Positions 1-64,000 of a stretch of 64,000 nt of DNA are shown piece by piece. Source of the stretch: Janthinobacterium sp. PC23-8 (GTDB lineage Bacteria > Pseudomonadota > Gammaproteobacteria > Burkholderiales > Burkholderiaceae_D); assembly GCF_002250505.1 (NCBI RefSeq), contig NZ_NJGY01000001.1, forward strand, positions 715,632-779,631, in the 5' to 3' direction. A program made the translations under genes and the position numbers. The notes under the pieces are model-generated. The model was not told where the DNA came from. It worked only from the letters and a program-made list of their open reading frames with translations, and made no database searches. The stretch's first letter is position 1, and each line of letters starts with the position of its first letter.

Positions 1-1830
1 GCCGCAAAACCCAATGCCAGTTCGCGCTGCGCAATGGTGGCAGTGGTGGCGCCGCTGGTCGAACCCAGCACATAGTTGGCCGCATCCACGCCGGACAGGC
101 TGGCGTTCTGCACCGTCACGCCCTTGTTGGCACCGGCGTTTTTATCGGCAAACGCTGCGTTCGCACTTGCTGTCAGAACGTCGCCAGCGACGCGGTTGTC
201 GGTCACAAGAACCGTGGCGGCGGTGCCGCCGTCATAGGTCTTGCCGGCGGCCGCAAAGCCCAGCGCCAACGCGCGCTGGGTAATCGTCGCAGTGGTGGCG
301 CCGGTGGTCGAACCCAGTACATAGTTGGCCGCATCCACGCCGGACAGGCTCGCGTTCTGCACCGTTACGACTTTATTGGTACCTGCATTCTTGTCGGCAA
401 ACGCTGCGTTCGCACTTGCTGTCAGCACGTCACCGGTCACGCGGTTGTCGCTAACAAGAACCGTGGCGGCGTTATTGCCGTCATAGGTCTTGCCGGCGGC
501 CGCAAAGCCCAGCGCCAACGCGCGCTGGGTAATCGTGGCAGTGGTGGCGCCGCTGGTCGAACTCAATACATAGTTGGCCGCATCCGCACCGGACAGGGCG
601 GCGTCCTTCACGGTAATGGTTTTACCCGTACCGGCATTCTTGTCGGAAAACGCACTGGTGGCCTTCGCCGTCAGCACGTCGTCCTTTACACGGTCATCGC
701 TGATCGTCACCACTGCTGCCTTGCCGCCGTCGTAGGTCTTGCTGGCACCGGCAAACGCCAGATTCAGGGTGCGCTGCGTGATATCGGCCGTGGCCGTGCC
801 GCCGGTATTGCCCAACGTATAGTTGGCCGCATCCGCACCGGACAGGGCGGCGTCCTTCACGGTAATGGTTTTACCCGTACCGGCATTCTTGTCGGAAAAC
901 GCACTGCTGGCATTCGCCGTCAGCACGTCGTCCTTTACACGGTCGTCGCTGATCGTCACCACTGCTGCCTTGCCGCCGTCGTAGGTCTTGCTGGCACCGG
1001 CAAACGCCAGGTTCAGGGTGCGCTGCGTGATATCGGCCGTGGCCGTGCCGCCGGTATTGCCCAACGTATAGTTGGCCGCATCCGCACCGGACAGGGCGGC
1101 GTCCTTCACGGTAATGGTTTTACCCGTACCGGCATTCTTGTCGGAAAACGTACTGGTGGCATTCGCCGTCAGCACGTCGTCCTTTACACGGTCATCGCTG
1201 ATCGTCACCACTGCTGCCTTGCCGCCGTCGTAGGTCTTGCTGGCACCGGCAAACGCCAGGTTCAGGGTCCGCTGCGTGATATCGGCTATTGCCGTGCCGC
1301 CGGTATTGCCCAGCGCGTAGTTGGCCGCATCCGTGCCCGCAAGGCTGGCTCCCGTCACCGTGATGGGTTTGCGGCTGCCCGCATTCTTGTCGCCAAACAC
1401 GGCATCAACCGACGCCGTCAGCACGTCATCCTTGACGCGATCATCGGTGACCGTCACGGTCGCTGCCGTGCCGCCATCGTAGGTTTTGTTAACACCAGTA
1501 AAGCCAAGATTGAGCGTGCGCGCCGTAATGGCGGCACTGGTCCTGCCTTCGGCGGTATTGAGCACATAGTTGCCGGCGTCGTTGCCACTGAGGTTGCTGC
1601 CCGTCACGCTGTAGTTGACGTCCTTGGCCGCGCCCACGTTCTTGTCGGTGAAACTGGCCGAGGCGCCCGACAGCTGGACCTGGTCGCCGCCGATCACGCC
1701 GGTCAGGCTGCCGCTGAGGCTGGCGTTGGTGTTGCCGTCGTAAGTTTTATTGGCCACGCTCACGCTGCCAAGGCTCACCCTGGCGCGGCTGATCTCTGCC
1801 GTACCGCTGCCGGTCGCCGCCAGACTGTAG
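1..1830 (-). repeat. Tandem 249-bp coding repeats (YDG modules) in tpsA
   Basis: The same anchor (tagttggcc or tagttgccgg on the + strand) recurs at 73, 322, 571, 820, 1069, 1318 and 1567, exactly 249 bp (83 codons) apart. A more diverged copy follows at 1828 after 261 bp. The three copies between about 580 and 1320 are nearly identical at the DNA level, which points to recent duplication. Because the period is a multiple of three, gain or loss of a unit keeps the frame. The array continues past the left edge. Confidence 0.95.
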
Positions 1831-4800
1831 TTGCCCAGCTCGTTACCCGACAAGGCCAGGCCGGTGAGATTGACGGCCTTGGCGGTGCCGGCGTTCTTGT
1901 CGACGAATTGCGCGGTGCCGGTCACGCCCAGGGTGTCGCCGCCGACGGCGTTGTCCAGGCTGAGGGTCGCATTGGCAAAGCCAAGCTGGCCGTCATACAC
2001 CTTGCTGCCGCCGAGGATCACGCTCAGGGGGCGCGGCGTGATGGCCACGCTGGTGGTACCGGCATAGCTGATATCGTATTGGGTCGACCACAGGCCGCCC
2101 AGCGCATAAGTGCCGACATTGCGAGCTTCGCCGTAACTGGCCGTGCCGCTGGCAGCCACGTCGCCATTGAGCAGGCCGGCATAGCTGAGCGGACCGACGC
2201 CTGCCACCTGGCCATCGTAGACCCTGCTGGCCGCGCCGCTGGCGCTCACCTGCAAGGGCGTCAGGAACGCCTTCAACAGCGGCGTGGTATGGCCCTCGTA
2301 AATGCGCCAGACGGGATTGTCGTCAAAATTGAAGCCGCCGAAGCTGCTTTGCTTCTGCATGTCCTGAGCATTGCGCCCGCTGGCTCCACCCCGGTCGAAA
2401 GGCGTGCCGGCCGTATCGGCATTGAAATAGGCCGCCCCCACAACGGCGCCCGCATCGGCGCGCCCGACCACGGCGCCCACCGTATCCGATGCAAAATCAC
2501 TGCCCGACACGCTACCGCTGAAATACAGCCGGCGGGCGCTGCTGCCCGCCACGCTCCAGCCGATCACGCCGCCGATGTTCTGTCGGGACAGGATCTCGTC
2601 GACCGGACTGGCCAGGCCAACGGTGCCGGTTGCATAGGCGTCGGCGATGGCGCCGCCATTACGTCCGACCAGGCCGCCGACACTGGCCGCGCCGCCCACG
2701 GCGCCGGTGGCGTACGCTTGCGAAATATCGCCATCGTTATTGCCGACCAGGCCTCCGACCCGGCTGCCGGAGGCGTTGACGTCGCCAGTGGCGCGCGCCA
2801 CCGTGATGGTGCCGCGCTGCTCACTGCCGTCGTCAATGCCGAGGTTGGAGCCGACCAGACCGCCCACGTACGAACCGTTCATATTGCCGGAAGCGAAGCC
2901 CGTCACAGTGCCGCTGGCACTGGCGTTGCGGATCACCCCTCTGTTGGCGCCCACCAGGCCACCGACATAGATGTTGCCGCTGACCGCCATGCTGCTGCTC
3001 ACGTTGCTGATCGTGCCGCCGACATTGTTGCCCACCACCGCGCCCACGTTCTTGCCACCGGCCACGCTGCCACCCACCATGGTCAGGTTGCGGATGGTGC
3101 CACCCTGCAAACTTGCAAACAAGCCGCTGCCAAAAGACGAGGGGCTGTCGCCGCCGTTGATGGTCAGGCCGCTGATGCTGTGACCAGCGCCGTCGAACGT
3201 GCCTGCATACGGTGCGCCGTCACCATCGAACAGCGGCGCGAAACCGGTGCGCCCGCTGCCCCGGTTCCAGTTGGCCGTGCCGCTGGCGTCGATATTGGCC
3301 GCCAGAATGTAATTCTTGTTGTAGGTTTGCGTGGCTATACCTTGCAGGCCATACACGTCGGCGATCTGGTACGGCGTGACCAGGTCGCCATTGCCGCCCT
3401 TGACGCGCAAGAAGCTGCCGCCGTCTATCCTGAAGCTGTTGGCCGAAAACGGCGGCAGGCTGGCGCTATTCTGGACCCAGTTGCCCCTTTCGAGGGAAAA
3501 CTCGCCACTGACATTGAGCGGGTTGATCGAGGTGATCAGATTGTCGCCGCCGCCACCATCGCCGCCAACGTTCAGCTTCAGGTTATGCAGCACGGTGAAA
3601 AAACTGTTCAGATTGATGCCGACGCCGCTACTCAACTCGAGATTGGTGACGTAATCGCTGATGCTCAGCGCGCCGGTTTGATTGATGGTGCCGGCACTGC
3701 TGCCGCCGACGGTCAGCGTATTGGCGACGACCTGGAATAATTCGGCATTGGTCAACCCCAGGCTGTCGGTCGGCTTGTCGCCGACCACGCCCAGTGTAAT
3801 CGGGCGCCCGAAAGTCATCGGCGTCAGCGTGACGCTCTTGCCTCGGATGTAGCTGCCATAACTGATATTGTCCGCTTCCAACCGCAGCGTGCCGCCGGTC
3901 AGTTGATTGCCGTCGGCGCTGCCGCTCAAGCTGATGCCGCCGCTGCTGTCATTGGCGCGCAAGGTCAAGTTGCCGCCACCGGCGTTGACGGTGCCGGCGC
4001 CGGTCACGCTGGCGCCCGACAGGTTGGTGGTGCCGCCATTGGTGCTGATCGCCGCATTCAGATTGACAACGCCGGTGGCGCTGGCGGCGTGGCCGCTGCT
4101 CGCGTCATTGGCCGACAAGGTCACCGCACCGCCCCGGGTGGTAATCGGCGCGTTGACATCGATGCGCTCGCCGGCAGTCGCAGTGATGCTCACGCCGTCG
4201 CTGGCCATATTGATGGGGCGGTTGAAGCTGATGCGGTGCGTCGCCTGCAAGGTGACGGGGGTGGTGGCAGAGGAAATCGTGCCAGCGCCGATATAGGCGG
4301 TGCCCGCCGACGGCGCATCGTCGAACTGGTCCACGTTTTGCAACTGGCCGTAGAAGTTGCCGTAGTAGGGGATCGTGATGTTGATGCCAGTGTCAGGATT
4401 GTAGCTGACGCCACAATTACTGAAGCTGTTGTTGTAGACGCAGTTGCTGTCGACGATCTCGATATCGTAGGGATCAAGCAGCCAGTTGCCGGCCTTGCCG
4501 CGCCGCGCACCGGTATCGACACGGATGCCGTCGACGGCAAGGTAGTGGCCCGAGGTTTCCACCAGGCCGCCATTGCCCGAGGCCGCGCCGCCGCGCGCCG
4601 AAATGCTGCCGAACACGCGCGCCGTCTCATTGCCCCACACGATGACCTTGCCGCCGTCGCCGCTTTGAATGGCGTCCGCGGCAATGGTGGCGTCCTTGCC
4701 GACAGCCACCTGGCGCGCATTGGCAATCGCCGGGTTCTTGCCCTGGTAGTCGCCGCCCAGCAAGACCGTGCCGCCGCCAAGGGCGCCGCTGGCGTCGACC

Positions 4801-5723
4801 CTGGCATTGCCCTGCATGCCGACCTGCTCACCCAATACCGTGATCTCGCCGCCCTTGCCCGCCGCACTGGTGGCGCTGGTCATGCTGCCGTTTTCCAGCA
4901 GCGTCTTGCCCGTGGCTTTGAGCACGATCTTGCCGTTCTCGCCGACCACCGCGCTGTTGGCGTTGAGCACGCCGCGCTGGTTCAGCAGCGCACCCAGCAT
5001 GCCGATGCGCCCGCCCTGCGCCACCACCTGGCCGATATTGATGGCCTGGTCGGTGGGCGCCGACAACACCACGCGCAAGTCAGGATTGGCCGCGTCGGCC
5101 AGTTGCACGCTGTGACCGGCGGCCAGCAGCACATCGCCATTGGGCGCGGTGAGGATGCCGCTGTTTTCCACGTTAGGCGCGATCAGCAATATCTGCCCGC
5201 CGCTGCCGGCGTTGATCGAGCCCTGGTTGATGACGGCCCCGGCCTTGTCGCCGGCATTGAAGTTCATCTTGCCAGCCAGGAAATCCTGGTTCGACAGCGC
5301 CAGGCTCGACGCCACCAGGCCTGCCACATCGACCTTCGCATCGCGGCCGAACAGCACGCCATTCGGATTGATCAGGAACACTTTGCCATTCGACTGCAGG
5401 GAACCGAGGATCTTGCTGGGGTCTTGTCCCGTAATGCGGTTGAGCACGCTACTGCCGGCGTTTTGCTGGAGAAAGCGCGTGATCTCGCCCGGATTGACGG
5501 AAAAACTCTGCCAGTTGATGATGGTATTGGGCGTGTTGGTGATCGTAAACAGATTGCCCTGCTGATTGAACGTGGCCTGACCATGCACCACTTGCGGCAA
5601 GACCGGATTGGCGTGGGCAGCATTGAAACAGGCGGCAATCAAGAGGGCCAGCGCGGTGCGGCGCAGCGGCGGCTCGAAGGATCGGCCAGCGGCCAGGGTG
5701 CGCAACGGTTTTGGTTTGGTCAT
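1..5723 (-). CDS. TpsA-type filamentous haemagglutinin-like exoprotein, 3' end missing (YDG repeat adhesin)
   Basis: Open without a stop from the ATG at 5723 to the left edge, about 1,907 codons, so the C-terminus lies outside. A Shine-Dalgarno AAGGA sits 9 nt before the ATG. Residues 1-38 look like an extended signal peptide ending in NAAHA. Next comes a TPS secretion domain with the family hallmark NPNG at residues 119-122 (INPNGVLFG). The middle holds beta-helix-like sequence and several GLUG-like repeats (VGGLVG, IGGVIG). The rest is a tandem array of YDG repeats (KTYDGG). The neighbour upstream encodes the matching TpsB pore, 32 nt away, so the two form one operon. The likely role is a secreted or surface-anchored adhesin; the target is not visible. 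Family is secure, function inferred. Confidence 0.93.
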   Translation of the reverse strand, partial: MTKPKPLRTLAAGRSFEPPLRRTALALLIAACFNAAHANPVLPQVVHGQATFNQQGNLFTITNTPNTIINWQSFSVNPGEITRFLQQNAGSSVLNRITGQDPSKILGSLQSNGKVFLINPNGVLFGRDAKVDVAGLVASSLALSNQDFLAGKMNFNAGDKAGAVINQGSINAGSGGQILLIAPNVENSGILTAPNGDVLLAAGHSVQLADAANPDLRVVLSAPTDQAINIGQVVAQGGRIGMLGALLNQRGVLNANSAVVGENGKIVLKATGKTLLENGSMTSATSAAGKGGEITVLGEQVGMQGNARVDASGALGGGTVLLGGDYQGKNPAIANARQVAVGKDATIAADAIQSGDGGKVIVWGNETARVFGSISARGGAASGNGGLVETSGHYLAVDGIRVDTGARRGKAGNWLLDPYDIEIVDSNCVYNNSFSNCGVSYNPDTGINITIPYYGNFYGQLQNVDQFDDAPSAGTAYIGAGTISSATTPVTLQATHRISFNRPINMASDGVSITATAGERIDVNAPITTRGGAVTLSANDASSGHAASATGVVNLNAAISTNGGTTNLSGASVTGAGTVNAGGGNLTLRANDSSGGISLSGSADGNQLTGGTLRLEADNISYGSYIRGKSVTLTPMTFGRPITLGVVGDKPTDSLGLTNAELFQVVANTLTVGGSSAGTINQTGALSISDYVTNLELSSGVGINLNSFFTVLHNLKLNVGGDGGGGDNLITSINPLNVSGEFSLERGNWVQNSASLPPFSANSFRIDGGSFLRVKGGNGDLVTPYQIADVYGLQGIATQTYNKNYILAANIDASGTANWNRGSGRTGFAPLFDGDGAPYAGTFDGAGHSISGLTINGGDSPSSFGSGLFASLQGGTIRNLTMVGGSVAGGKNVGAVVGNNVGGTISNVSSSMAVSGNIYVGGLVGANRGVIRNASASGTVTGFASGNMNGSYVGGLVGSNLGIDDGSEQRGTITVARATGDVNASGSRVGGLVGNNDGDISQAYATGAVGGAASVGGLVGRNGGAIADAYATGTVGLASPVDEILSRQNIGGVIGWSVAGSSARRLYFSGSVSGSDFASDTVGAVVGRADAGAVVGAAYFNADTAGTPFDRGGASGRNAQDMQKQSSFGGFNFDDNPVWRIYEGHTTPLLKAFLTPLQVSASGAASRVYDGQVAGVGPLSYAGLLNGDVAASGTASYGEARNVGTYALGGLWSTQYDISYAGTTSVAITPRPLSVILGGSKVYDGQLGFANATLSLDNAVGGDTLGVTGTAQFVDKNAGTAKAVNLTGLALSGNELGNYSLAATGSGTAEISRARVSLGSVSVANKTYDGNTNASLSGSLTGVIGGDQVQLSGASASFTDKNVGAAKDVNYSVTGSNLSGNDAGNYVLNTAEGRTSAAITARTLNLGFTGVNKTYDGGTAATVTVTDDRVKDDVLTASVDAVFGDKNAGSRKPITVTGASLAGTDAANYALGNTGGTAIADITQRTLNLAFAGASKTYDGGKAAVVTISDDRVKDDVLTANATSTFSDKNAGTGKTITVKDAALSGADAANYTLGNTGGTATADITQRTLNLAFAGASKTYDGGKAAVVTISDDRVKDDVLTANASSAFSDKNAGTGKTITVKDAALSGADAANYTLGNTGGTATADITQRTLNLAFAGASKTYDGGKAAVVTISDDRVKDDVLTAKATSAFSDKNAGTGKTITVKDAALSGADAANYVLSSTSGATTATITQRALALGFAAAGKTYDGNNAATVLVSDNRVTGDVLTASANAAFADKNAGTNKVVTVQNASLSGVDAANYVLGSTTGATTATITQRALALGFAAAGKTYDGGTAATVLVTDNRVAGDVLTASANAAFADKNAGANKGVTVQNASLSGVDAANYVLGSTSGATTATIAQRELALGFA

Positions 5724-5755
5724 GATGTTTTATCCTTGGGGCTCAGTACAGTACA

Positions 5756-7363
5756 TCAGTACGACAGCGCAACTCTGAAATGCAGGCGGTTGGCGTCGCG
5801 GCGCCCCGTCTGGCCGGGGTTGACCACATGGGCGTAATCGAGCTGTAGATTGGCGTAGCGGCTCAGCAAGATACGCAGGCCCAGGCCCGCCGAACCGATC
5901 GCCATGCTGTTGATTTCGGCGGGCAGCGCATGATTGCGGCGCACCCAGCCCGTGTCGTAGAAGGCCAGCGCGCGGCACTGGTAGCTGCCCTCGCCGCACC
6001 AGTTCGGTGTGTACAGTTCCAGGTTCAGATTCGCGCCACTGTCATTGGCCACTTCGCGTTCGAGAAAACCGCGCACGGTGGCCGCGCCGCCAACGCCGAA
6101 CTGCTCGCCCGGCACCAGCGCATCGGCCGTGTACTGGCCGTTGAACAGCGCGCGCCATTGCCAGTCCTGCTCCAGCACCTGGCTGTAGCTGCCACTGACG
6201 CGCACGGTGCTGTAGCCGGCCTTGGCGCCGGCACGCGCCAGGGTGAAGTCGCGCTGATTGCCATTGTTGCCACCAGGAATATTACGCGCCAACGTCACCC
6301 CCGCGCTGGCCTCGCCGCGCGGTAAACTCCAGGTACCGATATAGGCGATGCTGACGGGATGCACGGTCACGTCCGTGCCCAGTTCCGTGCCGAAGAAGCG
6401 CAGGCTGTTGCGGTAGGCCTTGAAATCCAGGCCATAGACCAGCTTTGGTTCATAGTCGTCGCGCTTGCCGAAATTCTGGTTGTAGTGCACGCCGGCGGTG
6501 GCGCCGCGGCCGCTGACGGCCAGGTCGACGATGCCGGCCGACACCGTGCCCGAATCGACGTTGGAATAACTGGCAAACACATCCACCGAGTCGCCGAGCG
6601 CATACAGCGGCACGTGGTAGCCAACGCCATACACGCCGACCTGCCTGCTGTGTTCAACCGACGTGGTGTATTGCAAGCTGGCCACATGGTCGCGCCCCCA
6701 CAGGTTGGCGTGCTGCAGCACCACGCCGGCATGGGTTTTGCCGGAGTCCTTGCTGCCGGTATTGTCGACGTTGAGCGTGGCTTTCCAGGCGCGTTCATCG
6801 ACCACCGTGATGCCGGCGTCGACCGTGCCTTCGGCCTCGCCGCCGGCCAGCTTGACTTCGAGCTTGCGGGCCGGGTTTTCATTGGCCAGCTTCAGGCTTT
6901 CGCCCAGCGCCGGCATGTTCGGCGTCTGGCCCTCGACCAGGGCCGGCAGCGCGCGGCGCACATTGGCCTCGTCCACATACTGGTTGCCGGAAATGACGAC
7001 CTTGCCGACCTGGGTCTGCACCACGTTCAGGCGAACGGCACCCTGGTCGAGCTCCTGCTCCGGCAAGCCCACCAGCACCATCGTATAGCCGCGCTCGCGG
7101 TAAGCGTTTTCCAGCGCCTCGACGGCCTGCTGGATATCGCCAAAGTCGCGCTGCCGGCCGGCAAACGGCGCCACCAGTGCCTGCACCAGTGGCGCGCCGA
7201 GCAAGGTGTCGCCACTGACCTCGTAACGGGTGATATCGAAACGTGGAATACCAGCGTCGGGCGTACCGGCGTCGGCAGCGGCTTGCGGAGATTGGGCGTT
7301 TGCGCATGCCGCGCACAGCAACAGCGCGGAACCTGCAAGCAGGCGCACCAGACGATCATTCAT
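5756..7363 (-). CDS. TpsB outer-membrane transporter (ShlB/FhaC/HecB family)
   Basis: 535 residues from the ATG at 7363, chosen because it begins a clean signal peptide (charged start, LLAGSALLLCAAC, ANA cleavage). An in-frame ATG at 7387 would add eight residues. A POTRA domain (about 39-190, with the FDITRYEVSGDTLL start) is followed by a 16-strand barrel region. The conserved L6-loop motif VRGF is at about 430-433, and the protein ends in an aromatic residue (ALSY) as outer-membrane barrels do. In this family the POTRA domains recognise the TPS domain of the partner exoprotein and the barrel exports it. The partner gene lies immediately downstream on the same strand. Confidence 0.93.
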   Translation of the reverse strand: MNDRLVRLLAGSALLLCAACANAQSPQAAADAGTPDAGIPRFDITRYEVSGDTLLGAPLVQALVAPFAGRQRDFGDIQQAVEALENAYRERGYTMVLVGLPEQELDQGAVRLNVVQTQVGKVVISGNQYVDEANVRRALPALVEGQTPNMPALGESLKLANENPARKLEVKLAGGEAEGTVDAGITVVDERAWKATLNVDNTGSKDSGKTHAGVVLQHANLWGRDHVASLQYTTSVEHSRQVGVYGVGYHVPLYALGDSVDVFASYSNVDSGTVSAGIVDLAVSGRGATAGVHYNQNFGKRDDYEPKLVYGLDFKAYRNSLRFFGTELGTDVTVHPVSIAYIGTWSLPRGEASAGVTLARNIPGGNNGNQRDFTLARAGAKAGYSTVRVSGSYSQVLEQDWQWRALFNGQYTADALVPGEQFGVGGAATVRGFLEREVANDSGANLNLELYTPNWCGEGSYQCRALAFYDTGWVRRNHALPAEINSMAIGSAGLGLRILLSRYANLQLDYAHVVNPGQTGRRDANRLHFRVALSY

Positions 7364-7479
7364 GTGTGAGAATTCTTGTGGTTGCATGGCCAGCCAGGCG
7401 CGGCTGGACCATCAATTGATTAAAAGCAAAGTTTAGACGGATTCTGATTTCCAGTCAGAAATTTCTATGCTACCGATGG

Positions 7480-9729
7480 TTATTTTGTCTCGAAGTTGGT
7501 CACGCCATCCCAGTCCTTGCCAGGGGGATCGCTGCGATACTGGCGCAGGCGCGCGCAATACAGCCGGCGCAGCCCATCGTCTGGCAGGTTCAGCAAGATT
7601 GCCTCGGCGCCATCCCAGTCGCGTGCACGCAACAGCCCCAGGACGCGCGACCAATTGTCCAGCAGCGCCAGTTCCCCGGCGTCGGCTTCTGCGAGCAAGC
7701 CGCGCGGCTCGAAAATGGCCACCGGTTCGGTCTTGCCCTTGACGCGCACGCGGTCCAGTTCGCGGTAAGCGAATTGCGGCGCCTGCGCGCGCGTAAATTC
7801 GCTCACGGCAATGCCCACGCCATACACCTTGGTAATGCCTTCCAGGCGCGCGCCCAGATTGACGGCGTCGCCCATCACGGTATAGGCGCGGCGAATGCGC
7901 GAACCCATGTCGCCCACATGCATCAGGCCACTGTTGAGGCCAATGCCGATCTGCAGCGGCGGCCAGCCGCGCGCCTGAAAGTCAGTGTTCAGGCGCGCTG
8001 CGCTCTTCTGCATCAGCAGGGCGCTGGACACGGCGCGGCCCGCATGATCGGCAAACGCCACCGGGGCGCCCCAGAACGCCATCACGGCATCGCCGATATA
8101 TTTATCCAGCGTGCCGCCGTGGCTGTCACGGATATCTTCCGACATGGCCGTCAGGTACAGGTTGATATACTCGCGCAGCTCTTGCGGCGTCATCTGCTCC
8201 GAAATGGCCGTAAAGCCGCGCACGTCGGCAAACAGCACCGTCAGTTCGCGGCTTTCGCCATCCATGCTGTAGCGGTCGGGATTGTCGGCCATCTGCGCCA
8301 CCAGTTCAGGCGCCACGTACTGGCCAAAGCGCGACACCAGCGCCCTGCCCTTGCGCACTTCGAAAAAGTAACCCCAGGCCAGGTTGGCGACGAACAGCGC
8401 CGTGATCATCAGCAGCAGCACGGCGCTGTCCAGTACCGCGTCAAAGTGCTGATACAGCCACCAGTTCAGGCCCAGCGCGCCGGCCAGCGCGCCACCGGCC
8501 AGCAAGACGGCCGCCGCCGGCGTGGCCAGCGCCAGCGCGCCGCCGAGCAGCAGGCCCACCAGCACCACCTGGCCGAACTCGATCGCCAGCGCGTAGTCGG
8601 GACGCGACTTGAAATGGCCGTCGAGTATCGACTTGATCAGGTTGGCGTGTACTTCCACACCGGGAAACTCGGCGTTGACGGGCGTGGCGCGAATATCGTT
8701 CAGGCCGGCGGCAGTGGTGCCCACCAGCACGATGGCGCCGTGCAGCACGTCCGCCGGCACCGCTCCCATCAGGACATCGGCCGCCGACACATAGCGGAAG
8801 GCGCCGCCGTCCGGGCCGCCCTTGCCGCGAAACTCGATGGTGGTGGTCAGGGCTTCGCCCACCGGGATCGACAGCCGCCCGCGCGGCGTAAACATGGCAA
8901 TGCGGTCCAGGCCGCCATGCTCGCGCTCGGCCTCGGACATCGCATCCGCAGCCTGGCTGAACACGGGCGCAATCGCGCGCGCCTTCAGGTAGGCGCTGGC
9001 GGTGGCCAGGGACAGCGACGGATAATAGCCGTCGCCAATACGCTGCAGCAGGGTCGACGAGCGCAGCACGCCGTCGCTGTCGGTCAGGGCCGTGAAGATG
9101 CCGGCGCCTTGCGCCGCCTGTTGCAATTGCGCCAGATTGGCTTCATAGCCGGGCGCGGTAAACGCCGTTAGCGTGCGCCCATTCAGGTCGTCCACTGTGA
9201 AAGCCGGCCTGGGCAAGACACCCTTCTTTTGCCGGTCCGACACGCTATAGCCGAGCACCACCGGCTGGCCGCGCATCGCCTCGGCAAACAGGGCGTCGTA
9301 GTCCATCTGGGGTTTGAGCCGTTCGAGCTGGCTGCGCAGGCCCGGCACGCCGGCCAGCTCGCCCTTGGCCAGGCTGTCGAGCACGCCGTAGCCGGAACTG
9401 GTGTCGGGCTCGGGAAACGAAATATCGAAGCCGACCGCCGCCACGCCATAGTGGCTTGTGAGCTGAGTGACAAGGCGTGCCTGCACGTCGCGGCCCCAGG
9501 GAAAGCGGCCGATCTGGTTCAGGCTTTTTTCATCGATATCGACGATCACGATGCGCTTGTCGAGCTGCGGCGCTTCAAAGCGCATGCGCATGTCGCCCAG
9601 CATGGCGTCGAGCCGGCCAACCGTATCGCCACCGAACAAACCGATGCTGGCGCAGGCGGCCACCAAGGTCAGCAGCGCGCCGAGCAACAGGCGCGCGCCA
9701 TGCTTCGACAAGCCTGAACGCCAGCGCAT
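7480..9729 (-). CDS. CHASE2-domain class III adenylate/guanylate cyclase
   Basis: 749 residues. An N-terminal helix (12-33) is followed by a large extracytoplasmic CHASE2 sensor (about 35-370), two to three membrane helices (about 380-455) and a class III cyclase domain (about 490-680). Catalytic residues are intact: metal-binding Asp502 (FADVRGFT) and Asp547 (GDAVMAFWG), and transition-state Asn624 and Arg628 (VNLGARLE). The purine-selecting pair is Lys543 and Asp621, the combination typical of ATP-using enzymes, so cAMP is the likely product. The start codon overlaps the stop of the upstream HD-GYP gene by 1 nt, implying translational coupling. The CHASE2 ligand is unknown. Confidence 0.92.
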   Translation of the reverse strand: MRWRSGLSKHGARLLLGALLTLVAACASIGLFGGDTVGRLDAMLGDMRMRFEAPQLDKRIVIVDIDEKSLNQIGRFPWGRDVQARLVTQLTSHYGVAAVGFDISFPEPDTSSGYGVLDSLAKGELAGVPGLRSQLERLKPQMDYDALFAEAMRGQPVVLGYSVSDRQKKGVLPRPAFTVDDLNGRTLTAFTAPGYEANLAQLQQAAQGAGIFTALTDSDGVLRSSTLLQRIGDGYYPSLSLATASAYLKARAIAPVFSQAADAMSEAEREHGGLDRIAMFTPRGRLSIPVGEALTTTIEFRGKGGPDGGAFRYVSAADVLMGAVPADVLHGAIVLVGTTAAGLNDIRATPVNAEFPGVEVHANLIKSILDGHFKSRPDYALAIEFGQVVLVGLLLGGALALATPAAAVLLAGGALAGALGLNWWLYQHFDAVLDSAVLLLMITALFVANLAWGYFFEVRKGRALVSRFGQYVAPELVAQMADNPDRYSMDGESRELTVLFADVRGFTAISEQMTPQELREYINLYLTAMSEDIRDSHGGTLDKYIGDAVMAFWGAPVAFADHAGRAVSSALLMQKSAARLNTDFQARGWPPLQIGIGLNSGLMHVGDMGSRIRRAYTVMGDAVNLGARLEGITKVYGVGIAVSEFTRAQAPQFAYRELDRVRVKGKTEPVAIFEPRGLLAEADAGELALLDNWSRVLGLLRARDWDGAEAILLNLPDDGLRRLYCARLRQYRSDPPGKDWDGVTNFETK

Positions 9730-11372
9730 CAGGGCACGTAGCCGGGAATGGCGGCCTCGTCGACGGCGTCGATCTGGTCGGGCTGCATATGCTTGTGGGC
9801 AAATGCCAGGTACACCTTGCTGCGAATAAACACGTCAAACAGGTCGGGGTCGATATGGCCGTTCAGGCTGAACTGTCCCAGAATGCGCAGCGACTCGGAC
9901 AGCGACTTGCCCTTTTTATAGGGCCGGTCGCAGGCTGTCAGCGCTTCGAAAATATCGGCGATCGCCATCAGCCGCGCCGGCACCGACATCTGCTCGCGTG
10001 TGAGGCCGCGCGGATAGCCCTTGCCATCCATGCGTTCATGGTGGCCGCCCGCATATTCGGGCACCTTTTGCAGATGCTTGGGCCAGGGCAGCGCTTCGAG
10101 CATGCGGATCGACACCGCGATATGGTTGTTGATGATCTTGCGCTCCACATCGGTCAGGGTGCCGAAGCGGATGGTGAGATTTTCCAGTTCGTTGGCGTCA
10201 AGGAAATCGCGCTCCACCCCGTCGGGTCCGATCCAGCGCCGCGTCGCGATGGCACGCACGCGCTCCTGCTCCGCCGGCGACATGCCTTCGCCGCCGATAT
10301 TGGCATGGCGCAAAAAGTCGCGCTCTTCGCGCAGCAGCGCTTGCTGAGCTTGCAAGGACAGCACGATCTCCCCGGCTTGCGCCGGCGACGCCAGTTGCGC
10401 CTTCAAGGCGGCAATTTCGGCGTCGCGCAGCAGCACTTCGAAGCGCGTGTCGATCAGGTCGATGCGGTCGTAGATGGTTTCGAGCTTGGTGGCCTTGTCG
10501 ACCACATGCACGGGGGTGGTGATCTTGCCGCAATCGTGCAACAGCCCCGCCAGCCACAGCTGCTTGCGTTCATTCTCGCTGAGCTGGAAACCGGCCATGG
10601 GACCGTGGTCCGTGGCATGCACGGCATCGGCCAGCATCATGGTCAGTTCAGGCACGAACTGGCAGTGGCGGCCAGTGTAGGGCGACTTTTCATCGATGCC
10701 GATATTGATCAGGTTGACCAGCGACTCCAGCAATTCTTCGAGCTGGCGCAGCAGCAGCTGATTGGTCAGCGCCACGGCCGCCTGCGCCGCCAGCGCCTCG
10801 ATAAAGCGCTGGTCGGTGGCGGAAAACGCGATGACCGCCCCAGTCTCGCGATCCTGCGCATTGATCAGCTGCAGCACGCCGATCAGCTCGCCCTCATGGT
10901 CGCTCATCGGCACCGTCAGGAACGACGTCGAACGGTAGCCATAATGGCCGTCAAAGGCGCGCATGCCCGAGAAATTGAAGTCGCCCGACTGGTACACATC
11001 GTCGATATTGACGGAAACGCGGCGGTGCGCCGCATACGCCGCCACCGAGCCAAGATTCGGCGCGCCATCTTCCAGCCACAGCGCCACGCCGGGCACGCCG
11101 ACGGCCACGCCGGCGCTGGCGCCCTGGCGCAGCCCCAGGCTGTCGTTGATACTGATATGAAACTCCAGGCTGCGCCCGTCCACGCCGGGGCGGTACAAGG
11201 TGCCACCATCGGCGCCCGTCATGTCCTTGGCAACGAGCACAATCCGTTCCAGCAGGGGCGTGATATCGCCGCCATGCAGCATGCCTGCCGCCGCGCCACG
11301 GCCCAGTTCGACGCTCAGTTCGGTCAGCTGGTCGAGCCGCTGGGCGATTTGCTCGGGATGCAGCTGCAGCAT
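9729..11372 (-). CDS. GAF and HD-GYP domain phosphodiesterase
   Basis: 547 residues from the ATG at 11372. In-frame ATG 11426 and TTG 11447 are possible earlier starts, none with a clear ribosome site. A GAF domain spans about 35-205. A helical linker leads to an HD domain with the metal-binding pair His279-Asp280 (LHDCGKI). After an unusually long, partly coiled insertion (about 310-410) come HH at 444-445 and GYP at 452-454 (HHERMDGKGYP). HD-GYP proteins usually hydrolyse cyclic di-GMP, some other cyclic dinucleotides. It shares a 1-nt overlap with the cyclase gene, so a cyclase and a phosphodiesterase are made from one message. The real substrate cannot be read from sequence. Confidence 0.9.
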   Translation of the reverse strand: MLQLHPEQIAQRLDQLTELSVELGRGAAAGMLHGGDITPLLERIVLVAKDMTGADGGTLYRPGVDGRSLEFHISINDSLGLRQGASAGVAVGVPGVALWLEDGAPNLGSVAAYAAHRRVSVNIDDVYQSGDFNFSGMRAFDGHYGYRSTSFLTVPMSDHEGELIGVLQLINAQDRETGAVIAFSATDQRFIEALAAQAAVALTNQLLLRQLEELLESLVNLINIGIDEKSPYTGRHCQFVPELTMMLADAVHATDHGPMAGFQLSENERKQLWLAGLLHDCGKITTPVHVVDKATKLETIYDRIDLIDTRFEVLLRDAEIAALKAQLASPAQAGEIVLSLQAQQALLREERDFLRHANIGGEGMSPAEQERVRAIATRRWIGPDGVERDFLDANELENLTIRFGTLTDVERKIINNHIAVSIRMLEALPWPKHLQKVPEYAGGHHERMDGKGYPRGLTREQMSVPARLMAIADIFEALTACDRPYKKGKSLSESLRILGQFSLNGHIDPDLFDVFIRSKVYLAFAHKHMQPDQIDAVDEAAIPGYVP

Positions 11373-11552
11373 GATAGGGAAGAGGTAAGTGGCAACAGCC
11401 ACAAGTGTACCGTTGGCAAGCGGCATCTGTACATTACAAAATAGCAATAACTTGAAATAGATTTCTGAAACACAACATCTGGAAAAAAAATGCCGTTACG
11501 GCCCGGGCAATTAGAATAGAATCAACAATCGTTTCAGTATAACAAGGCAGCG

Positions 11553-12437
11553 ATGAAATTCACCTTCAGGGGAGTGCGCGGTTCGATCCCCTCTCCCGGC
11601 CCGCACACGGTGCGCTACGGCGGCAACACGACCTGCATCGAAGTGCGCACGGCAGGCGGCGCCCTGCTGATACTCGACGGCGGCAGCGGCATCTTTGCCC
11701 TGGCCAGCGCACTGCCGCGGGGCCCGGTCGCGGCGCACATCCTGATCACCCACAGCCATTGGGACCATATCCACGGCCTGCCCATGTTCGCGCCGCTGTT
11801 CATGCACGGCAGCCATGTGCGCCTGTATGGTGCGGCAGACGCGTTTGGTAACGGCATCGAACACGTGATGGCCACGCAGTTGCAGAACAATTATTTTCCC
11901 GTCAGCGAAGCGGCCATGGCGGCCGAGATCGACTACCGCACCGTGGCTGTGGGCGAGCGCATGGCGGTGGCCGACGCGGTGGTGACGAATGCCGAAATGA
12001 ACCATCCGGTGATCAACCTCGGCTACCGCATCGAATCGGGCGGCGCCGCGCTGTTCTTCAGCGGCGACCATGAGCCGTTCGACAATCCGCATGCCGCCGG
12101 CACCTGCGCACATGCGGCGCGCCAGTCATCGATCGATGCGCGCCAGGCGGCCATCGACGCGGCCATTCACGGCGTCGACGCCCTGATCATGGACTGCTCG
12201 TACACGCGCGACGAATATGCAGCCAAGCGCGGCTGGGGTCATGGCACTTTTGACGCCGCCTTTGAACTGGCCCTGCGCTGCGGCGCCAAGCAACTGTACT
12301 GCACCCACCACGAACCGACCCGCAGCGACGATCAGTTGGAGGCCGTGTTTGCCGACGTGATGGCGCGCTTTGCCGGGCGGCTGGGCGCGTTGCAGGTATT
12401 CCTGGCGGCCGAGGGGATGACGGTCAACCTGGCTTAA
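11553..12437 (+). CDS. Metallo-beta-lactamase-fold hydrolase
   Basis: 294 residues, ATG at 11553 with a weak AAGG upstream. The metal-binding motif HSHWDH is at about residue 69-74, with further ligand candidates in FSGDHE and CTHHEP near the C-terminus. The N-terminus (FRGVRGSIPSPG, then RYGGNTTCIEV) is typical of the PhnP/RNase Z-like branch that includes cyclic-nucleotide phosphodiesterases. It is divergent from the HD-GYP/cyclase pair across about 180 bp. A role in degrading the product of that cyclase is an inference from context only. Its stop codon overlaps the stop of the converging ATPase gene by two bases (cttaag). Confidence 0.85.
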   Translation: MKFTFRGVRGSIPSPGPHTVRYGGNTTCIEVRTAGGALLILDGGSGIFALASALPRGPVAAHILITHSHWDHIHGLPMFAPLFMHGSHVRLYGAADAFGNGIEHVMATQLQNNYFPVSEAAMAAEIDYRTVAVGERMAVADAVVTNAEMNHPVINLGYRIESGGAALFFSGDHEPFDNPHAAGTCAHAARQSSIDARQAAIDAAIHGVDALIMDCSYTRDEYAAKRGWGHGTFDAAFELALRCGAKQLYCTHHEPTRSDDQLEAVFADVMARFAGRLGALQVFLAAEGMTVNLA

Positions 12438-15046
12438 GCCGGTGTATTTGGCTTTGCTTGCGTTGCAGTCAAACGATCAAACATGCGTCTTGTCGCGCCC
12501 TGCACTTCGGGTTCAAGTTCAGCTAGCATATCGGCACGCCCCTCAATCGCTGCTTCGAAGGCGAGAATCAAGGGTTTTGCATGTTGCTCATAACCCGACT
12601 GCCGCATCTCAAAGAGAATTAACACTGCGGTATTTGGCTGGGACAACAGTGGCACCAAAAAACCTTCGACGAAATTTTTACTGATCAATACTTCAGCTAT
12701 GTCTTCAGCATCCTCTAACACATGAGACAGAAATTTCTTTACAGCACCCATTTCACCAGCATGTATCGATTGACAAACCTCTTTCAGTCTCAACCGCAGG
12801 CGTATCTCGGCACGACGTTCCTTCCATTCGGGGATCTGGTTAGAATGCAATATCGCGCCTTGATCATATGCTGATAATGCGTTTTGATCACGCCCCATCA
12901 TTTCGAGTACCAGCCCCAGCAAATTCCAAGTAGTCGCCTCGTTGGGAGCGAGCCTCACTGCGTCGCGGAAAATGATCTCTGCTTCTTCAAGCCGACTAAA
13001 ATGTAGTATTAAAAGACAACCTAGCGAGATTAATGGCTCTACACTAGATTCGTCGAGTTCTTTCGCCTTTCGATAACTTGCTTCCGCTTCTTCGTAAAGC
13101 TGTAACTTCTCATTCCAATCACCAATTGCAAGCCAAGACCGCACATTGGAAGGGTTGAGTTCAATTGCCTTGCGCAAGGCGGCTTCTGCTTCCTCATAAC
13201 GACTTGATTGCTTTGTAAGCATAGCACCTAGCGCAAGCCATGGATCGGCAGCTAACGGCATGCTTTCAATTGCCTTGCGATATATTTTCTCCGCCTCATC
13301 AAAACGCTGCAAATACAAATCCAACAACATTCCAAACAATAACCACGGGAAATCAACCGAGTCAATTTCTATGGCTTTACGATATGCAAATTCAGCTTCT
13401 TCATAGCGATTCAAACTGCCGGATAGTAAATTGGCAAGATATATCCATGCCTTAGGGTCTCTTTCGTTGCTAATCGTAGCCTGTCTAAATGCATTTTCAG
13501 CCTCAGAAAAATTACCACTTCTGCAAGCAAGAATACCTTTTTCAATCAAAAATTTAGCCGAAAAAACTAGTGAAGGCAGCGCATCTAAAGATGCTGAAGG
13601 ATAAACATCAACCGACGGGAGATACTCGTCCAGATTCCCCCCATGATTTCTTACGTGCGATTGCAAGCGATCGGTGCCGAAAGCTTCTAACTCACCGCGA
13701 TGAGAAGCGGCCTCTTGCATGGCTGCCACTGCAAACGCAAATTTAGCATCAGCCAACGCACTTGCTCCACAATCCTCCTTCAACTTCTCACGCAACTCGT
13801 TGGCATCGTACATAGCCTCAAAAAACTTGGTCAGCCCAATAACATTCTGACGAATCCGCCGCGTACCGCGCATCTGCAACCATAGTCGAAATAACTGCTC
13901 CGCAATCCGGTATTGGGTACGGCCGTGATCGGCGGACTTTTCCACCAGTCCTTCATTTTCAAGTATCGCCAATTGGGCGGAAACGGTGGTGGTCGGCAAG
14001 CCGGAGTGACCGCCGATTTCGGCAGCCGTATGACCAAATCGCAAGCCATCGGCGGCGGCGATGCCGTACACGGCCAGCGCATGCATGATGACTTGCGCTT
14101 GCTCCGACAAATCTTCTATCCGTGCCTTGTAGTACGGCGTGGTGATATCCATCAGGCGCTCAAAATCTTCCACCGCGCGGCTGTTTGGACCACTGCGCAA
14201 TAGCTCAAAAATGAGTCCCAGCGCGCGCGGATTGCCACCTGTCAGTTCAAACAGGGCCTCGATGCGGCCAGGGCGCGCACGCAGGCGCTCCTGCAAGTCA
14301 GGCAAGCGCTGCGCTTCGGAAAGCCGATCAAGCACCAGACGCGCCTCATCCAGACTCAACTTGCCCAGGCGCTTGGGCAGGAAGAAATCATAAAAGGCCT
14401 TGTCGTAATCCTTGAAGGGTGCCGACAGGCGTACGGAGCCGCCAATGACAATCGGGGAGGTGCTGGTCGAGAGTGCTTCGCGCAAGGCCCAATAGGCGGG
14501 CGCATGCGGATCATTGAGTTTGCGGCCGTTCTTGTCGATACGCTGAAATACCATGTCGAGGTTATCGACCAGCATCACAGGGCGCAGTTTGAGCCGCGCG
14601 CACGTTTGCTGCAATAATTTGAAGGCGACATCGGATACCGGATTATTCCGGTCGTCGTTGCGGCGTGCGGTTGCAATCGCCGCCATCAAGTCATCTGCCT
14701 CCCCCTCGCGCTTCAAAAAATCGAGTTCGTCAGCAAGCGCATCGCAAGCAGCCCACCAGAAGTCGGCCAGATTTTTGACCTGATACATCTCTTCGGGGAA
14801 TGACAACGCAATCAAATGCGCGTTCAAGTCAGTATCGCGACGAATGGCAACGGCCAGCCTTTTCAGCAAGGTGGTCTTGCCAGCCCCCCGTACGCCGACC
14901 AGCAAATAGTGCTGAACGTTACCTTCCAGGGAAGCGTGCGATAACTCATCTCGCAGGAACGTAAAATCGTGTTGACGAGCAACAAAATTGGCCAGTAAGG
15001 CGTCATCGCTGAGCCAGTCGGGATTGTAGTGGGAAGTCATACTCAT
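12434..15046 (-). CDS. P-loop ATPase with winged helix and C-terminal TPR array (unknown function)
   Basis: 870 residues. The ATG at 15046 is preferred over a GTG at 15070 because an AAGGA lies 10 nt before it and it overlaps the TAA of the upstream ATPase gene. Walker A GVRGAGKTTL is at about 51-60 and Walker B LVDNLD at about 159-164. A winged-helix region (about 325-385, TTTVSAQLAILENEGLV) follows. The C-terminal half has TPR repeats recognisable by EEAEAALRKAIELNP-like units (about 500-720). The layout resembles STAND-type NTPases, but no effector domain is recognisable. The TPR part is strikingly AT-rich (47 G+C in the 120 bases 13321-13440, 39%), unlike the flanks, which suggests horizontal origin. 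Function not recognised. Confidence 0.85.
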   Translation of the reverse strand: MSMTSHYNPDWLSDDALLANFVARQHDFTFLRDELSHASLEGNVQHYLLVGVRGAGKTTLLKRLAVAIRRDTDLNAHLIALSFPEEMYQVKNLADFWWAACDALADELDFLKREGEADDLMAAIATARRNDDRNNPVSDVAFKLLQQTCARLKLRPVMLVDNLDMVFQRIDKNGRKLNDPHAPAYWALREALSTSTSPIVIGGSVRLSAPFKDYDKAFYDFFLPKRLGKLSLDEARLVLDRLSEAQRLPDLQERLRARPGRIEALFELTGGNPRALGLIFELLRSGPNSRAVEDFERLMDITTPYYKARIEDLSEQAQVIMHALAVYGIAAADGLRFGHTAAEIGGHSGLPTTTVSAQLAILENEGLVEKSADHGRTQYRIAEQLFRLWLQMRGTRRIRQNVIGLTKFFEAMYDANELREKLKEDCGASALADAKFAFAVAAMQEAASHRGELEAFGTDRLQSHVRNHGGNLDEYLPSVDVYPSASLDALPSLVFSAKFLIEKGILACRSGNFSEAENAFRQATISNERDPKAWIYLANLLSGSLNRYEEAEFAYRKAIEIDSVDFPWLLFGMLLDLYLQRFDEAEKIYRKAIESMPLAADPWLALGAMLTKQSSRYEEAEAALRKAIELNPSNVRSWLAIGDWNEKLQLYEEAEASYRKAKELDESSVEPLISLGCLLILHFSRLEEAEIIFRDAVRLAPNEATTWNLLGLVLEMMGRDQNALSAYDQGAILHSNQIPEWKERRAEIRLRLRLKEVCQSIHAGEMGAVKKFLSHVLEDAEDIAEVLISKNFVEGFLVPLLSQPNTAVLILFEMRQSGYEQHAKPLILAFEAAIEGRADMLAELEPEVQGATRRMFDRLTATQAKPNTPA

Positions 15047-16278
15047 TACAGCGTATTCCTTCTCATCCACCAGCGGCGCAACGGTTCCAGCCGGAACCGG
15101 TAGCGTTTGTTACCCGATTTTTCATCAGGCCACCAGTACGCATCGCGTTCGAGTATGTCGCGCAGGTTGATAAAGATGCGCCGCGCGTCTTCAGGCAGCA
15201 CACTGGGCAGACGCTCTTCGATTATGTTCAGCAATGCCTCTGGCCTCACGCCAAGCGGATCGTTGGCAGCGAAATTGAGCAGGGCGATCGCATGCCCGGC
15301 ACTGGCTCGGTCCAGCTGCTGTTCCAGTCTGGTTATCCAGTGATGAAAGTCATTGTCACTGCCGGGCTGCACCATCGTCTCTATCGCAGCGTCGATCAAC
15401 GTGCCGGCGCCAATGCCGGGGTTAGCCACCATCAGACTGCGCAAATGGTGAAAGGCCGTTTGCAGATAGTAAGGCTGCGACCATTTGATGGCGTCCACCA
15501 TGCTGCGCGCATCGTCTTCATGGAATGCCATCTGATAGCGGCCAGCCAGCGCCATCAGCATGCCGACGGCCACTTCATCTTTAAATGCCGGCAGTCCCTG
15601 ATGGCTCAAGCTATTGATGGTATCGGCCATGCCATGCTGCTGTACCAATGTATCAAGCCCGATCGAACCGGAAACGAGCCATCGCACACTCTGCGCGCCT
15701 GGCAAACCACGCACATCGTTGCGGAACCAGTCAAGAAAACGACGCACCCGCTGCACGCCGGTGACAGGATCGCTACGCATGATATTGAACAGCATGATAG
15801 GCAGCTCATCGATGTAGATCAGCCACCGTTGCTCCACCTGTGCAATCAATTGCAAAACTTCACAACCCACCTTGGTCCACTCCTCCGTCGCCCCTTCGGC
15901 AATTTCCACTCCTACACCGGCGGCACAGGGAACGGAAAGCTTGATGGACTTGATGCGACTTGCAACGCTGGCAAGTGCGGCAGAAATGGTGCTGGTCACT
16001 TTCGCACCGAGGGAGGCCAGTTCTGGCCTCAGTGCACTATCAAGTTTTTCAAGAAAAGCTCGTTCATCAATGCAGGAGGCGACATTGATTTCGACGCTGC
16101 GCCAGCCATCAGCACGCACCTTTTGCATGACAGCACGCCCGATGGAAGTTTTTCCGATGCGCCGTGGTCCAAGCAACAGAATATCGTCATTCGCCAAAAT
16201 GTCAGTCAAACGCATGACTTCAAGTTCGCGACCAAAAAAATTACGGCCCTCCACTGGCGCTCCAGCGATGTTATCCAT
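15046..16278 (-). CDS. P-loop ATPase, partner of the downstream ATPase-TPR protein (unknown function)
   Basis: 410 residues from the ATG at 16278; a TTG lies two codons upstream. Walker A GPRRIGKTS is at about 37-45, Walker B WLIYIDELP at about 152-160, and a sensor-like WLVSGS follows. The C-terminus (about 330-410) looks like a winged helix (NLRDILERDAYWW, then RYRFRLEPLRRWW), as in archaeal-type ATPases of the STAND/MNS group. The stop overlaps the start of the TPR-ATPase gene (TAATG), so the two are translationally coupled and probably work together. Nothing in the sequence names the process. Defence, stress sensing and regulation are all open. Confidence 0.84.
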   Translation of the reverse strand: MDNIAGAPVEGRNFFGRELEVMRLTDILANDDILLLGPRRIGKTSIGRAVMQKVRADGWRSVEINVASCIDERAFLEKLDSALRPELASLGAKVTSTISAALASVASRIKSIKLSVPCAAGVGVEIAEGATEEWTKVGCEVLQLIAQVEQRWLIYIDELPIMLFNIMRSDPVTGVQRVRRFLDWFRNDVRGLPGAQSVRWLVSGSIGLDTLVQQHGMADTINSLSHQGLPAFKDEVAVGMLMALAGRYQMAFHEDDARSMVDAIKWSQPYYLQTAFHHLRSLMVANPGIGAGTLIDAAIETMVQPGSDNDFHHWITRLEQQLDRASAGHAIALLNFAANDPLGVRPEALLNIIEERLPSVLPEDARRIFINLRDILERDAYWWPDEKSGNKRYRFRLEPLRRWWMRRNTL

Positions 16279-16314
16279 GATCAAACTTTCAGAAATGCGC
16301 TATGAAATTTAAGC

Positions 16315-16330
16315 ACTAAGAAATTTTAGT
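16315..16330. promoter_or_regulatory. Imperfect palindrome upstream of the ATPase pair
   Basis: ACTAA at 16315-16319 and TTAGT at 16326-16330 form inverted arms in a very AT-rich stretch 37 bp before the ATPase start codon. It could be an operator or part of the promoter. No regulator is known, and short AT-rich palindromes arise by chance. Confidence 0.3.
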
Positions 16331-16450
16331 ACTCTATTTTTATAGCGTCAATGTTTTTCATGCCAATCAGGATGGTGCTGTGTTGGACAGCGAACAGTCT
16401 GCTGCGCCAACAATGTGCATGATGAACCTTCATTACCCAAGGAGAGCACC

Positions 16451-16621
16451 ATGACCCAGCAAAGCGAAAAAGCGCGCGAACAGCAGCAGCGCGAAGATCA
16501 GCAAGCCCAGCATGAAGCGAACAAAAGCCGCCAGCAGGCCGAGCAGGACAAAGGCGCGATCCGCCAGAATGACGGCCTGAAGGAACATCAAGGTGGTGAC
16601 AAGGGACCACGCGGCCAGTAA
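16451..16621 (+). CDS. Small hydrophilic protein of unknown function
   Basis: 56 residues from the ATG at 16451, which has a good ribosome site (AAGGAGAGCACC) directly before it. The protein is almost entirely Gln, Glu, Lys, Arg, Asp and Gly with no hydrophobic core, so it should be disordered in solution. Composition resembles small stress-associated hydrophilins, but no family is recognised. It is followed closely by a rho-independent terminator, so it is a single-gene unit. Two other disordered proteins are encoded near 56-57 kb in this window. Confidence 0.7.
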   Translation: MTQQSEKAREQQQREDQQAQHEANKSRQQAEQDKGAIRQNDGLKEHQGGDKGPRGQ

Positions 16622-16632
16622 GATGCGCTACG

Positions 16633-16656
16633 AAAGGAGCTGCGGCTCCTTTTTCT
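16633..16656 (+). terminator. Rho-independent terminator after the small hydrophilic gene
   Basis: Stem AGGAGC/GCTCCT with a TGCG loop, followed by TTTTCTT, starting 11 bp after the stop codon. Confidence 0.85.
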
Positions 16657-16681
16657 TGTCCACTCTGCAGGCGCGACCCTC

Positions 16682-16927
16682 ATGAAAAATCTGCTGACCA
16701 TCGCCGGCCAGGCCCTGCTTGCCGGCCTGGCGACCGCCGTGCTCGGCTTCGTGGCGCTCGAAGTGCTGCCCTGCTCCTAGTTCGGCAGCGCGTCCGAAGG
16801 CGCTTGCGGCTACGGCGCCACCCTTGCCGTGATGGGTGCCTCCCCCTTCGTGTTCCTGGCGCTGCTGGTGGGGCTGCGCATCGGCTATGCGCGCCGGCGC
16901 GCAAGACCGGCGCAGAACGGGGGATAA
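16682..16927 (+). pseudogene. Small membrane protein ORF interrupted by an in-frame TAG
   Basis: From ATG 16682 the frame encodes a hydrophobic helix (MKNLLTIAGQALLAGLATAV), then meets TAG at 16778-16780 after 32 codons. The same frame then stays open to TAA at 16925-16927 and encodes a second hydrophobic segment (SPFVFLALLVGLRIGYARRR). Two helices split by one amber codon, with coding-like sequence on both sides, suggest a former 81-residue membrane protein. The TAG could derive from TGG (Trp) by one transition (context PCS-stop-FGSA). A sequencing error or a genuine 32-residue peptide cannot be excluded. Confidence 0.6.
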
Positions 16928-16956
16928 AAAAAGGGAGCCTGAACGGCTCCCTTTTC
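16928..16956 (-). terminator. Terminator of the Pit phosphate transporter gene
   Basis: On the minus strand, arms AAGGGAGCC and GGCTCCCTT around a 5-nt loop are followed by a run of T. It lies 19 bp past the transporter stop. Confidence 0.85.
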
Positions 16957-16974
16957 AATGGTATCGATACGCCA

Positions 16975-17985
16975 TTACATGATGTGGTGGCCGATCCACC
17001 AAGCCACTGCGGCGACAAACGCCGAGGCTGGAATCGTGAAGATCCAGGCCCACACGATATTGCCCGCCACGCCCCAGCGCACGGCCGACATCTTCTGCGC
17101 CGAGCCGACGCCGACGATGGCGCCGGTGATGGTGTGCGTGGTCGACACAGGAATGCCGAGCGCGGTCGACACGAACAGGGTGATGGCGCCGCCGGTTTCG
17201 GCGCAAAAGCCGCCCACCGGTTTCAGCTTGGTGATCTTCTGGCCCATGGTCTTGACGATGCGCCAGCCACCGAACAGGGTGCCGAAGCTGATCGCCGTGT
17301 AGCACGAGATAATGACCCACAGCGGCGGCATGGCGTCGGCCGCGCTGGAATAACCGGCGGCGATCAGCAGCATCCAGATGATGCCGATGGTTTTCTGGGC
17401 GTCATTGCCGCCGTGGCCCAGGCTGTAGGCGGCGGCCGAGGCCAGTTGCAGGCGGCGGAACCATTTGTCGACCTTGCGCGGCGTCGAGCGCACAAAAATC
17501 CACGACACGATCAGCATCATGATCGAGCCGAACACAAAGCCGAGCACGGGTGCGATGACGATAAAGGCAACGGTTTTCCACAGGCCTGCCGCGACCAGCG
17601 CGCCGGTGCCGGACTTGGCGACAGCCGCGCCCACCAGGCCGCCGATCAGCGCGTGCGAGGATGACGACGGAATGCCGTAGTACCACGTAAACAGGTTCCA
17701 GAAGATGGCGCCCATCAGCGCGCCGAAGATCACGTACTGGTCGATCACCGTCGGATCGATGGTGCCCTTGCCTACCGTGGCGGCCACGGTCAGCTGGTGA
17801 AACACGAAAATGGCGACAAAGTTGAAGGTGGCGGCCATGGCAACCGCAGTCTGCGGTTTCAATACGCCCGTCGAAACCACCGTGGCGATCGCGTTGGCGG
17901 CATCGTGGAAGCCATTCATGAAGTCAAACAGCAGCGCCAGGGCGATCAACAGGCCTAGCACGTAAATGCTGATTTGTATGGTCAT
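16975..17985 (-). CDS. Inorganic phosphate transporter, Pit family
   Basis: 336 residues from the ATG at 17985, where the sequence turns into a membrane helix (YVLGLLIALALLFDF). About ten membrane segments are visible. Both halves of the internally duplicated PHO4 family carry the signature: FMNGFHDAANAIATVV near the N-terminus and GIPVSTTHTITGAIVG near the C-terminus. Pit proteins move metal-phosphate complexes into the cell, driven by protons. The gene lies 43 bp downstream of a DUF47 gene on the same strand, the standard Pit partner, and ends at a strong terminator. Paralog identity (PitA or PitB) is not resolved. Confidence 0.93.
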   Translation of the reverse strand: MTIQISIYVLGLLIALALLFDFMNGFHDAANAIATVVSTGVLKPQTAVAMAATFNFVAIFVFHQLTVAATVGKGTIDPTVIDQYVIFGALMGAIFWNLFTWYYGIPSSSSHALIGGLVGAAVAKSGTGALVAAGLWKTVAFIVIAPVLGFVFGSIMMLIVSWIFVRSTPRKVDKWFRRLQLASAAAYSLGHGGNDAQKTIGIIWMLLIAAGYSSAADAMPPLWVIISCYTAISFGTLFGGWRIVKTMGQKITKLKPVGGFCAETGGAITLFVSTALGIPVSTTHTITGAIVGVGSAQKMSAVRWGVAGNIVWAWIFTIPASAFVAAVAWWIGHHIM

Positions 17986-18028
17986 TATTAGGTTCTTTTC
18001 TGATTCTGGTTCAGGACATGCCCAACGC

Positions 18029-18655
18029 TTACGCGTTTTCGACGATGATGCCTTCGATAATATTGGACACATCTTCGCAACGGTCGGTTACGGTTTCCAG
18101 CAGCTCGTAGATCGCCTTCATCTTGATCAGGTTGCGCACGTCCGGCTCGTCGCGGAACAATTTGGACATGGCGGCGCGCATCACGTGGTCGGCGTCGGAT
18201 TCGAGGCGGTCGATCTCTTCGCAGATGGCGACGATCTTGCGCGAGTTGTCCATATTGTGCAGCAGGGCGACGGCGTCGCGCACTTTTTCGGTGCAGGCCA
18301 GCACCAGTTCGGCCAGGCGCTTGGCTTCCGGCGTGACGGCTTTCAGGTCATACAGGGAAACGGTCTGGGCCGCGTCTTCCAGCAGATCGAGGATATCGTC
18401 CTGGCGCGTGATCAGCTGGTGGATGTCGTCGCGGTCGATCGGCGTGATGAAGGTCTTGTGCAGCATTTCGACGGTGGCGTAGGTCACCTTGTCGGCCTGT
18501 TTTTCGATGCTCTCGATGGCATGCACGCGGTTTTCCAGGTCGTCGAAATTGGTCATCAGGCCCAGCATCTCTTTGGCGCCCTTGACGCACAGTTCCGCGT
18601 GCTGGTTAAACAATTCAAAAAACTTGCCCTCTGTGGGCATCAAGCGTCCAAACAT
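18029..18655 (-). CDS. DUF47/PhoU-like protein, Pit accessory
   Basis: 208 residues, all predicted helical, starting MFGRLMPTEGKFFELFNQHAE. This is the usual start of the DUF47 (YkaA-like, PhoU-related) family, whose members form metal-binding helical bundles and are encoded next to Pit transporters. The Pit gene follows on the same strand after 43 bp, so the pair is almost certainly co-transcribed. DUF47 partners are thought to regulate phosphate uptake. No unusual features. Confidence 0.92.
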   Translation of the reverse strand: MFGRLMPTEGKFFELFNQHAELCVKGAKEMLGLMTNFDDLENRVHAIESIEKQADKVTYATVEMLHKTFITPIDRDDIHQLITRQDDILDLLEDAAQTVSLYDLKAVTPEAKRLAELVLACTEKVRDAVALLHNMDNSRKIVAICEEIDRLESDADHVMRAAMSKLFRDEPDVRNLIKMKAIYELLETVTDRCEDVSNIIEGIIVENA

Positions 18656-18751
18656 GTCATTCTCCGTTAAGCATTGAGTCGTGTTATTTACTGCAGAATG
18701 CCGCCCCGCCGTTGGCTGGGGGGCGGCCGATGGAATGCCAGTGCTGCTGTG

Positions 18752-20137
18752 CTAATCGCCCTGGTAAAGCGCCAGGCCACCACTGTAATTGCCAAATTTG
18801 GTGTACTGTCCCATGAAGGTAAGGCGGATGCTGCCGATCGGCCCGTTACGCTGTTTGCCGATAATGATCTCGGCCGTGCCCTTGTCGGGCGAATCGGGGT
18901 TGTAGACCTCGTCGCGGTAAATGAACAGGATCACGTCGGCATCCTGCTCGATCGCGCCCGATTCGCGCAAGTCAGACATCACCGGACGCTTGTTCGGGCG
19001 CTGCTCCAGCGAGCGGTTCAGCTGGGACAGCGCGATCACCGGGCAACCGAGTTCTTTTGCCAGCCCTTTCAGGCCGCGTGAAATCTCGGAAATCTCGGTG
19101 GCGCGGTTGTCGCCGGGCGAATTGGCCGACATCAGTTGCAAGTAGTCGACGATGATCAGGCCAAGCTTGCCGCACTGGCGCGACAGGCGGCGCGAGCGGG
19201 CACGCAATTCGATCGAATTCAAGGCCGGCGTTTCGTCGATGTACAACTGCGCGTCGTTCATCTTCTGGATCGCATTGGTCAGGCGCGGCCAGTCTTCGTC
19301 GTTCAGCCGTCCCGTGCGCAGGCGGTGCTGGTCGAGCTGGCCGACCGAGCCGAGCATACGCATGGCCAGCTGGGCGCCACCCATCTCCATCGAGAACACG
19401 GCCACCGGCAAGCCGCTGTCGATGGCCACGTTCTCGCCGATATTGACGGAAAACGCCGTCTTGCCCATCGACGGGCGGCCGGCGACGATGACCAAATCAC
19501 CGGGCTGCAGCCCCGAGGTCATGCGGTCGAGGTCGATGAAACCGGTCGGCACGCCGGTGATTTCACTCTGGTTGTCGCGGCTGTAGAGCTCGTCGATGCG
19601 CTCGACCACCTGCGTCAGCAGCGGCTGGATCGCGGTCCAGCCCTGGGCGCCGCGCGCGCCTTCTTCAGCAATCGCGAAGATCTTCGATTCGGCCTCGTCA
19701 AGCATCTGCTTGACTTCCTTGCCTTGCGGGCTGAAGGCCGTGCCCGAAATATCGTCGGCCACGGTGATGAGTTTGCGCAGCACGCCGCGGTCGCGCACGA
19801 TCTCGGCGTAGCGCCGGATATTGGCGGCCGATGGCGTGTTTTGCGCCATCGCGTTCAGGTAAGCGAGTCCGCCCACATCCTCGGCCTTGCCGAGCTGGGT
19901 CAGGGTTTCAAAAACAGTAATGACATCGGCCGGCCTGGAGGCGTTCACCATCTTGACGATTTGCTCGAAGATGATGCGATGGTCATAGCGATAGAAGTCA
20001 TCCGCATGCATGAAATCGGCAATGCGGTCATACGCGGCATTATCGCGCAGCAGGCCACCGATGACGGATTGTTCTGCTTCGATCGAATGCGGCGGTATGC
20101 GGAGGGAATCCAGTTGTGGATCTGAGGGGGCGTTCAT
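18752..20137 (-). CDS. dnaB: Replicative DNA helicase DnaB
   Basis: 461 residues from the ATG at 20137, the usual length. The N-terminal collar domain begins at about residue 15 (RIPPHSIEAEQSVIGGLL). The RecA-type motor has Walker A GRPSMGKTAF, a DExx-type IIVDYLQLM box, and the late motif ESGAIEQDADVILFIYRD. DnaB hexamers unwind DNA at the fork and recruit primase. It lies downstream of rpsF-priB-rpsR-rplI, but a terminator after rplI separates it, so it probably has its own promoter around 20140-20200. Confidence 0.97.
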   Translation of the reverse strand: MNAPSDPQLDSLRIPPHSIEAEQSVIGGLLRDNAAYDRIADFMHADDFYRYDHRIIFEQIVKMVNASRPADVITVFETLTQLGKAEDVGGLAYLNAMAQNTPSAANIRRYAEIVRDRGVLRKLITVADDISGTAFSPQGKEVKQMLDEAESKIFAIAEEGARGAQGWTAIQPLLTQVVERIDELYSRDNQSEITGVPTGFIDLDRMTSGLQPGDLVIVAGRPSMGKTAFSVNIGENVAIDSGLPVAVFSMEMGGAQLAMRMLGSVGQLDQHRLRTGRLNDEDWPRLTNAIQKMNDAQLYIDETPALNSIELRARSRRLSRQCGKLGLIIVDYLQLMSANSPGDNRATEISEISRGLKGLAKELGCPVIALSQLNRSLEQRPNKRPVMSDLRESGAIEQDADVILFIYRDEVYNPDSPDKGTAEIIIGKQRNGPIGSIRLTFMGQYTKFGNYSGGLALYQGD

Positions 20138-20206
20138 GGCGCGAATTATACCCGCTTCGGCGTGCGGGCAAAAATAAAGGGCTGAAAATGAGCGAAAAAA
20201 AGGCCA

Positions 20207-20234
20207 CAAAAAAGCCGGGCGAACCCGGCTTTTC
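20207..20234 (-). terminator. Terminator after rplI
   Basis: Arms AGCCGGG (20213-20219) and CCCGGCT (20224-20230) with a 4-nt loop. On the minus strand the stem is followed by a T run. Confidence 0.85.
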
Positions 20235-20274
20235 GTATTGCGGCAATGCCTGCAGGCCGGGGCCTGCAAACGAT

Positions 20275-20730
20275 TTACGCGTGTGCGTCTGGCACGACAG
20301 CAATCACCACTTCCACCACCACGTCGGTATGCAGGGCAACCGAAACGTTGTGCTCGCCAACAACTTTCAGCGGGCCGGCAGGCATGCGGATTTGTGCTTT
20401 TTCAACAGCAAAACCTTGCTTGCTCAGCGCTTCAGCGATGTCGAAGTTGGTGACGGAACCGAACAGACGGCCATCGACACCAGCTTTTTGAGCAACTTGA
20501 ACGGTCAGACCGCTCAGTTTTTCGCCCTGGGCTTGCGATGCGGCCAGTTTGGCAGCAGCAGCTTTTTCCAGTTCAGCGCGCTTGACTTCGAATTCGGCGA
20601 TCGCCGTAGCGGTAGCACGACGGGCCAGGCGTTGCGGGATCAGGAAGTTACGTGCGTAACCGTCCTTGACTTTGACGACTTCGCCGAGGTTACCGACGTT
20701 GACAACTTTTTCTAACAGAATGATTTGCAT
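20275..20730 (-). CDS. rplI: 50S ribosomal protein L9
   Basis: 151 residues. The N-terminal rRNA-binding domain has the L9 signature [19 protein letters not shown], then [16 protein letters not shown] long connecting helix (about 45-75) and a C-terminal domain follow, as in all bacterial L9. It is the last gene of the rpsF-priB-rpsR-rplI operon, 27 bp after rpsR, and is followed by a terminator. Confidence 0.97.
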
Positions 20731-20757
20731 AGTTCTTCTCCAGGAATATCTGACCGA

Positions 20758-21048
20758 TTAAGCGTGGTGCAGATCGGTGTATGGCAGCAGCGCGAGGAAG
20801 CGAGCGCGCTTGATTGCGGTGTCAACCTGGCGCTGGTAGTGCGCTTTGGTACCGGTCAGGCGTGCTGGCATGATCTTGCCGTTTTCCTGGACGAAGTCTT
20901 TCAGCGTGTCAACGTCTTTGTAGTCAACTTGCTCAACGTGTGCTGCGGTGAAGCGGCAGAACTTCTTGCGTTTGAACAGTGGGTTTTGCTGTTTGCGTTT
21001 TTCTTTAAGCTTGAGCTTATTTTTGTCGAACTTTTTACCGAATGCCAT
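20758..21048 (-). CDS. rpsR: 30S ribosomal protein S18
   Basis: 96 residues, slightly longer than the 75 of E. coli S18 because of a Lys-rich N-terminal extension ([19 protein letters not shown]). The core is typical: [20 protein letters not shown] and the C-terminal [19 protein letters not shown]18 pairs with S6 on the small-subunit platform, and rpsF opens the same operon. It follows priB after 25 bp. Confidence 0.97.
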
Positions 21049-21073
21049 GTGAGGCTCCTGTATCTAAAATGCG

Positions 21074-21373
21074 CTAGTCAGAAATGACTGCACTAAAATC
21101 AATGATGTGAAACACCAAACTCTTGCTGTTGCGGCTTTTCCTGGCCAGGAAACCCGTGAACTGATAGACCCCGCCCAAGCTTGCCTGGCTGAACCGGCCT
21201 GAAATTTCGCCAGCGGCCAGCGCGGCAAGTTCAAACTCGGTCAAACGGGCAATACCGGCTTCCATCTGCTGCGAACTGTGTTGCAATACTGCATTCACGA
21301 TCGGCAACCCTGCCGGGGTGTAGCGCAATATTTCACGCTCGGCAATGATGGCGGTAACTTGTAACTGGTTCAG
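21074..21373 (-). CDS. priB: Primosomal replication protein N (PriB), likely CTG start
   Basis: 99 residues if translation starts at the CTG at 21371-21373, giving (M)NQLQVTAIIAERE, the expected N-terminus of betaproteobacterial PriB. No ATG or GTG exists in frame in the 17 bp after rpsF. The next usable codon, TTG at 21328, would delete the first OB-fold strand. AGGA sits 7 nt before the CTG. The rest (RYTPAGLPIVNAVL, then GVYQFTGFLARKS) is a PriB single-stranded-DNA-binding OB fold used in replication restart. Position between rpsF and rpsR is the normal one. Identity is secure; the start codon is an inference. Confidence 0.9.
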   Translation of the reverse strand: MNQLQVTAIIAEREILRYTPAGLPIVNAVLQHSSQQMEAGIARLTEFELAALAAGEISGRFSQASLGGVYQFTGFLARKSRNSKSLVFHIIDFSAVISD

Positions 21374-21390
21374 CGCACGATCCTGGACTA

Positions 21391-21780
21391 TCAGGCTGCT
21401 GCGGCGGCTGGAGCGGCGGCTGGTGCTTCGGTGCGGTGGCTTTTCGCCGCATCTTCACGCTGTACCGATTTCATCATCGGCGAAGGAGCTGTTTCAGCTT
21501 TCTTCATTTTAACGGTCAGGTGACGCAACACGGCATCATTGAATTTGAATGCAGTTTCCAGCTCGACCAGGGTCTCGTTGTCGCATTCGATGTTCAGGCA
21601 GATGTAGTGTGCTTTAGGCAGTTTCTGGATCGAGTAAGCCATTTGACGGCGGCCCCAATCTTCCACGCGGTGTACCGAACCGCCGCGGGTGGTTACGCTG
21701 GCTTTGTAGCGTTCGATCATCGCGGGCACTTGCTCGCTTTGGTCCGGATGGACGATAAAGACTATTTCATAATGACGCAT
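21391..21780 (-). CDS. rpsF: 30S ribosomal protein S6
   Basis: 129 residues. The S6 fold is clear ([21 protein letters not shown], then [14 protein letters not shown]). The C-terminus has an Ala-rich tail ([12 protein letters not shown]), a region that in E. coli S6 receives extra glutamates; no Glu-rich run is visible here. A strong ribosome site (GAAGGAG) precedes the ATG. It is the first gene of the operon and lies behind a well-formed promoter and a leader hairpin. Confidence 0.97.
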
Positions 21781-21810
21781 GCAAACTCCTTCAGGTCGGA
21801 TTGATAATCG

Positions 21811-21838
21811 CCCACCCCGGCGTCAAGACGGGTGTGGG
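21811..21838 (-). promoter_or_regulatory. rpsF leader hairpin, candidate S6:S18 binding site
   Basis: In the leader RNA, CCCACACCCG pairs with CGGGGTGGG with one mismatch around a short loop that contains GACGCC. Known proteobacterial rpsF leaders fold a hairpin with an unpaired CCG that binds the S6:S18 complex for feedback control. Position and shape fit; the exact CCG presentation needs folding and alignment. Confidence 0.5.
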
Positions 21839-21852
21839 AAGGTCAGCCGAAG

Positions 21853-21881
21853 ATTATAACCGCCTTTTGCGATCCGTTCAA
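21853..21881 (-). promoter_or_regulatory. Sigma70-type promoter of the rpsF operon
   Basis: -35 TTGAAC (21876-21881) and -10 TATAAT (21853-21858) are separated by exactly 17 bp on the minus strand, 72 bp before the rpsF start codon. Confidence 0.8.
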
Positions 21882-21999
21882 GCTTTGCTTGCCTGCCAGC
21901 GCCTGACGCGGCGGCTGAAGCCCCCTTTTTGCACGCCAGGCGATTTTTTCCATCGAAATCGATCGAAAATGCCGAAAGTCGCTTGCATAGTCGGCGATA

Positions 22000-22032
22000 C
22001 TGTACAAAAATACAGACTGTTCATATAGACAG
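22000..22032 (+). promoter_or_regulatory. Two tandem LexA (SOS) boxes before lexA
   Basis: Both match CTGT-N8-ACAG perfectly: 22000-22015 (spacer ACAAAAAT) and 22017-22032 (spacer TCATATAG), one base apart. The second ends 9 bp before the first lexA ATG. Paired boxes are the classic autoregulatory arrangement of lexA. Confidence 0.93.
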
Positions 22033-22041
22033 CATTTCACT

Positions 22042-22704
22042 ATGCACCCACCATCCATGATCAAGCTGACAGCACGACAAGAACAAATCCTGAACCTGAT
22101 CAAGGACGCGATTGAGAACACGGGTTTTCCTCCGACCCGCGCCGAAATCGCCAATGAATTGGGTTTCAAATCGGCCAATGCGGCCGAAGAGCATTTGCAG
22201 GCCCTGGCCCGCAAAGGCGCCATCGAGATTTCACCGGGCACCTCGCGCGGCATACGCCTGATCGGTGCGGCGAGTGCGGCGGCGGCCGGGCAGGCGCTGC
22301 CGAAAGTACCTGCCGCGCTGCTGATGTCGTTGCCCCTGATCGGCCGCGTGGCCGCCGGCTCGCCGATCCTGGCGCAGGAAAACCTGGAAGCGAGCTACAA
22401 CGTCGACCCGGCCCTGTTCTCCGCCAAGCCCGACTTTTTGCTCAAGGTGCGCGGCTGGTCGATGCGCGACGCCGGCATCATGGACGGCGACTTGCTGGCC
22501 GTGAAAAAAATCGACAGCGCCAAGAACGGCCAGATCGTCGTCGCCCGCATCGGCGACGAAGTCACCGTCAAGCGCTACAAAAAAACCGGCACCCTGATCG
22601 AACTGTTCCCGGAAAACCCGGACTTCAAGGTCATTACCGTGACGCCGGAAGACGAGTTTGCCCTCGAAGGCCTGGCGGTCGGCCTGATGCGCAGCTGGCA
22701 CTAA
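22042..22704 (+). CDS. lexA: LexA repressor
   Basis: 220 residues from ATG 22042; an ATG at 22057 ([12 protein letters not shown]) is the alternative start and matches the usual LexA N-terminus better. A winged helix-turn-helix (about 10-70) binds SOS boxes. The self-cleavage site Ala105-Gly106 (GRVAAGSP) and the catalytic pair Ser140 (GWSM) and Lys177 (VTVKRY) are all present, so the repressor should be RecA-cleavable. Two perfect SOS boxes lie directly upstream. The gene is divergent from the rpsF operon and ends in a bidirectional terminator. Confidence 0.97.
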
Positions 22705-22716
22705 TTGATTGCATGT

Positions 22717-22757
22717 AAAAAGGGCCGCTACAGCCATGCTGTCGCGGCCCTTTTTTA
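22717..22757. terminator. Terminator between convergent lexA and the PLP-enzyme gene
   Basis: Arms AAGGGCCGC and GCGGCCCTT enclose an inner CAG/CTG pairing. There is an A run on one side and a T run on the other, so it can serve both directions. Confidence 0.85.
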
Positions 22758-22769
22758 TTGCCGAAGCGC

Positions 22770-24011
22770 TTACGCGTCCAGCGCACCCTGAAAGTCGTCG
22801 AGCAAGTCGGCTTCGTCCTCGATACCGACGGAAACACGGATCAGCGACTCGGCGATGCCCATGCTGGCACGCCGCTCGGCCCCCATCTCGTAGAAGATGG
22901 TGTGCGCCACCGGAATCACCAGGGTGCGCGTGTCGCCGAGGTTGCTCGCAGGAATGGCCAAGTTCAGGCGATTGAGGAAATCGAAGCAATCGATCCCGTC
23001 TTTCAGTTCAAAGCTGAACAAAGAACCATAGCTGCGGAACAACTCGCTTGCCAGCGCATGCTGCGGGTGCGAGGCCAGGCCCGGGTAATGCACGGCCGCC
23101 ACGCGCGGATCGGCGGCCAGCATGGTGGCCAGCGCCAGGGCGTTCGAGCAGGTGCGCTCCATGCGCAAGGCCATGGTTTCGGCGCCGACGGCGAGATGGT
23201 GGGCCGCTTCCGGCCCCAGCGAGGCGCCGAAGTCGCGCAAGGCCTTGGCGCGGATCTGCGCGAGAGCCCATTGTTTGGGCGCCGCTTTTTTATAGTTCTC
23301 GACAATATTCGGGTACCGCGTCCAGTCGAACACGCCCGTATCGGTCAGGCTGCCGCCCAAGGCATGGCCGTGGCCGCCGATCGACTTGGTCAGCGCATTG
23401 ACCACCAGGCCGGCACCGACCGCTTTCGGGCGGAACAGATACGGCGTGGTCATGGTGTTGTCGACGATATACAAAATGCCTTTTTCGCGGCACAACGCGC
23501 CGATTCTCGCCAGGTCGGCGATCTGCGTGCGCGGATTGGCGATGGTTTCGACAAACACGATGCGCGTGTCCGGCGTGATGGCGGCCGCCACGTTGGCCAC
23601 ATCGGTGGCATCGACAAACGACACGGCCATGCCCTGGTTGGTCACCGTCTGCCACAGGCTGTTGGTATTGCCAAACAAAAAGGCCGACGACACCACATGG
23701 TCGCCCGCGCGCAGCAAGGACTGCACGACCGCGCCGATGGCACCCATGCCGGTGGCAAAGCACAGGGTGCCGACGCCGTCTTCCATCTGGTTGACCTTGT
23801 CTTCCAGCGCGGAGACGGTCGGATTGCCCTGCCGGCCATAACGGAAGCCCGGCTCCTTGCCCTGGAACACCGAGGCCAGCTGGCGCGCGTCAGTGTAGCC
23901 GAATGCGACCGAGGTATGCACGGGTTTGTGCAGCGAGCCGTGTTCGATGCCCTTGCGGCGGTCGCTATGCAGGATGGTGGTGGTAAAGCCGTAGTTTTTT
24001 TTGTCGTTCAT
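22770..24011 (-). CDS. Cystathionine gamma-synthase/O-succinylhomoserine sulfhydrylase family PLP enzyme
   Basis: 413 residues. The family signature is clear: YGRQGNPTVSALE, the cofactor-binding region CFATGMGAIG, and the PLP lysine in ALTKSIGGHGHALGG. Substrate-pocket residues resemble gamma-synthases acting on acylated homoserine. In related betaproteobacteria a metZ-type O-succinylhomoserine sulfhydrylase gene follows purF, and this gene is directly downstream of purF on the same strand. A terminator between them implies separate control. Cys/Met interconversion is a safe assignment. The precise enzyme (MetB, MetZ or a lyase) is not. Confidence 0.85.
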   Translation of the reverse strand: MNDKKNYGFTTTILHSDRRKGIEHGSLHKPVHTSVAFGYTDARQLASVFQGKEPGFRYGRQGNPTVSALEDKVNQMEDGVGTLCFATGMGAIGAVVQSLLRAGDHVVSSAFLFGNTNSLWQTVTNQGMAVSFVDATDVANVAAAITPDTRIVFVETIANPRTQIADLARIGALCREKGILYIVDNTMTTPYLFRPKAVGAGLVVNALTKSIGGHGHALGGSLTDTGVFDWTRYPNIVENYKKAAPKQWALAQIRAKALRDFGASLGPEAAHHLAVGAETMALRMERTCSNALALATMLAADPRVAAVHYPGLASHPQHALASELFRSYGSLFSFELKDGIDCFDFLNRLNLAIPASNLGDTRTLVIPVAHTIFYEMGAERRASMGIAESLIRVSVGIEDEADLLDDFQGALDA

Positions 24012-24021
24012 GATCGCAGAG

Positions 24022-24047
24022 AAAAAAAAGCCCGGCGCAGGCCGGGC
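24022..24047 (-). terminator. Terminator after purF
   Basis: Arms GCCCGGC (24030-24036) and GCCGGGC (24041-24047) with a 4-nt loop. On the minus strand an eight-base T run follows. Confidence 0.88.
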
Positions 24048-24054
24048 AGGTTAC

Positions 24055-25578
24055 TTATGCTTCCGTTGTCGCCAGGTTCAGGTTCAGCTGGGAACGCGGC
24101 GTGTCTTCGGGCGCGGCGGCCTTCGGGTTGTGGCGCGCATATTCCAATCGGTCCAGGTAGTCCTGCGACACGTCGCCCGTGACATAGACGCCATCGAAAC
24201 ACGAGGCTTCAAAGCTGGTCAGGGCCGGGTTGACGTCGGCAATGGCCTGCTTCAGGTCGTCGATATCCTGGTAGACCAGGTAATCGGCCGTGATTTCCCG
24301 GCATACCTCTTCGGTGGTGCGGCCATAGGCGATCAGCTCGTCGCGGGTCGGCATGTCGATGCCGTACACGTTCGGATAGATCACCGGTGGCGCGGCCGAA
24401 GCGAAGATCACTTTCTTGGCGCCCGCTTCGCGCGCCATCTGCACGATTTCGCGGCTGGTGGTGCCGCGCACGATGGAATCATCGACCAGCAGCACGACCT
24501 TGTCCTTGAATTCGGAAGGAATTGCGTTGAGCTTCTGGCGCACGGACTTCTTGCGCGCCGCTTGGCCCGGCATGATGAAAGTGCGGCCGATGTAACGGTT
24601 CTTGATGAAGCCTTCGCGATACTCGATGTTCAGCGCCAGGGCCAGCTGGATGGCGGCCGGACGGGAAGAATCGGGAATCGGCATGACCACGTCGATGCCG
24701 CCTTCGGGCAGTTCGCGACGGATTTTTTCAGCCAGGTATTCGCCCATTTTCAGGCGCGTGGCGTACACCGAGGCGCCGTCGATGACGGAGTCGGGACGGG
24801 CCAGGTAGACGAATTCGAAGACGCAAGGGTTGAGGCTGGCGTTGTCCGCACACTGCTGGCTGTGCAATTGCTTGTCGGCGTCGATAAACACGGCTTCGCC
24901 CGGCGCGATATCGCGCACGAAGCGAAAGCCCATGCCTTCGAGCGCCACCGATTCGGAAGCGATCAGGTACTCGGCGCCCTGCTCGGTTTCATTGATGCCC
25001 AGGCACAGCGGACGGATGCCATGCGGATCGCGGAAGGCCAGCAAGCCCACGCCGGCGATCTGCGCGACGGCGGCGTAACCGCCCTTGACGCGGCGGTTCA
25101 GCACGGTCACGGCTTTGAAGATGGCTTCCGGGTCCAGCAGCAGGCCGGTGGTGGCCTGGTGGATTTCATGCGCCAGCACGTTCAGCAGCACTTCCGAGTC
25201 GGAATCGGTATTGATGTGGCGGCGGTCGTTCTTGAACATCTCCTGCTTGAGCTGTTCCCAGTTGGTCAGGTTGCCATTGTGCGCAAGGGTAATGCCGAAC
25301 GGCGCATTGACATAGAAAGGCTGCGCTTCCTCTTCGCTGGACGAACCGGCGGTCGGATAGCGGCAGTGGCCGATGCCGGAATTGCCTTGCAGCGAACGCA
25401 TGTTGCGCGTGCGGAAGACGTCGCGCACCAGACCGTTGGCCTTGTGCATGGAAAACATACTACTGTGATTGGTCGCAATCCCTGCCGCGTCCTGACCGCG
25501 ATGTTGCAAGAGCAACAATGCATCATAGAGCAATTGATTGACAGGTTGATGGGAAACGACGCCGACGATGCCACACAT
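24055..25578 (-). CDS. purF: Amidophosphoribosyltransferase PurF
   Basis: 507 residues. The N-terminal nucleophile Cys2 (MCGIVGVV), exposed after Met removal, defines the glutaminase domain. The PRPP-binding loop VVLLVDDSIVRGTTS is in the C-terminal half. It catalyses the first committed step of purine synthesis, PRPP plus glutamine to phosphoribosylamine. A good ribosome site (AGGAG) precedes the ATG. It lies just after cvpA, the conserved cvpA-purF order, and ends in a strong terminator. Confidence 0.97.
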   Translation of the reverse strand: MCGIVGVVSHQPVNQLLYDALLLLQHRGQDAAGIATNHSSMFSMHKANGLVRDVFRTRNMRSLQGNSGIGHCRYPTAGSSSEEEAQPFYVNAPFGITLAHNGNLTNWEQLKQEMFKNDRRHINTDSDSEVLLNVLAHEIHQATTGLLLDPEAIFKAVTVLNRRVKGGYAAVAQIAGVGLLAFRDPHGIRPLCLGINETEQGAEYLIASESVALEGMGFRFVRDIAPGEAVFIDADKQLHSQQCADNASLNPCVFEFVYLARPDSVIDGASVYATRLKMGEYLAEKIRRELPEGGIDVVMPIPDSSRPAAIQLALALNIEYREGFIKNRYIGRTFIMPGQAARKKSVRQKLNAIPSEFKDKVVLLVDDSIVRGTTSREIVQMAREAGAKKVIFASAAPPVIYPNVYGIDMPTRDELIAYGRTTEEVCREITADYLVYQDIDDLKQAIADVNPALTSFEASCFDGVYVTGDVSQDYLDRLEYARHNPKAAAPEDTPRSQLNLNLATTEA

Positions 25579-25615
25579 GGTGTGCTCCTGTAACTGTGCT
25601 ACTGATTTAAAAAGA

Positions 25616-26104
25616 TCAAAATTTCACGTGCTGCGCGTAAGCGGCAGGCAGAAAAGGCTTGATGGTGCGCGCGCCCTGTTCCGCGAGCGCACTGAGCATG
25701 GCGTTCTTCCAGAACGGTTGTTGCGGGATCGAGGTCATGCCGCACAAGATGACGGTGGTCAGCACAATTACAAGCCCCCGCGCCGCGCCGAACAGGCTGC
25801 CCAGCATGCGGTCAACCAGGCTCAGCCCCGTCACCTTGACCAGCGCATCAACCGTCATGCCCAGCAAGCCCATCAAGATGCGCACGCCGATAAACAGGAT
25901 CACGAAGGCCAGCAGCAAGCGCACGGCCTCGCCCGGAATCACGGCCGGCAAGAACTTGGCCAGGGTCGCGCCGTAGGCATTGGCGGCCACAAACGCCACC
26001 ACCCAGCTCACCAGCGACAGGATTTCCTTGATCAGGCCGCGCATCATGCTGATCAGGACCGACGTGGCCAGCACGAACAGCACCAGGTAATCGAAGATCG
26101 TCAC
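25616..26104 (-). CDS. cvpA: CvpA family membrane protein, GTG start
   Basis: 162 residues with four hydrophobic segments (TIFDYLVLFVLATSVLI, then VVAFVAANAYGATLA, LLLAFVILFIGVRIL and GLVIVLTTVILCG). This matches CvpA in length and layout. The start codon is GTG at 26104, with a GGTGG-rich region upstream. CvpA proteins are inner-membrane proteins of uncertain role, linked to colicin V production and stress tolerance, and often sit before purF. Here the order SPOR-cvpA-purF is the standard betaproteobacterial one. Confidence 0.93.
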   Translation of the reverse strand: MTIFDYLVLFVLATSVLISMMRGLIKEILSLVSWVVAFVAANAYGATLAKFLPAVIPGEAVRLLLAFVILFIGVRILMGLLGMTVDALVKVTGLSLVDRMLGSLFGAARGLVIVLTTVILCGMTSIPQQPFWKNAMLSALAEQGARTIKPFLPAAYAQHVKF

Positions 26105-26131
26105 GCCGTCAGCCCACCTGCATCACACTGC

Positions 26132-27145
26132 TCACGCCGGCACCAGGCTACCGCCCAGGCCGATCTTCTGCAGCTTGGCGCGGGTTTTTTCAGCTTCGTC
26201 GCGGCTACCGAACGGCCCCACGCGCACGCGGATGCGCTGGCCGCCGGGACTCGATACTTTTTGCGTATAGGAATGGATGCCCGCATCGCGCAATTTTGCC
26301 TGCAGTTCATCGACCTTGTCCTGCGTCGCCAGCGCGGCGACCTGCACCACGAACTTGCCGCCATCGCTATCGGCAGATTTTTCCTCTGCCTTGGCCTCCG
26401 CCCTGGCTGCAGGCTTGCCTTCCAGGATGGCCAGCGCGCGCGCCGCATCGTCATTCGCCTTTTCCACCTTGACCGGTTTCGGCTCAGGCCTCGGTTCCGG
26501 CTTGAGCTCATGTTTCGGTTCCGGCCTGGCTTCGACCTTGGGCTCGACCTTGGGCTCGTGTTTGGGCTCGACCTTGGGCTCGACCTTGACCGGCTTCGGC
26601 TCGACCTTGACCGGTTTCGGCTCGACATAGGTCGGCTTGACCGGCTCGGCGGCGGCCACCACGGTGGCCGGTACCGGGGAGACCGGCGTGGGCATCGGTA
26701 CCGGCTTCGATTTGGCCGGCAAGGGCGTATCGACGATTTCCTCGGACTGGTCCAGGCCAGTGTTGGCCGAGCCTTGCGCCGGTACCGCCTGCGCGGGGAC
26801 CGGGACCGGGACCGGGACCGGGACCACAGCGACTTTTTCCTTCGACGGAATATCGATGGCGATATCGTTGGCAGGCGACTTCGGTTCGGAATCGAGCAGC
26901 ATCGGCAAGCCGACGGCCACGCCCAGGGCCAGCGCAATGGCGCCGATCAGGCGGCGGCGTGCGCGCTTTTTTTCCGGCAAGGCAGGATCGGGCGCATCCC
27001 TGCCGCCACGGCGGCTGCCGCCACCGCCGGAGGTGTTGGCGGCGCGCTTGCGGGTCGGCGACTGTGCTTCGCCAGGAACATAAAAGCCGCTGTCTTCGCC
27101 AGAGGATTCTTGCTTGTTTTTAAACAGTTTCGAGAACAAGCCCAT
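26132..27145 (-). CDS. SPOR-domain membrane protein with a long Pro/Lys/Glu linker
   Basis: 337 residues. A cytoplasmic N-terminus is followed by one membrane helix (about 66-83, LIGAIALALGVAVGLPML). A long low-complexity linker comes next: first a VP repeat (about 110-117), then many VEPK/PEPK units (about 190-250). The SPOR domain (about 262-337, FVVQVAALATQDKVDELQAKL) binds denuded septal peptidoglycan in this family. The anchor-linker-SPOR layout resembles DedD, so a role at the division site is likely. The linker is encoded by hexanucleotide and longer repeats that may vary in length. Confidence 0.93.
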   Translation of the reverse strand: MGLFSKLFKNKQESSGEDSGFYVPGEAQSPTRKRAANTSGGGGSRRGGRDAPDPALPEKKRARRRLIGAIALALGVAVGLPMLLDSEPKSPANDIAIDIPSKEKVAVVPVPVPVPVPAQAVPAQGSANTGLDQSEEIVDTPLPAKSKPVPMPTPVSPVPATVVAAAEPVKPTYVEPKPVKVEPKPVKVEPKVEPKHEPKVEPKVEARPEPKHELKPEPRPEPKPVKVEKANDDAARALAILEGKPAARAEAKAEEKSADSDGGKFVVQVAALATQDKVDELQAKLRDAGIHSYTQKVSSPGGQRIRVRVGPFGSRDEAEKTRAKLQKIGLGGSLVPA

Positions 27146-27169
27146 GCGTCATTTTCAGTCGAGTGCGTT

Positions 27170-28468
27170 TCAGTGAAGTGAGGATTTCCTGGCCTTCATC
27201 ACGCCGGCAACGGTGAGGAAGGAACCAAAGACCACAATTCTATCATTCTCACCGGCCCGGCTCATTGCATTTGCAAAAGCTTGTGCCGGATCATCGAATA
27301 CGGATACCGTATGGTCAGCGCTATCGGACTTGCCTTCCAGCATGATCTGTACCTTGTCCGCCAACTCGGAAGCCGTTGCCGCGCGTGGCGAAGGCAGGCC
27401 CGCCAGGCACCAGTGGTCGACGTGTTCGCTCATGGCAGCGAGCACGCCGTCGATATCCTTGTCATGCATGGAACCGAACACGGCATAGGTGTACGGGTGA
27501 AAGCCCATATTGCCCAGATTCTGGTTCAGCGCCGAGGCCGCATGCGGGTTGTGCGCCACGTCGAGGATCACGCTGGGGCGACCCGGCAAGACCTGGAAGC
27601 GGCCCGGCAATTCCACCGTGACGAGACCGGTGCGCACTTCCTGCGCGCCGACCGGCAGTTTGAGCTTGAGCACTTCCAGCGCCGCCAGCACGGCGGCGGC
27701 GTTGAGGATCTGGTTGGCGCCGCGCAGGCTCGGGTAAGCCAGCGAATTGCGGCGCTGCTCGCGCCCGCCATAGTTCCACTGCTGCTTGTCGCCCGAGTAA
27801 TTGAAGTCGCGGCCCATCAGCCACAGGTCGGCGCCGATCGCCGCCGCATGCTCGATCAGCGACTGCGGCGGCACCGGATCGCTGCAGATGGCCGCCTTGC
27901 CCGGCCGGAAGATGCCGGCCTTTTCAAAGCCGATCGCCTCGCGCGTGTCGCCCAGGTAATCGGTATGGTCGATATCGACGCTGGTGACGATGGCCACATC
28001 GGCGTCGATCACATTGACGGCGTCCAGGCGCCCGCCCAAGCCCACTTCCAGGATGGCCACGTCGAGGCCAGCGTGCGACAACAGATGCAGGATGGCCAGC
28101 GTGGTGAATTCAAAATAGGTCAGCGGCGTGTTGGCGCGCACCGCTTCGACGGCGTTAAAACTGGCGACCAGCTGTTCGTCGCTGGCCATCTCGCCCAGCA
28201 CCCGGGCGCGCTCGTTAAAGTCGAGAAAGTGCGGCTTGATATACAGGCCCACTTTGTATCCTGCACGCAACAATACGGACTCCAGCATGGCGCAGGTCGA
28301 GCCCTTGCCGTTGGTGCCGGCCACCATGATCACGGGACAGGCAAAGGCGAGCTGCAGGCGCGCCTTGACGGCCTGCACGCGGTCCAGGCCCATATTGATC
28401 TGCGTTTCCGAATGCCGGGTTTCCAGCATGGCGAGCCAGTCTGGCAAAGTGGTGGGGAGGTTTTGCAT
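27170..28468 (-). CDS. folC: Bifunctional dihydrofolate/folylpolyglutamate synthase
   Basis: 432 residues. The ATP-binding loop VAGTNGKGSTCAML is near residue 48, followed by the typical IKPHFLDFNER and EVGLGGRLDAVN motifs. Mur-ligase-like second domain motif VILDVAHNPHAA is near residue 295. FolC adds glutamates to folate and, in most bacteria, also makes dihydrofolate. It lies between accD and the SPOR gene on the same strand; a hairpin element interrupts the accD-folC spacer. Confidence 0.96.
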   Translation of the reverse strand: MQNLPTTLPDWLAMLETRHSETQINMGLDRVQAVKARLQLAFACPVIMVAGTNGKGSTCAMLESVLLRAGYKVGLYIKPHFLDFNERARVLGEMASDEQLVASFNAVEAVRANTPLTYFEFTTLAILHLLSHAGLDVAILEVGLGGRLDAVNVIDADVAIVTSVDIDHTDYLGDTREAIGFEKAGIFRPGKAAICSDPVPPQSLIEHAAAIGADLWLMGRDFNYSGDKQQWNYGGREQRRNSLAYPSLRGANQILNAAAVLAALEVLKLKLPVGAQEVRTGLVTVELPGRFQVLPGRPSVILDVAHNPHAASALNQNLGNMGFHPYTYAVFGSMHDKDIDGVLAAMSEHVDHWCLAGLPSPRAATASELADKVQIMLEGKSDSADHTVSVFDDPAQAFANAMSRAGENDRIVVFGSFLTVAGVMKARKSSLH

Positions 28469-28527
28469 GGGAGACTTCTTGATTAGAGTGCGCGAAGCGG
28501 GAAAGACAGGTAAGCCAAAACAACATC

Positions 28528-28554
28528 GGGGTCAGTCCCGTCGGGACTGACCCC
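28528..28554. repeat. Perfect 13-bp inverted repeat between accD and folC
   Basis: Arms GGGGTCAGTCCCG and CGGGACTGACCCC are separated by a single base, giving a very stable hairpin with no T run on either side. The outer GGGGTC/GACCCC is shared with the element between trpB and trpA at 30512-30556. Together they look like one family of mobile or repetitive intergenic elements, although each could also be a processing or attenuation site. Confidence 0.75.
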
Positions 28555-28574
28555 AGCATTGACGGGGTTGGCTA

Positions 28575-29447
28575 TTAAGCCAATACTTCCACAGCCTGAT
28601 TCTGCAACAGCGCCAGCAAATGGGCGATTTCTTCGCGCATCTTGCGGCGGTCGACGATCATGTCGACGGCGCCCTTGGTGACGAGGAACTCGGCGCGCTG
28701 GAAGCCTTCCGGCAGCTTTTCGCGCACGGTGTTTTCAATCACGCGCGGGCCGGCAAAGCCGATCAGCGCTTTCGGCTCGGCAATCACCACGTCGCCCATA
28801 AAGGCGAAGGAAGCGGACACGCCGCCCATGGTCGGGTCGGTCAGCACGCTAATGAAAGGCAATTTCTTTTCCGACAGCTTGGTCAGCATGGCGGTGGTTT
28901 TCGCCATCTGCATCAGCGACAGCAAGCCTTCCTGCATGCGCGCGCCACCGGTGGCGGTAATGCAAATGAACGGCACTTTCTGCTCCAGCGCGATCTGCGC
29001 GCCGCGCACGAAGCGCTCGCCGACCACGGAACCCATCGAGCCGCCCATAAATTCGAATTCAAAGCACGCCACCACCACCGGCAAGCTCATGATGGCCCCG
29101 CCCATGACGACCATGGCGTCGGTCTCGCCGGTCGCTTCCATGGCGGACTTCAGGCGGTCAGGATACTTCTTGCTGTCCTTGAATTTCAGGGTATCGACCG
29201 GCAGGATTTCCTGGCCGATTTCATAGCGCCCGCCCGCGTCGAGCAGGCTGTCGAGGCGTTCACGCGCGCGGATGCGCATGTGATGGTCGCATTTCGGGCA
29301 GACGTGCAGGTTCGATTCCAGGTCCGTCCGGTACAGCACGGCTTCGCACGACGGGCATTTGACCCACAGGCCTTCCGGCATGGTCTTGCGCGCGGCAGCA
29401 TCAGAGCGCTGTATGCGCGGTGGCAGCAGTTTTTCCAACCAACTCAT
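28575..29447 (-). CDS. accD: Acetyl-CoA carboxylase carboxyltransferase subunit beta
   Basis: 290 residues, the usual length. The N-terminal four-cysteine zinc ribbon is visible (CPSCEAVL, then CPKCDHH). The crotonase-like carboxyltransferase core has [19 protein letters not shown] and [13 protein letters not shown] consensus AGGAG precedes the ATG. AccD works with AccA to transfer the carboxyl group from biotin to acetyl-CoA, the first step of fatty acid synthesis. It follows trpA and precedes folC, as in related betaproteobacteria. Confidence 0.97.
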
Positions 29448-29656
29448 ATTTTTCTCCTGTTACCCTTGTCGGGCAAGAATGTCGTGTCGGTGCGTCGGTG
29501 GACGCCCCCGGCGAACGATGATGGGCGCCACGTCTTGCGGCGCCCCTTGTTTTATCTATTGCACAATATCAGCCAATTCAGTGGCCGAAGTGTAGCCGTT
29601 TATCGCCGGGCTGTCGAACTTTGCCATATTAACGCATTACTTTTAAAGCAATATTG

Positions 29657-30454
29657 TCAGGCATCGAGCGCGGCACGGATGCCGGCCGTAAAGCTGCGCA
29701 CCGCCTCGGCTTCGCCGCCGGCAGGGGCATTTTCAATCTCCTGGATAATGCGGCTGCCGATCACCACGGCGTCGGCCACCTCGGCCACGGCGCGCGCGGT
29801 GGCCGCATCGCGGATGCCGAAACCGACGCCGATCGGCAGTTTCACGTGCTGGCGGATGGCGGCGAGGCGCTCGGCCACTTGCGCGGTATCGATATTGCCG
29901 GCGCCCGTCACGCCTTTCAGCGACACGTAATAGCTGAAGCCGCCACCGACCTTGGCCACCTGGGCGATGCGCTCTTCGGTCGAGGTGGGCGCCAGCAGGA
30001 ATATCAGGTCGAGGCCACCTGCGCGCATGGCGCTGGCAAATTCTTCGCACTCTTCCGGCGGATAGTCGACCACGATGGCGCCATCGGCGCCAGCTTCTTT
30101 CGAGGCGGCAATAAAGGCGGCGCTGCCGATGCGTTCGATCGGGTTGGCGTAACCCATCAGGACCACCGGCGTGTGCGCGTTGGTGACACGGAACTGGCGC
30201 ACGTATTCAAATACGTCGTGGATGCCGACATTGAATGCCAGGGCGCGCTCGCAGGCGCGCTGGATCACCGGGCCTTCGGCCATCGGGTCGGAAAACGGCA
30301 CGCCCAGTTCGAGCACATCGGCGCCGCCGTCGACCAGCGCGTGCATCAGCGGCACGGTGGCGTCAGGGCCGGGGTCGCCGGCGGTGATAAAGGTGACCAG
30401 GGCGGTTTTGTTGTGGGATTTTAAGGAGGCAAAGGTGGCGGCGATACGGGACAT
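29657..30454 (-). CDS. trpA: Tryptophan synthase alpha chain, with Asp60 replaced by Glu
   Basis: 265 residues from the ATG at 30454. An earlier in-frame codon at 30508 adds an unrelated tail. The TIM-barrel motifs are clear ([23 protein letters not shown]). The catalytic Glu49 (DVLEL) is kept. The second catalytic acid of the E. coli enzyme, Asp60, is Glu here (PMAEGP, codon GAA), in exactly matching numbering. TrpA cleaves indole-glycerol phosphate and passes indole to TrpB. It lies between trpB and accD. The D60E change may be normal in this family of bacteria. Confidence 0.96.
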
Positions 30455-30511
30455 GGGATTCTTTCTTGATGCTAGATAAATGGAATAGTTTTCAAAACCC
30501 AACAGCAAATG

Positions 30512-30556
30512 CCGGGGTCGGACGGGGACGCCGAGTCCCTGAGGGTCCGACCCCGG
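30512..30556. repeat. Long hairpin element between trpB and trpA
   Basis: Outer arms CCGGGGTCGGAC (30512-30523) and GTCCGACCCCGG (30545-30556) are perfect 12-bp inverted repeats. Inner arms GGGAC and GTCCC (30525-30529, 30535-30539) extend the stem. There is no T run. It interrupts an otherwise tight trpFBA operon and shares the GGGGTC/GACCCC core with 28528-28554, so it is probably a copy of a genomic repeat. Confidence 0.75.
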
Positions 30557-30569
30557 TTTCTGCCTGGGG

Positions 30570-31814
30570 TTATGAAAAATTCAAACCCATGCGCTCGGCC
30601 ACCGTATGCATGTCCTTGTCGCCGCGGCCCGACAGGTTGGCCAGTACAATCTTATCTTTTGGCAAGGTTGCCGCCAGTTTGGCCGCGTAGGCCAGTGCGT
30701 GCGCCGACTCCAGCGCCGGGATGATGCCTTCGATATGGCAGCAGTCGTGGAACGCTTGCAGCGCTTCGTCGTCGGTGATCGAGACATATTGCGCGCGGCC
30801 CGAATCTTTCAACCAGGAATGTTCGGGACCGACGCCAGGATAGTCGAGGCCGGCCGAGACGGAATGCGTCTCGATAATTTGCCCATTGCCATCCTGCAGC
30901 AGATAGGTACGGTTGCCGTGCAACACGCCTGGATAGCCGGCCGTCAGCGAGGCCGAGTGCCTGCCCGTTTCCAGGCCTTCGCCGGCCGCTTCCACGCCGA
31001 TCAGTTGCACGTCCTTCTGGTCGACATAGGGATAGAAGATCCCCATGGCGTTCGAGCCGCCGCCGATACAGGCCAGCACATAGTCGGGCTGGCGGCCCGT
31101 CATTTCCGGCATCTGCACCAGGCACTCTTCGCCGATCACGGACTGGAAGTCGCGCACCATCATCGGGTACGGGTGCGGGCCGGCCACGGTGCCGATAATG
31201 TAAAAAGTGTTTTCGATATTCGTGACCCAGTCGCGCATGGCTTCATTGAGCGCGTCTTTCAGGGTCTTGGAACCGGACTCGACCGGAACGACGGTGGCGC
31301 CCAGCAGTTTCATGCGGTAGACGTTCTGCGCCTGGCGCTTGACGTCCTCGCTGCCCATGTAGACCACGCATTCGAGGCCGAAGCGCGCGCAGATGGTGGC
31401 GGTAGCCACGCCGTGCTGGCCGGCGCCGGTTTCGGCGATGATGCGCGGTTTGCCCATGCGCCTGGCCAGCAGGGCCTGGCCGATCACGTTGTTGATCTTG
31501 TGCGCGCCCGTGTGGTTCAGGTCTTCGCGCTTGAAATAGATCTGCGCGCCGCCGGCGATTTCGGACCAGCGCCTGGCGTGGTAGATCGGCGACGGGCGGC
31601 CAACGAAATGCTTGAGCTCGTAGCGGAACTCTTCGAGAAATTCCGGGTCGGCACTGTAGCGCGCGTAGGCGTCCTTCAGTTCGGCCAGTGCGTGGGTCAG
31701 CGTTTCGGCAACGAAAGCGCCGCCGTAGGGGCCGAAGTGGCCGCGCGCGTCAGGAAAAGCGTAATCGGCGGCGTGGAACAACGGCGCAGCGCCGCTGGTA
31801 TTGAATGGTTTCAT
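30570..31814 (-). CDS. trpB: Tryptophan synthase beta chain
   Basis: 414 residues. PLP lysine lies in HTGAHKINN, the glycine-rich phosphate loop is [10 protein letters not shown], and the [12 protein letters not shown] start is typical. A clear AGAGGA lies before the ATG. TrpB condenses indole with serine. Its start overlaps the trpF stop by 4 nt, so the two are coupled. An extra 100-bp spacer with a hairpin element separates it from trpA, which is unusual because trpBA genes are normally adjacent. Confidence 0.97.
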
Positions 31815-32491
31815 GGGGTATTTCCTCTGGCAATGATGGTATCGGCATCCTGCACCGCAGCGACAAACGCGCGGACCCGGGATGCGTCCTTGATGCCCTT
31901 GGACGCTTCGACACCACTGCTGATGTCGACGGCGTAAGGGCGCACGCGCACCACTGCGTCAGTCGCGTTGTGTACGCTCAAGCCACCACTCAAAACGACC
32001 CGAGGCGCGAGTTCTTCTGGAACGAGAGACCAATCAAATACCTTTCCTGCGCCGCCGTAGGCGTCCACATAGGTATCGAGCAAGAGGCTGGAAAACAAGG
32101 GACTGGCGGCGCGATAGCGCTGTTCGTATTCTAGCAAATCTTCCGCGCTTGTGTCAGGCTTGACCCGGAACACCTGCACGAACGGCGTATGGACGGCGGC
32201 CGCGATGGCCGCGCTGTGCTCGGGCGTCTCGTCGCCGTGAAACTGCAGCAGCGACAAGCGCGCCACCGCCGCGATCGATTGCACCTCTTCCACGCTGGCA
32301 TTGACGAACAGGCCTACGGTCGCCACATACGGCGGCATGGCGGCGATCAGGCCGGCCGCCTGTTGCGGCGTGACGTAGCGCGGGCTGTGCGGATAAAACA
32401 CGAAGCCGATCGCATCGGCGCCAGCAGCCACGACGGCCTGGACGTCTTCGATGCGGGTCAGTCCGCAAATCTTGATACGGGTGCGTGGCAT
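31811..32491 (-). CDS. trpF: Phosphoribosylanthranilate isomerase
   Basis: 226 residues. The N-terminal [11 protein letters not shown] carries the catalytic cysteine, and [12 protein letters not shown] near the C-terminus is the phosphate-binding part. It converts phosphoribosylanthranilate to the carboxyphenylamino-deoxyribulose form in tryptophan synthesis. It lies 15 bp after truA and overlaps trpB by 4 nt, the standard betaproteobacterial truA-trpF-trpB order. A ribosome site AAGGA precedes the ATG. Confidence 0.96.
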
Positions 32492-32506
32492 GACGATAAA
32501 TCCTTT

Positions 32507-33337
32507 TTAAAACCAGGGCAAGGCGCTGCTGGCGTCCTGCGGCAAGTCCCATTCTGGGTCGTAATCGATTTTCGCCAGATACAGGCCGTCCGGCATGAAG
32601 GTCGGCGCGGCCGCGTGGCGGTCCTTGCTTTCCAGCAGGCAGGCGAGCCATTGCGGCGGTTCACGGCCGCTGCCGATATACACCAGCGAGCCGACCAGGT
32701 TGCGCACCATATGATGCAGAAAGGCATTGGCGGTAATGGTAAAGATGACCATATCGCCACGCCGTTCGATGCGAATCTCATGCATCAGCTTGACGGGTGA
32801 CTTGGCCTGGCACTGGGCGGCGCGAAAGGCCGTGAAGTCGTGCCAGCCCAGCAAGGGCTGCACCGCCTGCCGCATCAGTTCGATGTCGAGCGGGCGGAAA
32901 AAGAAACCGGCACGCCCCTCCACCAGCGGCGAGCGGGTCGGATTGTTGTACAGCACATAGTGATAGGTGCGGGCGCGGGCGCTGAAGCGGGCGTGAAAGA
33001 AATCATTGAGCGTCGGGTCGCCCGGCAATTGCCTGGCCCAGCGCACGGCGATCGAGGCGGGCAGGAAGGCATTGACGCCGCGCACCCAGGAGTGGATGTC
33101 GCGCTGCAAGGTGGTATCGAAATGCACGACTTGCTCCAGCGCATGCACGCCGGTATCGGTGCGCCCGGCGCAGGTGGTGGCCAGGCGCACGCGGGCAAAT
33201 TTCTCCAGCGCATTTTCCAGCTGGTCCTGCACCGTCAGGCCGCTTTCCTGTTTCTGGTAGCCATGCCAGGCCAGCCCGTCATACTGCAGACCCAGGACAA
33301 TGCGCTTCAATGGCGTTGCTTCGTTAGTATTTTGCAT
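32507..33337 (-). CDS. truA: tRNA pseudouridine synthase A
   Basis: 276 residues. The catalytic aspartate is in AGRTDTGVHALEQV near residue 59. Other TruA motifs are present (LGLQYDGLAWHGYQKQ, RNLVGSLVYIGSG). TruA makes pseudouridine at positions 38-40 of the tRNA anticodon arm. It sits between fimV and trpF on the same strand, a common arrangement. Confidence 0.97.
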   Translation of the reverse strand: MQNTNEATPLKRIVLGLQYDGLAWHGYQKQESGLTVQDQLENALEKFARVRLATTCAGRTDTGVHALEQVVHFDTTLQRDIHSWVRGVNAFLPASIAVRWARQLPGDPTLNDFFHARFSARARTYHYVLYNNPTRSPLVEGRAGFFFRPLDIELMRQAVQPLLGWHDFTAFRAAQCQAKSPVKLMHEIRIERRGDMVIFTITANAFLHHMVRNLVGSLVYIGSGREPPQWLACLLESKDRHAAAPTFMPDGLYLAKIDYDPEWDLPQDASSALPWF

Positions 33338-33362
33338 CGCCGCATTATACCGGCGTACGGAA

Positions 33363-35948
33363 TTAACTTAACAATGCCTTCATGGTGTTGGCCTTGGTCA
33401 CCTGTTCCGCGCTGCCACCCTTGATCACTTCATCGATCAACTCGCGCGCGCCTTCCTTGTCGCCGATTTCCTGATAAGCAATCGCCAGGTCCAGCTTGGT
33501 ATCCATTTCCATATGGATGGCCGACAGCGGGTCGTCCACGCCCGCATTGAGCGCCGGATTGGCCATCTTGTCTTCGTCCAGGTCCAGATCGATGCCGGTC
33601 AGGTCGAATTCCTGCGGCGCCGGCGGCGTTTCCGCCGGCGCCGCCGCTGCGGGCGGCGTCACGGGCTTGGCGGGCGTTGCCGGTGTGACAGGAGTCTCGG
33701 GCGTGGCTGGCGTTTCCAGGTCAAAATCGTCCAGCCCGACATTCTTCAGGGGATCGGGCAGCGGCGTCAGGCCAGGACCGAGGCCATTGGCAGGACCGCC
33801 AGGCGGCTCCAGGTCCAGGCCGAAGTCCATGCTGGCGTCGTACTGCGCCGCATCCTTGCCGTCCGCCCTGGCCGCTGGCGGCGCAGCAGGCGGCATGACG
33901 ATGGGCTCGCTGGTCGACACCGGTTCGAAGTCGAGGCTGTCAAGGTCGAAGTCGAGCGGGTGACGCTCCTCGCGCGCCGGCATGGCAGTTGCGGCGGCTG
34001 GCGCAGGCGCCGCTGGCGGCAGCTCGATGTCGAAGGCGTCCTGATCGAGCGGCAAGTCGTCCACGCGCTGGCCATGCGGCGCTTCCTCGGGCGGCTTGCT
34101 CAGGCTCACCACCGCATCGACGTCGGCGTCGCCATACAAGGGATTGGTCGGATCGAGCGCCGCGCCCATGGCGGCTGCTTGCGGCCACTCGTCGCCGTGG
34201 CCACGGGTCTGGCTGTACAGTTCGCTGGCCTGGTCTTCGAAGGCGGCCACATCCCTGCGCGCCGAATAGATTTCCAGCAATTTCAAGCGTGCCGCATGGC
34301 GCTCGGGATGGGCGCGCAGGGCTTCCTTGAGGATATCTTCGGCCTGTCCATCGCGGCCATAGGCGATATATACATCGGCCTCGGCCACCGGATCGACTTC
34401 ATTGGCCGCCAGCGCCGTGCCGGCGGTGACCGCCGCCACGCCAGCGGCAGCGGCGCCGGCGCCAAACAGATGGCTGGCCGCTTCGGATGGCCGGTCTTCC
34501 GGCGCCAGCGCTGGTGGCTGGTCGGCATCAACAGACGGCTCGTCCGGTGGCAGCACCGGCGCGATATATTCATGTGGCGGCGGCGTGTCTTTCCTGCGCC
34601 GTGCGATCACCAGGGCAGCGGCGGCCGCAAACAGGGCGGCCAGGGTGATGCCGATGGCGCCCATGTGCTCGCTGATAGTGTCGGCGAACGTCGGTTCCAG
34701 CGGCGAAGGCTTCCTGGCCAGCGGCACTGGCTTGGCCTTGGGCACCGGCGCTTGCGGTGCAACCGGCTGCGTTGCCGGCGCACTGGTGGCGACCTCGCCG
34801 GCCTTGGCCGGCGACGGCGCGCTCTTGTCGGCCATGGCCTTGTTCTTCACGGCCATCAGCTGTTCCAGGTCGCTGACGTTCTTCTCCAGCTCTTTCACGC
34901 GCGAGGCCGCTTCTTCCACCTGTTTCGCCTTGGCGATTTTTTCTTCCTCGCTGGCCACGGCGCTGTTGCCGGCCACCTTGGCCGCCGGTGCGGCTTTCGA
35001 CAGTTTCAGCTTGTCCTGCGCTTCGCTCACCGCAGTCGGCTTTTCCTCGACACGGGTGGCGCCGATCTTGCCGCCGGTGCTTTGCGTGGCCTGCGCGGCG
35101 CGCGCGGGCGTGCTGCGCGCCACCTGTCCGGCCAGCTTGTTGCGGTAAGCCTCGAAATCGATGGCGTGCGCCGTCACCACGCCCTTGGCTTCGGCGCCAT
35201 CGAGCCCGCGCACGGTCTCGTTCGACGGCACGGCCAGAATGCGGCCGGCCTGCATGCGGTTCATGTTCTGGCCCTGGAAAGCGTCGGGATTGGCGCGGTA
35301 GAGGGCGACGAGCATCATGTCGAGCGACACGCCCGAGGGCTTGAGTTCGCTGGCGATACGGCTCAGGGTGTCGCCGCGCTTGACGCGATAGTCGGCCGTC
35401 TTCTTGCCCTCGACAGCAGGCCGGGCTGGCGCAGCGACATTGCCCGGCCCCTTGTCTGGCTGCACCGGCGCGGCCACTTGCGCGCCGTGCGTCTGGCGCG
35501 CTTCCGGGGTATCGAGTACAAAGGCGTATTCGCGGGTCTGCACGCCGCCCTTGCCGCTCAGTTCGATCAGCAGATTGACCAGCGGTTCGGTCACCGGCTG
35601 CGCCGAGCTGATGCGGATATACGGCGTGCCGGTACGGGTCTCGATGGCAAACGTCAGGGCGCCCAAAGCGGGATTGAACTCGACCACGGCCCGGCGGTAG
35701 GCCTCGGGCGGCGCCAGCTTGGCCAGCAAGGCCGTGGTTTCGCCAGGCTTGACGGCGCTCAGTTCGACTTCCGCGCGCAGCGGCTGGCCCACGGCGGACA
35801 GCACCGTAATCTTGCCCAGCTCGGCCGCGTATGCCGCCGGTGACAATAACACCGCGCAAGCGACCGCGCTGCTGAGTGTTTTGATGGCGAGGGAGGCGAC
35901 TCGGGGGCGAGGTTTTACAGGCATAATTGGTGGCATCTTGGTTGACAT
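33363..35948 (-). CDS. fimV: FimV-family peptidoglycan-binding hub protein
   Basis: 861 residues. A signal peptide ends near residue 42 (AAYA/AELG). The FimV N-terminal domain follows (ITVLSAVGQPLRAEVEL). A LysM domain is at about 183-245 (YRVKRGDTLSRIASEL), then a coiled coil (about 330-370, VKELEKNVSDLEQLM). A single membrane helix (about 430-450) precedes a long acidic cytoplasmic part rich in Pro and Asp. The C-terminal TPR-like FimV motif is at about 815-861 (DLAIAYQEIGDKEGARELIDEVI). In Pseudomonas, FimV organises type IV pilus and polar functions. The position between asd and truA is conserved. Confidence 0.93.
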   Translation of the reverse strand: MSTKMPPIMPVKPRPRVASLAIKTLSSAVACAVLLSPAAYAAELGKITVLSAVGQPLRAEVELSAVKPGETTALLAKLAPPEAYRRAVVEFNPALGALTFAIETRTGTPYIRISSAQPVTEPLVNLLIELSGKGGVQTREYAFVLDTPEARQTHGAQVAAPVQPDKGPGNVAAPARPAVEGKKTADYRVKRGDTLSRIASELKPSGVSLDMMLVALYRANPDAFQGQNMNRMQAGRILAVPSNETVRGLDGAEAKGVVTAHAIDFEAYRNKLAGQVARSTPARAAQATQSTGGKIGATRVEEKPTAVSEAQDKLKLSKAAPAAKVAGNSAVASEEEKIAKAKQVEEAASRVKELEKNVSDLEQLMAVKNKAMADKSAPSPAKAGEVATSAPATQPVAPQAPVPKAKPVPLARKPSPLEPTFADTISEHMGAIGITLAALFAAAAALVIARRRKDTPPPHEYIAPVLPPDEPSVDADQPPALAPEDRPSEAASHLFGAGAAAAGVAAVTAGTALAANEVDPVAEADVYIAYGRDGQAEDILKEALRAHPERHAARLKLLEIYSARRDVAAFEDQASELYSQTRGHGDEWPQAAAMGAALDPTNPLYGDADVDAVVSLSKPPEEAPHGQRVDDLPLDQDAFDIELPPAAPAPAAATAMPAREERHPLDFDLDSLDFEPVSTSEPIVMPPAAPPAARADGKDAAQYDASMDFGLDLEPPGGPANGLGPGLTPLPDPLKNVGLDDFDLETPATPETPVTPATPAKPVTPPAAAAPAETPPAPQEFDLTGIDLDLDEDKMANPALNAGVDDPLSAIHMEMDTKLDLAIAYQEIGDKEGARELIDEVIKGGSAEQVTKANTMKALLS

Positions 35949-36041
35949 GGGAAAACAGTTACTTTTCCAGAGGTATCAACATATCATCATGCCCTGAGCT
36001 ATGCAAGCGCCGCATGGTTGAGCCACCCACGGGCATGGACG

Positions 36042-36070
36042 AAAAAAAAGCCGGAAATCCATCCCCGGCT
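36042..36070 (-). terminator. Terminator after asd
   Basis: Arms AGCCGG (36049-36054) and CCGGCT (36065-36070) with a T run on the minus strand. It separates asd from fimV. Confidence 0.75.
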
Positions 36071-36096
36071 CATTCATGCAGCGACTTTAATATCGA

Positions 36097-37224
36097 TCAA
36101 GCATCAAGCAAGATGCGCAGCATGCGGCGCAGCGGTTCGGCCGCGCCCCACAGCAACTGGTCGCCAACGGTAAACGCCGACAGGTAGTCGCCGCCCATGC
36201 TCATCTTGCGCACGCGGCCCACGGGAATGGTCAGGCTGCCCGTGACGGCCGCCGGCGACAGGTCGCGCACCGATGCTTCGCGCGTGTTACTCACCAGTTT
36301 CACCCATTCGTTGTTGCTGGCGATAATGTCGTTGATCTCGTCGAGCGGCACGTCTTTCTTGAGCTTGATGGTCAGCGCCTGCGAGTGGCAGCGCATGGCG
36401 CCGATGCGCACGCACAGGCCATCGACGGCAATTTCCTTGCTGCCGAAGTCAGCACCGCGGCCGAGGATCTTGTTGGTTTCCGCGCCCGCTTTCCATTCTT
36501 CCTTCGACTGGCCGTTGCCCAGGTCCTTGTCGATCCACGGGATCAGGTTGCCGGCCAGCGGCGCGCCGAACTGCTTGATCTCGTCAGCTGAATAGCCGTG
36601 CTGGGTGGCCAGCACCTGACGGTCGATTTCCAGGATGGCGGAGGCCGGGTTTTCCAGCAGCGCCTTGACGGAGCTGTTGATGGTGCCAAATTGCGTCAGC
36701 AGTTCGCGCATATGCTGCGCGCCGCCGCCCGAGGCCGCCTGGTAGGTCATCGACGTCATCCAGTCGATCAGGTCGTGCTGGAACAGGCCGCCCAGGCCCA
36801 TCATCATGCACGAGACGGTGCAGTTGCCGCCGATATAGTTCTTCACGCCCTTGCCCAGCGCATCCTTGATGACGTGCAGGTTGACCGGGTCGAGCACGAT
36901 GACGGCGTCTTTTTCCATGCGCAAGGTCGAGGCCGCATCGATCCAGTAGCCGTCCCAGCCGGCAGCGCGCAGCTGCGGGAAGACCGCGCTGGTGTAGTCG
37001 CCGCCCTGGCAGGAAATGATGATGTCGCACTTGGACAGTTCGGCGATGCTGTTGGCATCCTTGAGGATGGTCTCATTCTTCGCCATCGCCGGCGCCGCGC
37101 CGCCCGTGTTCGAAGTGGTGAAAAACACCGGTTCGATATGGGCGAAATCGCCCTCTTCCTGCATGCGCTGCATCAGGACCGAACCGACCATGCCGCGCCA
37201 ACCTACCAAGCCTACTAATTTCAT
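36097..37224 (-). CDS. asd: Aspartate-semialdehyde dehydrogenase
   Basis: 375 residues from the ATG at 37224, chosen because GAGGA lies 7 nt before it. Upstream in-frame codons at 37230 and 37260 lack such spacing. The NADP loop is [15 protein letters not shown], the catalytic cysteine is in [13 protein letters not shown], and the histidine-bearing [13 protein letters not shown] is present. Asd makes aspartate semialdehyde for lysine, diaminopimelate, methionine and threonine. It follows leuB and is terminated before fimV. Confidence 0.97.
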
Positions 37225-37268
37225 TACCATTTCCTCAGAAGAGACGGCCTGCGCCGTCATTGAAATAT

Positions 37269-38339
37269 TTATCCCAGTGCTTTCACAACCGCGTCACCCA
37301 TCGCCTCGGTACCGACCAGCGTGGTGCCCGCTTCGTGGATATCGGCCGTGCGCAAGCCTTGCGCCAGCACGCTTTTCACGGCCGCTTCGATGCGGTCGGC
37401 CTGCTCTGCGCGGTTCAGGGAATAACGCAGCATCATGGCCGCCGACAGGATGGTGGCCAGCGGATTGGCGATGCCCTTGCCGGCGATGTCGGGCGCCGAG
37501 CCGTGCGACGGTTCGTACAGACCCTTGTTGTTGGCGTCGAGCGAAGCGGACGGCAGCATGCCGATCGAACCGGTCAGCATGGCGGCCGCGTCCGACAGGA
37601 TGTCGCCGAACATGTTGCCGGTGACCATCACGTCGAATTTCTTCGGTGCCCGTACCAGTTGCATGGCGGCGTTGTCGACATACATATGGTCGAGCGCGAC
37701 ATCGGGATATTCCTTGTGCACGTCGGTGACGATGTCTTTCCAGAACTGGAACGTTTCCAGCACATTGGCCTTGTCGACGCTGGTCAGGCGCTTGTCGCGC
37801 TTTTGCGCGGCCTGGAAGGCGACATGGGCGATGCGGCGGATTTCACCTTCCGCATAGCGCATGGTGTCGAAGCCTTCGCGCTGGCCCTTGAAGGGACCGT
37901 CCGGGCACTCGCGCACGCCACGCGGCTGGCCAAAGTAAATGTCGCCGGTCAGCTCGCGGATGATCAGAATATCCAGGCCCGACACCACTTCCGGCTTCAG
38001 CGTCGAAGCGCCCGCCAGTTCCGGATACAGAATCGCCGGACGCAGGTTGGCGAACAGGCCCAGGTTCTTGCGCAGGCCCAGAATCGCCTGCTCGGGGCGG
38101 AACTGGCGTTCCAGGTTATCGTACTGGTAGTCGCCGACAGCGCCGAACAGCACCGCATCGGCCGCCTTGGCCAGGGCCAGCGTGCCTTCCGGCAGCGGGT
38201 GGCCGTGGGCGGCATAGCCGGCGCCACCGACGGGCGCCGTTTCCAGCTCAAACGATTCACCGAGGACATTCAGGACCTTGACGGCCTGGGCGACGATTTC
38301 AGGACCGATACCGTCGCCGGGCAGGATAGCAATTTTCAT
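37269..38339 (-). CDS. leuB: 3-isopropylmalate dehydrogenase
   Basis: 356 residues. Typical N-terminus [16 protein letters not shown], the substrate motif [13 protein letters not shown], and the NAD-binding [20 protein letters not shown]. It oxidises and decarboxylates isopropylmalate in leucine synthesis. It follows leuD after 12 bp and precedes asd after 44 bp, all on the same strand. Confidence 0.97.
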
Positions 38340-38351
38340 GTTTTTATAGAA

Positions 38352-38999
38352 TTAAATGACGTTGGCGAGCCAGGGCTGGTTCGTGAGATGGCGTTCTTCG
38401 AAGGCGTGGATATCGTCGGCATGGCGCAGGGTCAAACCGATATCGTCGAGGCCATTCATCAGGCAATACTTGCGGAAGGCGTCGATCTGGAACGGATACG
38501 ATACGGCGCCATTGCTGGTCGAGACCCGCTGCTGCTCCAGGTCCACCACCAGTTTATAACCGGGGAAAGCCTTGACTTCATTGAACAGATGGTCGACCTG
38601 GGTCTCCGACAAGACGATCGGCAGCAGGCCGTTCTTGTAGCTGTTATTGAAGAAGATATCGGCAAACGACGGCGCGATAATGGCGCGAAAGCCATATTGA
38701 TCGAGCGCCCACGGCGCATGTTCGCGCGAGGAGCCACAGCCGAAATTTTTGCGCGTCAGCAAGATCGAGGCGCCCTGGTAGCGCGGCTGGTTCAGCACGA
38801 ACTCGGGGTTCAGCGGACGGCGGCTGTTGTCCTGGCCCGGCTCGCCATGGTCGAGGTAGCGCCATTCGTCGAACAGGTTGGGGCCGAAGCCGCTGCGGTG
38901 GATCGACTTCAGGAATTGCTTCGGGATAATGGCGTCGGTATCGACATTGGCGCGGTCCAGCGGAGCGACCAGGCCTTCGTAAATCGTAAATTTATCCAT
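38352..38999 (-). CDS. leuD: 3-isopropylmalate dehydratase small subunit
   Basis: 215 residues. LeuD motifs: the [16 protein letters not shown] start, [15 protein letters not shown], and [13 protein letters not shown]. It forms the heterodimeric isomerase with LeuC, whose gene lies upstream past a small entericidin gene. leuB follows after 12 bp. Confidence 0.97.
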
Positions 39000-39052
39000 G
39001 CTGTATGTACTCGGTAGGACGGGCGGCGCCAGGCGCCAACCCCGCCACAGGG

Positions 39053-39175
39053 TTATTTTCCGCCGGCGCCGGTGACGACCTGGCCGACTTTCTGCACATC
39101 GCGGCCGATGCCCGACACGGTATTGCAGCCGGCGAGCACGAGGGAGGCGATCAGGAGGGCGAAGAGTTTTTTCAT
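39053..39175 (-). CDS. Entericidin A/B family lipoprotein
   Basis: 40 residues, too short for most ORF callers. A lipoprotein signal ([16 protein letters not shown]) places the lipidated cysteine at residue 17. The mature 24-residue part ([18 protein letters not shown]) matches the entericidin pattern. Entericidins are small outer-membrane lipoproteins linked to stress and programmed death in enteric bacteria. The role here is unknown. It sits between leuC and leuD on the same strand and is likely co-transcribed with the leucine genes. Confidence 0.9.
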
Positions 39176-39238
39176 GATGAGTGTGATATCAAATAAGGGA
39201 CCGGAGCCAGTGTACGCCAGCCGTTCCGGCCCCGGTAG

Positions 39239-40642
39239 TCATCGCAAGCCGCGCACGTCGACAAAGTGACCGGCAATCCCCGCCGCCGCCGCCATCGCCG
39301 GCGACACCAGGTGGGTACGCCCACCCTGCCCTTGCCGGCCTTCGAAGTTGCGGTTCGAGGTCGAGGCGCAGCGTTCGCCCGGTTCCAGGCGGTCGGCGTT
39401 CATCGCCAGGCACATCGAGCAGCCCGGTTCGCGCCATTCGAAACCGGCGTCCTTGAAGATGCGGTCCAGGCCTTCGCGTTCGGCCTGGTCCTTCACCAGG
39501 CCCGAACCCGGCACCACCAGCGCCAGGGTCACGTTCGAGGCGCGGTACTTGCCGCGCACCACGGCGGCCGCCGCGCGCAAGTCCTCGATGCGCGAATTGG
39601 TGCACGAACCGATAAAGACCTTGTCGATGCGGATGTCCGAGATCGGCGTGTTCGGTTTCAAGGCCATGTAGACCAGCGCCTTTTCGATGGCGTCGCGTTT
39701 GACGCTGTCTTTTTCCTGGTCGGGATCGGGTACGCGGCCGTCGATGCCAACCACCATTTCAGGCGAGGTGCCCCAGGTGACCTGCGGCTCGATTTCCGCC
39801 GCGTTCAGGGTGACGACCAGGTCGAAGCGCGCGCCCGGGTCCGAATGCAGGGTGCGCCAGTAGGCCACCGCGCGGTCCCAGTGCGGGCCGGCCGGCGAAA
39901 ACGGGCGGCCCTTGACGTAGTTGATGGTGGTGTCGTCGACGCCGATGATGCCGGCGCGCGCACCCGCTTCGATCGCCATGTTACAGACCGTCATGCGCCC
40001 TTCCATCGACAGCGCGCGGATGGCCGCGCCGCCGAACTCGATACAGTAGCCGGTGCCGCCAGCCGTGCCGATCTTGCCGATAATGGCCAGCACAATGTCC
40101 TTCGCCGTCACGCCGGCCGGCATCACGCCGTCGACCTGCACCAGCATCGATTTCGATTTCTTTTGCAGCAAGGTTTGCGTGGCCAGCACGTGCTCGACTT
40201 CCGAGGTGCCGATGCCGTGCGCCAGCGCGCCGAAGGCACCATGGGTCGAGGTGTGCGAGTCGCCGCAGACGACCGTCATGCCGGGCAGGGTCGCGCCCTG
40301 CTCGGGGCCGATCACGTGCACGATGCCCTGGCGCTTGTCGTTCATGTTGAAATACGTCAGGCCGTAGTGCTTGGCGTTCTTGTCCAGCGTTTCGACCTGC
40401 AGGCGCGAGACCGGGTCGGCAATGCCGTCGGCCCGACTGGTGGTGGGCACGTTATGGTCGGCCACGGCCAGGTTGGCGGAAATGCGCCACGGCTGGCGCC
40501 CGGCGTCGCGTAGTCCGTCGAACGCTTGCGGGCTGGTCACTTCGTGCACCAGGTGCCGGTCGATATACAGAATGGTCGTGCCGTCTTCTTCGGCGCGCAC
40601 CACGTGGGATTCCCAGAGTTTGTCGTAAAGCGTCTTCATCAT
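39239..40642 (-). CDS. leuC: 3-isopropylmalate dehydratase large subunit
   Basis: 467 residues. The three cluster cysteines are visible, in [11 protein letters not shown] and GCSMCLAMN. Earlier aconitase motifs include [22 protein letters not shown]. It isomerises 2-isopropylmalate with LeuD using a [4Fe-4S] cluster. Two adjacent ATG codons (40642, 40639) are possible starts, neither with a strong ribosome site. It is the first gene of the leuC-entericidin-leuD-leuB-asd run. Confidence 0.97.
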
Positions 40643-40957
40643 GAGTTATGCGGCAAGGCCGCATTGCCTGTAGTAAGTGATCAAGTGAGTCCAGATTCAT
40701 ACGGTGATCCACATGGATTATGCCATATTTTGCCTGCCACAGAACCGAAAGCGGGCCATCCGTGGGATTGGCGATACAAAGTTCGGCCCATTTGTTGGAT
40801 TTGAGCTGGAAATTGCCGATTACATCGTTCTTGTGGCATCAGGCCGGTCCTTCAGTCAGCCCGTCCGAAGCAATGACGGCGCCCCTGCAAAGCCATAGGC
40901 GTTTCAGCAACTTTCGTGTATTGTATTTTGATAACATTTCCAACGAAGATAGCATTG
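40643..40957. other. Intergenic region between divergent leuC and the S41 peptidase gene
   Basis: About 315 bp with no convincing gene. A hairpin (ATGCGGC 40648-40654, GCCGCAT 40658-40664) lies right at the leuC start and could shape its leader. The rest should hold both divergent promoters, but no clear -35/-10 pair or riboswitch was recognised. Short open frames here look non-coding. Confidence 0.5.
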
Positions 40958-42088
40958 ATGAAACGACATTTTTTTGCGACAGCCATCCTCGCTACCCTTG
41001 CCGCCAGCCATGCGCAGGCGGCCTCGCCCAGCGAGGCCTGCCTGCAGGACTTGCGCGCCCTGCCCGACTTTTTGCTGGAAAACGATACCGGCGCACGCCA
41101 GCACCTGGCGCAAAAGGGCCAAGCGTATTTCGACCAGGCGCTGGCCAGCGCCAGCGCGGCGGCGACCGGCGCAAACGATGAGGCCGCTTGCAATGTGGCG
41201 CTGTCCGAGTATCTGGGCAAGTGGCGCAAAGGCCATCTGCAGGTCGTGCCAGACAGCGCGTTGCGGCAGGACAAAGCCACTGGCAACGCCACACTGGCGA
41301 CAGCCATGGCGGACAGGTCGCCATCGCTGCGACTGCTGTCGTCGCACACCGCACTGCTGACGCTGCCCAGTTTTTTCCCGCAGTACGCCAACGCCATCGC
41401 TGATTTACTGGCAAGCAAGCGCCAGGACCTGCAACGCCGGCGCAACTGGATCATCGATGTCAGGCGCAACAACGGCGGCAGCGACAGCACGTATGCCTCG
41501 CTGTTGCCATGGATCGCGTCCGGCGAGAGCGTCACCATGGGCGTAGAATGGCTGTCCACGCCGGCCAATATCGCCAACCAGGAAACCATCTGCGCGCTGT
41601 ATGCGCCAGGTGACGCCAGCTGCCCGATCAGCATGGCCAAGGCCATGGAGCGCATGCGCAGCGTGCCGCCGGGCCAGTTCGTGGCGCAAATCGCGGATAC
41701 GCCCATCCGCTATGCACACTTTGCCAAAGAGAAAATACAGCCGGCACGGGTGGCGGTGCTGGTCGACCGCGATTGCAGCAGCTCCTGCGAACAATTCCTG
41801 CTCGCAGCGCGGCAAAGTTTTCGCGTCAAGCTGATCGGGCGCAACAGCAATGGTGCGCTCGATTATTCGAATCTGCGCCTGCAAGCCCTGCCGTCAGGCC
41901 TGCGCCATGTGGCCTACGCCACCTCGCGCTCGACCCGCTTGCCGCATCTGCAGGTGGACCTGGACGGCATCATGCCCGACATCTATTTGCCGCAGCCCAA
42001 GGACGAAGCGGGCCGCGCCGGGGAGGTGCTGCGCGTGCAGCGCTGGCTGGAAGGCGGCAGCCTGCGCCCGGTTGACGGCGTGCAATAA
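40958..42088 (+). CDS. S41-family peptidase, secreted
   Basis: 376 residues from the ATG at 40958, which starts a clean signal peptide (MKRHFFATAILATLAASHAQA). The central IIDVRRNNGGSDS and the later RDCSSSCEQFLLAAR plus IGRNSNGALDYSN are the S41 (C-terminal processing/tricorn-like) core, with the serine nucleophile probably in the SSSC segment. No PDZ domain is visible. The gene stands alone between leuC and the chemotaxis genes and ends in a bidirectional terminator. The substrate is unknown. Confidence 0.82.
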   Translation: MKRHFFATAILATLAASHAQAASPSEACLQDLRALPDFLLENDTGARQHLAQKGQAYFDQALASASAAATGANDEAACNVALSEYLGKWRKGHLQVVPDSALRQDKATGNATLATAMADRSPSLRLLSSHTALLTLPSFFPQYANAIADLLASKRQDLQRRRNWIIDVRRNNGGSDSTYASLLPWIASGESVTMGVEWLSTPANIANQETICALYAPGDASCPISMAKAMERMRSVPPGQFVAQIADTPIRYAHFAKEKIQPARVAVLVDRDCSSSCEQFLLAARQSFRVKLIGRNSNGALDYSNLRLQALPSGLRHVAYATSRSTRLPHLQVDLDGIMPDIYLPQPKDEAGRAGEVLRVQRWLEGGSLRPVDGVQ

Positions 42089-42127
42089 AAAAAGCCTGCG
42101 GCAAAAACTCTGCCGCAGGCTTTTTTT
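42088..42127. terminator. Bidirectional terminator between S41 peptidase and cheA
   Basis: Arms AGCCTGCGGCA and TGCCGCAGGCT are perfect 11-bp repeats with a 7-nt loop, an A run on the left and T run on the right. It serves both converging genes. Confidence 0.93.
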
Positions 42128-42142
42128 GAAACATGCAAACGG

Positions 42143-44029
42143 TCAGGCCGCCATGCGCACGCTGCCGCGGCAGCCGTCCATCAGGAAGGACAGGCCCACC
42201 ACCAGCACCAGTTCGCCTTCAGCCGAACGGGCGGTACCCGTGATGCCTTCGACGGTGATGGCCGTCATCGGCTTGATCACCAGATCGGCCGTGCCATCGA
42301 CGGCCGCCACCGCCAGGATATACGGCTGCGGCGCGGCGACCACAATGCCGACCCGCTCGCTGCAAGGCTCGTAGCCGAGCGAGCCGGCCAGCGAACGCAC
42401 CGGCAACGGACGGCCCTGGTCTTTCAGTACCGGCGCACCGCCCACTTCCATGAACGTTTCCGGCAACTCGACCACGCGCTGCACCACCGCCATCGGCAGC
42501 GCCAGCGCGGCGCCCGAGGTCGATACCAGCATGGTCGGCACGATCGACAGCTCGATTGGCAGGCGGATGGCAAATTTCGTGCCCTTGCCCAGCGACGACT
42601 CGATATGGATGGCGCCACGGTTTTTTTCCACCGCCGTCTTGACCACGTCCATGCCGACGCCGCGGCCCGACACGCTGGAGGCGACTTCCTTGGTCGAGAA
42701 ACCCGGCAGGAAGACCAGCTGGAAACACTCGTCGTTGCTCAGTTGCGCGTTTTCGCTGATCAGGCCTTTTTGCTGCGCCTTGCTGCGCAGGAAAGCCGGG
42801 TCCATGCCCTTGCCATCGTCCTGCAGCACAATCATCACGCTGTTCGCTTCCTGCCAGGCCTTCAGGGAAATATAGGATTTGGCAGGCTTGCCGGCGGCCA
42901 GCCGGTCTTCGGGCGATTCGACGCCATGGTCAAGCGAGTTGCGCAGCATGTGCACCAGCGGATCGTACAGGCTGTCGACCACCACGCGGTCCACTTCCGT
43001 TTCCGCGCCTTCGATGGTCAGTTCCACATCCTTGCCCAGGTCCTTGGCCAGTTCGCGCACCAGGCGCGGGAATTTCTGGAACAGGCGTCCCACCGGCTGC
43101 ATGCGCGTGGCCAAGGTCGCCCTTTGCAGCTCGGTCGAGTAGCGCGAGGCGCGCTCCAGGGTTTCCGCCAGGGTCGCCATCAGGGTGGCGGCCTGGCCTT
43201 CGAATTTGAACTGCAGCAAGCGCTCCAGCAACACGGCAGCCTGATTGGCGGCCTGCACCGATTCGCCGGCCACTTCCAGCAAGGCGTCGAGCTTGACGGC
43301 GTCGACACGGATACTGTCTTCCTTGACCGGCGCGGCATGGCGCATCTCCGGGCGCTCTTCGCGCACCACACTGTCGACGGCCCTGGCGGCAGGCTTGGCG
43401 GCGGCGACCGGTGCAGCCGCAACGGCAGCGGCGACAGGCGCAGGCGCGCCAGCCGAAGTTGCGACGACAGCAAGCTGGCTGCCGGCCGGCACCACGGCGT
43501 TATACAGGGCGGTCCAGTCGAGGCCATCGGCGCCGATCACTGCAGCGGCCGCAGGCGCAGCGGCGACGGGAACTGCCGCCACGGCCGCTTCAACAACCAC
43601 CGCAGGCGCCGGCACAGGCACGGAGACGGCGGGCGCATCCATGCTCTTGCCCTCGATGGCGTTGGTCAGGATCACTTCCAGCTCTTCCGGCATGGCCGGC
43701 AGGCTTTCCGGTGCGGCGCCATTGGCCAGCTCCGTCAACTGGTCGGCCACGAAGCCGGACGCCTGCAGCGCCGCCTCAATGGCGATCGGCGTGACCGGGG
43801 CGGCGCCCGTGCGCAGCGCGTCGAACAGGTTTTCCGTCAGATGGCAGGCCGCCACCAGCGCAGGCAGGCCCATGAAACCGGCGCCGCCCTTGATGGTGTG
43901 AAAAGAACGAAACACCGCATTCAGTGTTTCCTTGTTGTCCGGATCGCGTTCGAGACGCAGCAAGTGCTCTTCAACATTCACCGCAAGATCCATCGCCTCA
44001 ACGACGAAATCCTTGAGCATATCGTCCAT
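42143..44029 (-). CDS. cheA: Chemotaxis histidine kinase CheA-like
   Basis: 628 residues. The N-terminal Hpt domain has His44 in FRSFHTIKGGAGF. A long Ala/Pro/Val-rich linker (about 130-235) replaces an obvious CheY-binding P2 domain. The dimerisation and ATPase domains carry HMLRNSLDHGVE, DDGKGMD and GRGVGMDVV. A CheW-like regulatory domain ends the protein. CheA phosphorylates CheY in response to chemoreceptors. Its start overlaps the cheZ stop by 1 nt. No cheY, cheW, receptor or flagellar gene is in the window, so it may belong to a dispersed or alternative chemosensory system. Confidence 0.9.
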   Translation of the reverse strand: MDDMLKDFVVEAMDLAVNVEEHLLRLERDPDNKETLNAVFRSFHTIKGGAGFMGLPALVAACHLTENLFDALRTGAAPVTPIAIEAALQASGFVADQLTELANGAAPESLPAMPEELEVILTNAIEGKSMDAPAVSVPVPAPAVVVEAAVAAVPVAAAPAAAAVIGADGLDWTALYNAVVPAGSQLAVVATSAGAPAPVAAAVAAAPVAAAKPAARAVDSVVREERPEMRHAAPVKEDSIRVDAVKLDALLEVAGESVQAANQAAVLLERLLQFKFEGQAATLMATLAETLERASRYSTELQRATLATRMQPVGRLFQKFPRLVRELAKDLGKDVELTIEGAETEVDRVVVDSLYDPLVHMLRNSLDHGVESPEDRLAAGKPAKSYISLKAWQEANSVMIVLQDDGKGMDPAFLRSKAQQKGLISENAQLSNDECFQLVFLPGFSTKEVASSVSGRGVGMDVVKTAVEKNRGAIHIESSLGKGTKFAIRLPIELSIVPTMLVSTSGAALALPMAVVQRVVELPETFMEVGGAPVLKDQGRPLPVRSLAGSLGYEPCSERVGIVVAAPQPYILAVAAVDGTADLVIKPMTAITVEGITGTARSAEGELVLVVGLSFLMDGCRGSVRMAA

Positions 44030-44874
44030 TAGAATCCCAAATCGGCAAGAAGGTCGTCGACATTATCCTGGTCCAGCGCCACCGACGGCACGGAAGGTCC
44101 TTGCATCAACGGCGCTTCGTGCTTCTGCGCGAGTTTCTCGCGTACTTCGGCAGGGGCGTTGTCGCGCAGCAACTGCGCCAGCTCATTTTCCACCGTCTTG
44201 GTGATAATCACCACTTTCTTGATCAGCTGGCCAGTAATGTCCTGGAAGTCCTGGGCCATCATGATTTCCAGCAGGCGGGCTTTTTCTGCCTCGGTCGCTT
44301 CCGTCACGGCCTGCGCGAACTGGCGCGAGTCGCCGGCCAGGGCCTTGAATTCATTGAGGCTGAGCTTGCCGTCGAACAGTGCCGTCCAGCGGCTGTCCAT
44401 GTCCTTGGCCTTTTTCGACAGCACGTCCTGCGCCGGCATGCCTTCATCGAGCGTATTGAGAACCTTGTTGGCGGCCTGCTCGGTCAGGGTGGCGACGTAT
44501 TCGAGGCGGTCCTGGGCATCGACGATCTGCGACGACGCTTCCGTCAGCGCCTTGTCGTAGCCCAGTTCGCGCAGCGAGTCGTGCAGCAGGCGCACGATGC
44601 CGCCCAGGCGTTCGAACATCGGCTTGTCGGCCTGGTCGACCGGCTCGGCGCCGCCAGCGGCTGGCGCGGCAGGCGCCGCTGGTGCAGCGGCTGGCGCTGG
44701 CGCGGCCGGCGCTGGCGCTGCGCTGGTCGATACCGCGTCGAACAGGGCGTCGAAATCGTCATCCGCCATGTCCGCCGATGGCGCCGGGGGTGCGGGCGCA
44801 GCCTTGGGCGCCTCGGTGCGTTGAGAAGATACTTCATCGAATAAGGCGTCAAAATCATCAGCGGCGTTGGTCAT
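44029..44874 (-). CDS. cheZ: CheY-P phosphatase CheZ
   Basis: 281 residues. An N-terminal DDFDALFDEV motif is repeated around residue 38 after a spacer, and an Ala/Pro-rich linker follows. The helical core (about 95-230) contains the catalytic glutamine motif MAQDFQDITGQ. The C-terminal tail DNVDDLLADLGF is the CheY-P-binding peptide known from enteric CheZ. It dephosphorylates CheY-P to reset chemotaxis. cheA follows with a 1-nt overlap. The repeated N-terminal FDALFD peptide is unusual and resembles the C-terminal tail in style. Confidence 0.92.
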   Translation of the reverse strand: MTNAADDFDALFDEVSSQRTEAPKAAPAPPAPSADMADDDFDALFDAVSTSAAPAPAAPAPAAAPAAPAAPAAGGAEPVDQADKPMFERLGGIVRLLHDSLRELGYDKALTEASSQIVDAQDRLEYVATLTEQAANKVLNTLDEGMPAQDVLSKKAKDMDSRWTALFDGKLSLNEFKALAGDSRQFAQAVTEATEAEKARLLEIMMAQDFQDITGQLIKKVVIITKTVENELAQLLRDNAPAEVREKLAQKHEAPLMQGPSVPSVALDQDNVDDLLADLGF

Positions 44875-45328
44875 ATCCCTGCTTCTCCATAATTTGTCAA
44901 AATTCCGCCTGAACTGTGCGTTTTACAGACTGATACCCACAATTTCTCGATTAAGATGATTTGAGGCAATACCGCTGCGATGGTGCGAGTGTAGCAGGGC
45001 GCCGGCCTGTTGGTAAATCTCAAAACGCGCTTCCCGCCGCAAAGCGGGCATACAATCCCTTTTCCATATGAAAATATCTGTGTCAGGTGTTGTATTTGGA
45101 AATATACCATTGGCGCGCAGGCAAGAACATCAATCGGGCGAGAAAACCTTGCCTTCAACCACCTTGCGCCACACCGTCAGCGTCAAATGACTGCTTTTCC
45201 GCCAATCTTGTCTATACTAAAGCTGCACAACTATTGATAAATATCAAGTCTTTACATGAATACAATCATGCCACCCGCCCTACAATGAGGCAGGCTGCGC
45301 GCAGCGGTTCATTTAAGAAGGAGCTGTC
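44875..45328. other. Divergent intergenic region, cheZ and usp promoters
   Basis: About 454 bp without a convincing gene. It holds a GC hairpin (CCCGC/GCGGG near 45034-45048), TACAAT boxes at 45051, 45261 and 45281, and a perfect FNR box at 45234-45247. It must contain the promoters of both cheZ-cheA and the stress protein. No sigma28 flagellar promoter was recognised upstream of cheZ. Confidence 0.55.
45234..45247 (+). promoter_or_regulatory. Perfect FNR-type box upstream of the universal stress gene
   Basis: TTGATAAATATCAA matches TTGAT-N4-ATCAA exactly. It lies 82 bp before the usp ATG, with TACAAT -10 candidates at 45261 and 45281. An FNR-family regulator with the matching recognition helix (ETVSR) is encoded 1.5 kb downstream. 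Confidence 0.85.
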
Positions 45329-45796
45329 ATGTATAAGAAAATTCTGATCACCACCGACGGTTCCGCCGTTTCCAACCTGACCGCCTGCGCCGGCGTCGCC
45401 TTCGCCGACCAGATGCACGCCGACATACTCGCGCTGTATGTGGCGCCCGAATACCAGTACCCCGTCTATATCGAAATCATTCCTCCCAGCTATCCCAGCG
45501 AAGAGGAATACCGCATCGCCATGCGCAAGGCCGGCAGCGGCCACTGGCAACCCATCCTCGACGAGGCCGCCAGGCGGGGCCTGGAGGCGACAGGCCTGAC
45601 GGCATTTTCCGACAGCCCCGCGCTGAAGATCGTCGAAGTGGCGCAGATCCAGCATTGCGACCTGATCTTCATGGGTTCGCACGGCCGCAGCGGCTGGGGC
45701 CAGTTGCTGCTGGGCAGCGTCACCAACAAGGTGCTGTCGCACTCGACTTTGCCGGTACTGGTGCACCGGCTGATCAAGGAACCACCATCGCAATAG
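45329..45796 (+). CDS. Universal stress protein UspA family
   Basis: 155 residues. The family start is MYKKILITTDGSAVS. The ATP-binding signature G-2x-G-9x-G(S/T) is present in GSHGRSGWGQLLLGSVTN near the C-terminus. A strong AAGGAG precedes the ATG. Usp proteins of this single-domain type bind ATP and help survive growth arrest or low oxygen. The FNR box upstream suggests induction when oxygen falls. Confidence 0.93.
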   Translation: MYKKILITTDGSAVSNLTACAGVAFADQMHADILALYVAPEYQYPVYIEIIPPSYPSEEEYRIAMRKAGSGHWQPILDEAARRGLEATGLTAFSDSPALKIVEVAQIQHCDLIFMGSHGRSGWGQLLLGSVTNKVLSHSTLPVLVHRLIKEPPSQ

Positions 45797-45898
45797 ACCA
45801 TCCGGTCGGCAAATGCTGGCGCCGCGGACTTTTTCGGCTAAAATGACAACCTTTTCTGTTTCATAACAATTTTCCGACGACCCAACCTACCGCTCCCT

Positions 45899-46543
45899 AT
45901 GATACGTATTGTGATTGCCGACGACCACACCATCATGCGCGAAGGCCTGAAGCGCATACTCGACGGCGCGCCCGATATCGACATCGTCGGCGAAGCCATC
46001 GACGGCTTCGAAGTGCTGAACCAGGTGCGCCAGGGCGGCTTCGACCTGCTGCTGCTCGACCTGTCGATGCCGGGGCGCAGCGGAGTCGACCTGATCCGCC
46101 AGATCCGCAGCGAAGCGCCCAAGCTGGCCATCCTGATCCTCACCATGCATGAAGAAGAGCAATACGCCGTGCGCGCCATCCGCGCTGGCGCGCAAGGCTA
46201 CCTGACCAAGGAAAGCGCCGGCACCCAGCTGGTCGGCGCAATCCACAAAGTGGCCTCGGGGCGCCCGTATATCAGCGCCGAAGTGGCCGAGCAACTCGTG
46301 CTCAACATCATGATGCCGAACGAAAGCCTGCTGCACAAGCAATTGTCGGACCGCGAATTCGAAGTGTTCTCGCTGCTGGTGGCCGGCAAGTCGATCACGG
46401 AAATCGCCAACAACCTGCACCTGAGCGTCAAGACCGTCAGCACGCACAAGACGCGCATCATGCAAAAAATGGGCATGAGTTCGCTTTCAGAAATGGTGCA
46501 ATACGCCGTCGCCCACCGCCTGCTGTCGCCGTTCAAGACCTGA
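45899..46543 (+). CDS. NarL/FixJ-family response regulator (orphan)
   Basis: 214 residues. The receiver domain has acidic pair ADDH, phospho-acceptor Asp54 (LLLLDLSMPG) and conserved Lys in YLTKESAG. The LuxR-type helix-turn-helix is at about 148-205 (SDREFEVFSLLVAGKS, then KTVSTHKTRIMQKMGM). No histidine kinase gene is adjacent. The neighbours are a stress protein and an FNR-like regulator, suggesting an oxygen or energy-related circuit. The upstream region has TAAAAT at 45838 but no clear -35. Confidence 0.93.
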   Translation: MIRIVIADDHTIMREGLKRILDGAPDIDIVGEAIDGFEVLNQVRQGGFDLLLLDLSMPGRSGVDLIRQIRSEAPKLAILILTMHEEEQYAVRAIRAGAQGYLTKESAGTQLVGAIHKVASGRPYISAEVAEQLVLNIMMPNESLLHKQLSDREFEVFSLLVAGKSITEIANNLHLSVKTVSTHKTRIMQKMGMSSLSEMVQYAVAHRLLSPFKT

Positions 46544-46572
46544 AGCAGCGCGCCGCGCGCGGGTGCATCACA

Positions 46573-46588
46573 GTAGGAACAATCCTAC
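46573..46588. promoter_or_regulatory. Palindrome GTAGGA-N4-TCCTAC upstream of the FNR-like gene
   Basis: Perfect 6-bp arms, GTAGGA at 46573-46578 and TCCTAC at 46583-46588, spacer ACAA. A partial second copy (GCTCCTAC) follows at about 46601. Related sites occur at 56515 and 57084, each before a small stress-type gene. The shape resembles sites bound by LuxR-type response regulators, but the binder is unknown. Confidence 0.6.
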
Positions 46589-46803
46589 CCCTCTCTCCTT
46601 AGCTCCTACTGCCATATTCAGCCTCGACTGATATGAATTCCATACGCGTGTTGGCATACTGAAACCAGTCATCAAGTTGCTGGAAGTTATTTCATCACCA
46701 AGCAAGTTTCAGCGCTTCAAGCACTAACCGCCAGGACCATGCCGCTACATGGCGCAGTCCCTGAGCATTTCGTTATTCAATATGATCGACCTGCCACCAG
46801 GAG

Positions 46804-47676
46804 ATGAACATGCTGTCCACGCAAACGTCAGAAACCCGTGCCGCCTCGCCCATGCCGCCAGCAACTTCCATGGAAGCGGGCCGCCAGCGCCAGGGTCGGC
46901 TGTGGTCGAACCTGAAGGAGGTCTGCGATCTGCTGCATATTTCCACCGCCTGCACCGTCGCCGCCGACGAACTGCTGTTCCAGCACGTGCAGTTCAAGAC
47001 TGGCCAGCGCATCCACACCATCGGCCAGCCCTTCGACACCCTGTATATCGTCAACTCGGGTTTCCTGAAAACCGTGCTGATCGACGAGTTCGGCAATGAA
47101 CAGGTGCTCAGTTTCCCCATGAAAGGCGACATGCTCGGCGTCGACGGCATCCACACCCGCCATTACTCGTCGGAAGCGGTGGCGCTGTCCGACTGCGACC
47201 TGATCTTGCTGCCGTTCAAAAAACTCACGGCCCTGGGCCGCGTCCACCTGGAACTGGAAAACGTCATGTACGGCGTGATGAGCCGCGAGCTGGTGCGCGA
47301 ACAGGCGATGATCGGCATGCTGGGGGCGCTCTCCGCCGAAGCGCGCGTGGCCCGCTTTCTCGTCTCGCTGGCCGAGCGCTTCGCCCAGATGGGTTATTCA
47401 AGCAAGCTGTTCAACCTGCGCATGACGCGTCATGAAATCGGCAGCTACCTGGGCCTGACACTGGAAACGGTCAGCCGTACCTTGTCGGCCTTCAATGAAA
47501 TCGGCCTGATCTCGGTGGACCAGCGCACCATCGGCATCAAGGATCCGGAAGCGCTGAAAACCCTGCGCCGCCTGCCGCCGTCGCGCTCGCGCGCCAAGCA
47601 ACTGGCCGCAGCCAAGCTCAAGGCCGAGGCCGCCAGCGTCGCCGCCCTCGACACACCGCAATTGCTGGCCGTTTAA
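46804..47676 (+). CDS. FNR-like Crp-family transcription regulator
   Basis: 290 residues from the ATG at 46804, after AGGAG. A disordered first 30 residues lead to Cys41 and Cys50 (EVCDLLHISTAC), then a cyclic-nucleotide-type sensor domain, with a further cysteine in ALSDCDLILL. The recognition helix contains ETVSR, the FNR-type contact set. Spacing matches E. coli FNR Cys20 and Cys29, with the SDCD cysteine at Cys122, but the Cys23 position is Leu44. So three of four cluster ligands remain. It may still sense oxygen with an altered cluster or may not. A perfect FNR box lies before the nearby usp gene. Confidence 0.9.
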   Translation: MNMLSTQTSETRAASPMPPATSMEAGRQRQGRLWSNLKEVCDLLHISTACTVAADELLFQHVQFKTGQRIHTIGQPFDTLYIVNSGFLKTVLIDEFGNEQVLSFPMKGDMLGVDGIHTRHYSSEAVALSDCDLILLPFKKLTALGRVHLELENVMYGVMSRELVREQAMIGMLGALSAEARVARFLVSLAERFAQMGYSSKLFNLRMTRHEIGSYLGLTLETVSRTLSAFNEIGLISVDQRTIGIKDPEALKTLRRLPPSRSRAKQLAAAKLKAEAASVAALDTPQLLAV

Positions 47677-47694
47677 TTCATTTCGCACAGGCTT

Positions 47695-47732
47695 GACCCG
47701 GCCGGAGAATGCGCTCCTGCCGGGTCTTTTTT
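47695..47732 (+). terminator. Terminator after the FNR-like gene
   Basis: Arms GACCCGGC and GCCGGGTC with an inner GGAG/CTCC stem, followed by six T. Confidence 0.92.
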
Positions 47733-47798
47733 CATCCGCAAAAAAGCACCTTTTTTGCGTAAATAAGGCTTGCATTTCGGGTCACATTCAACAATAAT

Positions 47799-47817
47799 GC
47801 AAATACGAATCATTCTC
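47799..47817 (+). promoter_or_regulatory. Fur-box-like site upstream of hemP
   Basis: Thirteen of nineteen positions match the consensus GATAATGATAATCATTATC, including the intact AATCATT core. It lies 24 bp before the hemP ATG. HemP genes are commonly iron-repressed, so a Fur role is likely. Confidence 0.65.
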
Positions 47818-47840
47818 AAGTAAGACAAGGAAAGCCACCC

Positions 47841-48038
47841 ATGCACAGCTCAAAACCAGCCATGATCCAGGATGCCGCCACCGCCCATGTTCGCCAGCCC
47901 GTCAGCATGGCGCAGCCGGCCCGCCGCATCACCAGCGAAGCGCTGCTGCAGCAGGGCCGCGAAGTCGAAATCGAACACAGCGGCAAGATTTACCGCCTGC
48001 GCGTTACGCAACTGAACAAACTGATCCTCACCGCCTGA
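47841..48038 (+). CDS. hemP: Hemin uptake protein HemP
   Basis: 65 residues. The conserved HemP region fills the second half: RRITSEALLQQGREVEIEH, then GKIYRLRVTQLNKLILT. HemP is a small iron-regulated protein near haem uptake genes in many Proteobacteria and is suggested to activate such genes. A ribosome site (AAGGA) lies upstream and a Fur-like box 24 bp before the ATG. No haem receptor gene is nearby. The next two genes on the same strand may share its control. Confidence 0.92.
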   Translation: MHSSKPAMIQDAATAHVRQPVSMAQPARRITSEALLQQGREVEIEHSGKIYRLRVTQLNKLILTA

Positions 48039-48134
48039 GCCAGCCGCAGCCGGCCCGCCCGTCTTCCCTTTTCCGCAAGCCAGTTGCGCGCTCCCGGCGT
48101 GCCCGCCAGCGACACTACCGCACAGGAGCGTTTG

Positions 48135-48455
48135 ATGGCGAACGACCGTATCGACACGATGTTGGCGATCCATGAGCAACAGCCCGAGCTGATGCTGTCC
48201 AACGTGCTGCACCTGATGTCGCACTACCATGCCGACGCGGCATGTCCGAAACTGGCGTCGGTGATCGAGCGCCACCTGCGGGTGCTGTCCAGCCTGCCAG
48301 GCCTGGCGCCGGTGCTGCGGGCCACCTGTCAGCAGTTGTCGCAGCAGTGGGCGTCGATGGTCGAGATCAACCTGCCCAAGCCGTCCAGGGCGACCTTGCT
48401 CGAACGCCTGGACCGCCTGGTCAACCCCAGACAGCACCTGCCGCTGGCGCAATAA
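48135..48455 (+). CDS. Helical protein of unknown function between hemP and a DUF2325 gene
   Basis: 106 residues from the ATG at 48135, which has AGGAG 7 nt upstream. The protein is predicted all-helical (MLSNVLHLMSHYHADAACPKLA, then LSSLPGLAPVLRATCQQLSQQW) with no membrane segment or signal. I do not recognise the family. Spacing of 96 bp after hemP and 41 bp before the DUF2325 gene, all on one strand, suggests a shared iron-responsive unit. Confidence 0.75.
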   Translation: MANDRIDTMLAIHEQQPELMLSNVLHLMSHYHADAACPKLASVIERHLRVLSSLPGLAPVLRATCQQLSQQWASMVEINLPKPSRATLLERLDRLVNPRQHLPLAQ

Positions 48456-48496
48456 GCGCCGCCCTGCTCCTCACTCCAGCCCTACAGGAAACCGCC

Positions 48497-49729
48497 ATGT
48501 GTGACAAAGACACCTCATTGCCCGTCATCAGCAACTGTTGCGCCGCCGAGGCCGATGCAGCCGCACTCACTTCGCGCCGCCGGCGCCTGTGGGAGCTGTC
48601 GCATACCTGCCATTGCCCGCTGGTCGGCGTCGGTTTGCCGCTCGGTTACTTGCGCAAACTCGTCGGCAAGATGACGGGGGGCCGCGTGCTGGCCGACGAC
48701 TACGAGGTGCATGTGGGCGCGGTGACCGAATGCGGCGCGCGCAACCGCCTGTCCGAAGCGCTGCAAAAGGAACTGGAACGCCGCTACGCCCCTGTGATCC
48801 TGCGTTTTCGCGGCGCCAAAACGAAGGAACAAGTGGCGCAACTGTGGCGCGCGGCGGTGGCCAACGGCGACGTTTCCGGCGCCTTCTGGGCCGGCCTGAC
48901 CCATCCGCGCTGCAATGCCGAACTGGAAGAGCAGATGTGCCGCGACCTGCACATGATCCAGCACCAGGCCGGCGCCTGCGTGCGCGCCGACATGGGAAAA
49001 TTGTCCACCTTGCAGGAAGAAAATGCACGGCTGGCGCAGGAACTGTCCAAGCTACAACAACGCAGCCAGGCCATGCTGCAGGAAAAAACGGGCGAACTGG
49101 AACGCCAGGAAGCGCTGCTGCTGCGCACGCGCGCCGAGTCCATCGGCAAGGACAGCGTGATCGACGGCTTGCGGGCCGAGCTGGCGCAGTTGCAATCGGC
49201 CATCCCCGCGCTCGAGTCACGCACCCGGCTGGCCCTTCGGCTGGCGCAAATGGATGAGCGCGAAAAAGAATTGCGGCTGCAAATCACGGCATTGAAGCAG
49301 GCCCAGGAACGACCTGTCGCGGCCGCGCCACCGCCGCCGGCACCCAAGCTGGAAGCGCCCAGCGGCGGCAAGCTGAAAATGCCGATCCGCCTGGTCGACC
49401 AGAGCGTGCTGTGCGTCGGTGGGCGCAGCGGCAACGTCGCCACCTACCGCGCGCTGATCGAACGGGTCGGCGCCCAGTTCGCCCACCATGATGGCGGCCT
49501 GGAAGACAATGCCAACCTGCTCGATTCGAGCCTGGCGGCGGCCGACCTGGTGATATGCCAGACCGGCTGCATCAGCCACAGCGCCTATTGGCGCGTGAAG
49601 GATTACTGCAAGCGCACCGGCAAGCGTTGCGTGTTCATCGACAACCCCAGCATTTCCAGCCTGGCGCGCGGCTTGCAGGAAGTGAGCAGCGAGCTGGAAC
49701 CGGTCGGCCAGCACGCCAGGCAGGACTGA
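48497..49729 (+). CDS. DUF2325 domain protein with coiled-coil
   Basis: 410 residues from the ATG at 48497 (AGGAAACCGCC upstream). An N-terminal Cys/His-rich region (CHCPLVGVGLPLGYLRKL) is followed by a long coiled coil (about 175-280). The C-terminal DUF2325 domain is at about 310-400: VLCVGGRSGNVATYR, then CQTGCISHSAYWRVKDYCKRTG. It contains three cysteines that could bind metal or be redox-active. Function is undescribed. Its neighbours are hemP upstream and glutathione peroxidase convergently downstream, so an iron or oxidative-stress role is a plausible inference. Confidence 0.85.
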   Translation: MCDKDTSLPVISNCCAAEADAAALTSRRRRLWELSHTCHCPLVGVGLPLGYLRKLVGKMTGGRVLADDYEVHVGAVTECGARNRLSEALQKELERRYAPVILRFRGAKTKEQVAQLWRAAVANGDVSGAFWAGLTHPRCNAELEEQMCRDLHMIQHQAGACVRADMGKLSTLQEENARLAQELSKLQQRSQAMLQEKTGELERQEALLLRTRAESIGKDSVIDGLRAELAQLQSAIPALESRTRLALRLAQMDEREKELRLQITALKQAQERPVAAAPPPPAPKLEAPSGGKLKMPIRLVDQSVLCVGGRSGNVATYRALIERVGAQFAHHDGGLEDNANLLDSSLAAADLVICQTGCISHSAYWRVKDYCKRTGKRCVFIDNPSISSLARGLQEVSSELEPVGQHARQD

Positions 49730-49734
49730 TCAAC

Positions 49735-50286
49735 TCAGGCGCGCAGTTCGCGCGCGATGGCGTCCGCAAGGATGGCGTCGTCCGGCGTGGTGTCGGGTGC
49801 GTAGCGCCCCACCACCTTGCCATCCTTGCTGATCAAAAACTTTTCGAAATTCCACAGCACATCCTCGGGCTTGTCTTGCGTGATGCCGTAACCGGCCAGT
49901 CTGGCGCGAAAGTCGCTGCCCGGCTTTTCCTGCGCGCGCGGCTGGGCGGCAACCAGTTGCCGGTACAGCGGATGCTGGTCCGGCCCCTTGACGACGATTT
50001 TTTCGAACATCGGGAAACGCACGCTGAACTTGCTGGTGCAAAAGTCGGCGATCTCTTCGTTGCTGCCCGGCTCCTGCGCGCCGAATTCATTGGCGGGAAA
50101 GCCCAGCACCACCAGGCCCTCGGCCTGTTTTTCCTCGTAGAGTTTTTCCAGGCCTTCGTATTGCGGTGTCAGGCCGCAGGCCGAAGCCACGTTGACCACC
50201 AGCAGCACCTTGCCACGGTAGGCGGCCAGGCTGGTCGCATCGCCATTGATCAGGTTGATGGAAATCGTCTCGATAGTGTCGCTCAT
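49735..50286 (-). CDS. Glutathione peroxidase family (cysteine type)
   Basis: 183 residues from the ATG at 50286. The active site is Cys37 in NVASACGLTPQYEGLEKLY, with the usual partners GFPANEFGAQEPGSN and the tryptophan motif position near WNFEKFLI. Bacterial members of this family are mostly thioredoxin-dependent peroxidases. An AGGAG-like site precedes the ATG. It is the last gene on the minus strand before the flavodoxin reductase/ApbE cluster, 41 bp downstream of it, and may be part of that operon. Confidence 0.93.
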   Translation of the reverse strand: MSDTIETISINLINGDATSLAAYRGKVLLVVNVASACGLTPQYEGLEKLYEEKQAEGLVVLGFPANEFGAQEPGSNEEIADFCTSKFSVRFPMFEKIVVKGPDQHPLYRQLVAAQPRAQEKPGSDFRARLAGYGITQDKPEDVLWNFEKFLISKDGKVVGRYAPDTTPDDAILADAIARELRA

Positions 50287-50327
50287 GCTGTCCTCCTCGG
50301 TTGAAACAACGATAATAGCGTGCCGCG

Positions 50328-51692
50328 TCAATACACGTCGCGGCGGTAGCGCCCCTCTTGCGCCAGCGCATCGAGACCCGGGCGGCCCAGCATCTCTTCG
50401 AGCGCCTGGTCGACGCCGCCGGCCATGCCGGCCAGGCTGCCGCAAATATAGAGGGCCGCGCCCTGCGCCAGCCACTGCCGCACTTCATCGGCATTGCCGC
50501 GCAGGCGGTCCTGCACATACAGGCGCTGTTCCTGGTCACGCGAAAACACCAGGTCCAGGCGCGGCAGCTCGCCGCTGGCATGCCAGCGTTGCAGTTCTTC
50601 CAGGTAATGCGCGTCGTGGGCCGCGTTGCGCTCGCCGAAGATCAGCCAGTTGCGCCGCTGGCCCGCCAGCACCCGGCTTTTCAGGTGGCCGCGCAGGCCG
50701 GCGATGCCGCTGCCGTTGCCGATCAAAATCAAGGGCCGTTCGGCATTGTCTTCCAGGCGGAAACGCCGATGCTGGCGCACGCGCAGCTGCACCAGTTCAC
50801 CTGGCTGCACTGCCTGCGTCAGCCAGCCGGAAGCGACGCCCAGGCTGCCGTCGGAATGGCTGTGCTGGCGCACCAGCAAGTGCACGCGGCCGTCCTGCGG
50901 TATCGAGGCGATCGAATACTCGCGCGGCGTCGATCGGTCGGCCGGCGCGGCCAGCTGCACCAGGTCGCCCGACTGCCAGTCCGGCAAAACGCCGCTGGCG
51001 GGCGCCAGTTCCACGTGATAGATGGGGCCGCCGGCGCTGCCGGGATTGAGCAGACGCCGCGCCATCAAGCGCCAGTCGTCGAACGCGGGCGCGCTCCAGT
51101 CGGGTGCATCGCTGGTACCTGCCAGGTGGCTCAGTTGCTGGAACCATGCGGCAATGGCGGCGCTGGCGCTGCGGTCGACCTCGATACGCTCGAACAGGCT
51201 CGCTGCGCCCTGCCCGGCCAGCCAGGCATCGAACGCGCGGCCGAAGCCGCAGAACTGGCGGTAGCCGCGGTCGCCCAGGGCCAGCACGCCGTAATGCAGT
51301 TGCTGCAGCGCCAGTTCGCCCGTCATCAGCCGACCGCTAAAGGCGGCGGCGTTGTCGGGCGCATCGCCCTCGCCGTAGGTGCTGAGCAAAAACAGCGCCC
51401 GTTCGGCCTGCCGCAGCTCCTGCGCCGTCAGTTCATCCAGGGCGCACACGCGCACGGCGACGCCGGCCAGTTGCAGATGGTACGCCGTCTGCGTGGCCAG
51501 CTCTTCGGCGTTGCCGGTCTGGCTGGCATACGCCACCAGCCAGGCCGGACTGCCGCCCGGCGCGGCCCCGGGGGCAGCGGCGGCGCGGCGTTTGGCGCGC
51601 GCGCGCAGCCAGGGCGCCAGGCAAACGCCGGCATAACTGAGAGACAGGCCGGCCAGCAGCAACAGCCGCGTCGTATCGTGGGTAAACATCAT
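50328..51692 (-). CDS. Membrane-anchored flavodoxin/ferredoxin-NADP reductase-like flavoprotein (CysJ-like)
   Basis: 454 residues. One N-terminal membrane helix (about 8-30) precedes a flavodoxin domain (about 47-190, AYASQTGNAEELA and STYGEGDAPDN for FMN). A linker leads to an FAD/NADPH domain (about 215-454, PREYSIASI for FAD and GNGSGIAGLRG for NADPH). The layout is that of sulfite reductase alpha/cytochrome P450 reductase with a membrane anchor. It probably passes electrons from cytosolic NADPH to a membrane partner. It follows apbE by 7 bp in a Fur-box-led operon. Confidence 0.9.
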   Translation of the reverse strand: MMFTHDTTRLLLLAGLSLSYAGVCLAPWLRARAKRRAAAAPGAAPGGSPAWLVAYASQTGNAEELATQTAYHLQLAGVAVRVCALDELTAQELRQAERALFLLSTYGEGDAPDNAAAFSGRLMTGELALQQLHYGVLALGDRGYRQFCGFGRAFDAWLAGQGAASLFERIEVDRSASAAIAAWFQQLSHLAGTSDAPDWSAPAFDDWRLMARRLLNPGSAGGPIYHVELAPASGVLPDWQSGDLVQLAAPADRSTPREYSIASIPQDGRVHLLVRQHSHSDGSLGVASGWLTQAVQPGELVQLRVRQHRRFRLEDNAERPLILIGNGSGIAGLRGHLKSRVLAGQRRNWLIFGERNAAHDAHYLEELQRWHASGELPRLDLVFSRDQEQRLYVQDRLRGNADEVRQWLAQGAALYICGSLAGMAGGVDQALEEMLGRPGLDALAQEGRYRRDVY

Positions 51693-51699
51693 GGAGTCG

Positions 51700-52725
51700 T
51701 CAATCGACGAGCAACGCCAGCAAGGCGCTGCTCAGGTATTCTTGATAAGCCTGGCCGTCGCGCCGCACGAAGCGCGCCGCCAGGCCCTGTTGTTCGGCCA
51801 GCACCATGCCGGCCTCGCTACCGAGCACGGTCAGGGCGGTGGACCAGGCGTCGGCCGCCATGCACTGCGCATGCACCACCGTGACGGAGGCGAGCTGGTT
51901 GTTGATCGGCATGCCGCTGCGCGGATCGATGGTATGGGCGTAACGCACGCTGCCATCGTGGAAGAAGCGGCGGTAGTCGCCCGAGGTGGCGACCGACAGG
52001 CCATGCAGCGCCAGCATCATTTGTGCCGGATGCAAGGCGGCGTCGGCGTCATCGACCTGCTCGAGCATCACCCACCACGGCTGGCCGTCGCTCTTGCAGC
52101 CGGCGCCGCGCAGTTCGCCGCCGACTTCCACCAGATAATGTTCGACGCCCTGGCTGTCGAGGTAGCGCGCCAGCCGGTCCACCGCATAGCCCTTGGCAAC
52201 GGAGGACAGATCGAGCTGCACGCTGCCGCTCTGGCGCACGCGGCGCGTGGCCACATCGAACTCGATGCGGCGATCTTGCGACAATAATTGCCGCACGCTT
52301 GCCGCATCGGGCGCCCGAAAGCCGGGCTGGTCATGGCGATTCCCGGCACCAAACCCCCAGGCATTGACCAGGGCGCCGGCGCACGGGTCGTACGCGCCGG
52401 CGCTGGCCTGCGACACCTGCAGCGCAAAATCGAGCACCTCGCCAAAGGCGGCCGGCAGTTGCTGCCAGCTGCCAGGCGCGGCGCGGTTGAAACGGCCCAG
52501 GTCGGAGTCCGCCTGCCAGTGGCTCATCTGCGCCACCACCAGGTCCAGCTGCTGTTGTAAGCCTTGCCGCAAGTCGGCGCTGCCGGCGCGGCCCGGCATG
52601 GCGCTGTCAACCAGGCGCACCGACCAGCTGGTGCCCATGGTCAAGCCATGCAGATCCCGGATCGCGGCGCCTGGCGGCGGCGTGCGATCATCGAGGTGCA
52701 GCGGCAGCAGTACCCGGCGCACCAT
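51700..52725 (-). CDS. apbE: FAD:protein FMN transferase ApbE
   Basis: 341 residues. ApbE motifs are clear: LTMGTSWSVRLVD near residue 30, and the Mg-binding region HTIDPRSGMPI with DAWSTALTVLG. It attaches FMN covalently to a Thr in D-x-x-S/T-G-A-T motifs of extracytoplasmic proteins. No signal peptide or lipobox is visible at the N-terminus, unusual for a periplasmic enzyme. The DUF4198 gene ends on the base next to its ATG, so there is little room for a longer start. The likely target, a DUF2271 protein, is encoded two genes upstream. Confidence 0.92.
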   Translation of the reverse strand: MVRRVLLPLHLDDRTPPPGAAIRDLHGLTMGTSWSVRLVDSAMPGRAGSADLRQGLQQQLDLVVAQMSHWQADSDLGRFNRAAPGSWQQLPAAFGEVLDFALQVSQASAGAYDPCAGALVNAWGFGAGNRHDQPGFRAPDAASVRQLLSQDRRIEFDVATRRVRQSGSVQLDLSSVAKGYAVDRLARYLDSQGVEHYLVEVGGELRGAGCKSDGQPWWVMLEQVDDADAALHPAQMMLALHGLSVATSGDYRRFFHDGSVRYAHTIDPRSGMPINNQLASVTVVHAQCMAADAWSTALTVLGSEAGMVLAEQQGLAARFVRRDGQAYQEYLSSALLALLVD

Positions 52726-53550
52726 TTACTGCGGCAACACTTCCACGGTGGCCGCATAGGTCATGCGGCGCTCGGGCATGGCTGGCGGCTGGCCGGCCAC
52801 CGGTGGCGTGGCCGCTGGCCAGCTGCTGTTGACGTAGTACATGCCGGCGGCCGGCAGCGTGAACGTGATTTCGCCCCTGGCGTCGGTGCTCTGGCGGATT
52901 TCGCCGAGCACGCCACGGTAGCGCACGCCACCCGGTACCAGACTGAAAGCCTGGTTGGCAGCGGGTTTACCGTCGATCAGGAAGCGCCAGGTGGCTTTTT
53001 CGCCGGTGCGCAGGTCGTTCGGATGCGTCACGGGCACCAGTTCCAGGCCCACGCCGGTCGGCTTGAACACGTCCATGCTGGTTTCGCCATTGCTGAAAAA
53101 CGTTTCCAGGCGGCTAGCGGTGCGCGTGACCTTGACGTCCTGCGCGTCGGCCGGCAGGTCTTTCTTGAAGCTTTCCTCGTTGCCACGGAAACGCTTCTGC
53201 TCGCCGTTGACCTTGTAGCTGGCCATCACGTTTTGCGACACGATGGCCGCCTTGTATGTGCCCGGTTTTTCCATCTTGACGTCGAACACGCTGCGCAGGC
53301 GGCCCATGATGGCGTTCGCCGGCGCCACGATCGCGCCGCCAGGACCGCTGACGACCAGGGCGTCGAGACGCAGCGGCTGGTGGTCGATCTCGAACAGGCC
53401 TTCGGAGATGGCGGCGTCCACCGTCACCCAGGCGTCCTTGCTTTCCACCATCGTGCTCGACGGCACCATCCAGCCACGGTGGGCGTGGGCGTTCAGGGCC
53501 AGGCCGGCCAGGGCCAGGGCGATCAGCGGTTTGTTCAATTGCTTCAACAT
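52726..53550 (-). CDS. DUF4198 periplasmic protein
   Basis: 274 residues. A signal peptide (LIALALAGLALNAHA) is followed by the typical DUF4198 start HRGWMVPSSTMVE, and GEITFTLPAAGMYYVNSSW near the end. DUF4198 proteins are beta-rich periplasmic proteins linked to metal uptake, often near cobalt, nickel or iron genes. No metal-site cysteines are visible. It sits between DUF2271 and apbE with gaps of 12 and 0 bp. Confidence 0.9.
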   Translation of the reverse strand: MLKQLNKPLIALALAGLALNAHAHRGWMVPSSTMVESKDAWVTVDAAISEGLFEIDHQPLRLDALVVSGPGGAIVAPANAIMGRLRSVFDVKMEKPGTYKAAIVSQNVMASYKVNGEQKRFRGNEESFKKDLPADAQDVKVTRTASRLETFFSNGETSMDVFKPTGVGLELVPVTHPNDLRTGEKATWRFLIDGKPAANQAFSLVPGGVRYRGVLGEIRQSTDARGEITFTLPAAGMYYVNSSWPAATPPVAGQPPAMPERRMTYAATVEVLPQ

Positions 53551-53562
53551 GATGGGAGCGCC

Positions 53563-54078
53563 TTAAGGTTTGAGTTGGACGACGACGTTGCCGAGTTCTT
53601 CCTTGCCTTTGGCAGGAACGGACAGGGCCGACTTCGGCGGCCACTGGAAGGGCACGCGCACCAGTTCGCGGCCGCCGGCTTCGCGCGCCGCTTCCACCAC
53701 CAACTGGTATTCACCGGCCGGCAGCTTGTCGAGCACGGCTTTCGAGCCTGGGAAAGTCAGGTTGTGTTCGCCTGGAGCACGCGTGGCGCCGCTCACGCCA
53801 TCGACCGGCATGGCCAGGTCGCGGCCGCTCTTGCGCCACCACGAACGCATGTCCTTGAGCCACTTCTCGCCCGCCTTGTCCTTCTTCTTCACGTCGTACA
53901 GCACGGCCAGGTTGCTCACCACTTTCTGGTCAGCCGATTCCAGCCAGGCGGCCACGTAAGGACGATGGTATTCCGCCACATTCAGTTGCGGGATTTCAAG
54001 CTTGAGGGCCAGGTCGGCCGCCATCGCCGAGGTGCCGATCAGGGGAAGACCGAGCGCAAGGGAGTAGCGTAATTTCAT
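53563..54078 (-). CDS. DUF2271 periplasmic protein with flavinylation motif
   Basis: 171 residues. Signal peptide MKLRYSLALGLPLIGTSAMA is followed by the DUF2271 domain (about 25-171), including EYHRPYVAAWLE and NLTFPG. Residues 93-99 read DGVSGAT, a match to the ApbE target motif D-x-x-S/T-G-A-T, so Thr99 is the predicted FMN attachment site. An apbE gene lies in the same operon. It would act as a periplasmic redox carrier between the membrane PepSY/flavoreductase parts and a substrate, possibly ferric iron. Confidence 0.9.
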   Translation of the reverse strand: MKLRYSLALGLPLIGTSAMAADLALKLEIPQLNVAEYHRPYVAAWLESADQKVVSNLAVLYDVKKKDKAGEKWLKDMRSWWRKSGRDLAMPVDGVSGATRAPGEHNLTFPGSKAVLDKLPAGEYQLVVEAAREAGGRELVRVPFQWPPKSALSVPAKGKEELGNVVVQLKP

Positions 54079-54105
54079 GGTGTGCCTGTCAAAGTAAAAA
54101 ATACA

Positions 54106-54750
54106 TCAGTGGATAAACAGCAGCGCGATCGCGCAAGGAATCAGGATACCGAGACCGACCATCGGCCAGGTGAACGGCCGGTTGGCCGCATGAAATTTCA
54201 GTATCAACAGCCCGGTCAGGCAAAACACGATGCACAGCCCGGCAAAAATATCGATGAACCAGAACCAGGCCACGCCCGTGTTGCGGCCCTTGTGCACATC
54301 GTTGAGCCAGGAGATCCAGCCACGGTCGGTCAATTCGTATTCGGCGGCGCCGTCTTCGAGGCCGATGCGCACCCAGGCGTCGCCGCCGGCCCTGGGCATC
54401 GGCAAGTAGACTTCCTCGTGACTCCATTCCGCCGGGCGACCGTCCGCATACACCGACCACTGCTGTTTCAGCCAGCGCTCGGCCGCTTGCGGCAGGGGCG
54501 CATTGGCGCCGTCATGCTTGGCGGCATAGGCGGCCAGTTCCGTGACCAGCGGCGCCGGCAGTTGTGCTTTCTGGCGCGAAATGACGGGTTTGGCTTCGAT
54601 CTGGCTGGCGTGGTTGAGGGTCAGGCCGGTGATGGCGAACAGGAACATGCCCAGCAGGCACAAGGCCGAGCTGATCCAGTGCCATTGATGTAGTTGCTTT
54701 AACCACACAGCGCGGCTGGCGTTGCTGCGCGACACGTCAGCTTGCTTCAT
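54106..54750 (-). CDS. PepSY-associated membrane protein
   Basis: 214 residues. A first membrane helix (about 26-46, ISSALCLLGMFLFAITGLTLN), a periplasmic domain (about 50-145), two C-terminal helices (about 160-185 and 195-214), and HxWH-type histidines in LKQLHQWHW and NDVHKGRNTG that could ligate haem. This is the PepSY_TM family used in ferric-siderophore reduction in other bacteria. It is the first gene of the operon, 46 bp behind a strong Fur box. Confidence 0.9.
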   Translation of the reverse strand: MKQADVSRSNASRAVWLKQLHQWHWISSALCLLGMFLFAITGLTLNHASQIEAKPVISRQKAQLPAPLVTELAAYAAKHDGANAPLPQAAERWLKQQWSVYADGRPAEWSHEEVYLPMPRAGGDAWVRIGLEDGAAEYELTDRGWISWLNDVHKGRNTGVAWFWFIDIFAGLCIVFCLTGLLILKFHAANRPFTWPMVGLGILIPCAIALLFIH

Positions 54751-54795
54751 TCACATCCTTCATTAGGGGCAGACCACAGACATTATCTGATTAAT

Positions 54796-54814
54796 GATAA
54801 TGATTATCATTTAT
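54796..54814. promoter_or_regulatory. Fur box upstream of the PepSY-apbE operon
   Basis: GATAATGATTATCATTTAT matches 15 of 19 positions of the Fur consensus and is nearly palindromic. It lies between the divergent PepSY operon (ATG at 54750) and the oxidase-family gene at 54974. Confidence 0.85.
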
Positions 54815-54973
54815 TAAGTCAATATACTATAGGCACAAGGACAACAACGTTTTGTAACAATGTTGAAACATGGAGCGACGGCGGCAACCTGGCTGCAAAG
54901 TACGCTGTCGAACAGAGCAAGCGTGGCGTGCGGCCTATGCTGTTGTTCAGGACAACCACACACGGAGCACAGC

Positions 54974-55471
54974 ATGACTTCCTACACCAGCGAACAGATC
55001 GCCACCATTGGCGAGAAGATCAACAGCGTCAAATTCGGCATGTTTACCACCAGCGACGACATGCGCACGCTGACCAGCCGCCCGCTGACCCGGCAGCAAG
55101 TCGACAGTGAAGGCCAGATCTGGTTTTTCGTTACGGACGAGGCTGCCTATACGCGCGACCTGCTGAACAATCCCCAGGTGAACGTCAGCTTTGCCGAGCC
55201 GAGCGACAGCCTGTATGTCTCGGTCTGCGGCCGCGCCGAATTGCTGAAGGACCGCGCCAAGGCGGAAGAACTGTGGAACCCCATCGTCAAGGCCTGGTTC
55301 CCTGGCGGGCTCGACGATCCGCACCTGTCGCTGATCAAGGTCACCATCCAGTCGGCCGAATACTGGGACAGCGAAGCGAGCAAGATGCGCCAGTTCTTTG
55401 AAATGGCCAAGGCCGCCATCACGGGTGACACGCCGAAAGACCTGGGCGAACACGGCCGCATCGATCTGTAA
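54974..55471 (+). CDS. Pyridoxamine 5'-phosphate oxidase-family (FMN-binding) stress protein
   Basis: 165 residues from the ATG at 54974 (GGAGCACAGC upstream). The split-barrel flavin-binding fold is seen in FGMFTTSDDMRTLTSRPL, GQIWFFVTDEAAYTRDL and NVSFAEPSDSLYVSV. These general-stress proteins bind FMN or F420-like cofactors and have unclear substrates. It diverges from the Fur-boxed operon and stands alone. Iron control of this gene is possible but unproven. Confidence 0.88.
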   Translation: MTSYTSEQIATIGEKINSVKFGMFTTSDDMRTLTSRPLTRQQVDSEGQIWFFVTDEAAYTRDLLNNPQVNVSFAEPSDSLYVSVCGRAELLKDRAKAEELWNPIVKAWFPGGLDDPHLSLIKVTIQSAEYWDSEASKMRQFFEMAKAAITGDTPKDLGEHGRIDL

Positions 55472-55472
55472 A

Positions 55473-55517
55473 ATTTTACCCGGATTTTATTGACTTTTAA
55501 TTTAACCCGGGTAAAAT
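55473..55517 (+). promoter_or_regulatory. Promoter of the DUF2239 gene, overlapped by an 11-bp inverted repeat
   Basis: -35 TTGACT (55490-55495), 16-bp spacer, -10 TAAAAT (55512-55517). Arms ATTTTACCCGG (55473-55483) and CCGGGTAAAAT (55507-55517) are perfect inverted repeats that flank the -35 and cover the -10. The right arm is itself part of a palindrome, ACCCGGGT. This layout fits repression by a dimeric regulator. The arms could instead act as a terminator for the upstream gene. Confidence 0.65.
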
Positions 55518-55549
55518 AAGCTGCTACCCTGACACTACAAGGAGGCAGC

Positions 55550-56140
55550 ATGCACCCATCCCCCCTCACCGCCTTTGCCGGCAAGCGCAAGGTTGCCGCC
55601 GGCAGCCTGCACGCCGTGGCACAGACGCTCAAGGAACTCGTGACCCTGGAACCCGACGCGCAAATCCTGATTTTCAATGATGACAATGGCCAGCAGATCG
55701 ACCTGAACCTGCACGGCAGCCTGGCCGAGGTCTTGCTGCGCTTGCCGCAGCAGCGCGAACCAGTGGCAGAGACCATCGCAGCGGCCGCGCCACGCACGGC
55801 GGGCCGGCCCAGACTGGGCGTGGTGGCGCGCGAAATCACCTTGCTGCCGCGCCATTGGGAATGGCTGGCAACGCAGCCTGGTGGCGCTTCGGTGGCCTTG
55901 CGCAAACTGGTGGAGCATGCGCAGCGCGACAACAAGGCGGTCGACGAACAGCGGCAGGCACGTGAAACGGCCTACCGTGTGATGAGTGCGCTCGCTGGCG
56001 ATGAAACGGGGTTCGAGGAAGCGAGCCGCGCGCTCTTTGCAGGCCAGCGCGAGGCTTTCATGGAGCAAATAACAACGTGGCCAGCCGACGTGCGCGAGCA
56101 CATACTGCGGCTGGCGCAAGCGGCCTGGAGCATCAACTGA
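55550..56140 (+). CDS. DUF2239 family protein
   Basis: 196 residues from the ATG at 55550, with AAGGAGG directly upstream. DUF2239 hallmarks are TLEPDAQILIFNDDNGQQIDLNL (split here as two parts), GRPRLGVVAREITLLPRHWEWL and GGASVALRKLVEHA. The second half resembles a DNA-binding or regulatory helical domain. Function is not established. The promoter carries a striking palindrome overlapping -10 that suggests tight, perhaps self-imposed, control. Confidence 0.88.
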   Translation: MHPSPLTAFAGKRKVAAGSLHAVAQTLKELVTLEPDAQILIFNDDNGQQIDLNLHGSLAEVLLRLPQQREPVAETIAAAAPRTAGRPRLGVVAREITLLPRHWEWLATQPGGASVALRKLVEHAQRDNKAVDEQRQARETAYRVMSALAGDETGFEEASRALFAGQREAFMEQITTWPADVREHILRLAQAAWSIN

Positions 56141-56144
56141 GGAT

Positions 56145-56420
56145 TCACACGCCAGTGCTGCCCGTGGTATCGGGTGCATCGTCGGCGCTTTGCCGGCTCT
56201 GGCCGGCGTTGCCGCCCTGGTACTGGCGTGGCAGCCGGTCAGCGCGCCGCACCTCGCCGATGGAAAACAGGTCATCACCGATATCGAGTCCCTGTTCACT
56301 GTCGACCAGCACGAAATGTTCTCCTTCCTGGGCGTGGCTTTGCCGGTTGCCACTGTCCGTTCCGGCAGTTTGCCGATTGCCTGCCTTGTCCGCCGGCTCC
56401 GGTGTAGTGTTCTGTGCCAT
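56145..56420 (-). CDS. Small hydrophilic protein of unknown function
   Basis: 91 residues from the ATG at 56420 with GGAGG 5 nt upstream. The protein has a disordered start (AQNTTPEPADKAGNRQ), a short structured patch (EHFVLVDSEQGLDIGDDLFSIGEV) and a polar end. No family is recognised. It converges with the DUF2239 gene, 4 bp apart. A GTAGGA-type palindrome (one mismatch) lies 95 bp before its ATG, like the one before the stress protein next door. Confidence 0.65.
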   Translation of the reverse strand: MAQNTTPEPADKAGNRQTAGTDSGNRQSHAQEGEHFVLVDSEQGLDIGDDLFSIGEVRRADRLPRQYQGGNAGQSRQSADDAPDTTGSTGV

Positions 56421-56514
56421 GTCGACCTCCGTCATTGATGTGCTGCATGATTGCAACCTTTCCAGCATAGTCCACGGCGGCGAAGACAGGCATAGGAAGT
56501 CATCAGATCAAAGT

Positions 56515-56530
56515 GCAGGAATTATCCTAC
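56515..56530. promoter_or_regulatory. Palindrome GCAGGA-N4-TCCTAC upstream of the small hydrophilic gene
   Basis: GCAGGA at 56515-56520 and TCCTAC at 56525-56530 differ from the site at 46573 by one arm base. A half site TAGGA lies at 56493. Confidence 0.55.
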
Positions 56531-56588
56531 ACAATTAAACACCAGGCGGCCCGCAAGCCGCCTGTGGTCTCAAACTGCCGTCACGGCG

Positions 56589-56969
56589 TCAGCTGCCACG
56601 GCTGCCGCCGCTGCCCGATGAGCCAGAACTTCCGCTTTGCTTGTTCGGATTGTCCTGCTTCATGCTGGCGTCGTCGCGCCCGCCCGGATTTTGCGCAGTA
56701 CTGGCGCTTTGCCGGTTGCCATCGTTTTTATGGCTCTGGCTGCCGGCGCGGCGTGCTTCTTCCGACGTGAATTCGTGCGCCGTGCCTTTTTCATGCGCGG
56801 CGCGCCCGCCTTCGCTGGCGATTTCACGCTGCTGTTCCGGATCCATGGAGGCAAACCCGCGTTTGCTGGTATCGCTTTGCTTGTTGCCGCCACTACTGCT
56901 ACCGCTGCTGCTGCTGCCGCTGGCTTTGCCGCCTTGCTGACCCGGTTTGTTGTCACTCGATGTAGCCAT
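56589..56969 (-). CDS. KGG-repeat (con-10-like) stress protein
   Basis: 126 residues from the ATG at 56969 after AAGGAG. The core RGFASMDPEQQREIASEGG, then RAAHEKGTAHEF and SEEARRAGSQSH, is a KGG/stress-induced motif family unit. The ends are Ser/Gly-rich and disordered. Such proteins are strongly induced by desiccation, osmotic or stationary stress in other bacteria. Two TAGGA-type sites lie in its upstream region (57062 and 57084). Confidence 0.88.
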   Translation of the reverse strand: MATSSDNKPGQQGGKASGSSSSGSSSGGNKQSDTSKRGFASMDPEQQREIASEGGRAAHEKGTAHEFTSEEARRAGSQSHKNDGNRQSASTAQNPGGRDDASMKQDNPNKQSGSSGSSGSGGSRGS

Positions 56970-57083
56970 GATTCATCTCCTTGATCGTTAGTAACGTCGG
57001 TTGTGAAACCACGCTTATGCATGGGAGCAGTCATCTTAGTGCGAGATCGGGCAACTCAAAATAGGAGTATGGCAAGCCAATAC

Positions 57084-57096
57084 GTAGGAACATTCC
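57084..57096. promoter_or_regulatory. GTAGGAACATTCC site upstream of the KGG stress gene
   Basis: GTAGGAACATTCC differs by one base from the left part of the 46573 site (GTAGGAACAATCC). A related TAGGAGTAT sits at 57062. Both lie 95-130 bp before the KGG gene start. Confidence 0.5.
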
Positions 57097-57113
57097 GTAC
57101 TGCGGTGGCGCAG

Positions 57114-57818
57114 TTACGATTGGTTTTTGATCGATGGTATCAGACACTGAGCGGTATCTGGGCCCTGCCCCGGCACGCGAAAAACAGCCGAGTCCGCTGT
57201 TACATAGACCTGTTCGTCAGGCAAGGGCTTGAGCGCGTGACCGCCCGTAAACGCGCCAAACGCCGGCAGGATGGCGCGCTGCGGCCCCAGCAAAAAGCAG
57301 GGCAGGCGCAAGGTCTCGCGCGCGGCGCGCAAGTGAAACACGGGGTGCACATGGCCGGCGAGCACATAGCCTTCCGTTTCCAGATCGGGGTGATGGCATA
57401 GCGCAAACGGCCCCATCCGATGCGGTTCGTCAAGCATGGCGATGCCCAGGCTGGCTGGCGGATCACCCGCATGCAGGTCGTGGTTGCCGCGCACCAGGCA
57501 CAGGCGCAAAGCCGGATGGCGCGCGCGCCAGCGCTGCATGGCCGCCAGGGTGGCGGGCGCATGGGCCGCCCTGGCGTGCAAAAAATCGCCGAGAAACACG
57601 ATTTCCTCGCAAGGATAAGCCTCGATCAATTGCTGCAATGCCTGCAAGTTTTCAGTCGTCGTGCCGTGCGGCACCGGCACACCGAGCGAGCGAAACGCGG
57701 TGGCCTTGCCGAAATGGATGTCGGCCACGATCAGGGTCTTGCGCGCCGGCCAGTAAATGGCCTTGCTGGCCAGTAGCCACAGCGTTTCGCCGGCCAGTGC
57801 AACGATGCTATGCGTCAT
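57114..57818 (-). CDS. pdeM: Ligase-associated DNA damage response endonuclease PdeM
   Basis: 234 residues. Calcineurin-type metallophosphoesterase motifs are present: [27 protein letters not shown] and LAGHVHPVF. The start overlaps the helicase stop by 4 nt. In this conserved four-gene set PdeM acts with the ATP-dependent ligase, an exonuclease and a helicase. It is the last gene of the operon. Confidence 0.93.
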
Positions 57819-60280
57819 GCTGCCGCTTTTTCCAGTTCGCGCACCAGGCGCGCCACCCGGTCCGACAGTTTTTCGGTGGTCAGTTTTTCGCGGAAACGCT
57901 CGACCATCAGGCCGAAGGCAAACGGCGAGGCGCGCTGCAAGGGGTGCACGCTCAACTGGCGCTGATGCAGCTCGCGCAAGGTGGCGCGCAAGCGCGTCAG
58001 TTCCAGTTCCTGCTCCAGCACTTCGCGCTGCGCCTGCGTGAGCAGCAGATTGCCCGCGTCATGCTTGCGAAACACTTCAAAGAACAGCGACGACGAAGCC
58101 TGCAACTGGCGCGTGCTTTTCGGCTGGCCCGGATAGCCCTGGAATACCAGGCCGGCAATGCGGGCGATTTCACGAAAGCGCCGCTGCGACAGTTCGGTCG
58201 CATTCAGGCTGGCCAGCACGTCTTCCAGCAGATTATCCAGGCTGAACAGGGCAACGGCGTTGCCCGTGCCAAAGGCAAACAGCGGCGCAAAATCGAGGTC
58301 GTCGGCGCCCAGCAATTCAAAACCGTAATCGTTGACGGCGATCGACAGGGTGGCCGGCTGCACGCGCGCAATCCGGTACGCCAGCAGGGATGCCAGGCCC
58401 AGGTGCACCGAGCGGCCGGCGAACGGATACAAAAACAGATGCCGGCCTTCGCGGCTGGACAAGGTTTCGACCAGCAGGCTGGCGCGCGTTGGCAGGCTGG
58501 ACCATTTCTGCTGGATCGCCAGCAAGGGCGCCAGCGCGCGCATTTCCGGTCCCGTCGCCGTGCCCTCCTGCGCCTGCTGCAACTGGTCGAGCACGGCGTG
58601 CGCCAGTTCCGACGACAGCGGCATCTTGCCGCCCTGCCAGCGCGGCACGGCGCCACGGCTGCCGGTGGCGCGCCGCACATAGGCCGTCATCTCGTGCACG
58701 CGCACGAATTCAAGGATGCGTCCGCCAAACAGGAAATGGTCGCCTTGCTTCAGGCGCGAAATAAACGATTCCTCGATGCTGCCGATCTTGCCGCCGCTCA
58801 TGTATTTCACCTGGATAGCCGACTCGGACACAATCGTGCCGATGCTCATGCGGTGGCGCCGCGCCAGCGCCGCGTCCGGCACGCGATACACCTCCTCTTC
58901 GTCCGGCAGCACGCGCCGGTATTCGGGATACACGGTGAGGCTCTGCCCGCCGCGTGCGACAAAGTCCAGCGCCCATTGCCATTCGTCAAGCGTCAATTGC
59001 CGGTACGACCAGGCCGTGCGCACTTCCTGGTACAGCTCTGGCGACCGGAAGCCGCCGCCGAGCGCGATCGTCACCAGATGCTGCACCAGCACATCGAGCG
59101 GTTTGTCGGGCACCTGGCGCGCTTCGAGCTGGCCTTGCGCCAGCGCCTGGCGCGCGCCGGCCGCTTCCAGCAATTCCAGGCTGTTGGTCGGCACCAGGGT
59201 CACGCGCGAGACGCGCCCCGGCGCGTGGCCGCTGCGCCCGGCACGCTGCACCAGTCGCGCAATGCCCTTCGCGCTGCCGATCTGCAATACCCGCTCGACC
59301 GGCAAAAAATCCACGCCAAGGTCCAGGCTGGAGGTGCACACCACGGCCTTTAATGTCCCTGATTTCAGGCTCCGCTCGACCCACTCGCGCACCTCGCGCG
59401 CCAGGGAACCATGGTGCAGGGCAATCAGCCCGGCCCAGTCCGGCCGCGCATCGATCAGGTGCTGGTACCAGATTTCAGCCTGCGAGCGCGTATTGGTAAA
59501 CACCAGAGTGCTGGCGCTGGCCTCGATCTGCGCAATCAAGGGCTGCAGCATCTGGATGCCCAGATGGCCGCCCCAGGGAAAGCGCATCGGGCTCAAAGGT
59601 ATCAGACTGTCGACCACGATGCGCTTGCGCACCTTGCCTTCGACCAGCACGCCGGCGTTGTGTTCACCGAGCAGTACCTCCTGCGCCTGCCGCAAGTTGC
59701 CCAAGGTAGCCGATACGCCCCAGGTAATCAATGCCGGATTCCAGCGCCGCAAGCGCGCCAGCGCCAGCTGCACCTGCACGCCGCGCTTGCTGCCCAGCAG
59801 TTCGTGCCACTCGTCGACAATCACCGTTTCAAGCAGATTGAAGCGTTCATGGGCAGCGGCCTGGCTGAGCATTAACGACAGGCTTTCGGGAGTCGTTACC
59901 AGCACATCTGGCCAGGCTGCCGACTGGCGCGCGCGCTGTGCCGCGCTGGTGTCGCCGGTGCGCGCCTCGATGCGCCAGCCAGGGGCCAGCGCTTCGCCTG
60001 ATGCCTGCAGCGCGCGCACGGTATCGGCCGCCAGGGCGCGCATCGGTGTGATCCACACCACGCGCAAGCCCTGCTTGCGGCTGTTGCGCACCAATCGATC
60101 AGCGCGCAACAAGGCGCCGAACCAGACGGCATAGGTCTTGCCGGAACCGGTGCTGGCGTGCAGCATGCCGGACTGGCCACTGGCCGCCGCGCGCCAGACG
60201 GCGCGCTGGAACGGAAACACGGTCCAGCCTTTTGCCGCGAACCAGTCATCGATGCGCTGCGCCAGCGCGCTTTTGCTCAC
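57815..60280 (-). CDS. Ligase-associated DEXH-box helicase (Lhr-like)
   Basis: 821 residues, GTG start at 60280. Walker A is [13 protein letters not shown], motif II is VDEWHE, and motif VI is [13 protein letters not shown] long C-terminal region follows, typical of Lhr/Lhr-like 3'-5' helicases. The family acts with the adjacent ligase and nucleases in DNA repair. It lies 10 bp after the ligase gene and overlaps pdeM by 4 nt. Confidence 0.93.
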
Positions 60281-60290
60281 GGTATTACTT

Positions 60291-61922
60291 TCATTGAGTA
60301 CCCGTCAACAGGGCTTTCAGCGTGTCGAGCGTATCGGCGTCGACTATCGCCTTGTCGTCGCGCTGACGCAAGATGCGCGGAAAGCGCACGGCGATGCCGG
60401 CCTTGTGGCGGTTTGAGGCGGCGATGCCCTCGAAGCCGATCTCGAACACCAGCGTCGGCTTGACGCTGCGCACGGGGCCGAATTTTTCGATGGTCGTCTT
60501 GCGGATCACGGCATCGACCTTGCCGATTTCAACGTCGCTCAAGCCCGAATAGGCCTTGGCAAACGGCACCAGTTTGCGCTGGCCGTTCTCGTCGTCATCC
60601 CATACGGCAAAGGTATAGTCGGTGTACAGCGAAGCGCGCCGGCCATGGCCGGCCTGGGCGTAGATCAGCACGGCGTCGACGGAAAAAGGATCGATCTTCC
60701 ATTTCCACCAGGTGCCCACATCCTTGGTGCGGCCCACGCCATAGGCAGCCGATACCGCCTTGAGCATCATGCCTTCCACGCCGCGCGCGCGCGACTCCTC
60801 GCGCATCGCCGCCAGGTCTTCCCAGCTGCCGGCCGCGATGCGCGGCGACAGGCGCAGCACCGGGTCGGCTATCTTTTCTATCAACGTTTCCAGCAGTGCC
60901 CGCCGCTCGTGCTGCGGCAGGTGGCGGATATCGACGCCGTCGAGTTCCAGCACATCGTAGGCGACCAATGCCGCCGGCAATTCGGCCAGCAGCTTGCTTG
61001 ATACCGTCTTGCGGCCCATGCGCTTTTGCAGGTCGGCAAATGGCGCTGGCATGTCGCCCGGCCGCCAGATCACAATTTCGCCATCGATCACGCAGCCTTC
61101 CGGCAAGGCCAGGCGCGCCAGTTCGGGAAAGCGTTCGGTGATCAGTTCCTCGCCGCGCGACCACAGCCAGCTGGCGCCGTCGCGGCGCAGCAGCTGGGCC
61201 CGCATGCCATCGTATTTCCATTCGACAAGCCAGTCGCTTACCTCGCCCAGGGTCTCCGGCGCTGCCTGCAGCGGGTGAGCCAGGAAGAACGGATAGGACT
61301 GGCCGCCGCGCAACGCATGTTCGCCGTCGGACTCCTCGCTGATCAGTTTCAAGAAACCGGCGCCGGTGGGGCTGACCTTGCCATCGGTCCAGCCCATCAG
61401 GCGCTGCGCGATCAGCTTGCTGTCGACCGCCGCGATGGCGCTCAGCGCGCGCGTGACCAGCAGTTTCGAGACACCAACCCGGAAGCCGCCGCCGATCAGC
61501 TTGGTCAACAGAAAGCGTTCGCGTGTTTCCAGTTCATCCCAAAACCCTAGCAAGGCGCTGCGGATGGTCTCGGGCGCCGCGCCGCGCAAGGGCGCGATGC
61601 GCTGCTCGACCCATGCGGCCAGGCCGATATCGCTGACGTGAGCAGGCGCGGGCAGGATCAGGGCAATGGTTTCGGCCAGATCGCCCACCGCGTGATAAGC
61701 CTCGTCGAACAGCCAGGTATCGAGCACGGCCGCTTCGGTGGCGTATTCGCGCAGCAATTTGATCGGCACGGCCTGGCGCGGCTTGCCGCCGGCCAGAAAA
61801 TACACGGCCCAGGCCGCATTTTCGGGCGCGGCGCTGGAAAAATACGCCTGCAGGGCGGCGAGCTTGCGGCTGGTGGAGGTGGTTTCGTCGAGCTCGGCGT
61901 ACAGACGGGCAAACTCACGCAT
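60291..61922 (-). CDS. ATP-dependent DNA ligase
   Basis: 543 residues from the ATG at 61922; a longer frame to 62045 runs inside the exonuclease gene and reads as noise. The adenylation lysine is Lys236 in [10 protein letters not shown], and motif IV lies in [16 protein letters not shown]. An N-terminal DNA-binding domain precedes it. ATP-dependent ligases of this operon type are accessory to the NAD-dependent LigA. The start overlaps the exonuclease gene by 8 nt. Confidence 0.95.
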
Positions 61923-62943
61923 GGGGCGCTCCAGCCGCATCCACCAGCGCATCGGCCGCTTCGTCATCGCCATATTCGGTCTCGAAGCCGCCCGCCTGCC
62001 AGCCGTTCTGCTGCAGCCAGCGCACCATGACGGGAACCGAGCCATGCGTGACGATCACGCGCTCGGCTTGCGTGGCCTTGATGGCGCGCATCAGCCCGGG
62101 CCAGTCGGCGTGGTCGGACAGGACAAAGCCGCGATCAACGCCGCGCCGGCGGCGCGCCCCGCGCAGCAGCATCCAGCCGCTGGCAAACGCATCGCTGTAG
62201 TCGCCGAAGCGCTTCATCCAGGCCGAGCCCTCGGCCGACGGCGGCGCGATGACCATCGCCGTCGTCAAGGCCGCCTTGTCCGGCACCTCGCCCGCCATCA
62301 TGGTGGGCGGCAGCACCACGCCGCAGGCGCGGTAGACCTCGGTCAGTGCCTGCGCCGCGCCATGGCAGACGATGGGACCGATCGCGGGGTCGAGCCCGGC
62401 CAGGATGCGCTGGGCCTTGCCGAAGGCATAGCAGAACAGCACGCTGGTGCGCCCCTCGGCCGCGTTCTTGCGCCACCATTGATTGATTTCGTCGTAGATT
62501 TCCTGCGACGGTTGCCAGCGGTAGATCGGCAAGCCAAACGTGGATTCGGTAATGAAGGTATGGCAGCGCACCGGTTCGAACGGCAAACAGGTCGGGTCGC
62601 TTTCGAGCTTGTAGTCGCCCGAGGCCACCCACACTTCGCCGCCGTGCTCCATGCGTACCTGGCTGGACCCGAGCACATGGCCGGCCGGATGCAGCGAGAC
62701 GGTCACGCCGTTGCGGGTGATGCGTTCGCCATATTGCAGGCCAAGGATGGAGACGCAACCGAGGCGCGACTGCAACACTTTCACGCCAGACGCCGCGCTC
62801 AGGTAATGGCCATGGCCCGCGCGCGCATGGTCGGCGTGCGCATGCGTGATGATGGCGCGCTCGACCGGGCGCCACGGGTCGATATAAAACTGGCCCGGCA
62901 CACAATACAGGCCTTCCTTGCGCACTACCACCATGTCGCTCAT
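61915..62943 (-). CDS. Ligase-associated DNA damage response exonuclease (MBL fold)
   Basis: 342 residues. Metallo-beta-lactamase/beta-CASP motifs: IITHAHADHARAG, HVLGSSQVRMEHGG, and LSDHADW. It is the first gene of the four-gene DNA repair operon exonuclease-ligase-helicase-pdeM. The family is a processing nuclease, probably 3'-5'. Confidence 0.93.
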   Translation of the reverse strand: MSDMVVVRKEGLYCVPGQFYIDPWRPVERAIITHAHADHARAGHGHYLSAASGVKVLQSRLGCVSILGLQYGERITRNGVTVSLHPAGHVLGSSQVRMEHGGEVWVASGDYKLESDPTCLPFEPVRCHTFITESTFGLPIYRWQPSQEIYDEINQWWRKNAAEGRTSVLFCYAFGKAQRILAGLDPAIGPIVCHGAAQALTEVYRACGVVLPPTMMAGEVPDKAALTTAMVIAPPSAEGSAWMKRFGDYSDAFASGWMLLRGARRRRGVDRGFVLSDHADWPGLMRAIKATQAERVIVTHGSVPVMVRWLQQNGWQAGGFETEYGDDEAADALVDAAGAPHA

Positions 62944-63021
62944 GCCAGTCCCAAGTCGAGAAATTCTGCAATGAGAGCATTTTAGCGAAACGACGCATCA
63001 CCCTCTGTCCGACAACGCACA

Positions 63022-63141
63022 CTATATGGGTGCGACGAACTCGGCCATGAATGTCCTGGTGGTATTTTCAGGAAACTCGATGGTGACCTGCTCGCCCGCC
63101 ATCGACAGCACGGTGCCGATATGAAAGCGCGGCACGCGCAC
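63022..63141 (-). pseudogene. Short DUF3553-like fragment
   Basis: From GTG 63141 to TAG 63022, 39 residues, reading VPRFHIGTVLSMAGEQVTIE, then FPENTTRTFMAEFVAPI. The pattern resembles the small Tudor-like DUF3553 domain at helicase ends. Codons further upstream in frame (YGSR) match too, but a stop (TAG) lies just before them. It is either a tiny gene with a GTG start or the broken remains of one. Confidence 0.35.
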
Positions 63142-63181
63142 CCGGCTGCCATAGCACGGCTACCACCGCCTTTGCAGAACT

Positions 63182-63580
63182 TCAGGAAGCCAACAGGATG
63201 GCCCAGAACAGCATCAGCAAACCGAGTACCGAGACGCACCACACGAGCGTGCGCACGACGGGAATGCCGAACGCATACAGGGGCAAGTACAGCACGCGCG
63301 CGCCCAGGTACAGCGCCGCGCCGTACAAGGTGAGCTTGTTATGTATCCCTGCCACATGAGCGATCAGCACGGCGACGGCGAACAGCGGCAAGGTTTCGAA
63401 CAGATTGGCCTGGGCCCGCTTCAGGCGGGCGGTGACCTTGCCCACCGGCGGACCGGCCTCGTCGCGCGCGCTCATATTGTATTGGGTGCCCGTTTCGCGG
63501 TTGCGAAACGACGAGGGCAGCAGGATCTGCACCAGCGCCAGCACCAGGGTCCAGCCCAGCAGGGTCAATTCAGGAGTCAT
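63182..63580 (-). CDS. MAPEG family membrane protein
   Basis: 132 residues with four membrane helices (LLGWTLVLALVQILL, then LFETLPLFAVAVLIAHV, LYGAALYLGARVLYLPLY and WCVSVLGLLMLFWAILL). The MAPEG signature is RAQANLFETLPLFA. Members of this family are glutathione-dependent enzymes in eukaryotes, while bacterial roles are unclear. A GGAG-type site precedes the ATG. Confidence 0.92.
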   Translation of the reverse strand: MTPELTLLGWTLVLALVQILLPSSFRNRETGTQYNMSARDEAGPPVGKVTARLKRAQANLFETLPLFAVAVLIAHVAGIHNKLTLYGAALYLGARVLYLPLYAFGIPVVRTLVWCVSVLGLLMLFWAILLAS

Positions 63581-63631
63581 GCTTGTCTTTCAAGATAAAG
63601 GGGGTGAGAAGCCGGGCACGCAACGCCCGGC

Positions 63632-64000
63632 TCAGGCTTGTTCCAGCGCGGCCTGCAATTCCAGCAGGTCGTAGGGCTTGCGCAGCACGCTGGCTGAAAA
63701 GCCCAGCTCGTCCATCGATTCCTTGCCGTAACCGGTGGAAAAGATGATGCGCATGCCAGGTTTGTCGCGCAGCACCATGCGCGCCAGGGCGATGCCCGAC
63801 ATGCCAGGCAAGCTGACGTCGGTAAACAGGATGTCGAAGTCTTGTTCTTTGAGCAATTCCCATGCCGATTCGCCGTCCGACACGCCGCTGACCGTATGGC
63901 CCAGCATGCCCACCAGTTCGCACACCATCAGCTGGGAATCGAGATTGTCTTCCACCACCAGGATTTTCAGCGAGCCTGGCACGTCTGCCTGCGGCACCGG
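63632..64000 (-). CDS. Receiver-domain protein, 5' part outside the window (likely hybrid sensor kinase)
   Basis: About 122 residues up to the right edge, open to it. The receiver domain is complete: acidic pair VVEDNLDS, phospho-acceptor in FTDVSLPGMSG, and Lys in LRKPYDLLEL. The preceding residues (VPQADVPGSLK) look like a linker rather than a start, so this is probably the C-terminus of a hybrid histidine kinase. A stand-alone response regulator starting at 63997 (GTG) is less likely. Confidence 0.8.
   Translation of the reverse strand, partial: PVPQADVPGSLKILVVEDNLDSQLMVCELVGMLGHTVSGVSDGESAWELLKEQDFDILFTDVSLPGMSGIALARMVLRDKPGMRIIFSTGYGKESMDELGFSASVLRKPYDLLELQAALEQA

Follow-up and report, generated by a model that had tools for sequence, protein, structure and literature searches.

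Two neighbouring genes in Janthinobacterium sp. PC23-8 encode P-loop ATPases, and we asked whether they form a system of their own and what that system might do. The analysed DNA, a stretch of 64,000 nucleotides, is referred to here as the window. The original prediction, made from the sequence alone, had described a compositionally distinct and translationally coupled pair, an ATPase-winged helix (wH)-TPR protein and an ATPase-wH protein, as a candidate for an undescribed system. Both open reading frames were found at the claimed place and both contain a P-loop. The two ATPase genes therefore stand as proposed, but their order had to be corrected: the smaller gene, here termed S, comes first, and the TPR protein, here termed Lg, comes second. 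The genes and the parts of Lg are as follows.

16278-15046 from ATG (410 aa), or 16284-15046 from TTG, minus strand: S, first gene of the operon, ATPase-wH.
Stop at 12434, start at GTG 15070 (878 aa) or ATG 15046 (870 aa), minus strand: Lg, second gene, ATPase-wH-TPR-cap.
14141..15013, minus strand: Lg ATPase core with GVRGAGKTT, LVDNLD, R197 and TGGNPRALG; 72-82% identity in four near relatives.
13811..14140, minus strand: Lg winged helix of the ArsR/MarR type; 78-87% identity in four near relatives.
12836..13555, minus strand: Lg TPR array; 43.6% G+C; 42% and 24% identity in two near relatives.
12467..12700, minus strand: Lg C-terminal cap; 54-60% identity in four near relatives.

The ATG of Lg overlaps the stop codon of S in a TAATG at 15048-15044, in line with the translational coupling. 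Near relatives share the MDNIAG start of S, and the ATG at 16278 is accordingly the likelier one. The distinct composition of the pair was also borne out, with a G+C content of 52.3% against 62.7% across the remaining window. The minimum over 300 bp is 37.7% in the pair (from 13275, in the TPR part) and 43.7% among the stretches examined elsewhere in the window, and 12061-12120 reaches 71.7%. Within Lg, GC3 is 0.66 in the ATPase, 0.63 in the wH and 0.39 in the TPR part, where G+C is 43.6%. Since the pairing of the two genes is itself conserved in distant bacteria, they are not a chance arrangement of open reading frames.

S contains a Walker A motif (PRRIGKTS), a Walker B motif (YIDELP), a sensor-1-like motif (SGSIGL) and a basic C-terminus with an invariant W. 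Its relatives are 19-69% identical in alignments; all 18 S sequences have the Walker B D-E and 16 of the 18 have R188, and the S of locus L014 is without an internal stretch of ~70 residues. The solved sequences closest to the S profile are SSO1545 (2fna, E 1.5e-9) and PAB2304 (2qen, E 3.8e-6). S scored above no Pfam, NCBIfam or PADLOC family cut-off, the nSTAND1/3/6 scores being below theirs. An AlphaFold model of S, built on a five-sequence alignment, was poor (pLDDT 57, pTM 0.44). The top fold matches of this weak model were 2qen, archaeal ORC2, MalT, ORC5 and 2fna, followed lower down by RdrA, TnsC and NRC4. Of the two winged helices that had been predicted, that of Lg is supported by MarR/ArsR-type matches. 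For S, a wH is suggested by a wH-like succession of elements at the C-terminal end of the low-confidence model and by an alignment of S to the wH part of Lg.

In Lg, the second acid of Walker B is replaced by Asn (D/E-N) in 15 of 16 sequences, the exception being the L015 Lg with Glu, and R197 is invariant in all 16. The best 60 of 282 PDB matches to the Lg profile include ORC4 (2e-5), ORC1 (5e-4) and Cdc6 (7.5e-4 to 5e-3), Clp ATPases that match equally well or better, and ArsR/MarR proteins. The window Lg passes AAA_22 (27.8 against a cut-off of 27) and, marginally, the ORC-CDC6-like family PF24389 (27.3 vs 27 bits, over 55 of 571 positions). Its wH matches MarR_2 and HTH_5 below cut-off, and several such matches are above cut-off in the L058 Lg. 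The window Lg is likewise below cut-off for NACHT and nSTAND_NTPase5. The NACHT cut-off (26.7) is passed by the Lg of L051 (38.6) and of L016 (30.2), and the L166 Lg is annotated as NACHT in RefSeq. The TPR array predicted for the larger protein is significant (TPR_8, E=2.5e-23). A Pfam scan of the window pair and ten Lg relatives gave no convincing match to an effector domain. A STAND/ORC-like architecture with no recognised effector is supported by the sequences and weakly by the low-confidence S model.

The cores of S and Lg are homologous to each other (333 aligned columns, P 99.2, E 1.4e-19). The two proteins have also diverged together. Their identity matrices correlate across 15 loci with an r of 0.947, which was reached by none of 5000 shuffles, and across 11 loci with an r of 0.822 (p 0.0006) when four close relatives are left out. 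The S family was searched for in 198 related genomes, in genome contigs and in plasmids, and S profiles were run against 369 genomes of the class and 398 of the phylum. An HMM analysis of 30 loci found the S family in 27, of which 26 have an adjoining Lg on the same strand. In the 26 pair loci Lg overlaps S or starts within 12 bp of it; several of these Lg are cut by contig ends, as is the S of L010. Two more Moraxella plasmid loci, L166 and L167, carry the pair. At 100 bits or more, a line chosen once the class-genome search had shown a gap from 122.7 down to 63.5 bits, S was found in 11 of the 369 class genomes and in 6 of the 398 from the phylum; both counts include the own genome. The Lg profile A6 matched the same 11 and the same 6 genomes, and genome G503 has a second S-like fragment (249.9 bits). 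Because most of the class genomes contributed their Lg to A6, only its absence elsewhere is informative in the class set; the five phylum genomes outside A6 provide a cleaner test of pairing. Collectively, these results establish a real module of tightly linked, homologous subunits that is widespread but sparse in unrelated bacteria.

Pairing this tight raises the question of a toxin-antitoxin-like or addictive pair, in which two overlapping genes repress their own expression and one of them does harm if unbalanced. The overlap or near-overlap of S and Lg would fit such a pair, as would the sporadic insertion and the repeat-bearing S promoter described below. However, both partners are ATPases with no recognised toxic domain, and the exceptions to pairing count against it. 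L017 has an S with an 85-aa Lg remnant, the S of L166 is split by an IS5 element beside an intact Lg, and Lg-like genes occur without S on Sphingobium and Agrobacterium plasmids (L163, 1043-4144; L164 and L165, 10001-13237), which indicates that neither gene strictly depends on its partner. We therefore consider an addictive pair quite unlikely. There are also three low-scoring S-like ATPases without Lg, at L061 (8601-9788), L150 (6749-7915) and L151 (6065-7186).

Phage records contained no match for the window S, the L051 S or residues 1-420 of the window Lg. Scans of viral contigs with A1, the window Lg and the L016 Lg, which reach close relatives only, found no relative, and a phage or prophage origin was rejected for the queries tried. 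E. coli genomes gave no match at the DNA level.

Within the genus, S is present in 2 of 40 genomes, own included (a survey within the 198 genomes), which rules out a universal housekeeping gene. The second carrier is Janthinobacterium sp. S3T4 (genome G011), where locus L011 lies on the same contig as its pair. The window pair is flanked by a metallo-hydrolase-like gene and a PitA-like transporter gene, both below their models' cut-offs; the transporter gene is found in all 40 genus genomes. DNA alignment with a near relative (genome G012, locus L093) delimits the following segment.

12438..16389: segment that contains the pair and is missing in the near relative.

The aligned blocks stop at window position 12437 and restart at 16390, with 18 bp between them in the relative, and at its end the left block overlaps the Lg stop. 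The segment of ~3.95 kb thus consists of the two genes and about 110 bp. The insertion site was compared in 38 of the other 39 genus genomes. Both flanks were located in 35 sites, and the second flank was not found in L126, L129 and L130. The transporter and metallo-hydrolase-like genes are separated by 57-863 bp in 31 sites. Other inserts of 2.5-4.3 kb, with neither S nor Lg, occupy the same interval in L124, L127 and L128, and the G011 site, of 4391 bp, holds the pair.

A small gene for a hydrophilic 56-aa protein (16451-16621, plus strand) is present in 8 of 38 same-genus sites. It lies between S and the transporter gene in the window (genome G000) and between the metallo-hydrolase-like gene and Lg in G011. 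The pair is therefore on opposite sides of this gene in the two genomes, suggesting two separate insertions. Identity between G000 and G011 is 75% in the pair DNA, 75% on the metallo-hydrolase side and 90% in the transporter gene. The alignments suggest two insertions into one interval, or one insertion followed by a rearrangement; loss elsewhere combined with local rearrangement is a possible alternative.

Some other features of the window were recorded alongside. A small membrane-protein-like frame at 16682-16780 (plus strand) has an in-frame TAG and is uninterrupted in L093. A very large exported protein (1-7387, minus strand) runs off the window end, and the gene adjoining it has weak Omp85/BamA-type matches below cut-off; by eye, the two look like a two-partner secretion pair. 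A ligase-associated DNA damage response cassette lies at 57114-62045 (minus strand), with genes for a PdeM endonuclease, a DEXH helicase and an ATP-dependent ligase, all above NCBIfam cut-offs.

The DNA in front of S holds two overlapping features.

16297..16348, minus strand: repeat array in the S promoter, putative operator (ACGCTA, GTACTA, TAGTGC, TAGCGC).
16323..16351, minus strand: sigma-70-like promoter TTGACG-17-TAAAAT from a consensus scan, overlapped by the array.

The last three units of the window array are 16 bp apart and in register. In the clade formed by the window, L011-L014, L048 and L049, the S promoters contain TTAG[CT][AG]CTAA-like words. Two or three words in the 16-bp register, some of them degenerate, are present in all members but L014, six of seven, and L014 has one clear site. 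Across six aligned promoters, the array overlaps a TTGACA-17-TATGAT-like promoter and the surrounding sequence is little conserved. Distant members have other words, seen by eye, such as TATAGTTAAA in L016 and GTCGTACGACA in L148. The self-similarity of each promoter was compared with dinucleotide shuffles, using control promoters from the same loci defined by simple ORF calls. A p of at most 0.05 was obtained for 21 of 26 S promoters vs 18 of 82 control promoters (22%), with a Mann-Whitney value of 7.6e-9, in a set that includes near relatives and is to that extent not independent. The five S promoters that failed were those of L014, L053, L055, L059 and L149. With 1000 shuffles, the window S promoter had a p of 0.005, and three control genes of the window had values of 0.73-0.97.

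The Lg-like genes of the Sphingobium and Agrobacterium plasmids were array-positive too, as were all three partnerless S-like ATPases. An array specific to the S-Lg pair was therefore not upheld, and the array marks the ATPase-wH group at large. Its lineage-specific form in the S promoter suggests self-regulation through the wH domains, with S or Lg as the putative binder of the repeats. Repeats that adjoin a gene with ORC/Cdc6 similarity might also be the iterons of an ORC/Cdc6-like initiator pair belonging to an integrated replicon. Yet the inserted segment contains the pair alone, the repeats overlap a promoter-like site, and two plasmids with family members have their own typed replicon, so that we regard an initiator pair as most improbable. 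The promoter array, the homology of S and Lg and the two-gene insertion all go beyond the original prediction.

The TPR arm of Lg differs widely between relatives. Two Undibacterium Lg have no TPRs and keep the cap and the rest, both TPR and cap are missing from the L015 Lg (298 aa), and the L057 Lg has a long C-terminus largely without domain match. The L050 Lg contains 8.3 copies of a 120-bp unit with 96% DNA identity (repeats at 11828-12826), and the L049 Lg has 6.4 copies of a 105-bp unit at 84%. In the eight 40-aa TPR units of L050, 9 of 10 variable positions alter the amino acid. Judged from these repeats, the L050 units are a recent repeat expansion. The TPR regions of the window and of L011 gave no DNA-level tandem repeats at the default score. 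Kaur et al. 2020 (PMC7159879) count TPRs among the domains that form superstructures in conflict systems, and the passages concerned mention neither near-identical repeats nor the S-Lg pair.

A role in defence had been proposed as one possibility for the pair. Five pair loci, L015, L016, L166, L167 and L149, lie beside defence genes, and three of them (L016, L166 and L167) are from Moraxella osloensis. In L016, Qat genes and a kinase gene precede the pair, and PRTase_III-A-like, ORC-CDC6-like, CARF and MTase genes follow it; the same block follows the pair in L166. A PD-Lambda-4_A/Avs4-like gene overlaps Lg in L167, and in L149 a TrlF-family gene, above the NCBIfam cut-off, begins at the Lg end. 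L015 has a WYL gene before the pair and DUF262 genes nearby. Profile scans of neighbours covered three batches of ten genes each and ten window genes, and other neighbours were assessed by eye; so judged, the remaining pair loci have neighbours of housekeeping or unknown type. Most of the case for a defence association thus comes from plasmid copies. The Lg-like genes without S adjoin PycC cyclase and E1-E2 genes on the Sphingobium and Agrobacterium plasmids, and TIR and Mov34/JAB genes are also present on the Sphingobium plasmid. These Lg-like genes form a related branch that is linked to cyclases. The five loci make a function in anti-phage or anti-plasmid conflict plausible, whereas the neighbours of the other loci count against the proposal; the pair was in any case not always beside housekeeping genes.

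The same neighbourhoods bear on a regulator with no immune role. In this alternative, S and Lg would form a MalT-like transcription regulator in which the Lg TPRs sense a metabolite or stress cue, S modulates the response, and the two together act on their own promoter and perhaps on a small number of chromosomal genes. The ArsR/MarR-type wH in Lg, the promoter repeats before S, the fold match of the weak S model to MalT and the lone chromosomal copies of the pair are all consistent with such a regulator. However, the patchy distribution, the two-gene insertion, the changing neighbours and the fast-changing TPRs fit it poorly, and it leaves the defence neighbours of the plasmid copies unexplained. 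A MalT-like regulator is accordingly a serious but unlikely explanation.

The explanation that we prefer, and to which we give an even chance, is a two-gene accessory cassette encoding a hetero-oligomeric ATP switch with a TPR sensor, self-regulated and of the ORC/Cdc6-STAND class. S, with its Walker B D-E, would be the catalytic subunit, and Lg would bind ATP with the usual catalytic Glu replaced by Asn. The invariant R197 of Lg might act as an arginine finger for S; in ORC4 and ORC1, an arginine finger is supplied between ATPase partners. The wH domains, mainly the ArsR/MarR-like one of Lg, would bind the repeats before S and hold expression of the operon down. Through its fast-changing TPR arm, Lg would read a cue, which may be a phage, plasmid or damage signal, and the cue would shift ATP state, assembly and DNA binding, thereby turning the complex on. 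Once assembled, the complex could act directly, or the output could come, in some loci, from downstream defence genes. The immune role is the least certain step of this switch model. A new kind of bacterial immune switch resembling a minimal origin recognition complex seems unlikely to us: active S and a catalytically impaired, TPR-bearing Lg would sit on their own lineage-specific array, and a cue at the TPRs would release or reassemble S-Lg on the operator DNA and trigger defence, by itself or via the operon behind.

If the preferred switch model is true, an unnamed two-gene cassette, widespread but sparse, joins the bacterial STAND-type sensors. Its unusual feature would be two homologous ATPases of unequal catalytic make-up, together with promoter repeat words that differ by lineage. 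The cassette would provide a small movable system for testing how STAND/ORC-type ATPases convert sensing into DNA action, and a candidate for defence surveys that is mostly located outside defence islands.

How far the pair is new was judged against known families and systems. Only generic TPR, AAA_22 and marginal ORC-CDC6-like matches were above cut-off, and a known family explaining both proteins was rejected, the matches in Pfam, NCBIfam and PADLOC being generic or partial throughout. For the window pair, PADLOC-DB 2.0.0 yielded partial matches only (best E 6e-5, via the TPRs); among six Lg and four S relatives, only the L050 Lg was strong, hitting a TPR model via its repeats. The literature searched, preprint servers and supplementary tables aside, contained nothing on the pair, which may be an unnamed entry in a large screen. 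The pair can therefore be called undescribed as far as these searches extend.

Several known systems share parts of this design. The Lg-like genes of the Sphingobium and Agrobacterium plasmids match the Lg profile over nearly its full length and have promoter repeats, but no S was found with them, and a Pycsar-type cyclase and E1-E2 genes lie alongside. The archaeal Walker-type ATPases SSO1545 (2fna) and PAB2304 (2qen) resemble S as the closest solved sequences to its profile. RADAR was considered as well, and its RdrB deaminase is not among the direct neighbours of the window pair. The ORC/Cdc6-type AAA+ proteins, including BREX BrxC/BrxD and the Pfam ORC-CDC6-like family, share the order of ATPase then wH. 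The PDB matches to the Lg profile include ORC4, ORC1 and Cdc6 as well as Clp ATPases, and those of the weak S model include archaeal ORC2 and ORC5. In contrast to these proteins, Lg adds TPRs, and PF24389 spans only 55 of 571 positions in the window Lg. The window pair also differs from BREX in its surroundings: no BREX gene was recognised beside it, with no PglZ/PglX match in the six flanking proteins and none by eye in the ORF lists; the other loci were judged by eye. The STAND NTPases of the NACHT/AP-ATPase/MalT type resemble Lg in having a P-loop core followed by a wH and a TPR superstructure. Lg has the wH and repeats expected of STAND proteins, its TPRs being above cut-off, whereas S and some Lg are without repeats. 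The window S and Lg differ from STAND NTPases in scoring below the NACHT/nSTAND cut-offs with no recognised effector, and the S-Lg pair is set apart from them by its tightly linked, homologous second ATPase.
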